Shown piece by piece: positions 1-64,000 of a DNA stretch of 64,000 bases (position 1 is its first letter; every line of letters starts with the position of its first letter). The notes under the pieces were generated by a model. That model was not told where the DNA came from. It saw only the letters and a program-made list of their open reading frames with translations, and did no database searches. The translations under genes were made by a program, and so were the position numbers. The DNA lies in the NCBI RefSeq assembly GCF_964340395.1, contig NC_135557.1, forward strand, positions 18,354,625 to 18,418,624, written 5' to 3'. Source of the stretch: Glandiceps talaboti. Its lineage: Eukaryota > Hemichordata > Enteropneusta > Spengelidae.

Positions 1-309
1 ATCTTTGCAATCAACGATGACAGTGAAACGTGTTAATGTGGTTATTACGAGCCGAATGAAAATTATCACTCTGAAATATAAATATCAGCACAATCAAATC
101 GAGTAGTTCGAAGCTTCAGATAGCTGTGAGAAATTAATTTGTTCTTCTATAGCCAAAAGCTAAGAATACGGATACCTAGAACAAGTACAACTACCACGTC
201 CTCCTTTCCGAGTGTTTGTTTTCAATGGAATTTTATAGTTTTATACGAATTATATACAGTGGATGGATTGTGAATATCTCTCAAAACACCTGTCAACCGT
301 GTCATCGAT

Positions 310-391
<82 letters not shown>

Positions 392-404
392 ACACACACA
401 CACA
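310..404. repeat. (CA)n microsatellite
   Basis: An almost pure CA dinucleotide tract of about 95 bases with one interruption. The poly-His/Thr reading frame across it is an artefact of the repeat. Confidence 0.97.
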
Positions 405-648
405 TATGTATATAAACTTTTTAAGGAAACGACCAGGTATTACAAGCAGAATGGTTGCGATTTTTTAAAACCTGGTTTACCAATCAAACTATTATTCTGT
501 AGCCGTGAATTCTTTTACCGTGGTTTGGAGTTCGAAAAGTAGAACATTATCTACCGCAATAGCTCAGCCACAAACCAGACACCATCTGATGTAATAGTTG
601 GTTTGCCTGGTGGGATAGAGTGGTGATGAGGGCACAGGGATTGCTATT

Positions 649-649
<1 letters not shown>

Positions 650-706
<57 letters not shown>
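650..706. repeat. (TTG)n microsatellite
   Basis: About 18 pure TTG (CAA on the minus strand) units. The poly-Asn frame on the minus strand is an artefact. Confidence 0.97.
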
Positions 707-707
<1 letters not shown>

Positions 708-3164
708 AATCCTTTGCATATATAACGAGTTCCGTTGGATTCCAGTCTTTCAAATACCACAAGTGTACTGTCTCAATGTTGTTTGCTTATATGAATATGG
801 GAAGGAATGTTATGATTACACTTATACTAAGCCTGTAGCATAGACACAATATTTAAATTAAAAAATGTAATTAAAAAAAATTGCTGTTGTTTGCGGTCTT
901 AGACGCGTGATGGAAGATTTTATATTGAATATCCGTCTGTTCTGTTTAATAATAACCTTTTTTTAGCTGTCACTCTTTACCAGGTAATGCTATTAATGTG
1001 TAAACATGTTTACTGTGTGTTTCGCTCCTGTGAGTCGGCAGTAACATGTACCCATTATGGAAGATGATCCATTCATCGTCTTGCAATGGAATATTTCCTA
1101 CAACACCTTCACCATCTGCATGCAGCGGTAGTTCAATGTCATGGGGTCGTTAATAAATCTTTATCATTCCCCAATCTCCTGCTCGAATATACATCCAATT
1201 ACCAAACTGTGTATCATGTTAAATGTCACGACTTTTCTTATTAGCCTTATCGCGGCTAGGATTCCAGGTTGCTTCTATTTTCGTCTTGAGACGGTGTTAT
1301 ATATAGGTACCGTGAATGTAGTCTGTATTTCAGGTTAAATAGCCAAGTCTTATATACACGGTCTGTCATCTTAGATGTGTTAGATTATCAGAACGGCAGA
1401 TGATGACGCAAACTTCCAACGTAGAACAAGTTACTCGTTCGAGCTTCGCCTTTTTTTCCAGAATAGCTAAAGCCCTTTGGCAAGATGAGAACGAGGATCG
1501 TGTCTTAATCAACCAAGCTGTGTAATAACATTTGTTATGATCCTTTAACAATATGTACGTACAGGGGCTATACTCCCATGACAGTTAGGGAATTATTAAT
1601 GTAATGAGTAAAACTGTTAAATGCTTTGTGAAAATTTGTGAAAGAACACAACATCAAAATCAACATCATTGGCATTATGGTGCTCCTATGCATTGCTCAA
1701 TACACCACACAGTTACTAATGGCAACGAACGTCGGTTGTCAAGTGTTCAAAGATCTACTGGATCTACTAGAGTTACTGGCAGTACAGTGCAACGGATGTT
1801 AAGGTACATCCTTTAAGATAGTAGCAGCAATGCTTAACGTGGTATAATCACCAATGTGTAGCAGTGTCAAGTATTTTTTTCTGTTCTTTGATTGTAAAAA
1901 TATCACAGGCGTTGTACACGTATGACGTAGCACAATTGAAGGGATATCTACAGGCAACTAGTTTGACATACTCATTGTCGTAAACCACAGCCTATTTTAC
2001 GGCACCGTAAAGAAGTCATGGTTTCATTCACTTATAAAAGCCTTATTTATGACTAGCTAACCTGGTTACTTTGTAGATCAACACAACAACCAATAAGATT
2101 GTCAAAACAGTTTACTTTAAATGGTCTGGATTATTGTCACCCAAATTTGGTCATCATCGCAAGAACATCATGTGGTATAAACTTGCTGACAATTATATGA
2201 ATAGAAAATGACGATTTTTAATGTTGGCAGAGCTAGATGTTTCGCAGTGTGGAGGAAGAAATATCAGCTCTCTGGTTTGGAGAATGAACATACTATGTAA
2301 TGCGTTCAGTAAAATTGCAACGAATTCACAAAGACTTTCTCCCAATTGACCAGATATAAAGCCATTACACCTTTTCTCAATGATGTATTGCAAGTAATTA
2401 CACTCTGTCAGACAGGTAAACCCGTTGTGAAACACTGCAATCGATGTGGCATTAACTGTGACAAATTAGTACAGTGACATCTGGCAATGACGATCTAGTT
2501 CTCATGGGAAGAGCGTCTGCATGAAAACATCTATCCAATTGGATGGGATGACGAGTTGAAATCGAATAAACGTTGCTAAAGTTAAACACAAACAACACAA
2601 TGAAACGCCATGATGTAACATAGTATTATATAATTCTTTAAAACGGGTGGCATAACTTTGTGAAAAAATACGTACTAGTATTCGGACTTCACTCTTCTAA
2701 AGTTATAAAGGGCATTCTTTGGAATAGTACAACTTGTTCAATAGAGGGCGTCATCGCATCAATAGCAGCGTCAACGAAATATCACTATTGCCTAATCTCT
2801 CCAACTGGTACTTGATTGAAGTTGAACATCTTGTTCGCAAAATGTCCAGCAATTCTATATCGTGTATATATCCTCGATTATCATACAAATGAAATGCACG
2901 CGAATATGTCTGTAAAACAAGTAAAGCGGCAGGAATATCTTGGTTTGCTGGTGTCAACTTAGATGTGTGTGAGAAGGGCTGAAAGGTGATATAAGTTATT
3001 TTTCACAGACAGGAGTTTTGTGTTGTCACCACAATTTCGATGTATTGAATAGTGTTGATATAGTGCTAGAAATGTCTACAGATGTAAATAGAAGTCATCT
3101 ACATATCAGAAATCTTTTACCACGATTATTTTGACAATGTAAGCTTAACACATTGACAATACAT

Positions 3165-3165
3165 T

Positions 3166-3206
<41 letters not shown>

Positions 3207-3374
3207 CTGAAAGTGAAAAAACTAAACAGTGAAGACAACAATGTTGACAATAATAAAAATAATAAAAACAATAGCAACAACTACAGTAACGACGAAGATG
3301 ACGAAGACGACAATGACATCGTCAATAATAAACATTTTTTTTTGTATTTCGATCCTGATAATTTTTGGTATTTC

Positions 3375-3414
<40 letters not shown>

Positions 3415-3434
3415 CTACAACAACAACAACAACA
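3165..3434. repeat. Two (CAA)n tracts flanking an AAT/GAC-rich stretch
   Basis: Pure CAA runs at about 3,165-3,207 and 3,376-3,433 with imperfect trinucleotide sequence between. CAA runs also lie downstream of the paralogous peptide gene (26,774-26,802 and 26,886-26,914), so the repeat was probably included in the duplication that made the gene pair. Confidence 0.9.
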
Positions 3435-3646
3435 AATACATAAACACCAAGAACACTGACATACTAAATTCTTTTTATTTTGAGTCAAATGCATTTATTC
3501 AAACTATTAAATCAAAATGACAACTGTATACATCACTACAATTAAAGGACAACACAATTTTATATCAATGATATGTTTAAAGAGTCCCTGTATACATTTT
3601 TCAAAATAACACGTATACAATTCAATAAATAGCCCGCATGTCAATA

Positions 3647-5184
<1,538 letters not shown>

Positions 5185-5206
5185 GGTTAGTAGTTAGTGA
5201 CAAATC
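5185..5206 (-). other. 5'UTR segment directly upstream of the peptide 1 start codon
   Basis: The ATG exon appears to begin at 5206 after a CTAG acceptor. The leader, with its repeated ACTAACTAACC-like sequence, is almost identical to the leader of the second peptide gene (27837-27857). This indicates that a separate non-coding first exon is spliced to it. Confidence 0.6.
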
Positions 5207-5468
5207 CTAGATATACATATACCTGTAAATATTAAAGGTTAAATATCAAATAATGGAATTAAAGTGTAAGGGTACATATTCCGATTACATTTGTCTGTTT
5301 ATATTAAATGGCTAAGTGCATGCGATAGCATTTTTAATCTCAGCATAAGTTGGATAATATTATGTTAAATGTGTGCTCAAATGTTCAAATGCGCACATAA
5401 TCATTACACTGTCGCCCTGTTTAATTTGATTTATTTCATAACAATTGGGCCACCGCCGTCTCCTACTC

Positions 5469-5492
5469 CCACCCTAACCCTAACCCTAACCC
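5469..5492. repeat. Short telomere-like (CCCTAA)n tract
   Basis: About three and a half CCCTAA units in a row within the upstream intron of the first peptide gene. This is the metazoan telomere hexamer in its C-rich orientation, but too short to call a telomeric insertion with confidence. Confidence 0.6.
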
Positions 5493-6760
5493 ACCATCCA
5501 TCATTCGACAAAAAAGAGGATAAATAACAGAATAACCTTTGGAATATAATGACAAATGAAATAGAAATTACAAAGATATTTATTTAGCGTCTTCTCTCTG
5601 AGTAAAAATGCTTTCAATACAAAAATAGACGAAAAAGTGTAAGTTCATTTCTGGTCGAAAATAAGGTTATTGCTTTTTCTCGTTTCAGGGTACTGCATAA
5701 AATAATTTGCTCTTTCTAAGAGATTGGTAGATTGGACAAAATAACAAAACATTAAATTCATCTTCAAGAACTGTTTGACCTTCATTTTCACACACAAAAA
5801 GAATACATTTTCTGTCCGAGATAGCTTTACCGACACCTGGGTGTATGGATACTTTGTAAATATAATTCATGTTGTAGCTGTGACTGTTTCATGGATAATA
5901 TGGAACAATTTGTGGCTCACGACCTCCATTGGATGGGACCTTGTTTTCTACATACTGGTAGTACAGGTATTTGCTTGTTACCGCGCAGGTGACTTCCCCT
6001 TACCCCTTACAGCATATTGGGTATAGGGTGAATCATCACAAAGCATACTTTGTAGTCCTTGTGAACAATATGTATTATTAACTGGATCATTAGATTACAT
6101 TATGCACGGCCTACATCGATTTACAAAGTCCCAAAACGAATGTTCGCATGGCAACACTTGTCAGGGAGAAGTTGACATCGGAAGCATTTGTCATCGGGCC
6201 TTAGCCCGGGGCGAGGTACTGGGACAAATGTCGTTCTTGACACATTTCGCCAGATGTTATTTTGAAAGAATTCCCGCAGGATTTCTACTATGCGTAGACA
6301 ATTAGGACCTTGGATAAAACTAACACAATGTTAGTCGAAGTACACCCATTAGTGTTTTTTTAAAAAAAGAAGAATTTATATATGTATATACATACTGCTT
6401 CCATATCCTAACAATAGATGGCGCTCGAGGGTAATGGAAAAAATTACACTACAGCATACTTTTAGATATTTAATTCCGATTACTAATTGAAAACTATATA
6501 TATGTTTTGTGATATGCGATACCTCATCTCGTATTTAATAATATAGTGTCCTTTTACATAAAACATCAATCCATACCACACCCACACGAAGCAAGTTCAA
6601 TTTTCTTTTTCTTTAAAAAAAACCATTCATATTAACTTGGAAACAAAATCGAACGTTTACACAAATGATCATGCCATGCCACAATATACCATGAGCTAAC
6701 ACCAACACAAGATCATGTTTACAGTGCGAACATCTAACCATACAATAAAAATACACTTAC

Positions 6761-6832
6761 CCTTGATATGGCTGTATGATCTTTGATCGGTCTCTGATGC
6801 AAGAATTTGAATATCTAACCCTATATATATAG
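6761..6832 (-). promoter_or_regulatory. Core promoter and non-coding first exon of peptide gene 1
   Basis: On the minus strand a TATA box (TATATATAGGG, about 6,832-6,820) is followed about 60 bases later by an excellent donor (AAGG|GTAAGTGT, exon end at 6761). The same order, TATATATAGGGTT then a GTAAGTGTA donor, occurs upstream of the second peptide gene at 28097-28040, with further similarity upstream (CCACAGCTG). A transcription start near 6,795 is inferred from the TATA spacing. Confidence 0.65.
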
Positions 6833-6839
6833 TTTCATG

Positions 6840-8700
6840 TGTATTTATATCACAGGCATGGATTCATTGTCCACAGCTGCTGCTCTAAGATTATAATAAA
6901 TTGTAAGGTTTTAATCGAAGTATTGGAAATTCTTAGAGTGCAAGCTGATGTATCCAAGTGGATTCTATTTAATAAAGAAACTTAATAAAAATTAGAAATG
7001 TCATCTTGCCCAATTTAAACTAAACACACTAACAACTAGTATTTGAGACTTTGCTCATTAAGTATGAGATGATAAATTTATATACCTTCCATTCTTCGAA
7101 AAACTCCTGTCCTACAGGTCTGTATATTTTAAGTTCTAGTTCTTAGTGTTACACTTGATAGATGTCCATATTCAGAGCTTGAAACGTTCATTATAATGAA
7201 AAATACGTCAAAAATAAACAGCAATCATATTGATGTTGACAGCGAAGCCTTTTAATAATGGTCATTGTTATTGTAAATACGTTAGCGAGTATTTCCAACT
7301 TTTCGTCTGTTAAGAAACTGAATTCAGAACATTAATTACAGGGATAACCTTTTAGAGTGGTTTCTAGTACAACCAAATAGTGTAAGTTTAATTTTCAAAC
7401 TCAGTCCCAAACACTTTATTTCAATAATTGCACATATATAGCAACATAGCAACCTGCTGCAATTAGAGAAAAAAAATTGTTATTGTGCATATTTGACAAA
7501 TGTAACAACCACTCTTTTGAGAATGTAGGTTTCTTTGCCTCAAAGAATGTATATTTAATCAATCTGTTGCCATAACCCTCATGTGATTGTTACCATAGCA
7601 AATAATGTAAATTGTTTGTCTCTGTAAAGGTCAGTGATATTGCAATCACCAAGATACGTTGGTATTAAAATGCAAGCTTCGAAATTTATATAATTTGGTG
7701 TGTACATAGAAAATGACAAAACGCTCGTGTACAGCACAGCTTTGAAGACTAAAGTGTACGTGTTGACGACTGGCAATGACATCAAAAAGAAATAGCATGG
7801 TACAGATTTGATTCTATTAACGATATGACTGAAATTATGTCTTGACGAGTGTCCTCCTGAGTATTTGTTTTTGTATTTGTAAACTGCATCATCAAAAAGA
7901 TCATGCCAGATAATAAAAAAAATACGTTGGCTGTGTTAGCTTGCATTTCCGCTATTGTTAGAAATAAAAACATCTATGAAAGCAGTGCAGTGTTTGATGT
8001 GCGTCATTTTCCAAATGGGATGGAATAACATTGTTGACATAATACAGCCAAGTTCATGACTGTGTCTAAAGTACATGTACAGCCTGTTCAACATCATTAT
8101 ACTGTCAATGCCGGAAACAAGTTAGGCTCCACTCCATCCTTTGTTTTGCTATCCTTGAATTTCCTCAAAACCTATCAGGCAGACGTAGAAAGGGAAAAAC
8201 ACAGAAAAAATCAACATAATGCTAGCATGTCACGTAAAATTCCCATTTCTGTTGATACATTTTCTGTTTGTACTTAATCTTACTAGACTAGTGAAATATA
8301 AAACGTCAAAATCCAAAGTATTTGTGTATGTGTGATGTCTGGTACAATGATGGCAGACAACAAAACGGGAACTTGATGCAGGTAACCTATGATAACTTGA
8401 TATCATAAATGCATCATCACAGTTTTCTTTTTGTCGATACCGATATTCGGACATTGATAAGGAATGCACATTTACATGTTGGAACGCAACTGAGGTGACT
8501 AATTCGGTGTCCATGGCAACAAATGGTACACACTTTACTACATACAGTGTACATGTTCATAAGCAGAACGACTAACTGAGATGTTGAGTAAATATTGAAA
8601 TACAGTTATGTTCGGTTCTATATCGAGTTCACTTGATGTCATGTTTGACTGTCGTTTGTTACGGGTATATGTTTCCTCTGTTTCAGTTTATTTGTCTGTT
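6840..8700. other. Intergenic, nothing recognised
   Basis: AT-rich sequence with no supportable gene, RNA or element. Short frames here show no domain, splice context or repeat to a gene elsewhere in the window. Confidence 0.55.
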
Positions 8701-8705
8701 TTGTT

Positions 8706-9020
8706 ATGTACCAGTGTGTGTGTGTGTCTGTGTGTATACTGAGTGTATATTTAATATGTATGTATGTATGTATGTGTGCGTGCATGCGTGCGTTCATGTG
8801 TGTCTGTCTGTCTGTATGTATGTATGTATGTATGTATGTATGTATGTATGTGTATGCATGTATGTATGTATGTATGTATGTATGTATGTATGTATGTATG
8901 TATGTATGTATGTATGTATGTCTGTCAGTCTGTCTACCTGTCTCTCGGTCAGTGTCTGCTTTGTCGCCAGACACGCACGCACGCGCGCGCGCATACACAC
9001 ACACACACACACACACACTT
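8706..9020. repeat. Complex (GTAT)n / (GTCT)n / (CA)n microsatellite cluster
   Basis: TGTA tetranucleotides dominate 8,755-8,930, then GTCT-rich sequence, CGCA and a CA tract. An inverted counterpart with the same order, including a shared non-repeat segment (TCGCCAGACA), lies at 38,464-38,800. The many Cys-Met-Tyr-Val frames are artefacts. Confidence 0.93.
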
Positions 9021-9027
9021 ATTTTAA

Positions 9028-9365
9028 GGGGTAGACCATTTGATATCCGGGGGGGGGGCTGAAAGAAACAGAGACAAGAACAAATATAAAATTATATATG
9101 TACCACAGGCCAACGAAACTGACTGGTCCCTGACATGTGTTTGAAAATGTTTGTCATGAACTGACAAGTGTCTTGGTTGGAGATGCACTAGCAGGTTGAA
9201 CAGTACACTAGAACTTGTGCATCATTTCCCTGCCCTAGCAGCAGTGGTCCATCTTTTTTTCCATCACCCACTCATATCCGGATTGTTCAAGCAACTGCAT
9301 TTGGCATCTTCCCCCCCCCCCCGAAATCTTCCAAGCCCTCCCCAGGATATCAAATGGTCTACCCC
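9028..9365. mobile_element. Non-autonomous DNA transposon (MITE), 338 bp, TAA target duplication
   Basis: Terminal inverted repeats begin GGGGTAGACCATTTGATATCC and are followed inside by G/C homopolymers. TAA flanks both ends (9025-9027 and 9366-9368). The paralogous segment near 38,317-38,325 (minus strand) reads through without the element and has a single TTAA at the site, which confirms insertion. A 3 bp TAA duplication with G-rich termini would fit the PIF/Harbinger superfamily, but no transposase is present, so the assignment is tentative. A related terminus occurs at about 63,561. Confidence 0.8.
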
Positions 9366-9388
9366 TAATATGCTGTAACGTATTTCAG

Positions 9389-9710
9389 CTGACCGTAAAG
9401 GACTCCTAGTATATCCAAAACAACGAAGCGATGACGATGAAAGACCAACAATAATTTGTGAAGCCTTTAACAGTAAACCTGATACAGTCCTACACTGGGA
9501 TTTCGGTATGGAAGACATACAACCGAATTACATCATTCGAAATTCCAGACAAGACGTTGGAAACGGACTGAGTCACGTCATAACTCGACATACCAAGTAA
9601 CACTGACTTCTATAAACTGACTGTCACGTGTTCTGCTGTGGAGGAGAGAAAACAACTACACGTGAAGAACTCAATACTCGAACTCGTCTATGATCAGGTC
9701 AAACAGAAAG
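9389..9710 (+). pseudogene. Ig-like domain exon fragment with frameshift (copy A)
   Basis: Between an acceptor (TATTTCAG) and a possible donor (AAAG|GTTAGT) there is a frame with Ig-like spacing: Cys in TIICEAFN, Trp in LHWDFG, then after a one-base frameshift near 9,597 a Cys in LTVTCSAVEE preceded by DFYK. The frameshift creates TAA in the first frame. A second copy on the minus strand at 38,050-38,299 keeps the reading frame further (no stop at that point) but has Cys in place of the Trp. I see no neighbouring exons of the same gene, so both are probably pieces of a broken multi-exon Ig-domain gene. Confidence 0.5.
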
Positions 9711-10105
9711 GTTAGTACTCGTCTATATAATTAGAGCAGGTCAAATGTTGGCATCCTGTCGGCTAGAGCAAGTCAAAGGTTAGGACCGGTCTCTCTAGTT
9801 CAAATGTCAAATATTGGTAATGTATGTCATATATAAGTAATCATCTGCCGAGATCTGGTCAAACGCTAGTACTCATGAATCATGATGCTACTTTCCATAT
9901 CATAAGTTGTCGAAGATATTTTGTTCCAAAATTTCCTATTGAATTTGTTTGTTCTACTTTAATACGGCGACCACAGTTTGATATTGTTTTTAGTTGTTCC
10001 AACATAAATCCCCCAAAATAGTAAGAAAATTTCCCTAAATGTAGTGGTAAACAGAAACATAGAAAGATTGCGCTTTTGGTTTACCAAAGGAATTAGTCTC
10101 GGTTA

Positions 10106-10150
10106 CCCAGATTCTCGCCGTTGAGGGCTTCAACCCTGAGCGAGAGTATG
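10106..10150. repeat. Short foldback element (CCCAG...CTCGC hairpin), diverged copy
   Basis: CCCAGATTCTCGCCGTTGAGGG is followed after a short loop by CCCTGAGCGAGAGT, giving an imperfect hairpin. It shares its termini and inner GAGGG/CCCTC with the fuller copy at 10426-10486. Confidence 0.55.
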
Positions 10151-10425
10151 CCATCTATTGTAAGGAGCAACTTGGCCGCCGCGCTGTCAAGATCTTGGAC
10201 AGTCACTGATTGGACAAACATTTTCAATTTCATCAGTTCTATATATACTTAACACAAATCATGGTATAAACTTTTTGAAGATTGTCTTTATCAGGAGATT
10301 AACCAAAATACTCTTAGCAAGAGTTGCTACCATGTGATTCACTATACATTTAATTGTCATGTTGTGGGTCGAAGTCAGCCTACCCACCAAGCAACCATCT
10401 TGTAACAATCACTAACATTGTCTTT

Positions 10426-10486
10426 CCCAGACTCTCGCTCGGCGGGGGGGGGGGGGGGGATATGCCCTCAGCGGCGAGAGTCTGGG
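10426..10486. repeat. Short foldback element with G-homopolymer loop
   Basis: Inverted ends CCCAGACTCTCGC and GCGAGAGTCTGGG enclose a run of 17 or so G and the sequence ATATGCCCTCAGC. The perfect 13 bp arms and the second copy 320 bp upstream suggest a small dispersed MITE-like repeat. Confidence 0.65.
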
Positions 10487-10915
10487 TAAGCGATACAACA
10501 CTGGTATAAGCAACGTACATTGTTTTGCTTACTTTATTTATAGATAATGGTAAGAGGTGTGCTTGCCGGGGTAATAAGCAAGACCGGTCAAGAACCAAAG
10601 ACAAGAAACAATGCATACGCAAGAAGCCACGTCGAAACAGATGTCAAAGAAACAAATAAAAAAGTTGAAGTTGGATGTACAGTTCACACACCTTGGCATT
10701 CTACCTGGAAACAAAAGACTCCTATATCAATATGAGGGAAGTTTAACGAATAGCATTTACATTTATTTTTGAATATACTGTCATGTTCAAGACTCTATCT
10801 ATATAATGGACGGGGTTGCTATTAAATTTTGATAACTTAGGGTGTCTTACTGACCCTGCACAAGCTGCAACTTGGACAGTTTCTTTTTCATTGAGTAACC
10901 AAAGATATATTCGCA

Positions 10916-11072
10916 TACATACATACATACTTATATACATATATACATACATACATACATACATGTACACGCATACATACATACATACATACTTATATAC
11001 ATATATACATACATACATACATACATACATACATGTACACGCATACATACATACACGCATACATACATACAC
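10916..11072. repeat. (CATA)n microsatellite
   Basis: ACATACATAC tetranucleotides with two internal TTATATACATATATAC interruptions that make a larger tandem unit of about 65 bp. It lies in inverted orientation relative to the (GTAT)n cluster at 8.7-8.9 kb and has a counterpart ending at about 38,800 in the duplicated segment. Confidence 0.93.
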
Positions 11073-11640
11073 TGACCATATGGTACGGTTTAACTTGTAG
11101 ATAAATGCAAATATTTAATAGTGCACAGTTTATTATCTTAGATATCATAGCAAATGTCTTTAAAAGTAAGAAGTTAATTTTTTTTTAAATATTGTTTTCA
11201 ATATCACTGCCATATATATATAACAGTATCAAGGAAGATACATATGAGCCGTTACACAGCATTTCAGATACCATATGTATATATACATATATTTGATATC
11301 TGAATATTTATCTGAGCAGTAAAATCTCAAGGTTGTTTTCATTGTAAAACAATCAGACTAAATGACAGAATATTAATAAACTGATAATGTAATAATTAAT
11401 TATCGAAATATCGAACATAATACTATACTAAAATATTTGTTTTATGATATGATATCACTGCCAAGATGCACTAAGAAAATTAATATCTCTTTCCTGTTTG
11501 GTGTTACAGAGCTAGAGAAAGGTTACAGAACTTATCTTTTTTTGTACTTTCTCAACACAGAGTTGAGTTACTGTTACTATATAATACGAGTAATTATCAA
11601 GTCAAAAATAACTCCAAACAGCCGGGATTGAAATAGAATC

Positions 11641-12030
11641 GATCTATACTAGATCTAGAGCCAGAAAGGTACATAGAGATAGAGGGACAAACTGAGAGAG
11701 AGGCGGGCAGATATGAGTTATAGAGAGACAAACCGACTGAATAACAGTGACAGACAAGGAGGCAAGCAGGCAGACTGACAGACAGACAAACAGTTTTGCA
11801 AGTAACACAGGCAGACTGAAAAAAAAAACATTTGGAATGACAGACAGACAGACAAACAGACAGTTAGTCAGACAGACAGGCAGGCAGACCGATACACATG
11901 GTGATGGACAGTAAGTCATGTAGTTAGAGACAATCAGTTGTGCATTTAACACACTGGCAGACTGAGAAATAGACAGTTAACGTTAGACAGACAGACAGAC
12001 AGACAGACAGAGAGATAGGCGACAGACAGA
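11641..12030. repeat. (GACA)-rich degenerate tandem repeat
   Basis: Imperfect GACA/GGCA tetranucleotides across about 390 bases, interrupted by unique sequence. It is conserved at 39,330-39,660 in the second copy of the segmental duplication. Confidence 0.8.
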
Positions 12031-12992
12031 CAAGGTAATCTTAATGTTAATCTTTATTTCTTATGAAGTGCATTATATTAAGAAGAATTGCAATCACAAC
12101 ATGGTGTACAACTGACAGTAATTAAAAACAAACTTCAAAAATACAGAATTCGAAACTGTAAAATATGCAGATATTTCAGAAATGATACTAGTAATGGAAA
12201 GGTAATCACTCAGTACTCTTAGCTCTGGTATTTTCACGAGGACAGAATCCCAAGACAGCTGAAATCCCAGACCAGTTTGTATCCCAATGTTTTGAGAAGT
12301 ACTAGTTAGCAGTCTATAGTCGTTGCAACAATAACGGTACAAGTTTAGTGGCCTACCGAAACAGCGCCCTCTGTTGTCAATAAACACTAGATGTCCTTTG
12401 ATAGTTTGTTTATGCTCTGCTTAAGTTCACCCACAGGGGTGGTATCATTTGAAACTCTTTGCGAGACAACTTGTAGATTGTTACAACATTTACGGATCAA
12501 AATGAGCAATAAAACACCTGTTTTATAGATAAATGTCAGTGGGAGTCATTTTTCTTAACGACAAAGAATATGTATTAGATGGAAAATGTATATTCATGAC
12601 TTTATCTGAATAAAGCAAACACTTACAAACTAAGTAGTCATGCATGCATATTCAGTTTTCATCTAATCCACTCAAAGAACAATAGATGTGAAAAAGTAGT
12701 TTCAATTTGGTGTTGCTTGGCAACCGAGTGTACTCTATATGATAAGAAATCTCCAGACCAACCTTTATGAAATAAAATAAACTTTACTTTCTGGAATGCC
12801 GTTGTCCTTTAACGTAGATAATGATGTAATGATTGTAATATACAAAACATTAACAGTTACTGGCCAACTCTAAACTTTTGAAATACTCTTTTCCATTATC
12901 ATTTTCCTCATTTACATACTGAGCTATAATAAACTAACACGATAATGTATACCCTGTGTCTGATCATAATACGCTTGGATACACATACTCAT

Positions 12993-15900
12993 TTAATTGT
13001 CCTCGCATTTGAATTTAGAATATCCTTGCAATGTTACTTTTATCTTGTCACGAGAGCTTTCTATATTGCGTGTGTTCATTTTTAAAACTAAATTTCTTTC
13101 AGTTGCAAATGGATGCTGGGGAAATAAATTCCAACCACAGAAAAAACAACAGTCTTCGTAATAATAGCAGTATCTGTCTTTGTCACTTGATGGGATATAA
13201 CCATATACATCGACCTCGTCACAGATATGCAATAATAGATGAACACCTGGTGGAAAGACGGTTTTGAAATGCATTATTCAATTTATACTTTTTTTGTTTA
13301 AAATACAATGTGCCTCTTCAAAGTGTCATATTACACACACACTGTCATAACAAGAACATGATGAATACCTGTAAACTTCTAAAGCTCATTTAGCGATATC
13401 TTCTGTTAAAAAATACCAACAATACAGTTCTAGTCTTGAAAATCATGACATTGCAACATACTCATTACTAAGTTTTACTTTATAGATGGTTCAAACATGA
13501 AAATACACACACACATACATACATACACACACCATACATACATACATACATGCATGCATGCATGCATACATACATACATACACATACATACATACATACA
13601 TACATACATACATAAACACAAACATACATATCCCATATATACATACACACACACACATACATACATACATACATACATACATACATACATACATACATAC
13701 ATACATACATCAAATCAAATCAGAATTGACAACATTAATGTCACTGTTAACATAATGTCTCCTGTTTTAAACTTTGTCTCTCACCTAAAAATCCAGATGT
13801 TGATGGAAATGGTTTCAGTTCTTCTACACTAAATTCTTGGATAATATCCCATACTTTCCACAAAGTTTCCAGACGTATCACATACACTGGTGACTCAGGA
13901 TGCTTGTAGTGCCATCTAGCATAACTGCAAAAGAAGTTTTGACCATCTTTGTACCACTAGGGTAAAGATAGCAAAGGGGAGATTTAAAAAAAAAAAACCA
14001 GAACATTCGAAAATGTTACTCTTTCATATAAAAATACAACGAATAACACTGAATTAAAGCACTTTCTCTATATGTTACACTCCTTCATAACATTCATATC
14101 AATGTAGTAGTTTACTGTTTCAATTGGTTTATTTACAAGCCTAGCATGTGCCCTTTCTATGTGGCCCATTTGCAAATGAAAAAGTATACTTATACACTTT
14201 ATATGAATGCTATAAACAATTGTGGTACAGACAGAAAAACGTGTTACTTTGGTATTATGGGTTATATATAAAACAGCATATCCAAATGCAAGATAGACAA
14301 ACACAGGGCATATCAATGACAAGAAATAACAGGTAAAAGAGTTAAAAGTGGGGATAGAAATATTGAAAAGAGACTTGTAGTGGGTATGTATGTATTATTT
14401 TTTTTATCATAATACCATAAACTTACCAGGTTGAAAGAGTTAATTTGAACAAAAAGATGTATTTTTCACCAAGTGGCAATTGAAATGACCATATCTCAAT
14501 GGATCTTTGATGCTCAAAATATGCCAAAACGATAGAGATTGTCATTCTTTTATTCTTGATTTTTCTTGATCTTAGTGTAGTCTGTCACAATTCATCGAAT
14601 AATCACACTGAGTTCTTCTTTTAGGGCCACAAGCTCGACTAGTCGCTAAGAACTATCTTTTGTGGAAATTTGTTTTTAATTCTCTACATTATCTACTTGT
14701 GGCTAATGTGACTTGTACATTTTGATATTTTGTACATTTGTAGATAAGTTTAGAGTATTTTGTAAGCCTATAATTTCTGGCGATAAAAGTTATTAAAGCG
14801 GCACCAAGACAACTGGAACACCTTTTTTTTTTAAATTATAAAATAACTTTCTCGTATCATAGTACACCCTGAATAGTATCGAGTCACCTGTGGGTTGTGT
14901 AGCAGTATACAAATGTACATGATATGGTACAATTAATGAAATGAAATACATTTTTGGCTCAGCACCCACTCAGCGCCCTCAACTGCGGTCATGATTTCAA
15001 CATTGTTTATATACTACACTCTATTTACAGATAAGATTGACCACTGATTGATATGTACAATGTCTAGGTGTAAGTATAACTATTTCCAGTTGACATATTG
15101 TGGTTGTCTGGTCTAAAATGACACAACAGTTGCAAGCCAGTGCATGCAGTTTTAAAATATCGACAGAATCAAAACCAAGCTTTTCCTCTTGGTTTAAATT
15201 TGTCACTCAACAACCTACAGATAATGTTGACCCCTAGTCAACAGATACGGTGTCGTTTTATAAGCACAGGACAAATTTTCTGGGATATATATTCAGTTAC
15301 TTGATGAAAGAATGTCCCAGTTGCAGCTAGTGCAGGCTTAATTACAAATGTTTCTTTAGTATTACATTGGTTCAAAAAGCAAGTCAATAGTATGTACATT
15401 TGTATGTTATTTAATTGGTAGATAATAAAATCACTAAATGTTTTTTTCATAATACCTTATACATGTTCCCGTTATAAGGCCCTTCTCTCCACGTCAATAT
15501 AATTTCAGAACCTTTTAATTCCTCCAGCAGCTTAAATCTGTAAGATCTTATCACTTGGTTGTTAGCTATACGTATGGTTGTCTTACTACCAACATCATTC
15601 TCGAAACCTTTAATTGGTGCTACATTGAAACGAAGGACTGCGTCATGAGAATCTATCAAAGAAACAGTAGAAATGCTACTTGTCATGGTGACTTATGCAA
15701 AGGATACTTGTGTATTACGTCATCACTTTAGCTCTTTCAACTAGTATTATTACAGCTTAAAGCATCTTGCCCCAACATCTGAATACACACACACACACAC
15801 ACACACATATATACAGTACAGATCAAGCATAATGGGATATTGTACATGAACTATGCTTGCATCTTTAAAGCATGATGCAACAACAACAGTGCATCAATGC

Positions 15901-16043
15901 ATAGTTTTTTGTGATGCGTGCACTCGGGTGATGTTTTATGTGAGCTGCACTGTATACATATATATATATATATACACATACATATACGACATCTGATGAT
16001 CGCATTAAGCATGAAACTCGGAGTAACTATATATATATAGTAT

Positions 16044-16075
<32 letters not shown>

Positions 16076-16851
16076 GGAGGTAGATAGATGGCTAGATGGA
16101 TGGATGGATGACAAATGGGTGGATGGCTAAATGATGGATGGATGGATATATTGATGTACTTACGACAGTTGGACGGACCAACAGACAGACAGACAGACAT
16201 ATCAGACAAATACCTACCTATCTCTTGTCCTAAACGCGAATCACGTAAAGCCCCTGAACTCGTTACTAGAGCACATGTTTTGTATAGCGTGGCTGTTCTT
16301 TTTGAAATATATGATTCCTTTGGAATGTACTTTCCATATCTAAGTTCATGGAACGGAGATTCGTCTGGTTGTACAAATTGAATTGGTGCAGATTGTTTCA
16401 GTCTACACGCTACTTCATTTAAAGATGCCTTTACTTTTCCTCTAGGACGTTTCTTAAATTTTGGCGGTTTTTCCTCAAGTGGGTTGAACATTGAATTATG
16501 ATCGATAAGGGCCTTTTTCATCCATGGTGTCTCTTTGGGTAGGAAGCTAAGATGGTCATGCAAGGTAATGTTTCCAGCGTACTTTTCTTCAGTAGGGTAC
16601 TGGTCACGTTTGAGTTCTTCATAGTCGGCCAATGACAGTCTAATGACGTCAGCTTTGTCAGGTGACGGAAACAAAAGTACAGTAGAATCACTCAACACTT
16701 CCACATCAACTTCACAGGGATGAGTACGTGCAATTGCAAAATATGGAATTGTGGGAAGATCAAAAAAATACGCTAAAAGGAAATAACCCGCAGCTAGGAA
16801 AATTAGGATGATGATTTTTTGGTGGCAAGCTTGTTTTCGTGTTTTTGTCAT
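12993..16851 (-). CDS. ST6Gal-type beta-galactoside alpha-2,6-sialyltransferase (paralogue A)
   Basis: Four coding exons, 16851-16218, 15652-15456, 13956-13785 and 13246-12993, all with GT-AG junctions, give 418 residues (vertebrate ST6GAL1 is about 406). It is a type II Golgi enzyme in form: a short cytosolic tail, a signal-anchor at about residues 12-30, a stem, then the catalytic domain. The L sialylmotif starts near residue 193 ([13 protein letters not shown], continuing [13 protein letters not shown] and KTTIR), the S sialylmotif is at about 330-350 ([16 protein letters not shown]), motif III is CYYYE (361-365), and the VS motif has His379 and Glu384 (HPFATE). All CMP-sialic-acid-binding motifs are therefore present. 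The start MTKTRKQ is chosen because an in-frame stop lies just upstream and the paralogue aligns there. The upstream untranslated exon begins at 16918 after a CAG acceptor. The acceptor sugar is inferred from family membership. Confidence 0.9.
13502..13711. repeat. (CATA)n microsatellite in the last intron of sialyltransferase A
   Basis: ACAC and CATA units with GCATGCAT interruptions, between exons 3 and 4. A shorter version occupies 41,583-41,632 in the paralogue, so the repeat has expanded or contracted since duplication. Confidence 0.93.
15785..16200. repeat. CA, TATA, GGAT and ACAG simple repeats in intron 1 of sialyltransferase A
   Basis: Several adjacent short tandem arrays: CA at 15,785-15,808, TA at about 15,956-15,975, CA at 16,044-16,065, GGAT/GATG at 16,090-16,146 and ACAG at 16,178-16,199. 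The last begins about 20 bases from the exon 1 donor. The paralogue has equivalent but differently sized arrays at 46,290-46,550. Confidence 0.85.
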
Positions 16852-16929
16852 GACAACAGTTTTTTGATGGTGATTGGTGGATGTTGTAGATCACAAGTGA
16901 GTCTGTAAATCTGTGGATCTGAAAAAAAA

Positions 16930-19115
16930 TGAAACAGATTAGTGTGTCACTGTTTGAGTTGGAACATGTGTCACTCTGATGATGGTAAGAAATACTTCTC
17001 TTCAATCATTTACAGGGCGAGATGATTTACGTAAATCAAACGCTATGTTACAGTTTATCTGAAAGATGAATGGTTTTATAGTTTGACAACTAGGAATGTT
17101 GTTGGGAGAGAAGCAGTCATTGTTTGTTTGTTTGTTTGTTGATTGGTTTTCTTTATTTATTTGTTGCTATTCTGTTCCGTTTTAATACAAAATTCTTTTT
17201 TTTTAACTTTCATCTTAATAACATTAATTAGGAGTGGAAATGAGTTCGTCATCACTTTCATAATTTAGTATGATAAATAATGACATGTTCTTTTGAATCA
17301 TTGATGTTACTAAACGTGTAAATCATTACCAAAGGCACAGACAAGTAAAGACAGATTGGTAACAAGCCTTCTCCCATTGTTCAATTATAGCCTAGGGTAA
17401 ACATTACTCTATTGTCATGGAAATAACTTTCCAACGTGTGAATCTGCCCAAATTCAATATAGTCTCGCATAAATCAACAAACCACATGATAGTACGCGAT
17501 ATTTTGATGGGAAAGTTTGCTATCTTAGTGATATCAGCATTTGAACTCTCATGCGAACTTGAAGCCAACTCAGATCAAATATCATTGACATGTTAGCACA
17601 TAACGTCTCATGTTGTCGACAGACACTATATACATAAACATGTGTTTGGCATGATGCAGGTAATTTTCCAGGTCACAGTAGACACAACACTGTTGCAACA
17701 TAACTGTTAGTGTTGCGTCTTTTTTACATTGATTGCGGCAGGGGTGCATGTATGTTATGAATCAAAATAAAAACAATCGACTCTCAGTACCATGCAAAAT
17801 ATACAATATAACAATGCATTGTTTTCCATGAAAACTTACAATCATACTGAAGATATTTTATGATGTGAAGCTAGCTTGCCTTCTTTATTAGTTAAAATAT
17901 CATTTTCAAAGCATTTGTATGTTTTTCGTTTTACTGTTTCACTTTGATCATGGCCACAATTGTACTGCTGTGGGGTCAATGGAAGCTCCGCTTCGGTAAA
18001 TCGAGAAATTCGTTAAACATGCAACTGGTGGCACCTGGGACCCTATTTTGCATATGACTGACTGTATGTTTGGAGGTGGAGAACTTGTGATGACTCACTG
18101 GCAAGTAATCACCAAATATAAACATTCCCTATATCTGGGTTTTTCACATGCAAATGCCACATATTTGAAAAATCATGAATGACACACAATCTAAGCAGTT
18201 GTTTGCATGGGAATTTGTCTCATTTGGAAATTTTTTTTTTCATTCTATGAAACAAACAGACTGATTTTCAACTAATTTGTGTATCAAGTTACCATCCTAT
18301 GACATTCACAAACAATTTGTACATGACCTGTGTGTTTCTCAGAGCATAGAAAAAATGCTCAAAACAAGACCGAGAAGCTAGTGTTCTGTACAGCAGTTTG
18401 AATTTCCCGCATTTGCATAGATTAGCCATAATCCTCTTTATATGGGGCAGTTCTGTCTTTAACAGCTTGTGTGTTCATTTTGACATGGGTGATGAATGCA
18501 TAGACCCTCATGTAAGCGTCAGAATGTTATGACTATTGAATAAAGTACATGTAGTACTTTTCTGACAAAAATCCCAGTAGGTAGGATGAAAATCCCAGAG
18601 TGTAACTGACTATAGAGCCCATAGAACACAACTTGCCCTATCGTCAGAAGTTGTCATACAGTGTGTAACAAATTCCATATTTCTGCAGGTTTAAAAATTA
18701 AATCAAATATGTTCATTATATATTCATACTTTTGACCGTCCCAAACAAGAAAGTTTTACAAGGCAATAGCTCAGCTAAATCTCGCTCGATTTCCACACTG
18801 TTTCCGCAGAAATTTTTGGCTTCCGGTTGAAAATAACGCTATCAGGCCTTTGACCCTTACCGATGATGCAGTGGTGTTTAAACAACAAAACACCGATAGT
18901 ACCGAAAAGGGACTTCGGTAGCTTTCAGTGTAACATTGAAAGTGCTAGAGACACTTGTAGCGTACCCAAGGCAAGGATGGAGCTGTTAATCCCCAGATTA
19001 ACACCTCGAATAATAGCCATTACCAACCTGCCTTCTTACTTGTCTGTGGCTAAGGACACACAGAAAGGTTACTTAAGTTAATAATCAACTACTAGCCTTG
19101 AAAAAAATATACAGT
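16930..19115. other. Intergenic, 5' flank of sialyltransferase A
   Basis: No gene supported. The first untranslated exon of the sialyltransferase should lie in or beyond this stretch, but I cannot identify it. Contains only short T and A homopolymers. Confidence 0.5.
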
Positions 19116-19116
19116 T

Positions 19117-19640
19117 TGTTAAGACTATAAATAGCTGGTAACCGTTTTGAGGTCACGTAGTAGAAGAGTTAGACTCTCACCAGTATAGACTCTCACATCA
19201 TAAAATATCTTCAGTATGATTTTTTCATGGAAAACAATTGCGAGCATCCCTTTTAGTTGTCTACCGCATAATTGTACTAGAATATCGTTGTACTGTGGGC
19301 CCTCATCGACTACATAGGGCTATTTGATGATGTGTTACTGTGATGCTCCGTATAACACATCAACAGATTATTAGCCCTATGTATATAGTCGATGTGGGCA
19401 CACAGTACAAGGATATTCGACTAATATCATGCAGAGATACTATGTTGTTTTGTAGAGCTTAATCTGGGGTTGAATTGATTTTTTTTCTCGCTTTCAATAC
19501 GTAGCAGATGGTAGCGAAGGTAGCCAAGTAAAATGATTGTCAAATTACCAAAACATAGCCTGAGATATTAGTGCTCCATACATGAATTAAATGGAGTATC
19601 ATTTAAATATCATCTGTATTATGTACTTGAATAATTGTTA
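19117..19640. repeat. Dispersed repeat block X, left part, with long hairpin
   Basis: Starts at GTTAAGACTATAAATA and is closely similar to 48,534-49,020, with the later part also present at 62,713-62,950. It contains an imperfect inverted repeat at 19280-19418 (arms with TTGTACTGTG and CACAGTACAA) and the motif GGTAGCGAAGGTAGCCAA. Three copies in the window show that this is a mobile or amplified family; no coding frame is recognisable. Confidence 0.75.
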
Positions 19641-19984
19641 TCCATATGGCACCTTGAGCAGTTATCATTAATAAGCGACGGTTTCATTACGAATGAAGGT
19701 ACTAGATAAATATTTCACTCACAATCTAGTCAAATAGCATGCTGGATGTAGCGGTAGGTAATGGAGGAGACAGGTGCGGTATTGCTGGGTTGCATAATAG
19801 CCCTCTAAATAGCCAAGTAGCTAATAGCTACATTAGCAATAAGAATCGATCTATTATAGCTTGAGATGGCTATTCGGGTTATTTTCATATTTTCATTTCC
19901 TATCAGTAGTTTTTAGCCACTATTAGCTATTAGTAGCCAGGTAATAGCTTGCTATCAGCTATTGTAAACCAGGAATACAGTATA

Positions 19985-20690
19985 AATATCCTCCTGGGCA
20001 GCTTTTCAGGCTACTACTAGTACTAACAATAATAGCCGCAATTAGCCATTAATAGCCAGCTAATAGCTGGCTATTGGCTATCAACCCCTCAGCTTTCTCC
20101 ATGGGCTGGCTATGCAGCTATTCAAGCTATTAGCCATTAATAGCCGCTATTAGCCAATAATAGCCAGCTAATAGCTGGCTATCAGCTATCAACCTCTCAG
20201 CTTTCTCCATGGGCTGGCTATGCAGCTATTCAAGCTATTAGCCATTAATAGCCGCTATAAGCCATTAATAGCCAGCTAATAGCTGGCTATCAGCTATCAA
20301 CCCCTCAGCTTTCTCCATGGGCTGGCTATGCAGCTATTCAAGCTATTAGCCATTAATAGCCGCTATAAGCCATTAATAGCCAGCTAATAGCTGGCTATTA
20401 GCTATCAACCCCTCAGCTTTCTCCATGGGCTGGCTATGCAGCTATTCACGCTATAAGCCATTAATAGCCAGCTATTTAGCCAGCTAATAGTTGACTATTA
20501 GCTATCAACCCCTCAGCTTTCTCCATTGGCTGGCCATGCAGCTATTCAAGCTATTAATCAATAATAGCCGCTATTAGCCATTAATAGCCAGCTAATCAGC
20601 TATCAACCCCTCAGCTTTCTCCATAGGGTGGCTATTAGCTATCAACCCCGAGCTCTCTCCAGGGCTGGCTATACAGCTATTCACGCAGAC
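19985..20690. repeat. 108 bp satellite array, AGCTATTAGCC-rich
   Basis: Six or so units whose starts (at ATGGGCTGGCTATGCAGC) fall at 20101, 20209, 20317 and 20425, an exact 108 bp period, then at 20525 and 20623 with shortened units. Each unit is itself built of short palindromic words such as AGCTATTAGCC, TTAATAGCC and CAGCTAATAGCTGGCTA, so it has a higher-order structure on a roughly 10 bp theme. Confidence 0.9.
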
Positions 20691-20984
20691 CATATGATGT
20701 TTATGAAGAAATGTTGTTTGGAAGTTGCAGTCTTTAAATTTGCATTGTGACACTCGTCCTGTTATTCAAAAATAAAACATGAAATTTAAAGATCGGTCTT
20801 GAAAATATGCATGTGAATGTGTGATCATGTGATACACAATGAGCATGAAATGTAAAGGTCTGTGTGAAAATAAACATGGGAGTGTGTGATTATGTGGCAC
20901 ATGGTGAAATGGGAGATGTGTTTTGAATGGCTAGAAATGGCTATTAGCATCTAAGAACAGTCAGAAAGTAATGGGATCTGTAGC

Positions 20985-21930
20985 TGGTAGCCAGCTATTA
21001 GCTGGCTATTAATGGCTAATAGTGGCTATTAATGGCTAATAGCTTGAATAGCTGAATAGCCATGTGTCGGACAGTGCTGGGGGTTGTTAGCTGGTAGCTG
21101 GCTATTAGCCTGCTATTGATGGCTAATAGCAGCTATTAATGGCTAATAGCTTGAATATCATAATAGCCAGGCCCTGAAGACTGTTGGGGGTTGTTAGCTG
21201 GTAGTCGGCTAGTAATGGCTATTAACTTGAATAGCTGCCTAGGGAGATATTTATGCCATATTCCCACTTTGACAATAGCTGCTAACAAGCTATTACCTGG
21301 CTATTTATGGCCAATATTGAATAGGTGGTGGCTAGCTATTAGCCTGTTATTAATGGCTAATATCGGCTATTAATGGCCAATATTGAATAGGTGGTTGCTA
21401 GCTATTAGCCTGCTATTAATGACTGATATCGGCTATTAATGGCTAATAGCTTGAATAGCTGAATAGCCATGTCCTGAAGAGTGCTGGGGGTTGTTAGTTG
21501 GTAGCCAGCTATCAATGGCTAATAGTGGCTATTAATGGCTAAAAGTGGCTATCAATGGCTCTTACTAGCTTGAGTAGCTACCTACATGTAGGGAGATAAT
21601 CATACCATATTCCCATTATTACAATAGCTGATAGCAAGCTATTACCTGGCTCTTTATGGCCAATATTATTACGCTGAATAGCCAAAAGCCGTTATTTATC
21701 TGAGATCTAGCTATTGTGGCAGTTCAATAAATCCCCAGTGAGCTGCTATTTACCTTGAGATCAAGCTATTTTGGCAACCAAAGAAATAGCCAACAGTCGT
21801 AATTTATCTTGAATCAAGCTATTTTGGAGATGAAGCTATTTTGGCAATCCAATAAATAGCCAATAGCCGCTATTTAGCTCAAATCAAGGTCGAATCAAGA
21901 TATTTTGGTAAATAGCCAATAACGGCTGTT
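20985..21930. repeat. Inverted and degenerate part of the AGCTATTAGCC satellite
   Basis: Units appear in reverse orientation (GGCTATTAATGGCTAATAGC, CTTGAATAGC, GGGGTTGTTAGCTGGTAGC), at least three times between 20,985 and 21,560, followed to about 21,930 by decayed units (GAAGCTATTTTGGCAATCC). Together with the forward array it forms a large, imperfect inverted arrangement around a ~300 bp unique centre. Confidence 0.8.
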
Positions 21931-22099
21931 TATCTGAGATCAAAATTTAAAGATTGGTCTTGAAAATATGCATGTGAATGTGTGATTGAACAAAGAACGT
22001 CTTCCAAGGTCATGCATGTCATGGGTCATGAAACGCATTACCATTATGGAAGCGGTCATTTCCCCGGGTAGAAGCTATTGTGGCAATCCAACAATACCG

Positions 22100-22840
22100 C
22101 ACTTTTTATGTAATGGAGGGTAGCGTATTTTATTTCTTCAGCAAAAGCACTGAAATAGGGTAGCGAAGGTAGCGGTCGGTAGGTAACGGAGGGTACCGAT
22201 TTTTTTCAATCGAAATCATTGAAATGTGATTTTATAAACTGATAACCAAACAAATGCGAAAAAAAATAAACTGAACTTTCATAGACCACTCAACATGTGA
22301 CGCTGTGCGTCATACCCATATCAGCAGTGATGTCACTAACGTATTTACCTGTAACCAATGGCAATAATACATATATTCGCTCTACAACATAATGTTTACA
22401 AATACGAAAATAGCGTTATCAGATAATAAGATGGTATGCATAAGCTGTAAGACTGACAGGTCAAGTCTCGACACAGACATAGCTTTGACCGGTGTTGAAG
22501 ATGTGTCAAGAACTCCAAGCTGTAACTTTTAGTACAGAAATAGTGGAGAGATGGGCTGGGCATGCAAGCATAAGTAAAACACAACGGACGGACTTACGTT
22601 TACATGAAAAGAGAAATACTTACGATGATATAATACAGAGACAAACCGGCTTTACACGATGTAGCTGTAGAGCGGGGCTGGCCTTTACCTCGGCCTCTGG
22701 CTTTTAGGATGTATACAACGCGACTTACACGTAACTGCTGATATAGGCTTTGTACATATACGTACACGAATAAACACTTTCAAGCAGCGTCCATGTTTAC
22801 AGTGAATTATGGGTAATAAAGCTGGGGTCATGGGGATGGT
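22100..22840. repeat. Dispersed repeat block Y, uninterrupted copy
   Basis: Aligns with a copy that is split by two transposons: 22,100-22,372 matches 49,640-49,912, 22,371-22,560 matches 60,838-61,025 and 22,575-22,840 matches 62,145-62,420. It therefore provides the empty site for both insertions. No convincing coding frame. Confidence 0.85.
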
Positions 22841-23440
22841 TATTTGTGCCAAAGCGATGAGGGCGGCCCTATTTATTTTTCAGTTTGTCATCTCCCGACC
22901 GACCCTAATTTGCAGCTCCGACATCAGAAAAAACAAACTATTTTTGATTCCGACCGACCCCTGACACAGCAAGATTGTAAGGTTCGAACGAACGTCAAAC
23001 GTTCCTCATGGCGTCTAAACCACCCCACTCCCACTCCCTTTGTTATGTCGGAGCAGCATGTGTCTTTCATGGCTGAAGTCGTTGAGGTTTGAGGGACAGG
23101 GCTCGAAATTAATGCCGTCGCGTAGTACATTTTGCTGCACTTTAATAGCTCAGAATATTTCTATAATTTTCAAAATTATGTCTAATGTAAAAGGCATATC
23201 GCATTCCTAAAAAACCCAACATTTTTTGACCAGGTTTTAGTTTTAAATCAGTTGTATCATCGGGGAAATGTCGACCGACTCCGTAATGGTAATGCGTTTC
23301 ATGACCCATGACATGCATGGCCTTGGAAGTCGTTCTTTGTTCATTGCTCATGTGCAATAAATGAAATTATCACAGCTTCACGTAGCATAGGCTCACGATG
23401 TTTGTTACAACTTGCAAGCTTCAATTGTGTCATAAACACC
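22840..23440. repeat. Dispersed repeat block X, right part
   Basis: Similar to 49,060-49,615 and 62,995-63,560, including CTATTTATTTTTCTG-like, AGCAAGATTGTAAGG, GTGTCTTTCATGGCTGAAG and CATGTGCAATAAATGAAA motifs. The minus-strand frame MKDTCCSDITKG recurs in all three copies, but poly-C length changes break it, so I do not call it a gene. Confidence 0.75.
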
Positions 23441-25340
23441 TCAGGTTTTAGGCATGGATGTTACAAAAATTACTCGTCAGTATGAACTTGTCAGAAGGGA
23501 TTAATACACTTTCTATTTTGAACACTACATGTTATCATCAAGTTGACACTATCACATCTCGTCAGATTCCAGTTTCTATTATACACTAGGTATGACCACA
23601 TAAAGTTCTCTAACATACCGGTGACTTTACTATACATGAAATATTAATGCCCCTATACTAATGTTACGGGCCATTTTTATGTGACATGGGAAACTCATTT
23701 AAAACTAAGTCTTACATTTACGTTAGCTATTCGAAGCTTGGAAATATTACCTCAAAGGCTATGAATAACTTAAACATTGCCTTAATAGAAGCAAAAAACT
23801 GCAGATCTGCCAGGGGGAAACCCCAAGGACTCCCTCATCCCAGAGGTCACTCAAGCATTCAACCAGCAATCAGATGCACTAACAACATTTTTACTGTCAT
23901 AATGGTATTAAACGTTTCTTAAATATTTCACCCAATTCTAATTTGAGATGATATTGGCTTTTAAAGATGTGAAATGTTTGCCAAGGTAGTCTAAAATTGC
24001 CTTAAACTCCAAATCTCCCCTACGTAGTTGCTTTTTACATGTTGGTACTGTCTTGTAAAGCTTGGAATTTATTGTCTGAAAGGGCCTGAATTGTCTCAAA
24101 ATTGACTTTTCAGAGTAAAAAACCTCCAGGGCTTCTAGGGGGAGACCCCCCTTGGACCCCCATAAGCATAAGAGATATACATATTCCCTGCTCAAGCTTT
24201 CCCATACCTTTCACTGTCAAGATGCTATTAAACTCCTTTTTGAATATATTTACCCCGTGTAGTCAATAATTATAATTATGATAGTGCTAATCCGATATCT
24301 TATAAAGTAGATGCAAGACAGTCAAGCAGTCCACACTGAGTCACGATCAAAAAATACCTGTCATGTGAATATTATATGGGGGGGGGGGTGATCATGTTTT
24401 AGAATTAAGTGATAGGGGGGGGGTCAGCCTGTTTTTGGTTTTACACATGGGGGGGGGGTCAGTAACTTTTTGTCGGCCCGATTTAAGAATCCACCGCCCC
24501 CCCCGGCTGGAGAAACTGACCGGTCCCTTAGCGCTAGCGACGCGTCCGTGGTTACACAACAGGCGCCATTTTCGCGGCAACTTCGAAGTGCAGTCTTTAA
24601 TACTTAACGGTAAGTATTTTTTTACGTATTTCTTCTACAGTATAAGAATGTGCCAAGTAACTAAACACATCGAAGCATATACGTCGTCTGCATTAATCAG
24701 TATAAGTTGATTAATTTCCTTCATTTCAAAACATTATTTCCAACTTACAAATCTAGACTGTGTTGTCTGTTGAGATCGTCCCAAAAAATTGACGTCAGCT
24801 TATTTCATAGCGTCGTCTGCTGCAATGAACCAAAATATTAATGGGAGTCAAATATTGAAACAATTCAATTTGATACGAAGACTGGCAATCATCCGTTAAA
24901 AACCAGTAAACCAGATACCTGTTTTCTCTGAATCACCGTGTGGGGCGCAATCGAAGGGACGTGTTGTGTTGGTGAGTTTTACTTTTCTTCCGGAAATAGC
25001 ATTCATTGTTAGATTTGATGATAATTTATCAATTCAGCGAGAGTGAATTCAAAATCTCAAGCACTTCAGGAAAAGTCCAATTTACCCACCTTTACCAAAC
25101 CATTATCCTACCTGTGACCTACCTTACCACCACATGATCTCTGTCAAGGAGTAAAACGAGATGCAGTACCACTTTTGGCTGTCTACAGCCCTAGGGGAGA
25201 GATCACGGGGGTGGGGGGGGGGTAAATTAAGTCAAAGGTGGAACTTCGTCTCATACTCGCCACATTTATACATCATCTGCTCACATACGAGAGAAGATGA
25301 TGAGAACAAAGCTTAACATTGCATAATTCTAACCTTGTTG
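23440..25340. other. Intergenic with G-homopolymer repeats
   Basis: No supported gene. At 24,378-24,455 three runs of 9-10 G are spaced by about 35-45 bases, each followed by GTGATCA or GTCAG, a degenerate tandem repeat. The segments 23,815-23,935 and 24,120-24,240 share an ordered set of short motifs (CAGGGGGA, CCAAGGACTCCC-like, ACTGTCA.GATGCTATTAAAC) and may be diverged copies of one repeat. Confidence 0.4.
24835..25030. repeat. Local duplicate of 26,175-26,365
   Basis: Shares GTCAAATATTGAAA.AATT, AAGACTGG.AATCATCCG, TTTCTCTGAAT and GTGAGT.TTACTTTTCTTCC in the same order as 26,175-26,365. The GTGAGT in the shared part resembles a donor site, so a duplicated untranslated or short exon is possible but not demonstrated. 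Confidence 0.45.
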
Positions 25341-25358
25341 CTCTGGTTGGCTTTACAC

Positions 25359-25630
25359 TAGTCTCGCTGCCAGACTCGTGACTATCGTCCCTAATCTGTT
25401 TATGTATGCCGAGCGGCCCAGCCGCGAGAAGAGAGGGACTAGTCCCAGCCGCGAGAAGAGAGGGACTAGTCCCAGCCGCGAGAAGAGAGGGACTAGTCCC
25501 AGCCGCGAGAAGAGAGGGACTAGTCCCAGCCGCGAGAAGAGAGGGACTAGTCCCTCTCTTCTCGCGGCTGGGCCGCTCGGCATACATAAACAGATTAGGG
25601 ACGATAGTCACGAGTCTGGCAGCGAGACTA
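25359..25630. mobile_element. Foldback transposon, 272 bp, 9 bp target-site duplication
   Basis: Begins TAGTCTCGCTGCCAG and ends with the exact reverse complement. The arms, about 80 bp each, are essentially perfect. GCTTTACAC flanks both ends (25350-25358 and 25631-25639). The middle consists of five tandem copies of a 26 bp unit (CAGCCGCGAGAAGAGAGGGA plus CTAGTC), followed by the inverted unit that starts the right arm. A 9 bp duplication is typical of Mutator-like elements, but no coding capacity remains, so the superfamily is only suggested. Confidence 0.85.
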
Positions 25631-25794
25631 GCTTTACACCAACATGGTTGGAAAACATGGCTATATTTAACTAGAATTGAATGGATAATGCCTGAAATCT
25701 AACAAGTTTTCCTCTTATCATAAGATGTGTAACAATTTTAATTTGATTGTAAAAACGATGACACAGGCAGACAGACACAGAGACACAGAGACAA

Positions 25795-25800
25795 ACACAA

Positions 25801-25850
<50 letters not shown>
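25795..25850. repeat. (CA)n microsatellite
   Basis: CA tract with two CAAACA interruptions, preceded by AGACA units. Confidence 0.95.
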
Positions 25851-26739
25851 AGACAGACTCATCCCTAAACTGTAATCTTCCCTTATGGTAGATAAATAAA
25901 ATGATATTGTCAGAAATACTTTGAAAAGTTTCATAAATCTTATTATCGAGATTCTATGTTTTAACGGGTAGTGATTACCAGATGTTTCACGTGACCATCA
26001 TTAACATCGAGGGGTATTATAATTATAACACCGGCTAGTCGACATCATGATGACTGTAGAAAATTAATGAACTTAAGTGTTTATTAAAAAGTTGACTTCA
26101 ACTGCCAAAATATTTCCATTATACATACCACTCCTGATGAATACTGGGCTTTTATGGTCCTAACACAATCAGGGGTAATATAGTGACGTGAGTCAAATGT
26201 TGAAATAATTAAATCAAATAGTAAGACTGGAATCATTCGCTAATCATATCTAGTTTCTCTGAATTTCCAAAATTTTAGGAACCATCGCAGAGAAGCTTAG
26301 TCTTGTGCTGGTGAGTGTTACTTTTCTTCCAAGAATAACATTCAGTTTTAGATTTGTTCTGTAACATATTTAGATCCTAAAAATTTTGTTCTGGCGTTTT
26401 TAAATTAGACTGTGACGTCACATTGACCACACTTGGTGTTGATATCATCAAGCGGACCACAATCTCTGGAAATATGCGCTCCGAGGAGTTTTGTTGTCGA
26501 TCAGCACGTTTCTGCTATTAATGTTTTGATATTATCCCACTCTTCATGAGGAGGTCGTTGATTGGTTTGATCGCCATGATGTCATTACTAACGAATAATT
26601 TAGAGTCATATCCGAAATACGAAATTACTGAATAGGTGAAACCAAAGTATAATTTGCCGCTGCATTAGTTGAAAAAAATAATACATGCTCTGGCTAGCGA
26701 GAATGTGTTTAGTTTGGCAGGTCTGATTCGAAACAACAA

Positions 26740-26759
26740 AAAACACCACCACCACCACC

Positions 26760-26791
<32 letters not shown>

Positions 26792-26915
26792 CAACAACAA
26801 CAACTGTAATAATATCGTCAAACATTGAATGAGAATCTTTGCATTTCACCCTGATATACCTTGATCCTATTACACAACAATAACATCAACAACAACAACA
26901 ACAACAACAACAACA
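26740..26915. repeat. (CAC)n and (CAA)n tracts downstream of peptide gene 2
   Basis: CAC units at 26,745-26,773 run directly into CAA units to 26,802, with another CAA run at 26,886-26,914. The position matches the CAA tracts downstream of peptide gene 1. Confidence 0.9.
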
Positions 26916-27111
26916 CCTCAACAAATTGTAACACAGTGAAACTGTTGGCATTTTGATTCAAATTTATTTTATTTACTCTAATTAATCAACAGTGCAACTG
27001 TATATGTCACTGGAATCAATACATGCACAACATTTTAATTTAAAACAGTCCGCATATACATTTATGTCCGTTTTCAAAATATCACGTATAGACTTAAATT
27101 AGTCATCGATA

Positions 27112-27836
27112 TTATTTTGCCGCATTGTCATCATTTTTAGCTTCTTCGGATTCCTGAGCAGTGTCTACATTATGGGATGCACGTTTACCACAGAATCCAC
27201 TACCTCCAGGAAAATTAAATGGTAATGCACACTGGAGAAAAAATAAAAAGCATGGTATAAACGTATGAGACATAGATGCAACTATGACAATATTGTACAT
27301 ATACAAATAGTTTTTTTGCGATAATGGGAGGTCATTCTTACAACTGTTGATTTATGTTGAACTTATTCAAAACATACACGAACAAAAACTAAATCGTTAA
27401 TGAGACATCGAATTCAATTACGAATGTGATTGAAGCTGCTGTCCTGTTATTGCATTGAATATCCAGACCCATTGAACTATTGTAGAAAATTGAAACAATT
27501 GAACAGTGTAACAATTGAATTGTGTTATATTGCCAAGTGTATTTCGTGTATTGTTAAAATTTACGTTGTCGACCTAGTTGTAAAAATATCCTCTTAAGAA
27601 ACCCGACTTTTCCATGGCGGAACGATGGAAACAATATAGTGTAGGTTGTGATATGACTCTTTGCTAATTATTGGAAGTAAGGAGAATCGTTTGCATCATA
27701 ACAAAGTCATATTACTAAGTATACTTACACCAGCCGCAACACCACCGACGCCATCTCGTTGGCCAGTGACTGAGTTGATTGACATTGTACACAATACAAG
27801 GCATACAAGAATGGTGATAACGGCAGTGGTCTTCAT
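27112..27836 (-). CDS. Secreted precursor of a putative cyclic, amidated peptide (paralogue 2)
   Basis: Coding exons 27836-27729 and 27231-27112 join in phase 0 (donor gtaagt; acceptor TTTTTTCTCCAG) to give 75 residues. A signal peptide (start MKTTAVITILVCLVLCTM, about 25 residues) is followed by QRDGVGGVAAG and then CALPFNFPGGSGFC, GKR and an acidic tail with NVDT. GKR predicts dibasic cleavage and a C-terminal Cys-amide; two Cys 12 residues apart could form one disulphide. Compared with paralogue 1 the signal peptide and the FCGKR end are conserved while the ring is longer (12 against 6 internal residues), as expected of diverging bioactive peptides. The gene family is not one I can name. 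Confidence 0.83.
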
Positions 27837-28039
27837 GATTAGTAGTTAGTGACAAATCTTAGATATTGATATACGTGGAAGAGAAGTCAAGTCTTCTGAA
27901 GTGTAAGGATACATACCATAATTAGAAAGAACTGTTTACATACTATATTGACACAGGTAACGATATGTCACGAGATAAAGTCAGTGTATAGTAGGCAATA
28001 ATACACATATCTACAGACTCGGTAAAAAGATACACTTAC

Positions 28040-28097
28040 CAGTGGCCGTCTAATCTTTAGTCAGTTACCGATTCCAGAGTCTGAACCCTATATATAC
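28040..28097 (-). promoter_or_regulatory. Core promoter and non-coding first exon of peptide gene 2
   Basis: TATATATAGGGTTCAG on the minus strand (about 28,097-28,083) followed by a donor CTG|GTAAGTGTA with the exon ending at 28040. The arrangement and sequence parallel the promoter of paralogue 1. The ATG exon acceptor is at about 27858 (ATATCTAAG|ATTTG). Confidence 0.65.
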
Positions 28098-28336
28098 AGT
28101 TCCCATTGCATGTATATTACAACCACGTGTTAGTAATCCACAGCTGTTACTTGAGAATAGTAATGAAATCAAAGTCTAAATATTGGAAATTCTTAGAGCA
28201 AAAGCTGAAGTAACCAATGGAATTCTATGTAATACAGAACATGATCAAAATGATAAAATCATGTCAGCTTAGTAATCCTGGATTTTGTTGAGTTTTCATT
28301 TGTGAATCTTGCCATATTTGAGATAAAAAACATGTC

Positions 28337-28367
<31 letters not shown>

Positions 28368-28386
28368 TCAACAACATCAACAGCAA
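28337..28386. repeat. (CAA)n microsatellite
   Basis: CAA units with two CATCAA interruptions near the end. Confidence 0.9.
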
Positions 28387-28399
28387 CGTTGCTGCCCAT

Positions 28400-31300
28400 G
28401 TCCATACGCATGTTCAAAGTTTAAATGAAAAGAACAAACATTTTTTTATCGACAGAGAAACCCTTCAATATTCGTAATTTCTAATATAGCCACTTCATGG
28501 AGTATTGCCAACTTTCCCGTTGTCATGAAACTAAACACGCAAAGAGTAATTGCAAGGATATCCAATTTATGTCTCCTTCTTCTTCGTCAGCCAAATAGTG
28601 CAGGTTTAATTTTCAACCCCGTTCCCAATCTATTTATTTGAATCACTTTATTTAAAACAAAAATGCTCTCATCTATAACCTTGACTCGTGTATTTTTGTG
28701 TGTTTCCGACTTTGTTATTAAATTGCCTTTGTATTGTCTATCTGTAACCAATTTCCTGTTACCAAGCTATGTAAACAAGTATCGGCTGCATATCATATTT
28801 TATTGCTGGGCCTGAGGTATCGGCATTGGCTTCGTTTGGATATAGTTCTGTCTGCACATTATGACAGAAACAACAACCACACAAATTCTTAGGATTTCCA
28901 ATGCTCACATATATATATTTACACCAAAATACGAATGCATACAGGAAAAGACAGTGAATACAATTACATACATCAATTTGGCTATACACTTTGATGAATT
29001 AATGACCTTCATAAAGTATACAAGTAATTCAATGCAAATACTTCAGTTAATACAATGGATACTGAAGTACTAGTCCAATGTAACTTCCAATGAAATTCTG
29101 AATTCCATTGAGGTAAGATACAGTGGCTACGAAATCCCAATTCAATATGTACGCGTCAATTGAATTCTACGTCATTGTAGACTCTAGTAACTTCCACGTA
29201 GCACGCTATGAATTAATTTACTCTAAATTCCAGTATAATTTTAAAGTCTTAATTCACTAATTACCATATCTAGAAATCAAATTGATATACCACTTTGATA
29301 TACCACTTTGTCAACCAATGCCAGGCATTTTGTACAAGTAACTTACAAATGAAGGCGTGCAAATTCACAGGTTATACACTAATGTATCCCATAATAACAC
29401 TCAAGTTCCACTCTGAAGTCAGAACATACAACAGAATGAAAATGATCAAGTAATTTATTACTATACTTAGAAACTTATGCAATAACAGTACCATTAATTC
29501 TTAACCCAGATGAACTTTTTCGAGAATTGAATACAAAATAATACAATTAATTCAATGAAATTAATGTATTCAGTGACAATATAGATAATTCGTAGATTAA
29601 ATCAGCTTTATCAAGAATAACATACTTTATTTGTAATTAACATTTTTCTATAATTAGGCAATATCGTAAAATGCAAGGTCAAATTTCATATACTTTCATA
29701 TAATTAACTTTCCACTTTAGTAGTTCATCATGTTAGATAGCTATGACATATACATTTGCATTCAAGAATTTTGCATAACGGCGAGCCGTTTTACGGGGAG
29801 ATGACTTAGATTAAGAAAATATGTGGCAAATAATTTATATATACATCACCTGCGACAACAAATTAATTATTGAGCGTCTAAAACTAATATTTAATTTCAA
29901 AATAATATTTCCGCTTTATACTGTTGAGCCTAGTACAATGTAGTATCACGCGTCTCTCTGAAGATGACAATGCGGTTGTTTACATCAGCCGTAACCATGG
30001 TAACTTTATTATCTGACCGTTTGCTCTGCATTAATGACTTAATGTTTACTATATTGCATATCAGTCAAAGAGTAGAGGTGAAATAAATATCCAGATGAAA
30101 AACTAGTGCGTCCTGTTATTGCGTACCGTATTCCATTAACCTACAACTGCATAGATGTTAACAATATACTTTGTTCTCCTAGATAAGCAAAAATTGCGCC
30201 CTCTATGCTGGTAACTTTGATATCTTTATCAAATTTCGGAATTCATGTTTGCGATCGCGTGGTGACCCTGCTTCCAACATTTTCACCGTTCTGAAGTCAA
30301 CGATTTCCCTTTGACACGAAACATACTGTTCAACAGCTTGTTACAGTGTATACAGCGATACTGTTTTATATGATATGGTTTATATTAAATCTGGCAATTG
30401 AATTGTTGATTATAGCTGGATTTCCGCGTGTAACCACATGATATAACAAGCAAAAATACGGCTGTTGGTGAAAAATAGGCATGATTATCTGCAAAAATGA
30501 CAGTACTTTTTCACATGGCACATAACATCCAATTTTGGCCAAAACTACCTTGTGCTTCCTGTAGAGGTCGCTCTAACTTGTCATAATATAAGCCCATGGC
30601 CAATTGAATGCAGGTGTGAAATATTTAGTACAGAAACTGAATTTTGGAGAGTGAAATACAACTTGAATTAGAATTTGATATGGTATGTACAAATGAATAG
30701 CAAGCCTAAATGTAAAATAGAAAGTTGCATTAATAAAGAAAAAAGAGGAATTCTGATGTTCTCTTTTTTTAATATAAAATGTTGAAATCTCAAATTAAAC
30801 GTGACATAATCACAAATGCATTAGTGATATTCTGTCATCATGGGTACAATAAAAATTGATTTTGAATATGACATCTAGTATCAAATCGGTATACCACTTG
30901 GTCACCTAATGTAAGGCATTCTGTACAAGTAGTAGTATGTTATCATTGAATTGGCAACGTCGAACATCTTCCTATCTTTAGTACAGGGTATGCTTATGAA
31001 ATAAAACTATAATTTATTCAACTCAGTTGTTTTTCATTTCCATATTTCAAAATGCTTCAATTTGCTTTAAATTGGCCGGTTTCATTATAATGGATACGTT
31101 TATCCGAACGTACCATCTGGGTCTGTTAGAAAAGCCGACCAGTCCAACTTAATGAAAATAAAAAAATCCGATAACAGCATAACCATACCACAATTGTATT
31201 ACCTTATTATATTGTCCACAATTTTTAATGGGTCATTTATAATTTCCATTCCAAAAATAAACAGGTGGGACATACATAGGCATTTAAGTCAAAGTCAATT

Positions 31301-31600
31301 GGTCTAGTGATCGCCTTCCTCTTCTTATAAGATAAAATAAAAATAAGATAAAATGAACGATCAGTGAATATACACAAAAATCCTACCATGTATGCAATAA
31401 ATTATCCCAACAGAATCAGCTGCATGGTGTAGTGTGTTAACGAATTTAGTCGTGCTATCATTTTAATCCAATCTTTTACGTTCCAAAAAATGACAATTAT
31501 TAATTTGGCGGCTGGTGTCAAAAGACAGTATATTAATACTATATGTATAATTCATTGACAGCTGTATACAATCACGGGTTAAAGTATTTCAGAAGTGTAC
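28400..31600. other. Intergenic, nothing recognised
   Basis: About 3.2 kb of AT-rich sequence between peptide gene 2 and the NXPE-family gene. The word AAATTGATATACCACTT, with variations, recurs at 29,278-29,310 and 30,885-30,900, but I see no gene, RNA or bounded element. Confidence 0.5.
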
Positions 31601-31616
31601 TGCACACTTCAGTATC

Positions 31617-34600
31617 ATGGGTTACTCTACAGCAAGAACACTTTTCAAAGTCTCGCTTTTGTTACATATAATTCTGGCGTTTATATGTCTTAAATTGCTG
31701 AAAGATAAGGTAAGTTTTTTATATACACAGTTACCCACTCAACTAAACAACACGTTTGTGTTGTTAAAACGCAACTTTCCATACATTAAACTTCGAGTAT
31801 CGAGAAATGATTGTCCAGTTCAGTCCAACAGGTACGAATACATACGTTTTCACGGTGGCTTCAAAGATGTAAGAGGTATGGCCTTCTTTACGAATTAGAC
31901 GGTTTGATACATCAGCTCACCTCTAATGTCAACCTCTCAAATGATCTCTCTAAATTAAAATGATTTTATGCTCCAAATGGTTTTTAATTTATGGCAATTT
32001 CACAATCAATGCTTCATTTCCGCTGCTAGATTGTTATGGCTAGATTTTGACAAATCAGTACTACAATTTTATCGTCCTAGTGTGGATACCACAACACCTG
32101 TTCAGTCCTCCAATTACGTCTATAGTGTTCATAATGAGCGTTTTATAAATACAATCAAAATATATTCCCGCAAACCGGAGCTGTTATTTCTGCCTCTACA
32201 CTTCGAAATAAGTGTGGGGCGGCACGTTAAGAACGGTGCCGTAAAACAGGCCGTAGTTTCCGCGTGCGACTATGTCAAAATACAGTTCTTTTAATATCTA
32301 GATTTAATGATTTTTTCATAAATTTTAAATATATACATTTCAGCATAAGGTATTTCTTCAATATCAGCTTCGTTTACTAGATGCTATTTTTTAACATAAA
32401 ATTGTGTGACTGATGCTATTTTTTAACATAAAATTGTGTGACTGATACCCAAAATCTATTTCTTTTAAGACAATGCACATAAAAGAGCTCTATGCTATTG
32501 ATGCCAACTGTCACTGCCCCTGTCAAAAGATTGGCAAGGAAGAGGAACATAATGTTGAAACCAGTAAGGGTAAACAGCAAGCGATTTCCAGCGTAAACAT
32601 CGAACACGATATGTCGTATTATAGCACCTACACTCGCTTTTCTCTCGGATGGCTTGGAAAGGTTCACGAGTTGGAGTGGGCTTATGACCACAGTACGATG
32701 CCTGCATCAGTAAATGAACCACATCGTCCTCTTAACATAAGTACAGGAGTAACAGAACAAGAACATCGGAATACGACTACTATATTAAACAGAAACACGT
32801 ATCATCCCTTAGCTATCAGTAATGGTAAAATGGGAATGACTTCTATTCAAACAACAAGGTACGTACGAATTGAAACGGATAAGTGATTGAGTAGGACACG
32901 AAACAAATGTTCGGGTAAAGTTCAAGGTAATGGGCGAATTGTGTTCAAATCAAGTGCATTGCCAATTGCGGCAGGAGTATATATTATTGCCTTGATATTG
33001 GGTTATATGTCATAGGTGCAAGGGTAAGATTAGCACGACGTGTAGCGGAGTGCTAATCGAATCCTTGCACCGAGAGCTTTGTCCCTTGGTATTATTTAGA
33101 AGTGTAAATAAGGGGTGTTTTTCGTATTGTTCAGATATCGAGGAAAGCAGCAGTAGTCTATGATTAATCGAGTAAACTATATGATGTATACCCCAAGGTA
33201 CACAAAAACAGGAAGTAGAGCGCCATCTTGGCAAATTTTCGAAAAGCCTTTTGATAAGTATGTTTGTTGAATTTGCTACATATGGTAGGTGCAAACCCTT
33301 TTAATCTACAAAGTTATCTTTCTCTGATCACTGTATTTTTTTTATACATTTTTTCTCTCTCAGGGTATATTTTTTTGAAGGCAAGACTGAGTTCAAGACA
33401 GGAGACTATATACACATTGTCATCGAAGCAGTTGACAACAATGGCCGCAAACGACATCGAGGAGGGGACTTTTTTGAGCCTGTAATGTATAATCAAAAAC
33501 TTGAAAAGAGTACTGCTGGACGAGTTGTTGATTATGGTAATGGTACATACAGTGTATACTTCTACGCTGCCTGGCAAGGCACTGCAGATTTTAATATTAA
33601 CTTAGCTTTTACTCGAGAAGCCATCTTGTTCCTGAACCATGATATTTTATACTCTGAACCACAAGGTGTTTGGCAGGCAACATTCAGCAATGGTAACATC
33701 TCTGAAATAAAGAACTGTTCAATATTAAGTGAAGGTACCTGGGATGACATTTGTGAATATACCAATTCTGCATCATTAGGACAAACTGTATTTGGTTGTG
33801 AAAGACCCGAGTACCTTGCCTGTGACGATTTTGTCAATTTGTATCACACAATCAAAAATATAGAAAAGGTAACGACACTTCGGATCCAAAATTCGATAAA
33901 ACTATTTCAAAGGTAAGGATCATAGATTACCCATATGCTTTGAATCACTTGGTTCTGGTATCTTAAAATACACAAATCCCTATAGTTCACATTGTCGTCA
34001 TTTGGAATTCAGACTTGTGTGCTGTTGACTGATCACCATTTTTGAATTGATGATACCTAAACTATAGACTCTCAAATACGACTGCCATTCAGCGCAAAAG
34101 GGATATGAGTTGCAAAAGTAAAGCATGTGTGTATGTTATGTTGTTTGTATTATGTGTGCCCATGATCTTATAAGCATGGGTCCGATTTCATAAAATGTAA
34201 CTAAGGTAGGCATTTTGGAGGTAAAACCGGAAGACAACTTTGCTTTGGTAATTCGATCGATGTTGATATATCCAAGGAAAAATAAGTTCGAAGCGAAACA
34301 TTGAGAAAGTAATCCCTAATTTTTGGAGTAAATTGTGATTGAAAAAATCAATACACTTGCCATATTGAATTCTTAGACAATTTCATTTGCAGTCCGACAG
34401 ACAGACAGTCAACCAGCCAGCAAGTCAGCCAGCCAACCAGGCAGACAGACAGGCTGGTGCATTTATATAAGTGGACATCAGTCATATCAGCTTCCTCTGA
34501 GGGAAAAATATAACTTTATCTGTCGCAAATTACGAATTTGGCATTTTATTATTAATAATCGACGCCCAGCCATGTCGCATTTCTAACGTATATATTTATG

Positions 34601-36397
34601 TGGTATATTGTGTGCTAGAATTCTTATCAAGGAGTAAAATGTACGGTGTTGCTGATAATTTGTTTTCATTTTAGTGGGATATATAACGGCCAATTAAAAC
34701 AAGCGACAATGAAAGCACTAATAAATGGTGAGTAGCTTATTTAATGTCATCGTATGTTTCAATTACATTAATTTGTGTTTGAACACAGAGTATTTGTAAA
34801 TGGATCAGGGTATTTAATTATTGATCATTTCTTAAAGACATTAGTACTGTAAGTCCCCAATTACACTAGTACTGGCCGCTATGTAGTGGCTAGTTAACAT
34901 AAAATACGCAGTTATTAATACGATTATTTAAACCACCCACTTTGAACTATTAAAAAGATTTTGTGGGTTCATCCTTTTTTCAAGGAAATCAAGAATATGA
35001 AATTCTGTTATTGGCATTGTATTGGATTAATTTATCATTTTGAAATAATGTAATTTGAAAAGTTTCACAGTTACCCCTACTTCATGTTTTTTTCTTGATT
35101 TGAACGGTTATAAATGGGATCACTATCTCAGGAAATACAGACAGTTTTATAAACTGTGGGTTCAGGAGAGTGATGTCATGATTTTAGCATCACCTACATT
35201 ACTTGCGGTCTCAGAGAAACATCAGTTTGAAGTATACCCCCATTTTGGAAATAGTTTCTATTGACCACAATGCTTCGTTGGGATCACCAAAGGAATTAAT
35301 CTATTTTATGGATGACACCCTCTTGATTTTTTTTTCACGTGGGATTTCTGATCTCACAAAAGTGCAAATTTTATTCTAAAAGATAATTAGGGAATAACTA
35401 TACTTGGGCATAGTAAAAAAGAAGTGTATTTTTGTCTTGTTAAAAAAAAGGCATTTCTCAAAAGCGTCGATAATCTGTTTCGATAGTTTGTTGTTACTTA
35501 ATCTTCTCTGATCGCTTCCCATAGTGCATAGCGAATGATGGTGTAATGAAATCGTACTTTTAACATAGCTTTATAAGGGCCACGTACCGAAAATATTTTG
35601 TTTCCCCAGCTAATATTTGCATCATGAGGCCCCGTTTTCACTAAACCCTTCATTTTGCAGGTCAAATGATTCAACCAAAACTACCACAGTGTGGACCTGA
35701 TATACCTGTACCACTATCAGATGGATACTGGGCCGATAATCTGACCTTTATTCTAATGACCTGTCGTAGTCAACAATGGAGTGACGAAGAGGTCAACACT
35801 TGTCTATCAAATAAAAAGATATACATATCAGGGGGTTCAACAATGCGACATGTTAGAGACACTTTTCTTTCTTACTTCCACTCGTCTACTCAATTAGATA
35901 TCCATTATCATTTTGTTGCTTTAAGACTAGGCCCTACTTATCAGAATATTACCGAATTATACTTCGAAAGTGATTTTGTAGACGCCATACATCACGGAGT
36001 GTGCAGCCAGAGAACCGCAGTATTCATCGTGAACTTCAGCTTTCATTTCGTAACCTGGACGACAAGTGCATATATAGAGAGACTCTTCCATGTGAAATTA
36101 GCCATTGTCAGATTTCTTAATCGTTGTCCAGGTTCAATGGTACTCATTCGGTTATCCAATCCACGAGAGAATAATTCGACCAAACAGCGGGTTCACAGTA
36201 GTGACTGGATCCTGTATGATCAAAACAGAATGATACGACGAGTCTTTGGTGGTATTGGAGTTAGGTTTATTGATGTATGGGATATGGTATTGTCTCATCA
36301 TGAACCTAATGTAGTTCATATGCCAATGTATATTATCAAGCAGCAAGTAGAAATGATGTTATCATACATATGTCCAGAGATGGTGAAAGATAAATAA
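31617..36397 (+). CDS. NXPE family (neurexophilin and PC-esterase domain) protein
   Basis: Five exons, 31617-31709, 32470-32858, 33364-33912, 34675-34727 and 35661-36397, join with consistent phases (0, 2, 2, 1) and GT-AG sites to 606 residues, close to vertebrate NXPE proteins (about 550). Exon 1 encodes an N-terminal signal-anchor (residues 9-25). Exon 2 is a low-complexity stem with a CHCPC cluster. Exon 3 holds the neurexophilin-like beta-sandwich (KTGDYIHIVIEAVD, GGDFFEPV, VVDYGNGTYSVYF). Exon 5 is the PC-esterase domain: PQCG.., GYWADN, a GGST nucleophile region (Ser421) and Asp566/His581 in FIDVWD...VVH. The family is extracellular or luminal; its substrate is unclear even in vertebrates. 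The usual GDST box reads GGST here, which may affect catalysis. I chose the downstream donor of exon 3 (33912) because only it keeps the frame into exon 4. An additional exon between exons 1 and 2 cannot be excluded. Confidence 0.87.
32381..32444. repeat. Tandem 33 bp duplication next to the NXPE exon 2 acceptor
   Basis: GATGCTATTTTTTAACATAA followed by AATTGTGTGACT occurs twice in tandem, ending about 25 bases before the acceptor of exon 2. Confidence 0.85.
33015..33071. repeat. 57 bp hairpin in NXPE intron 2
   Basis: GGTGCAAGG and GATTAGCAC on the left pair with GTGCTAATC and CCTTGCACC on the right, separated by short mismatches and an 15-base loop. This is probably the end or remnant of a small foldback element. 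Confidence 0.6.
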
Positions 36398-36399
36398 CT

Positions 36400-37600
36400 T
36401 TGGTTATTGATGATATCAGATCGTGATTCTTTGTAATTATATATGACGACGAAATTAGTTAAGTCTATTGATAAAAACAAGGTCCCATTCAACTTATGGT
36501 CATATATCTCTGAATATCTGAAAACGATTGTCTTCAAAATTTGCGTTATGAAGGGTTCTATCTGGTAGGTTAATCGAAAAACTTTTATCCCCTCATTTTT
36601 GGTTCACCACCGTACGGTATTTGGCGGCCATGTTTGATTCTGCAATGACCATCTATATAATATAAGCAACAATTGCAATGCCGCTCAATAAATGTTAATA
36701 TATTCGTTTAACTAGTAGAAAGAAAAATACATGCTTAAACATGAGTTTCTTTGCATAAGGATAGTTGTTTGCATTAGGAGCTATTTCATATCAATTAACT
36801 CATTTGCATAATTACTCTTGGGGGCGAAAATATCGACTTTATTTCTATTTGCGTACATTAATGTGTGCAGTAATATATATGTAATAATTGTAATTAGTTT
36901 AACTGTTATATTGAAAAAGAGGCTACATCACTGAATCCACACTTAGAAGGGCAACCACCCAACTGTTTGATAATTAAGCGAACTTCTTACTATAAGGCAA
37001 AGGAAGAATGTTTTCAGAAGGATATATAATGGATAGATAATATGGTCGGAGAACATAACACGTATCCTGTACTTTTCCAGTATTACCATACACCAACTTT
37101 AGAAACGCATTTGGAATAATATGGTCGTACTTAATATCACTGAACATGTGTATAACCTTTTATTGAACGATACAATCAATACGTGTGTTAGAATTGATTT
37201 TTGTCTTGCACTGAATATTAAAGAAAAACTGCTCTTCACATTCATATAGTGGCGAACATAATATAATATTTACATACATCCATCAATATAATGATGATTA
37301 TTTGGTAAACCCGTGCCTGTACCCTTATAAACTGCATGGTGGCTATGATGCAGCGGTGAAGCTATTGTAAAATCTAAACGCCACACGCTAATATGGTGAT
37401 GGATATACTACCGTGACCGTCATTGTGCATTATATCCATGCCCGCCCTCATGAGTACGTCGTTCAAACTGTATGTGAAATTCGAAGAACGGACAAATTGC
37501 AAAATGAAGTTTGACATTATGAATGAAGTCAAGAATGTGGATGTTTTGTTACTTACATAAACGTTTTTGATTTCACTGATCACGAAGTAAAGTTAATTGC
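36400..37600. other. 3' flank of the NXPE gene, nothing recognised
   Basis: AT-rich, no gene supported. AATAAATG at about 36,687 could serve as a polyadenylation signal for the NXPE gene. Confidence 0.4.
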
Positions 37601-37654
37601 AAGCAGCATCAGTGGTCAACCAATCTATATGGCGTAGAATGCCTGCCAGTACTC

Positions 37655-38045
37655 GAAAATGCAATACTGCAATGACTATATGCACTACTGCAATGACTAT
37701 ATTCAATACTGCAATGACTACATGCGATAATGCGATGACTACATGCAATACTGCGATGACTACATGCAATACTGCGATGACTACATGCAATGACTACATA
37801 TGCGATGACTACATGCAATGACTATATGCGATGACTACATGCAATACTGCAATGACTATATGCAATGACTACATATGCGATGACTACATGCAATGACTAT
37901 ATGCGATGACTACATGCGATGTGACTACATGAGGTGACTACATGCGATATGATTACATCAGATGACTACATGCGATATGACTACATGAGATGACTACATG
38001 CAATATGACTTCATGAGATGACTACATGCGATATGACTACATGAG
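37655..38045. repeat. ATGACTACATGC-based minisatellite
   Basis: About 390 bases built from interleaved words GCAATACTGC, ATGACTACATGC and GCGATGTGACTACATGA, with units of 11-24 bases. Variation is graded from one end to the other. Its translated frames are artefacts. Confidence 0.85.
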
Positions 38046-38049
38046 ATGA

Positions 38050-38299
38050 CGATGCGTCAGTGTCACTTGGTACGTCAATGATTAAGTGACTTATGACGTG
38101 ACTCATCAGTCCGTTTCCAACGTCTTCTCTGGAATTTCGAATGATGTAATTCGGTTGTATGTCTTCCATACCGAAATCGCAGTCTAGAACTGTATCAGGT
38201 TGACTGTTAAATGCTTTACAAATTATTGTTGGTCTCTCGTCGTCATCGCTTCTTTGCTTTGGATATAAGGGCTTACTAGGAGTCCATTTATACGGTCAG
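38050..38299 (-). pseudogene. Ig-like domain exon fragment (copy B, inverted)
   Basis: The reverse complement begins after a TATTTCAG acceptor (exon start 38299) and is about 85-90% identical to the plus-strand fragment at 9389-9600. The frame SDDDERPTIICKAFNS...DFGMEDIQPNYIIRN runs on to VPSDTD without the frameshift of copy A, but the first part is shifted by indels near the acceptor and the Ig Trp is Cys. The 3' part of the exon is missing: similarity stops at about 38,050 where the minisatellite begins. Confidence 0.5.
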
Positions 38300-38365
38300 C
38301 TGAAATACGTCACAGCATATTAAATAAGTTGGATACAAGTCAACACAACACCACACAAACCTTAC

Positions 38366-38805
<440 letters not shown>

Positions 38806-39794
38806 CATGTTGTACGATTTAACTTATAAATAAATGCAAATATTAATAGTACACAGTACTATATTGTTTTCAATATCACTGCCATATATATATAAATATA
38901 ACAGTATCAATCAAGATACACATGAGCCGTTACACAGCATTTCAGATACCATATGTATATATACATATATTTGATATCTGAATATTTGTCTGAGCAGTAA
39001 AATCTAGTCGCGTTTCAAGGTTGTTTTCATTGTAAAACAACCAGACTAAATGACAGAATATTGATAAACTGATAATGTAATCATTAATTATCGAAATATC
39101 GAACATAACACTATACTAAAATATTTGTTTTATGATATCTCTGCTAAGTTGAACTAACAACATCTATATCTCTTTCCTGTTTGGTGTTACAGAGCTAGAG
39201 AAAGGTTACAGAACTTGTTATAATTTTTGTACTTTCTCAACACAGAGTTGAGTTATTGTTTTACTATATATATACGAGTAATGATCAAGTAAAAAATAAC
39301 TCCAAACAGCCGGAATTGAAATAGAATAGATCTATACTAGATCTAGAGCCAGAAAGGGACAAACTGAGAGAGAGGCAGGCAGAGATAGAGAGATATGAGT
39401 TATGAAGAGACAAACCGACCGAATAACAGAGTGACGGACAAGGAGGCAAGCAGGCAGACTGACAGACAAACAGTTTTGCAAGTAACACAGGCAGACTGGA
39501 AAAAAAATTTGGAATGACAGACACAGTCAGTCTGTCAGCCAGACAGACAGGTAGGCAGACCGATACACATGGTGATGGACAATCAGTTGTGCATTTAACA
39601 CACTGGCAGACTGAGAAATAGACAGATAGACAGACAGACAGAGAGATAGGCGACAGACAGGCAAGGTAATCTTAATGTTAATCTTTATTTCTTATGAAGT
39701 GCATTATATTAAGAAGAATAGCAATCACAACATGGTGACAACTGACAGGAATTAAAAACAAACTTCAAAAAGACAGAATTCGAAAACATAAAAG

Positions 39795-40270
39795 AAGATA
39801 TATATATATATATATATATATATCTTCTTTATTACCTACTTATTAAATTTTACATTTGTAGACAAAATAAAATAATACATGTTTTGAAGTAGGTAAAAGG
39901 AGACCCGAAAAATAGCTACTTGCTAATCAAGTATGTCTCCTCAGACACTGTAAATAACATTTATAAATAAATACATGACAAAATGTAAAGAGGGCAGTGA
40001 AAAAAAATATCTATGAAAATATATATATTGTACATCAGCATGAGTTGCAGTATATTCACATCAGGTGAAGAAAATCTTTTAGTGAGTTACGAAAAACATT
40101 CCTTGATGATTTGGACCTAACATCAAGAGGTAAGTTGTTCCAGTGTATAGCTCCTGTGTATGACATTGCAAATTTACCTATTTCAGTGTTTGTCCTTGGG
40201 ATTGAAATATTGCCCTTAATTTTGTGACTATTATAATAATGAGTGGGAAATGAACAATATTGTGTGTAAT
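39795..40270 (-). mobile_element. Non-LTR retrotransposon (LINE) 3' fragment
   Basis: Present in the second sialyltransferase segment but absent from the equivalent place in the first (about 12,150-12,200). On the minus strand a frame of about 70 residues ending at 40056 contains ISIPRTNTEIGKF, SYTGAIHWNNLPLDV and NVFRNSLKDFL. This is the usual C-terminal pattern after the reverse transcriptase of many LINEs (a conserved G-A-x-x-W-N-x-L-P motif). A 3' untranslated region follows, ending in a TA-repeat at 39,800-39,823. It is a 5'-truncated copy, as is usual. Confidence 0.75.
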
Positions 40271-41044
40271 AGAAAGGTAATCACTCAGTACTCTTAGCTC
40301 TAGTATTTTCACGAGGACAGAATCCCAGACAGCTGAAATCCCAGACCAGTTTGTATTCCAATGTTTCGAGAAGTACTAGTTAGCAGTCTATAGTCGTTGC
40401 AACAATAACGGTACAAGTTTAGTGGCCTAACGAAACAGCGCCCTCTTGTCAATAAAGACTAGTTATCCTTTGATAGTTTGTTTATGCTCTGCTTAAGTTC
40501 ACCACACGGGTGGTATCATTTGGAACTCTTTGCGAGACCACTTGTAATTGTTACAACATTTACGGATCAAAATAAGCAATAAAACACCTGTTTTATAGAT
40601 AATTTTTAACTGCAAAGAAATTGTATTAGATGGACAATGTATATTCGTGACTTTATCTGAATAAAGCAAACACTTACAAACTAAGTAGTCATGCATGCAT
40701 ATTCAGTTTTCATCTAATCCACTCAAAGAACAATAGATGTGAAAAAGTAGTTTCAATTTGGTGTTGCTTGGCAACCGAGCGTACTCTATATGATAAGAAA
40801 TCTCCAGACCAACCTTTATGAAATAAAACAAACTTTACTTTCTGGAATGCTGTTGTCCTTTAATGTAGATTATGATGTAATGATTGTAATATAGAAAACA
40901 TTAAGTTACTGGCCAACTCTAAACTTTTGAAATACTCTTTTCCAATATCATATTCCCCATTTGCATACTGAGCTATAATAAACTGATGACGTGATAATAT
41001 ATCTCCTGTGTCTAATTACAATAAGATTGGATGCATGTACTCAT

Positions 41045-42748
41045 TTAATTGTTCTCGCATTTAAATCTAGAATATCCTTGCAATGTTACTTTTGTCTTGT
41101 CACGAGAGCCTTCTATATTGCGTGTGTTCATTTTTAGAATTAAATTTCTTTCAGTTGTAAATGGATGAGTGTTAAATAAATTCCATCCACAGAAAAAACA
41201 ACAGTCTTCGTAATAATAGCAGTATCTGTCTTTGTCATTTGATGGGATATAACCATATACATCGACCTCGTCACAGATATGCAGTAATAGATGAATACCT
41301 GGTGGAAAGACGGTTTTAAAATGCATTATTCAATTTATACTTTTTTTTGTTTAAAATACAATGTGCCTCTTTAAGGTGTCATATTACACACACACTGTCA
41401 TAGCAAGAACATGATGAAAACATAATGAATACATGTAAACTTCTAAAAGCTTATTTAGCGATACATTCTGTTAAAAAATACCAACAATAAAGTTCTAGTC
41501 TTGAAAATCATGACATTCCAACATTAATACTCATTACTAAGTTTTTATTGTATTACTTTTCATATGGTTCAAACATGAAAATACACACACACACACACAT
41601 ACATACATACACACATACATACATACATACATCAAATCAGAATTGACAACATTAATGTCGCTGTTGACATAATGTGTCATGTTATACACTTTGTCTCTCA
41701 CCTAAAAATCCAGATGTTGATGGAAAGTTATCCAGTTCTTCTACATTAAATTCTTGGATAACATCCCATAGTTTCCAAAGGGATTCCAGACGTATCAAAT
41801 ACAATGGTGACTCAGGATGCTTGTAGTGCCATCTAGCATAACCGCAAAAGAAGTTTTGACCATCTTTGTACCACTAGGGTAAAGATAGGAAAGGGAAGAT
41901 AAAAAAAAAACCCCAGAACATTCGAAAACGTCACTCCTTCATATAATATACAACGAATAACACTTAATTAAAGCACTTTCTCTATATGTTACACTCCTTC
42001 ATAACATTCATATCAATGTAGTAGTTTACTGTTTCAATTGGTTTATTTACAAGCCTAGTATGTGCCCTTTCTAATGTGGTCAATTTGCAAATGAAAAAGT
42101 ATACTTTTACACTTGATGTAAATGCTATAAACAATTGTGGTACAGACAGAAAACGTGGTACTTTGGTATTATGCGTTAGATATAAAAACAGCATATCCGA
42201 ATACAAGATAGACAAACACAGGGCATATCAATGACAAGAAATAACAGGTAAAAGAGTGAAAAGTGGGGATAGAAATATTGAAAAGAGACTTGTAGTGGGC
42301 ATGTATTATTTTTTTTATTCATAATACCATAAACTAAAAAGTCATTACGAATGACATAGTCCCTACTATGATTGGGTTTTAAGGAACTGGCAGTTTATGT
42401 TGTCATTTTCTTGATATCACTACTCTGATCATGCAACAACATTTGTGAAACTAAATCAAACAGACTTAGGTATGTTGTGTCTGCTCATTGGACATGGAAC
42501 ATGCCTACTAATGTTGTGTCTCCTCGTTGGACATGGGGCATGCCTACTCTTCAAGATGACGTAGCCTCCCCCCCCCCACTCCCAGGGGACCTGTTCAAGC
42601 ATTTCTGAGTTATGGCTTTGGACAGGGAAAATTCGCAAACAAAATGGCTGCTAGGCAGCCATATTGGATTGTATCATGAAACAAATTGAGGTGCATATGG
42701 ATGTCATAGTATGTTGCCCCATACCAAGTTTGAAAAAAGGCTTTGATC

Positions 42749-42782
<34 letters not shown>

Positions 42783-42886
42783 AGTGACTATGAAAGTGAA
42801 GTCAGTGAGGAAAACCCTACCCTCTCCTTGATAAAGAAGCTTTCAGAAGAAAAGAGGTCACTTGAAAACAATGCAGTTGAAAAGGT

Positions 42887-42933
<47 letters not shown>

Positions 42934-45900
42934 CTCTCTCATTGATATGCAAATAACATAATTACATTTTATCCTTTTACAGAAAAGAAGCTGAAAATAT
43001 TAAGTCTAGCCTGCCTGCCAAAAGAAGCTGGATTTGTTGTTCATAATATTGACAAAACCCTTAACAAAATCAATGCCTGTCGTTATACCACAGCAGGTCT
43101 TTTATCGGCTATCACGTCGACAAATGCTCCAAGGTGTCTAATAGTACTCATCATCTTCACTTTCTACTAATAGTTTTTGTTTGGAATTTATAGATGTTTG
43201 TAAATTCATACTAATGTTGATGTTGTTGTTGTTGTTGTTGCTGTTGGTGTTTTTGTTATTGTTAAAAGCGACAGTGTGGTATGCTGTTCCTACACAATGT
43301 CATGCATCATGGTTCATGTATTTCTGTTTTATTGTGTATTTTTCATTGTTTTATTTTGCACTTTTTAGGTAAATAGTAACATTCAACTTGTCAGCCGAGT
43401 AGTAACTATTTCCATTTACACTCATTATATTAATGTTGTTTTCTTATGTTGCTATAGACTGAAAATATCAAGCTTATTGTAGACAGTATAGTACACTGTA
43501 CTAAAGCTGTGTGTGAAGATATGGAAAGTGATGCTGAGAGAATTAGAGAGAAGTACCTGCCTTTATTCAATCTGTTTGGGGCATGTCACAGGGTATACTC
43601 AGTTAGTAGGAGACTGACAGACGAGGAAATAATGTTGGGTTCTTATATAGCGCTTTCCCACTCTGTGCTCAAAGCGCTTTACAATTATTACCCCTGGCTC
43701 GGATCAGAACAGCACAACGGCCCTTTAGTCTTCCTCAACTCCCCGGGGAGCATACAATCCATTGCAGCCATTTAAGCGCATAGGATTAAAGCCTTCACAT
43801 TGCAACCTACATCCTACCAGGTCCCCAGTTATACAGCTGGGTTGACTGAGGCACAGTCGTGGTTCAAATCTTGCCCAAGGACTTTAGCCACTCAGAAACA
43901 AACAGCAGGCAGCGACGGGGCTCGAACCTGCAACCTGTAGGTTCCAAGCCGGTCACGCTAACCATTCACCCATCATGACTCAAAAAAAAACAACACTTGG
44001 TGATTATTCACAGCAATACTATGACTAATCTGTTTTGTTTTGTTTTGTTTCTGAGTTGTTACAGCATTATTTATTCTGGAGTTACTTTTCAAATTTGTTG
44101 GTTACTAGAAATATTTGTTTACTTAATTTTACATGTTTATCTTGTTTGTTTTAATTGTTCCATTCTTTTCCAGTTAAACTAAACAAGTTGTTGTCATTGA
44201 AATACATGAAGTAAGTAAACTGACCTTTGTTCATACATTAACTATTTTGTTTTGTTGGTTGCTAGAAAACACACAGATACTAATCATTGGACACATTATT
44301 TAGCATGATATTGGAGTTTGAGTTTTTACATTGCTAATAACAATAAGTTACATGTAGTTTCAACACTCCAAACATACATTTTATGTTACATGTAGCTCAC
44401 AGGTTTTTTTTTTTTGTGTGTGTGTGTGTGTTTTCTTAACAGGTATAAACATAGTTGGTCTGTTGGAGTACTATAGAGAAAATTTCCCAACACAAACTGT
44501 GTTTCCAAAACTCCACATACTGGAAAGTCATGTCATGAACCAGATCAAAGTAACCAGAATGGGGTTGGGTTTTTTTTGGGGGGGAAAGTGGGTTGGAAGT
44601 GATACATCACACCATAAATGTCTGTCAATGAAATTTTTTACCTCAATTCCAAATGTTCTGAAAAAGTACAAATGTGTCCTGGAGGAGCATCATATAAAAA
44701 ACTCATCCAAAAAATGTTGCAGCAGTCAAACGAAATAAATCCTGTAAATAAATGTAGATTGGGCACTTTGCTACAAGTCTGTCTGTCTCGTAAAAGATCA
44801 TGGTAGTTGTAAAAATGTATAAATATTTGTAAATTATGTACACCACAATATACTTGATTGTAATTTGTAATAAAGCAAATAATTTAAAACAAATATCAAG
44901 GTCTTTTTTGGATTTGTGGGAGTCTCAATTATCAATGTGGAATGTTTGTATCCAGTTTTTGTGTAACACAGTATATGAATGTCAGCATCACTGTTAATAA
45001 TTTTCACCAAATAAGCCATGAAATAAAGGGTCCTGTCCCAAAAACTTGATAATTAAGTGAATCAGTTCTAAATTTAGAATAGTTGATCTATTGTATTCAA
45101 GTGAGTGCATACACTTTGAATAAAACTAGTGTTCAACGCAATTTGGTCGACGAAAAAAAAAATGCCTGTTAATCTATATATAATCACCCTTTGCCCCCCT
45201 ACAGCCATAATGGATTAGTCCTAAATGTACTTTTAGTATTTTACCAAGTTTAGAGTTTTACATATGACAAAACTTTAAGAAAAACAATGCTGTATGTGTG
45301 AGAAAATTAAACATTGTAGGGCGCCCCTGTAGCGGCAGGTTAGTGCACTACATTCTTTTGTTGTTGTTGTTTTCCTCCCGCCTAATTTCTCTCATAGAAC
45401 TACTGTGTTGTAGCTGTATACATGATATGGTACAATAAATTAAATGAAATAGATTGTTGGCTCAGCACCCAGTAATCAGCGCCCTCAACGGCAGTCATGA
45501 TTTCAACATGTTACTACACTCTATTTACAGATAAGATGGACCACTGATTGATATGTACAATGTCTAGGTGTCAGTATAACTATATCCAGTTGACATATTG
45601 TGGTTGTCTGGTCTAAAATGACACAACTGTTGCAAGCCAGTGCATGCAGTTTTAAAATATCGACAGAATCAAAACCAAGCTTTTCCTCTCAATTTCAACT
45701 TGTCACTCAACCACCTACAGATAATGTTGACCCCCAGTCAACAGATACGGTGTCGTTTTATTAGCACTATACAAATTTTCTGGGAATTTATATTCAGTTA
45801 CTTGATGAAAGAATGTCCCAGTTGCAGCTAGTGCAGGCTTAATTACAAATGTTTCTTGAGTATTACATTGGTTCAAAAAGCAAGTCAGTAGTTACATGTA

Positions 45901-47187
45901 CACATTTGTATGTCATTTAATTGGTAGATAATAAAATCACTACATGTTTTTTTCATAATACCTTATACATGTTCCCGTTATAAGGTCCCTCTCTCCACGT
46001 CAATATCATCTCAGAACCTTTTAATTCCTCCAGCATCTTAAATCTGTAAGATCTTATCACTTTGCTATTAGTTATACGTATGGTTGTCTTACTGCCAACA
46101 TCGTTCTCGAAACCTTTAATTGGTGCTACATTGAAACGAAGGACTGCGTCATGAGAATCTATCAAAAAAACAGTAGAAATGCTAGTTGTCATGGTGACTC
46201 ATGCAAAGGATAATTGTGTATTACGTCATCACTTTAGCTCTTTCAACTAGTATTATTACAGCCTAAAGCATCTTGCCCCCACATCTGAATACACACACAC
46301 ACACACAGATATATAATATATATATATATACATATACACACACACACACACACACACATGTATATGGAGATAGATAGATGGCTAGATGGGTGGATGGCTA
46401 AATGATGGATGGATGGATGGATGGATATATTGATGTATTTACGACGGACGGACGGACCAACAGACAGGCAGGCAGGCAGGCAGACAGGTAGGCAGATAGG
46501 CAGGCAGGCAGATAGGCATGCAGGCATGCGGGCAGGCAGACAGACAGACATATACCTACCTATCTCTCGTCCAAAATGCGAATCACGTAAAGCCCCTGAA
46601 CTCGTTACTACAGCACATGTTTTATATAGCGTGGCTGTTCTTTTTGAAATATATGATTCCTTTGGAATGTACTTTCCATATCTAAGTTCATGGAACGGAG
46701 ATTCGTCTGGTTGTACAAATTGAATTGGTGCAGATTGTTTCAGTCTACATGCTACTTCATTTAAAGATGCGTTTACTTTTCCTCTAAGACGTTTCTTAAA
46801 TTTTGGCGGCTTTTCCTCAAGTGGGTTGAACATTGAATTATGATCAATAAGGGCCTTTTCCAACCATGGTGTCTCTTTGGGTAGGAAGCTAAGACGGTCA
46901 CCCAAGGTAATTTTTCCAACGGACTTTTCTTCAGTAGGGTACTGGTCACGTTTGAGTTCTTCATAGTCAGCCAATGACAGTCGGATGCCGTCAGCTTTGT
47001 CACGCGACGGAAACAAAAGTACGGTAGAATCGCTGAACTCTTCAACATCAGCTTCACATCGATGAGTATGTGCAAAATATGGAATTGTGGGAAGATCAAT
47101 AAAATAAGCTATAAGGAAATAACCCGCAGCTAGGAAAATTAGGATGATAAATTTTTGGAGGCAAGCTTGTTTTCGTGTTTTTGTCAT
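41045..47187 (-). CDS. ST6Gal-type beta-galactoside alpha-2,6-sialyltransferase (paralogue B)
   Basis: Coding exons 47187-46560, 46158-45962, 41873-41702 and 41298-41045 have the same phases and sites as paralogue A and give 416 residues. It differs from A by a two-residue deletion after the anchor and scattered substitutions. The L motif ([13 protein letters not shown]...[10 protein letters not shown]), S motif ([16 protein letters not shown]), CYYYE and the VS His/Glu (HPFTTE) are intact, so it should be active. Unlike A there is no stop just upstream and an ATG at 47277 would add 30 residues, but MTKTRKQ at 47187 is preferred by homology. The upstream exon starts at 47254. Intron 2 is about 4.1 kb against 1.5 kb in A because it has taken in a transposon relative, including a SINE. 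Confidence 0.9.
42889..42942. repeat. (CT)n microsatellite
   Basis: CT dinucleotides directly after the donor of the acidic exon of the degenerate transposon gene, with one CGCT interruption. Confidence 0.93.
43634..43981 (-). mobile_element. tRNA-derived SINE interrupting the transposase-like exon
   Basis: On the minus strand the 5' end carries RNA polymerase III promoter boxes: A box TGGTTAGCGTG (about 43,953-43,964) and B box GGTTCGAGCCC (43918-43928), spaced as in a tRNA. The 3' end has the tail GTAAAGCGCTTTGAGCAC and GGGAAAGCGCTATATAAGA that is common in invertebrate SINEs. It cuts the frame right after RRLTDEEI. The body has no tRNA cloverleaf beyond the head. A target-site duplication is not clear. 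Confidence 0.75.
45100..45400. other. Remainder of the insertion in sialyltransferase B intron 2
   Basis: Similarity to the intron of paralogue A stops near 42,336 and resumes near 45,405. The stretch after the degenerate transposon gene contains no recognisable coding sequence or terminal repeat. Confidence 0.4.
46290..46552. repeat. CA, TA, GGAT and GGCA simple repeats in intron 1 of sialyltransferase B
   Basis: CA at 46,291-46,308 and 46,336-46,358, TA at 46,311-46,330, GGAT at 46,404-46,428 and a GGCA/GACA array at 46,463-46,550 that runs up to the exon 1 donor. The long read-through frame past the exon is simply the repeat. Confidence 0.88.
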
Positions 47188-47399
47188 GACAACTGTCTTT
47201 TGATGGTGATTGGTGGATGTTGCAGATCTCGAGCGAGTCTGTAAATCTGTGGATCTGAAAAATAGCGCCAATGGCATTGTAGCACAACTGTATAGTTGTT
47301 AAAAATGTTTAACCGATATGCTGATCCATACTAGGTATAGATGTTCATTTGCTGAATGATTATCCATACATTCATTTGTCTACTTATCCCTGTTATCTT

Positions 47400-47830
47400 T
47401 GCAATATATGTGATTATTTGGTTGTTGCTATGGGCGTGATCTTGTTGCTTGGCAAATAACATACATTTAAAAAATGTTTATTTAATTGTCTATTCATCCC
47501 CATGGTTATCTTTGTGAAATACACCACTGTTTGGCTGTTGCCATGGGCATGGTTTTGTTGCTAGGCAAATTTACAGACATTTTTTGAATGTTCATTCAGC
47601 TATCTATTAATCTCTGTTATCTTTGTATATCTGATCATTTGGCTGTTGCTATGGGCATGGTCTTGTTGCTAGGCATATTTGCATACATTTTTGAATGCTT
47701 ATTCAATTGTCTTTTAATCCCAGTGCCATGGTTATCTTTGTGAAATAGCTCACCGTTTGGCTGTTGCTATGGGTGTGGCCTTGTTGCTCGGCACATTTGA
47801 AAACATATTTTGAATGCTTAGAGACCCCTA
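47400..47830. repeat. Tandem repeat, about 110-118 bp, GTTGCTATGGGC family
   Basis: Four diverged units, each with TTTGGCTGTTGCTATGGGCA, TTGTTGCTAGGCA and TTTTTGAATG followed by TATCTTTG; the GTTGCTATGGG cores are near 47,424, 47,535, 47,646 and 47,762. No coding potential. Confidence 0.8.
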
Positions 47831-47934
47831 AGAATGTTCCAACCAACGTTCAGACCCATCTACCCAATAGGTTTTGAGTAAATTTTTTGACCAAAAATTA
47901 CATTTTTCGACCCAAATCACACACCGGTAGTATG

Positions 47935-48446
47935 ATCATTTTGATTTGAACAATTTCCCAACTAGACACCCAAGGTAATACACCTGCCAAACACAGTATG
48001 ATCATGGAGGTCTTGATATGACATTTTCCCCATAAAATGTGTGACTTCTTATTCTTTGTACAAACTGTTTTTTTGAATGCCTAAGGATTGTGCATTTATA
48101 TGACCCTGTTTTAATCATAGTGTCTAAGATTTAATTCAGCTGTGCTAAAAACAGGCCTAGGTTGCCAAGCAACCTTAAACACATGTTAATCTTTACGCCA
48201 TTGACACAAATATGTGAAGTAGCCCATAAAAGATTTAATGAATTCATTGCATCAATAAAACAAGAAAATTTCATTTCTAGGCTGAAGTCAAAGCATTTTG
48301 TAATACAACAAAGCACATTTTGAAATGTAAAATGCACATTTCTGATGTGATCATTTTCATTTGAACAATTTCCCAACTAGACACCCAAGGTAATGGACCC
48401 ACCAAATATCATGGCAATCGGTTCAGCGGTTTTTGACTTTAGGTTG

Positions 48447-48527
<81 letters not shown>

Positions 48528-48533
48528 GCCGGG
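47935..48533. repeat. Direct repeat pair and (CA)n(GACA)n tail
   Basis: ATTTGAACAATTTCCCAACT followed by AGACACCCAAGGTAAT occurs at about 47,942 and 48,358, about 416 bases apart. The second is followed by CCACCAAATATCATGGCAAT and CGGTTCAGCGG, then CA units (48,454-48,480) and GACA units (48,484-48,528). This looks like the end of a dispersed repeat with a simple-repeat tail. Confidence 0.65.
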
Positions 48534-49616
48534 CGTTAAGACTATAAATAACAGGTAACCGTTTTGAGGTCACGTAGTAGAAGAGTTAGACTCTCTCACC
48601 AGTCATCGCAAGCATCTCTTTTAGCTGTCTACCGCATAACTGTACTAGAATATCGTTGTACTGTGGGCCCTCATCGACTACATAGGGCTATTTGATGATG
48701 TGTTACTGCAATGTTCCGTGTAACACATCGACAGATGATTAGCCCCATGTATTGTCAATGACTCGAATGAGGGTGCACAGTACAAGGATATTCAACTAAT
48801 ATCATGCAGAGATACTATGTTTTGTAGTGTTCAATCTGGGGTTGAATTTATTTTTTTTCTCACCTTCACTACGTAGCGGATGGTAGCGAAGGTAGCCAAA
48901 TAAAATGATTGTCAAATTACCAAAACATAGCCCGAGATATTAATGTTCCATAGATGTTGTAGGAACTACTTTTTTATACATGAATTAAATGGAGTATCAT
49001 GTATATATCATCTGTACTATTCATATACGTTTTTCCCCAAATCATACAGATTGATTCAAGTGCCTGTGGGGATTGGGGTGGCTCTATTTATTTTTCTGTT
49101 TCTTATCTACCGACCGAACCTAATTTGGAAAAAAACTACTTTTTTTTTATTTCCAACCGACCCCCTGAGGTCAATACAGCAAGATTGTAAGGTTTGAACG
49201 AACATCAAACATTCCTCATGGCGTCTACCCCCCCCCCCCCCCCCCCCCCTTTGTTATGCCAGAGCAACATGTGTCTTTCATGGCTGAAGTCGTTGAGGTT
49301 TGAGGGACAGGGCTCGAAATCAATGCCGCGCAATACATTTTGCTGATGTAATATAGCTCAGAATATTTCTATCATTTTAAAAGGCAAATATTGCATTCCT
49401 ACAAAACCCCCCAATTTTTTTACCAGTCTTTAGCTATAAATCAGTTGTATCATCGGGGAAATGACCGACTCCATAATGGTAATGCGTTTCACGACCTATG
49501 ACATGTTCTTTGTTCATTGCTCATGTGCAATAAATGAAATTATCACAGCTTCAAGTAGCATAGGCTTATGATGTTTGTTACAACTTACAAGCTTCAATTG
49601 TGTCATAAACATAATT
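48534..49616. repeat. Dispersed repeat block X, copy 2
   Basis: Begins GTTAAGACTATAAATA as at 19,117, includes the hairpin (48648-48792), the TAGCGAAGGTAGCC motif, AAATCATACAGATTGATTC and then the right part shared with 22,840-23,420. Unlike the first copy it is not interrupted by the AGCTATTAGCC satellite. It also contains a run of about 23 C near 49,228. Confidence 0.8.
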
Positions 49617-49912
49617 TTCCAGTGAAGGCAATGAAATGTGGTAGCGGTAGGTAGCGAATTTTATTTCTTCAGCAAAAGCAAGTTGAAATAGGGTAGCGAA
49701 GGTAGTGGTCGGTGGGTAACAGAGCATGGAGGGTAGCGATTTTTTTCAAGCAAAATCACTGAAATGGTGATTTTATAAACTGATAACCAAACAAATGCGA
49801 AACAAATAAACTGCACTTTCATAGACCACTCAACATGTGACACTGTGCGTCATACCCATATCAGCAGTGATGTCACTAACGTATTTACTTGCAACAAATG
49901 GCAATAATACAT
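49617..49912. repeat. Dispersed repeat block Y, copy 2, left piece
   Basis: Matches 22,100-22,372, ending at GCAATAATACAT where the large transposon begins. The continuation is at 60,838 and, after a second insertion, at 62,139. Confidence 0.85.
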
Positions 49913-50195
49913 TACCTCTGGATTTATACGCTACTGGGTTTTGACACGTCTTCTCCCACTCCGCTATGGTTCTTCCCTATTTTAAACAGCGAGACTGCAC
50001 TTTTCACAGATTTTGAGAATAAAAACCACCCATTCCTTTGCTGATGACAATAAAAAGTACAGAAAACTTTAGATCTTTAAATGCAAGCTACGTCTTGTCT
50101 ATTCTGTCATGTCTTGTCTAACGTTCGCTAGCCTCGTAATTAAATATGGTCGACTTGCGCATGCGCAAAACTTCTACTTCGCCTGAGGTCACCTG
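49913..50195 (+). repeat. Left terminal inverted repeat of the large transposon
   Basis: GATTTATACGCTACTGGGTT starting at 49921 matches the reverse complement of the right end, with the outermost bases TTACCTCTG against TTAGCTTTA. Similarity continues, with small indels, to CTTCTACTTCGCCTGA at about 50,187. It includes TTGCGCATGCGCAA (50155-50168), which fits the NRF-1 type palindrome. Confidence 0.9.
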
Positions 50196-50199
50196 AACA

Positions 50200-50516
50200 C
50201 TGAAGTAATTGCAGGGGAACCTTCCTAAAGTCAACATCTGTAAATAGTATTATTCAAAGGAAAACCCATATAAGTTCCCCATGGAAAACACCAACAATAC
50301 AAAAAAAGGAAAGTTGGTACACCATGCAAAAAGAAAAACACTTAATTTGAATGAAATAATTCATATGAAAATGATGTAATAACTTCAAAGTGTTGTCTTT
50401 TTGGGGAAAACATTCCAAATGTCATTATCATGAAAATATCAGAAGAGTATATTTAAAAAAAGAATTTCATTCATGAAATATGTGAGATGATGCTTGACAG
50501 TAATTATTGTATTCAG

Positions 50517-50554
<38 letters not shown>

Positions 50555-51900
50555 CTACAGCTCAGACCAACTGTTCACTAAGATATCAGGAAGACCATAT
50601 GATGATTTTCCAACATTTATACACATTAATGGAATAAAGAAGCCATCGCAACTCAGAAAAAGACTTTCACAGTACTCTGTATAACTTGACAGGTCCAGAC
50701 AAATTTTGCCAAATCCTCAGCAATAATACATCATGTAGCCACAATCATTTATATGTACTTACTTTGATGTAACCTTGAGCAGATGTATCCCAATCTGCCA
50801 GGTTTGATAATAAAGTTCTGAACACACACACACACACACACACAGCAAAATGGGGAGTTGTTTATATATAATATTTATATATCATATAATATATATTTAT
50901 ATATAATATCATGAACCACACTGTTCTGACCCAAATATTTTGAAGAGACTGAGTGATATGCAAATTAGGTGAACAAATGTAAATTTTGGTCAAAAACTCA
51001 TATCAATACATGGAGTTTCTTGCACTGCCATGAAACAACATCGCGTAAGAGGACAACAATTTATCAGCTTGCAGCACTGACTCCATAAGTATGCTTGTAC
51101 CTTTATGTCTGCATGTTACAGAAACCACAGTTGTATCATTAGTGTAGTTTTTGTACTAAAAACTCTTTTGTGATGCCAGAGTCAGTAATTACTGGCTGTA
51201 TAAAGGTAAAGAAGATCCTCTTTAAACATGGCGTGTATAAATGTTGGAAAATCATCAAATATAATTGAGCTGAAAACTGACTGCTGATATTTATCAGGGG
51301 GGGGGGGGGGGACGACGATACCTATCACGTGATATGGTTTGACCCCGAGAACAATAGAGTGTGACCCCACTGCACTACATTCTCTACAAGCGAGTATTTC
51401 TCGTTTTTCAATGAATTTTTCAAGATATATTCCACATTTGTTGTAAAGCTATAAAGCATCATCCCGAACTGCTTAAATAATATCAAAAACGTCCAGTTCT
51501 GAAATTATTTACGTTCGAATGCAGGAGACAGGTCAGCTAGACTACTTAGTCAGAGCTTTCGACGAATGCTATTTTCCGATGGTTTTTTTCACAGAAGAAC
51601 ACCATGTATTCAATGAAAAAAATCAACATTTATACATTTTGATTCATGATAATTTACGTTATATGTTGCTAGTAAAGTAACATGCTCACTACTACCATGA
51701 TGATGTAATGTGATAAAGACTTCTTTGCATTTTCACATCATGTACCGGTTTCATTGAATAAATAATGTGACAGAAAATCAAATGATTTCTGACAAACAAA
51801 ATTGTACAAACAGCTATGCCTTGTTCATACAGACATATACTTACAAAAAACAACGTCACACATATGTCAAGGAAGGGAGATGAAAGACACCTAAAATAGG
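50200..51900. other. Interior 3' region of the large transposon, non-coding
   Basis: Between the left inverted repeat and the stop codon of the element gene. Holds a TA repeat (50,518-50,551), a CA repeat (50,823-50,843), a poly-G run (51,297-51,311) and the sequence TATAAATGTTGGAAAATCATC in both orientations (about 50,600 and 51,240). No coding sequence recognised. Confidence 0.5.
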
Positions 51901-52797
51901 TAATTAGTTATGATTTTATTTTTTGAAAAATACTATACAGGTGGTCCTTGTACAGACACTCTATTTTGTCATTTTCTTTTCCACTCATACTTGCATAGGT
52001 TCTCAGAGATTCGTTTATTTTATGATGAATTGCCTCAACACCATTCTCTCCCAAAAACCCAAGACCAACTCCATATTTCTGTATCTGAGGCAGTACATGT
52101 TCTTCCAGCATGTGAAGCTTGGGTGTAATGGCTACGTGAGGAAAATGAACTCGGAGATATATGAAAAGCCCTCTGATATTAGTACCTGTACAGGAAAAAA
52201 AAACAGAACACAGTGCATGAAATACGATTGCACAAGTATTGAATTAGGAAGGAGTACATGCACTTAGTTTTCCATGTTTGAAAGAGGTATCAAACTTGTA
52301 TCCAACAAATATGTGTATGACACTGTACTTGTGTGTAAACAAGAAAACATTATCAGTATAATGCAGAACTATTTTTTGAATTTGTGTCCATCATGCAACA
52401 TCTGTAAAGGATATCTAGTTCTGATTACTTTTAGTCTTTGAACATTGGAGACCGAGATGTGTACGTGGAGAATAGTATGTTACACTTACGCAAGGATTCT
52501 ATTTCATCATCAGTCAATTGCCTGCACAGGTTATAGATATTATGACACTTGGAAAAAAACATGAAGAGTGGCTGGTATTTGTCATACAAATACTCGGCAT
52601 CCTCTAAAAACTCTGGACACACATCTGCTACCACAGTGACTGGAGTTGAACAGATCTTCTCAACATTTTCAGTCTACGCAAAGAGAAAAGACAATACAAA
52701 TATCAACTACTTGACATATTGAAATGCTACTGTGCGTGTTAACTATACACCAAACATCAAATTTTATGACTTAACCTAGCTGATGTATTATGTTTCA

Positions 52798-53885
52798 GGG
52801 GTCGAAATAATGGCCTTTTACTTGCCCCTGGCAAGTGATTTCAAGGCTTGGGCAAGTTGTTTTGAAAAGTACTTGTCCCAAGGGGCAAGGAGAATTTCTT
52901 TGATCAGGGATATGTTTTTGCCTGTGTTCATGCTGTACTTATCAGACACTGCACATGTATGATAGGATTTTGGATACATTGTATAACCATGGTGCCAACA
53001 AGTCTGGAAAATTATAACATTGTAGCAATATTGAGAGTCCCAAGGGGCAAGGAGAATTTCTTTGATCAGGGATATGTTTTTGCCTGTGTTCATGCTATAC
53101 TTATCAGACACTGCACATGTATGATAGGATTTTGGATACATTGTATAACCATGGGGCCAACAAGTCTGGAAAATTATAACATTGTAGCAATATTCTGATC
53201 ACTTTTCAAAACAATCTGGGCCAGCTGTCCTTGACGTACTTTGTTTACTCTATCAAGAAAACATACCTGGAATGACCAGTGACTCATTGAATATTGTTCA
53301 TCAATAGTAAATTACAGCATGATTTTTCAGGTTTTGGGTGTTTGAATCAACTGCAAATTTTACAACAGTCATTTTATTTGAAAATACTAAGGGTGCTAGG
53401 AAAATATAAACAAATCATACTGGGAGAAAAATAGTTGGTGTGGATATGGAAGGAAAGAAAATATATTGACATCGTGGAAAAGGAAATACTTAAAAAGATT
53501 TTACATCAGTGTTGACATAAATGTTAATCTTTATATTGATAGCTTATGAAAGTGCTGAAAACATTATTTTAACAACTACTTTTTACAAGTGAACAAAAAA
53601 TTGTATGCTATGCTATAGTAAGAATATTAATTAGGCCATGACAATTAATATTATTTAGGACACCTGTTTATTGTGGAGAGAATTTTTCAGTACCTACAGA
53701 AACTTTCAAAGTGACATTTTCTGATAATAAACAAAAGAAAGCCCAATCAATCACAACAGTGCATTTGTAAGCCACACAAAAATACCCCACTATTTGGAAT
53801 GGGCAAGCACTTTTTGATTTGGGCAAGTACTTTTTGTTTTCTACTTGCCCAGTGGACAAGCGAAATTGTTCATTATTTCGACCCC
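52798..53885. mobile_element. Nested non-autonomous element in an intron of the transposon gene
   Basis: Starts GGGGTCGAAATAATG and ends CATTATTTCGACCCC. Behind these 15 bp inverted ends both sides carry repeated CTTGCCC / GGGCAAGTACTTTT words. The body has no coding frame and contains a 162 bp tandem duplication. No clear target-site duplication was found. It lies between the exons ending at 55292 and starting at 52673, so splicing could remove it. Confidence 0.75.
52877..53197. repeat. 162 bp tandem duplication
   Basis: CCCAAGGGGCAAGGAGAATT starts at 52877 and again at 53039. The two units differ at only a few bases, so the duplication is recent. Confidence 0.93.
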
Positions 53886-56800
53886 CGTGTGTACAATCTG
53901 CAAAGAAGGAAATGTGGTGAAGAACATCAAATGTGACAAATTTGGATACATTTATCACATTAAATAGAACAAATATGTAATAGAGAAAACAGAACAATTT
54001 AAGGTGGTTACATGATGTACAAAACAGTACTGACATTTCATTTCCAACAACAGTTGCTGGATCAACTTAACATACACTGACTAGTATATTTGTAGTGGTC
54101 ATATACTATGGTTGCACAGGTAAGTCTTATTTTGACTTTTGTCATGAAAAAAAATATGAATATGGAACAATAAACAGTAGTACAATTTAGTAATACCATG
54201 GGAACTTACATCTAAACTTATTGTAGTACCACAGTACACATATTAAGGTAAAAGCCATGAAAAATATCAGCTCCCGACAGGACTCAACCACAGACAACTC
54301 ATTTGAGACATGAAATCATGCTCATAAAGTGTAAAGGAATATTTTGAGACTATCCTGATAGAGACAGAGTGTACTTGGTAGGCACTTGTAATTTACTCAT
54401 GAGTATGTTGGTACCTCATATGAGAAATCTTGGTTTGAGTCCTGCAGAGAACAATGTTGTAGCTATTATAAAGTCAACATGTACATTTGTATTTGACAAA
54501 TGTCTCTTTCTATGATTCTGGAATGTCCAATGTACATACAATAGATAACCTGCTTTCCACTTCCTCCACAACCTATTAATAATGGGTAAGTCTACTCTAC
54601 GTTGTGACTATCAATAACAATTGTGGCATGCATCTGTCATAAAAAAACAACACTATCATAGCCACTGATCAAACTATTGGGTTGTTCACAGACATTCCAA
54701 GTTAGAACATGCAAGATGAAGCTAACAAGAACATTTGTAATTGTATACTGAACAGCATGCATGCAAGAATAATTAATGCTGACAAACCTTACAACACTTA
54801 TCTACGTGATTACCAACAAATGAACACCCATGGTAGGCCTGTCTGTGTACTTTGATACTGGCCAAGGTCTTATCTAGAGCTCTAAAACAATACCCTACTT
54901 CACTAGGTAATGTTCTCTCTAAGCTTCTGGCTTCAGTTTCCAAGAAATATCAATCAGATCATGGCTATAGAGTTGCACTCACTAAAAGGGAAAAATTACT
55001 AAACAAAGTAGCAATATACTACATTTACACTAAAAGGATAAAAGCTGACCCTGATAGTAAGATTGTAAACTTTTTTTCCTGAATATTTAATCAATGTGAA
55101 TCACAAAATCACGATAAAACTACGATAGGTTTACTTTGATAGGTTTATCACCCAGTTTGAAAACAGAACACTTTTTAAAAGACATGCAAAAGTTCACTTG
55201 TTTCCTATAGTGTTTGTACTTTAGCAGAGCTGTGTGGGCATTGATCATTTCATTTACAATTTTTTTTTTGTTTTATATTAAAAATAATTACCTTCTCCTC
55301 AGCACTACATAGTAACTCTTCTCTTTCCTCTTGTAGTCGGTTAACTTCCCGTAACGGCACATCTTCTCTGTCATCTTCATCAAGATGTTGAAAGGCAATT
55401 AGTTCAGTTTCTATACATTCTGCCTGATCCCCCAGTTCCTCAGACTCAGAAGTCAACTTGGGTACCTGCATTTATACACAGTAATGAAAAGACTTGTTCT
55501 AATAATCAATATTTCTTTTGCTGATATTTCATTAGAACTGTCTGACTACAATACACAATACTGTCAACTACATGTAAGACAATGATGTGAATCAGTCTAC
55601 TGTCTAAGCCAATCTGATACAAAAGTGCATGTCAGACAATTGCTTGTGATAAACCAGATTTTAGGTTCCCTATCCTTACAATGTGGTCGCTCATAACTAA
55701 ACACAGCTTTATCATATTTGCCATACAACAAATATGTGAACTTTACTACATGCCTCATTCACGAAATGGTGTGAATTCCATTGCTGATCATGTGAAGCCC
55801 AGGCTGGAACAATGATATGTGGTCAGTATAAGTTATAACCTCAGCATAACCTCATGACCATATATACGTGTGTGCTCCATTCTGAACCGTACAATGACAT
55901 TACAAATGTAGTGTTGCATTGTTGAAATTTAGAGTTCAAAAAAAAAGAAAAAGATTTTTCTTTGAAACAACACAAAGTGAGCGTAGTTTGCAAAAAGTGT
56001 CTTGATTTGTAAAGTGTGAAAAGAAACATGTAACAAAAATATCACAGACCAAACTTAGGATTATGTGCCCTAGGGGTAGGATATACTCATTGTTCCACTG
56101 CATGTTAGGGGAATAGAAAATGTATTCTTGTAAGTTGTAGGTAGTTTCTGACAAATCTATAAAAGATACTCATAAACAAACTGACAATACCTGTTCTATA
56201 CCTTGAATTTAAATATTAAAATTTGCTGGGAGGATAACAGGTTCATCTACTTCCCCAGTCTTGCTTAGTTTCAGGAAGATCTTCTTGTCTAATTCCACAC
56301 ACTCAGTCTCGTGCATCTTAAAAAACATAAGATACACACCAAGACTAATGTGAAGACCAGGCACTGCTACCTGTGAAATAGAAGAACATGCAACAATGTA
56401 ATCAGCTGAGTGACCCCAAATCACTGCTATCATTACTTTTCATGTGTACTATTAATAACAAAGACTGTGATAACAAAATGAGTGGATTGATACAGTGACA
56501 AGGGAATTTGAAAAACAGTGTGTGTATTCCATGTTTGATATGAATCACAGTATATGTTGCTATCACTGCAATCTATTGTAAAGTTTGGGGGAAAAATCAG
56601 ATATTAGAATCCCACAATGATGAGAATACAGACAACATTGCACCCAAGCACAATCAAACAGACTGCCTATGTGCAATATTTTATTTACATTTCACCATGA
56701 GAAGGCTGTGTAATGTAATATTGTTGAGTGCAACTATGCCTTACAACAATGTTCAACCAACTGTATCTCTTAGCCTGTCTCAAATTGTTCTACAACTACC

Positions 56801-58486
56801 TACTATATAGCAGCAAGTTTATCTATTGATCACAGTGTAATCTTTCACTTCCTGATGTTTAATTAGTATACATTTCACCAGTGGTGAGTTAAGTACAGTT
56901 TTCAGGATAGGGACACTGTAGAATATCAATCTGGTATAAACAAAGTTAAAATGTTGTATTGTTTTCTAGTTGCCAATTCAATATCAAATGTTGGAGTTGT
57001 TTGTTTACCATCCGAGTGAAGTGAGCGAGTGTTTGTGTGTCATATTATCTGTGTAGTGACTAACCAGCCTTGGTCTTATAAACAATTTGAGAAACTTGCT
57101 GTTAGTAGGTAGTTTCAGCACAGCTTGAGACAGGCTAAAAAATATAGTTGGTTGAACATTGTTGTAGATTATGTATGAAATACATAATGCTCCGATACAA
57201 TGCCTCATGGGAAAAAAGCAGTATGAAATAAACATTATGAGATTCAGTACATTGTCTTAAAATTTTAGTTGCAGTACAGCATAAATTGATAGTATACTCA
57301 CTCTTTCTACTGGGATACCTATGAGAGGTGTGTGAATACAGTTGTGGAACAGTTTGGCCTTCCTCAATATTCCACCATCCTCCTTAAAGTTCTCATGGTC
57401 TGTCATGATGGAGTCTAATGTCCTGGCATCAACCGATGGTCTATCTTCAGGAACCAGAGAACAAATGTCTTTGGTTGTTAGGCACCAGAGACAGAAGTAC
57501 TTTCCTTTGGAACATGATCAAAGAGAAAGATGAATAGAAATTGGACCAAAATATTAAACAAAGTAGTATCTTTCATGTACCTCAGTTTGAAGTACAATGA
57601 ACAACTTCTCAGAAACTCACCAACATGAGAGAACATTGATTCACATAAAGGATGACTGTATACATGTGACAAGATTTCTGTAATCATTCATAGTGTACTC
57701 CTTACCACTTATAGGACTTACCACTGGGTCCGCTTAGTCCATATAGTTTGGTTAGATATTCGTAGTCTCCCATTACAAACATTGAAATCTCTACAGTAGC
57801 AAATGACAATAAAGTATATGTTAGCTAATGATGAATAGAAAGTAGACATATTAAAAACTAAAATGTAAGCGGTGTATACCACAGGGAAGAGGAATTGAAT
57901 AGAGTCAACTAATGTGCAAATGGTGATCATGAAACAGGTAGTAGGTTAATTGTGTTTTATCATTATTGATGTAGCACTTGCTTCCAGGTACAATCATCAG
58001 TGTAGGACAGGTAGGTAAATTGTGTTCTTCCATTGTTTGTATAGCACCTACAGTTTTACATAAAAGCATCATTGTAAAACAAGGATGTAAACTATCTAGA
58101 CCTATTGATGTATTGACCATTCACACAAGGGTCCATAGTTTAATGAAATGTCATATCACCCACTACTGATGGATCACTTACCTCCATGTAGAACCTTCCA
58201 GATTTTTTATTTCAACCGTGAGTGCCTTCGTTGCAGTTTCAAGATTATAATAGCTGTCAATGCCTTTATACATGTTGATAATAATGGTGTTGTTGATAGA
58301 ATTTGGATGGTCCACATTACAAACTTCCAAACACGTCTTCATAAAATCTCCCACTTTGTCCCCACCAACCTTGACCCACGCCTCTTCTTGTGGTATTACT
58401 CCATGCCAGTTCAATTTCTTACATCTAAATTGAGAGAATTTGACCAGATAAATTGAACATGAAATACATTCATCAAATATTGTGTG

Positions 58487-58580
58487 TGTGTGTGTGTGCG
58501 CGTACATATATACATATGTGTGTACACACCTATGTGTGTACACATGTTTGTGTGTGTGCGTGTGTGTGTGTGTGTGTGTT
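58487..58580. repeat. (GT)n-rich microsatellite in the transposon gene
   Basis: Two GT tracts (58,479-58,500 and 58,548-58,579) around a CACACCTATGTGTGTACACA segment, in the intron between the exons ending at 58648 and starting at 58424. Confidence 0.85.
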
Positions 58581-60544
58581 TGATAACTACAAGACATATG
58601 TGTTAATGTAACTTGTAAGGGAATTATATGATCACAGTTGGTATTACCTGTCTAGGTCCTGCAGGTATCTTACACAAATATTCTCCAAGTTGGTGCTAAT
58701 GCTTGGTGTTAGTCTGTACTCAGTACCTAGTTTGCCAGTCACTGGATTTTTCACATGAAATTGAAGGAACAGGCTCTTGGCTGACACTTTAATTTCTCCA
58801 GGTAAACTCTTTGCTTCCTCCCTATCCATGCCCTCACCAGGAAATTTTATTTTCCATTTTATCAACCACCTATCAATAGTAAACACAAAAATTGCAATGC
58901 AAATGCAATCATGTACACAATATAAACATATAAATAGTGATCATCACATCAAATTTTGGTAATGACGTGTGTACACTGTATGGATCAGCAGAACTATATG
59001 AGACAAACTCTCATCACCTGATTTGCCCTCTTTAATTTTGAAAAAACCCTGGTTGATGTAAATGTATCTAAAACCAAAAACATACCTTCGCAATTTTCTC
59101 AACTTGTTCCACGGAATTGACAGGTCTGCTTTGACCATGAGTCCAGTACAGGAGGGATTTGTGGTGTGGCCTGTACTGTCTTCAGAATGTTGTTAGCTCT
59201 CCTCAATTCAGTCTGCAGTTGTATTTCGTTTGATAGTTCGTCCTCCCCACTCAACACCCTTCGATGAGATTCTATGTATTGTGCTCGGTTTCGTTTTGTT
59301 GTGGAGGAGGCAGTAATACACTATGTCATAGGGCAAGGCGTATATGTCATATGGAATGGCTGGTTACTAAAAAATAAAAAACAGAAATAATCACATACAA
59401 TGTAGTTTGATATGTTGACATTTGATGTTTGAGAAAATCACAGTGACACTGTAATGCAAATAAATTGATAATGTACAAACAGGTGTTACAATAGCATGAA
59501 CTGCTACATTAATGTTAAATTTATGAAGTTTATCTGTCTATGATACCAAAAAAATACTTACTCCTCCTTTCGTTTTAAATCGCACAGGTGTTCCTTTCCT
59601 GCTGTCATCTGTCAGGTCAAGCTTTCTCTTCACACACTTTGTTGTGAGATCTTCAAAGCCAGGGGTTTGTTCAAGATTAGGTGTGGAAAGCAGTATTTCA
59701 ACTGCTTTTTTGGGGGACGTTTCTCTCCTTAAAATTGGGGTAGGTGAGATCTGTGGTGGTTGTTCTTCTGGTTGCAGTGGTTGGCGGGCATAGTCATGTT
59801 CTACACTAACTGGAATTGATGCAGATTGAACATGACAGTGTTCAACATGGTCCTGAAGCTCACTCAGTTGCACAACAGCTCTACAACCTTTCCATGCCAA
59901 GTCACATGATACTTTCAGTTCACAAAGTAAGTTCATTAAATGTATTGGTATGGGCAAGACAGTTGTTACTGTGATACTCTCTGCAAATTGGACATGTTGG
60001 AGAGCTGTGTACCCACTTGGTAATGCATGGTGCACAGAAGATGTGATGACCCTCACACATGAGCTGCACAGGTTCATCACACACTTCCTTACATATAAGG
60101 CAGTCTAAATTCGAAGTACTTGTGGAAAATCTCTCCACATACAGAGGAACTTGGGTTTTCAATGACTTCGCAGCCTTCAGTGTTATTTCTCCAACTAGAC
60201 TTTCTGATGAATTTTTATCTGTACCAGTAGTTGCTTTCTGAAACTTCTGATGTATACTACTTTCACTAGAACTGGTACAAGGTGCAGATGGCAACTTTAG
60301 TTTACTGGGCTTCCTCCCCCTCTTACTGTACCTGCGACATACACTGCAATCACCTGTTCTCGGATGTTTGCACCACTCTACATGTTCTAACTTCGAACAA
60401 CACGACTTTCCAGCCAAAGTTGACGCTTTCAAACGTCCTATTGTGTAAAATTATGTTGAATATTAGGAAAATAGTTTTTAATGATAAAGCGAGCCATAAA
60501 GAACATACCATTGATAAGAAATATCGAGTCATGACTTGGAGTCA

Positions 60545-60837
60545 AGTGACTTCAGGCGAAGTAGAAGTTGTGCGTATGCGCAAGTCGACCATGTTACGAC
60601 CCGAGCAAACGTTAGACAAGAAATGACAGAATAGACAAGACGTAGGTTGCATTTAGTGATCTAAAATTGTTTTCTGTACTTTTTATTGTCATCAGCAAAG
60701 GTATTGGTGGTTTTTATTCTCAAAATCCGTGCGCATGAAATCTGTGTGCAGTCTCGCCGTTTGAAATAGGGAAGATCGAACCATAGCGGAGTGGGAGAAG
60801 ACGTGTCAAAACCCAGTAGCGTATAAATCTAAAGCTA
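60545..60837 (-). repeat. Right terminal inverted repeat of the large transposon
   Basis: Reverse complement of the left repeat at about 85% identity with short indels (for example an extra CATGCGCACGG segment). It ends ...CCAGTAGCGTATAAATC at 60,829. The element gene starts within about 150 bases of its inner edge, so this repeat is likely to contain the promoter. It carries a TGCGTATGCGCA variant of the palindrome at about 60,571. Confidence 0.9.
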
Positions 60838-61029
60838 ATAATATATTCGCTCTACAACATAATGTTTACGAATACGAAAATAGCATTATCTGATAATAAG
60901 ATGGTATGCATAAGTTGTAAGACTGACAGGTCAAGTCTCGACATAGACGTAGCTTTGACCGGTGTTGAAGATGTGTCAAGAACACCAAGCTGTACTTTTA
61001 GTACAGAAATAGTGGAGAGATGATTTTGA
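60838..61029. repeat. Dispersed repeat block Y, copy 2, middle piece
   Basis: ATTCGCTCTACAACATAATG to GTACAGAAATAGTGGAGAGA at high identity to 22,371-22,560, then interrupted by a second element. Confidence 0.88.
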
Positions 61030-61036
61030 GCGTAAG

Positions 61037-62131
61037 CATAGGGAGCTCGTCTTCCAACAGTGAATAGGTTGCAATAATTAACAAATGATGTAGAATATAC
61101 AATAAAATGAGATAAAATGAATTTAATACTTAGTCTGGTTTCTTTTTTGACAGATCAAGAATGTACGACTTGATGAGTAATAGATGGATTAAAAGTGTGT
61201 ATAAATAATTACGCATGTGCGCATGTGCACAATGAGTAAGCTATTTTAATCAATATTTGGTGCCGTAGAGTTGCGGTAGACTCGAACACACAGTCGATTC
61301 CGGTCTATATTATTTTCATAAAATTACGTAAAAATAATCATTAAACATTAGTCGTCATATCTGTGTCTCTTCAAAATATACCTTTGAAAAAGAAAACGTA
61401 ACAACATCATTTGACTGATTAAACAAATACTCGTAAGTTTGCTCGAAACAGAAAGTGTCCGTGAACGAGGGCGATGTGGTTTCAACCTTACGACGAAAAA
61501 GAACACCAAAGTGTCCGACCCCTTCTCTTTTTAGCAAATGAGCAAATTGAGCAAATGCTGAGCTCGTGGAGGTTGAATTTTCAAATTCCACGATTTGAAT
61601 CATTCGATCTCATGATCGCGCGACAAGACAGAGAAGTAAATTCTATGACCGTTTGGGGCGCTATTCAATCGGTACATTCCACAGCAGTATCCCGTATATT
61701 CTATTTGTATTCCAGCGCGATTCGATCAAGTTAAATATATATGACCCTGCATATTATAATTATATATTAATTAGCGATTCAAGATACTGAATATAATGAT
61801 AAACAAGAACTTGACTGAACTTGTTGATGTTGTCTATATTCACGGCGTTATTCAATTTTGTTATAGACACCAGAATTGTTGCCTCAAGCCCTTGCTCGAA
61901 TCAATCTCTATGATTTGGGGGAGAAATGTATATGAATAAGATACATCCCCCCCCCCCCCAAATCATACAGATTGATTCGAGTGCCTGTGCATCAAGTCTT
62001 ACATTCTTGATCTTTCAAAAAAGATCCCAGACTATTAAAGTATTAATTCATTTTATCTCATTTTATTGTATATTCTACATCATTTGTTTATTATTGCAAC
62101 TTATTCACTGTTGGAAGACGAGCTCCCTATG
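61037..62131. mobile_element. Non-autonomous DNA transposon, 1,095 bp, with 7 bp target-site duplication
   Basis: Inverted termini begin CATAGGGAGCTCGTCTTCCA and extend about 170 bases inward at over 90% identity (to TCAAGAATGTACGACTTGATG on the left). GCGTAAG flanks both ends (61030-61036 and 62132-62138); the empty site in block Y near 22,570 has the similar GCATAAG once. A second, inner inverted pair (AATCAATCTCTATGATTTGG and CCAAATCATACAGATTGATT, 61,897-61,980) resembles a motif of block X. Frames of about 85 codons on both strands have no recognisable domain. A duplication of 7-8 bp would suit hAT elements, but this is uncertain. Confidence 0.85.
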
Positions 62132-62138
62132 GCGTAAG

Positions 62139-62420
62139 TAGAACATAAGTTATAACGGACGGACTTACGTTTACACGAAAAGAGAAATATAAAAAAAGTA
62201 CTTACGATGATACAGTACAGAGACAAACCGGCTTTACACGATGTAGCTGTAGAGCGGAGTTGGCTTTTATTACCTCATCCTCTGGCTTTTAGGATGTATA
62301 CAACGCAACTTACACGTAACTGCTGATAAAGGGATAAAGACTAGTACACGAATCAACACTTCCAAGCAGCGTCCATGTTTACAATGAGTTATGGGTAATA
62401 AAGCTGAGGTCATGGGGCCC
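62139..62420. repeat. Dispersed repeat block Y, copy 2, right piece
   Basis: AACGGACGGACTTACGTTTA to GGGTAATAAAGCTGAGGTCA matches 22,580-22,835, completing the interrupted copy. Confidence 0.85.
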
Positions 62421-62429
62421 GGGGATCCA

Positions 62430-62710
62430 TCCAGATAGATAACCAGTACGCCGATCCATGGTCATCCGACGAGTGGGAAGCCACCACATTCACTTTCAAC
62501 ACGTGACGTCTACGCGAAATCTGAATATGTTGATGGCTTCACACGTTCATCATCAGATTCGAAGGCAAAAATAAAAAGAGAGTATGCAAATCCATGCAAT
62601 TCAAGTGGAAAGTAATTACAATCGCACGATTTCAAACAGGATTTATGTGGTTTGCCGGACGCCCGTTCGTACACATTCGGAAGCCTTCGATTAGCATAAG
62701 GCACTCGAAT
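62430..62710. other. Unassigned segment between block Y and block X
   Basis: Absent from the other copies of the repeat. A minus-strand frame of 74 codons (62734-62510: YANRRLPNVYERASGKPHKS, later SLFIFAFESDDERV) has mixed composition but no start context, splice sites or recognised domain, so I do not call a gene. Confidence 0.3.
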
Positions 62711-62712
62711 CA

Positions 62713-63560
62713 TCGATGAGGGCGCACAGTACAAGGATATTCAGAATAGTGCTCAATCTGGGGTGGAATTGATTTTTTTTCTCGCCTTCGCTACGTAGCG
62801 GATGGTAGCGAAGGCAGCCAAGTAAAATGATTGTCAAATTACCAAAACATAGCCTGAGATATTAATGCTCCATAGATGTCGTAGGAACTACTTTTTGTAT
62901 ACATGAATTAAATGGAGTAACATTTATATATCATCTGTACTATTCATATACATTTTTCCCCAAATCATACAGATTGATTCAAGTGCCTGTGGGGATTAGG
63001 GTGGCTCTATTTATTTTTCTGTTTCTTATCTCCCAACCTAACCTAATTTGCAGCTCCGACATTAGACAAAAACAACTTTTTTTTATTTCCAACCGACCCC
63101 CTGAGGTCAATACAGCAAGATTGTAAGGTTTGAACGAACATCAAACATTCCTCATGGCGTCTACCCCCCCCCCTCACCCCCCCCCTTGTTATGCCAGAGC
63201 AACATGTGTCTTTCATGGCTGAAGTCGTTGAGGTTTGAGGGACTGGCCTCGAAATCAATGCCGCGCGATACATTTTGCTGATGTAATATAGCTCAGAATA
63301 TTTCTATCATTTTCAAAGTTATGCTTAAATGTAAAAGGCAAATATTGCATTCCTACAAAAAAACCCAATTTTTTTACCAGTTTTTAGCTTTAAATCAGTT
63401 GTAGCATTGGGGAAATTACCGACTCCGTAATGGTAATGCGTTTCATGACCCATGACATGCATGACCTTGGAAGACGTTCAATTCTTTGTTCATTGCTAAT
63501 GTGCAAAATGAAATTATCACAGCTTCACGTAGCATAGGCTCACGGTGTTTATTACAACTT
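62713..63560. repeat. Dispersed repeat block X, copy 3 (5'-truncated)
   Basis: Starts inside the hairpin region (CGATGAGGGCGCACAGTACA) and follows copy 2 (48,765-49,590) at about 90% identity, including the AAATCATACAGATTGATTC motif and the poly-C tract. Similarity stops at ACAACTTA where a G-rich terminus begins. Confidence 0.82.
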
Positions 63561-63720
63561 AGGGGAGAACCATTTGGTTTCGGGGGGGGGGGTATGGCGG
63601 AAGTAGGTATGGGAGCATTTTTTTTTCAGTCAGAGTGACAGCATTTTTTTTTCTACTGGCAGTCCTGCATCAATTTTTTTTCAAATGGAGTAGCAGTGCA
63701 TTTTTTTTAAATTAGTCATT
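63561..63720. repeat. Probable MITE terminus related to the 9,028 element
   Basis: GGGGAGAACCATTTGGTTTC followed by a run of 11 G resembles the GGGGTAGACCATTTGATATC end of the 9028-9365 element. It is followed by poly-T rich tandem units (AGCATTTTTTTTTC-like), and TTA precedes it. The opposite end is not seen. Confidence 0.5.
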
Positions 63721-63805
63721 AAGTTTGCAATGCGTTGTTCATACCTATACCATGTCACAATGGTTCACAACTGTACCTGTGCAAGTAGAAGAATTAGCAG
63801 TTAGT

Positions 63806-64000
63806 ATGAATGAATGAATGAATGAATGAATGAATGAATGAATCTTTATTTCACCAAAGTTAAACAATAACGAAAGAAAAGACAAAAGTTCGAATACGAA
63901 AAAAAAATGCTAATAAAATATATTAACTCTGGTGGGGACCATGGAAATAGGTAAGCATACCTAGTCGTGTCCATGATCCAACCTACTACTTAAATTATAA
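63806..64000 (-). repeat. (TGAA)n microsatellite and probable LINE/SINE 3' tail
   Basis: Nine or so GAAT units at 63,807-63,842 directly followed by CTTTATTTCACC. On the minus strand this reads GGTGAAATAAAGATTCATTC, the tetranucleotide-ended tail common to CR1/L2-type LINEs and their SINEs. The element body would lie to the right; no coding sequence is visible before the window ends. Confidence 0.5.

Follow-up and report, generated by a model that had tools for sequence, protein, structure and literature searches.

Chapaev elements with a RAG1-type front are a known kind of transposon, reported before (PMC4411706). In that report, the Chapa domain is named after the Chapaev transposons of lancelet and sea anemone, and in two Chapaev subgroups a RING comes after the Chapa domain (Kapitonov and Koonin, 2015; PMC4411706). 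DUF1280 has been equated with Chapaev (PMC3985635), for which CAC..GTG termini and 3–4 bp target duplications are the published marks (PMC4079192), and the wider transposon group mostly has CA..TG ends and 2–5 bp duplications (PMC12730594). Two accounts of the RAG1 N-terminus have been put forward: a fusion, in which it arose when a Transib was joined with a second transposon (PMC8355894), and common ancestry, in which it was inherited and the RING was lost in Transibs (PMC4411706). Our literature search, with subscription papers and Repbase outside its scope, found the term "Chapa domain" in PMC4411706 only and no paper linking Chapaev with hemichordates.

Here, the window is the whole stretch of DNA that was analysed (64,000 nucleotides), and within it we read one locus as the decayed copy of an autonomous cut-and-paste DNA transposon that belongs to the Chapaev (DUF1280) branch of the CACTA/Mirage/Chapaev/Transib group. 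We assign this reading a probability of roughly 0.88. The locus has long inverted termini and an empty site in a paralogous position, and its one gene is rich in introns and encodes a zinc/RING-fronted transposase. The element and its boundaries are as follows.

49913..60840, minus strand (gene): whole element, with ends placed by fit to the paralogous empty site (about 3 bases of uncertainty on the right)
49911..50196, plus strand: terminal inverted repeat past the 3' end of the gene, from alignment to its partner
60542..60839, minus strand: terminal inverted repeat next to the 5' end of the gene, from alignment to its partner
22119..22553, plus strand: paralogous site without the element, from flank alignment within the window

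The earlier note had claimed that long inverted repeats (~285 bp) enclose the gene and that an empty site near 22,360–22,400 shows the insertion, and both claims held when the termini were aligned with each other and with the paralog, as it had proposed. The two repeats are 85% identical over 303 aligned columns; their local alignment scores 205, whereas 200 single-base shuffles reached at most 18. The left flank (49650–49912) is 90.5% identical to the paralog at 22119–22372, and the right flank (60836–61022) 95.2% identical to 22365–22553. Since the paralogous flanks run uninterrupted through 22119–22553, the element boundary coincides with the repeat ends. The best empty-site fits (97.4–97.5% alike) start at 49913 and end at 60840–60842, with a duplication of 2 (AT), 1 or 0 bp; with exact duplications as the only kind scored, the one compatible with the paralog is at most 2 bp, and an exact duplication of 3–8 bp was absent from the 25 best fits among all tried pairs. 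In this one decayed copy the left end is TACC or CATTACC and the right end TATTAGC, and the CAC..GTG mark was not seen under either end reading. We place the element by its transposase as a divergent Chapaev-type (DUF1280) element, and as the mark is absent from this single copy, full membership is tentative. A DNA comparison of the element with the rest of the window gave no match (E up to 1e-3, low-complexity filter on).

Between the repeats lies one multi-exon gene, as the earlier note had proposed, with 11 minus-strand exon pieces from 60,437 to 51,908 that match Glandiceps talaboti P0001 and Ptychodera flava proteins; AG precedes 10 of the 11 pieces, and GT follows nine of the 10 that are not last. 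The pieces encode, in order, a W-x2-HP-x4-C-x2-C zinc motif, a RING, a second zinc finger, a linker and the DUF1280 body.

59562..60437, minus strand: exon with the W-x2-HP-x4-C-x2-C motif, RING, second zinc finger and linker, one frame break (RING E 1.4e-7; 49% to P0022 residues 70–226, 77% to P0001 residues 1–44; splice edges)
59086..59366, minus strand: exon, linker to body, with an in-frame stop and a frame break (protein matches, splice edges)
58648..58869, minus strand: exon, transposase body start (48.7% to P0001 residues 275–350; splice edges)
58182..58424, minus strand: exon, DUF1280 core with the first catalytic Asp, VGGD (PF06918 E 3.3e-12; 67% to P0001; splice edges)
57722..57790, minus strand: exon, second catalytic Asp, GDYEYL (83% to P0001 residues 435–458; splice edges)
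57302..57504, minus strand: exon, CxxC zinc half-site, CLWC (73% to P0001; splice edges)
56212..56370, minus strand: exon, PGLHISLG block, in-frame stop near the 3' end, donor not identified (75% to P0001)
55292..55465, minus strand: exon, coiled-coil-like stretch (78% to P0001; splice edges)
54788..54944, minus strand: exon, VHRQAYHG..GNHV block, acceptor not identified (63% to P0002 residues 880–928)
52490..52673, minus strand: exon of the body (73% to P0001; splice edges)
51908..52185, minus strand: last exon, with the HxxxxH zinc half-site and the catalytic Glu, GENGVE (73% to P0001 residues 700–776; acceptor)

The gene fills the element: its last exon ends about 1.7 kb from one repeat (50,196), and its first recognised exon begins only about 100 bp from the other (60,542); protein matching did not find the first two zinc motifs upstream of that exon. 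Measured against P0001, the reading frame is broken twice, within the front and linker, and two in-frame stops interrupt it, the first in the linker and the second in the PGLHISLG exon. Because of these breaks and stops and the missing exon for the first two zinc motifs, we regard the copy as broken, and of the earlier description as a complete, full-length copy of about 10.9 kb the termini stand while the coding region does not. Two repeats were noted within its introns: a tandem pair of 158-bp units (52875–53194, 99% alike) and an inverted repeat (56703–57205, 103-bp arms, 74% complementary), perhaps a nested small element.

The body matches the DUF1280 profile (PF06918) above cut-off, which bears on the comparison with Chapaev that had been suggested. 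The idea of a DNA transposon is supported, with a RAG1-type zinc/RING front and a transposase joined in the only gene recognised in it. VGGD, GDYEYL, CLWC, HMLEEH and GENGVE, read against the catalytic and zinc motifs defined in PMC12730594, are all found in the window exons. Among 23 relatives, 19 have the D-x18-CxxC pattern and 14 HxxxxH..E, the remainder being without the pattern or the region. The view that the body is separate from RAG1 is not supported: it is a DUF1280/Chapaev transposase whose relatives are predicted to fold like the RAG1 core; this core-fold evidence comes from predicted folds of relatives, not of the window's own protein, and in structural alignments of these folds the body is about 15% identical to the RAG1 core. 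By sequence alone the body profile matches weakly: amphioxus RAG1L, at E 0.001, ranks second behind a match to a coiled coil.

The front of the window's own protein, taken by itself, is a RING with extra zinc motifs and generic RING matches only. Of the Chapa part it shows just the last zinc motif; RAG1_imp_bd was not listed for it even at E 10, and RAG1 was not among the best 60 of its 107 structure-chain matches. Ptychodera relatives have a complete front, and the exon region for the first two zinc motifs is present in P0002, P0011, P0019 and P0022. P0002 matches full-length RAG1 (154–381) at 2.5e-10, and a profile of eight fronts (P0011, P0002, P0014, P0019, P0022, P0001, P0021 and P0023, picked from the 23 relatives for their RING-type front) matches RAG1 95–378 at 4.1e-32, where the best non-RAG1 chain is RNF4 with 3.5e-17 over the RING (both among the best 60 of 162 matches). 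The Pfam domain RAG1_imp_bd is above cut-off in three of the 18 scanned relatives (P0002, P0011 and P0019), with P0022 just below; P0014 has no such match, although its front aligns with those of these four proteins. The window front and P0022 share 49% identity over residues 70–226, so the link to RAG1 is one step of homology, and by sequence comparison the window front is RAG1-like through its relatives.

Two hemichordates, Glandiceps talaboti and Ptychodera flava, supply the nearest proteins, in line with the deuterostome host that had been surmised. The uncharacterised Glandiceps protein P0001 is 59% identical over 85% of the joined query, and the uncharacterised Ptychodera proteins P0022, P0011, P0002 and P0019 belong to the same gene family; P0011 (1089 aa) carries the zinc motifs and all body motifs, unlike the broken window copy. 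A 20-row tree, built from the window body and 19 of the 23 relatives, pairs the window body with P0001 (100/100) within a five-row hemichordate-type clade (100/99), each row of which has a RING or RAG1-like front. P0014, with a similar front, falls outside this clade on a long branch, so the tree neither shows nor excludes a single origin. Some of the relatives that lack a front may be truncated gene predictions.

Compared with the Chapa and RING elements as described in PMC4411706, the locus shares the transposase body family and, as far as its own RING and last zinc motif and the complete fronts of its Ptychodera relatives indicate, the succession of a RAG1-type zinc domain and a RING in one protein. 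It differs in its hemichordate-like host, lancelet and sea anemone being named there for the Chapaev group generally. The gene here is split into at least 11 exons, the first zinc motifs are missing from this copy, and CAC..GTG is not seen at its ends. With RAG1 and RAG1-like (ProtoRAG) proteins it shares the order of zinc front, RING and RNase H-like core with CxxC and HxxxxH, as well as the core fold predicted for its relatives. It differs in the low body identity given above, and no RAG2-like domain (kelch or PHD) was matched in any of the 21 plus-strand ORFs of at least 60 aa inside the element (21/21).

From what is known of the family, the transposase would have dimerised and bound the long termini, and its RNase H-like DDE site, braced by the CxxC..HxxxxH zinc site, would have cut the element out and inserted it elsewhere. 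As in RAG1, the RING front may have served for ubiquitin ligation or for dimerisation. Since the encoded protein is broken, the window copy could be mobilised, if at all, only by an intact relative.

The gene might instead be a passenger, that is, an older broken host or transposon-derived gene caught by chance between the inverted repeats of another, non-autonomous element. The termini lack the published Chapaev end marks, a single copy with termini was seen, and a related fragment at 43015–44723 has no matching termini, all of which would suit a passenger; yet the exons (51,908–60,437) fill the element and the body is of the transposase type that would move it, and we consider a passenger very improbable. 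The decayed Chapaev-type transposon is retained as our reading. As another alternative, the paralogous site may have been vacated rather than never occupied. The left flank GGCAATAATA, one C and the right flank ATATATTCGC rebuild the paralog exactly, like a footprint with ends CATTA and TATTA, and if the paralog is such an excision scar a 3-bp ATA duplication becomes possible under this symmetric reading. However, simple insertion at 49913–60840 with a 2-bp AT duplication fits equally well (97.4% over 38 bases), and excision seems unlikely to us.

It is conceivable, at somewhat less than even odds, that the element belongs to the same lineage as the molluscan N-RAG-TP, which would then itself be Chapaev. 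The Aplysia N-RAG-TP resembles the element by description only, as a transposon with a sequence like the RAG1 N-terminus (PMC8355894), and DUF1280 proteins exist in a sea slug (Elysia), but both Elysia proteins returned (P0015 and, as listed, P0018) are without a RING or RAG1 domain.

As for RAG1 itself, the common-ancestry account predicts elements in which a distant RAG1-core body and a RAG1-like front occur in the same order, and the hemichordate relatives match this prediction, Ptychodera P0011 carrying both halves. The hemichordate-type Chapaev family favors common ancestry because both halves are RAG1-like and lie in one protein in the same order. We tentatively suggest, while holding it slightly more doubtful than not, that hemichordate Chapaev elements retain the entire RAG1 architecture (a zinc front, a RING and a second zinc finger, along with nonamer-binding-like helices and a complete RNase H core that includes its zinc site), in which case the front of RAG1 would descend from a shared transposon ancestor and would not stem from the fusion of a Transib with a separate N-RAG-TP. 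To this question the window element contributes whole-element anatomy, namely long termini, an intron-rich gene and an insertion site.

The element occupies one of two copies of a large duplication (10914–23438 vs. 38633–63561), to which its flanks belong and whose copies differ by several insertions. Among these is a second transposase piece.

42335..45419, plus strand: stretch missing from the other duplicate (14423–14916), holding a degraded related transposase piece (self-alignment, protein matches)

This stretch, about 3 kb replacing about 0.5 kb, holds at 43015–44723 (plus strand) a second, degraded DUF1280-type relative of the element's gene, seen at the protein level; its exon at 43461–43634 shares 46.6% identity with Ptychodera P0011 and 42.9% with Glandiceps P0001, and no inverted termini were found around the piece within the stretch. 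A sialyltransferase-like gene piece is present twice in the duplication (16027–16890 and 46243–47298; Glyco_transf_29, below cut-off). Elsewhere in the window are a repeat array with about 108-bp spacing in both orientations (19914–21667) and exons of an NXPE-family host gene (33305–36397, plus strand; Neurexophilin E 2.8e-15, NXPE C-terminal E 1.3e-39).
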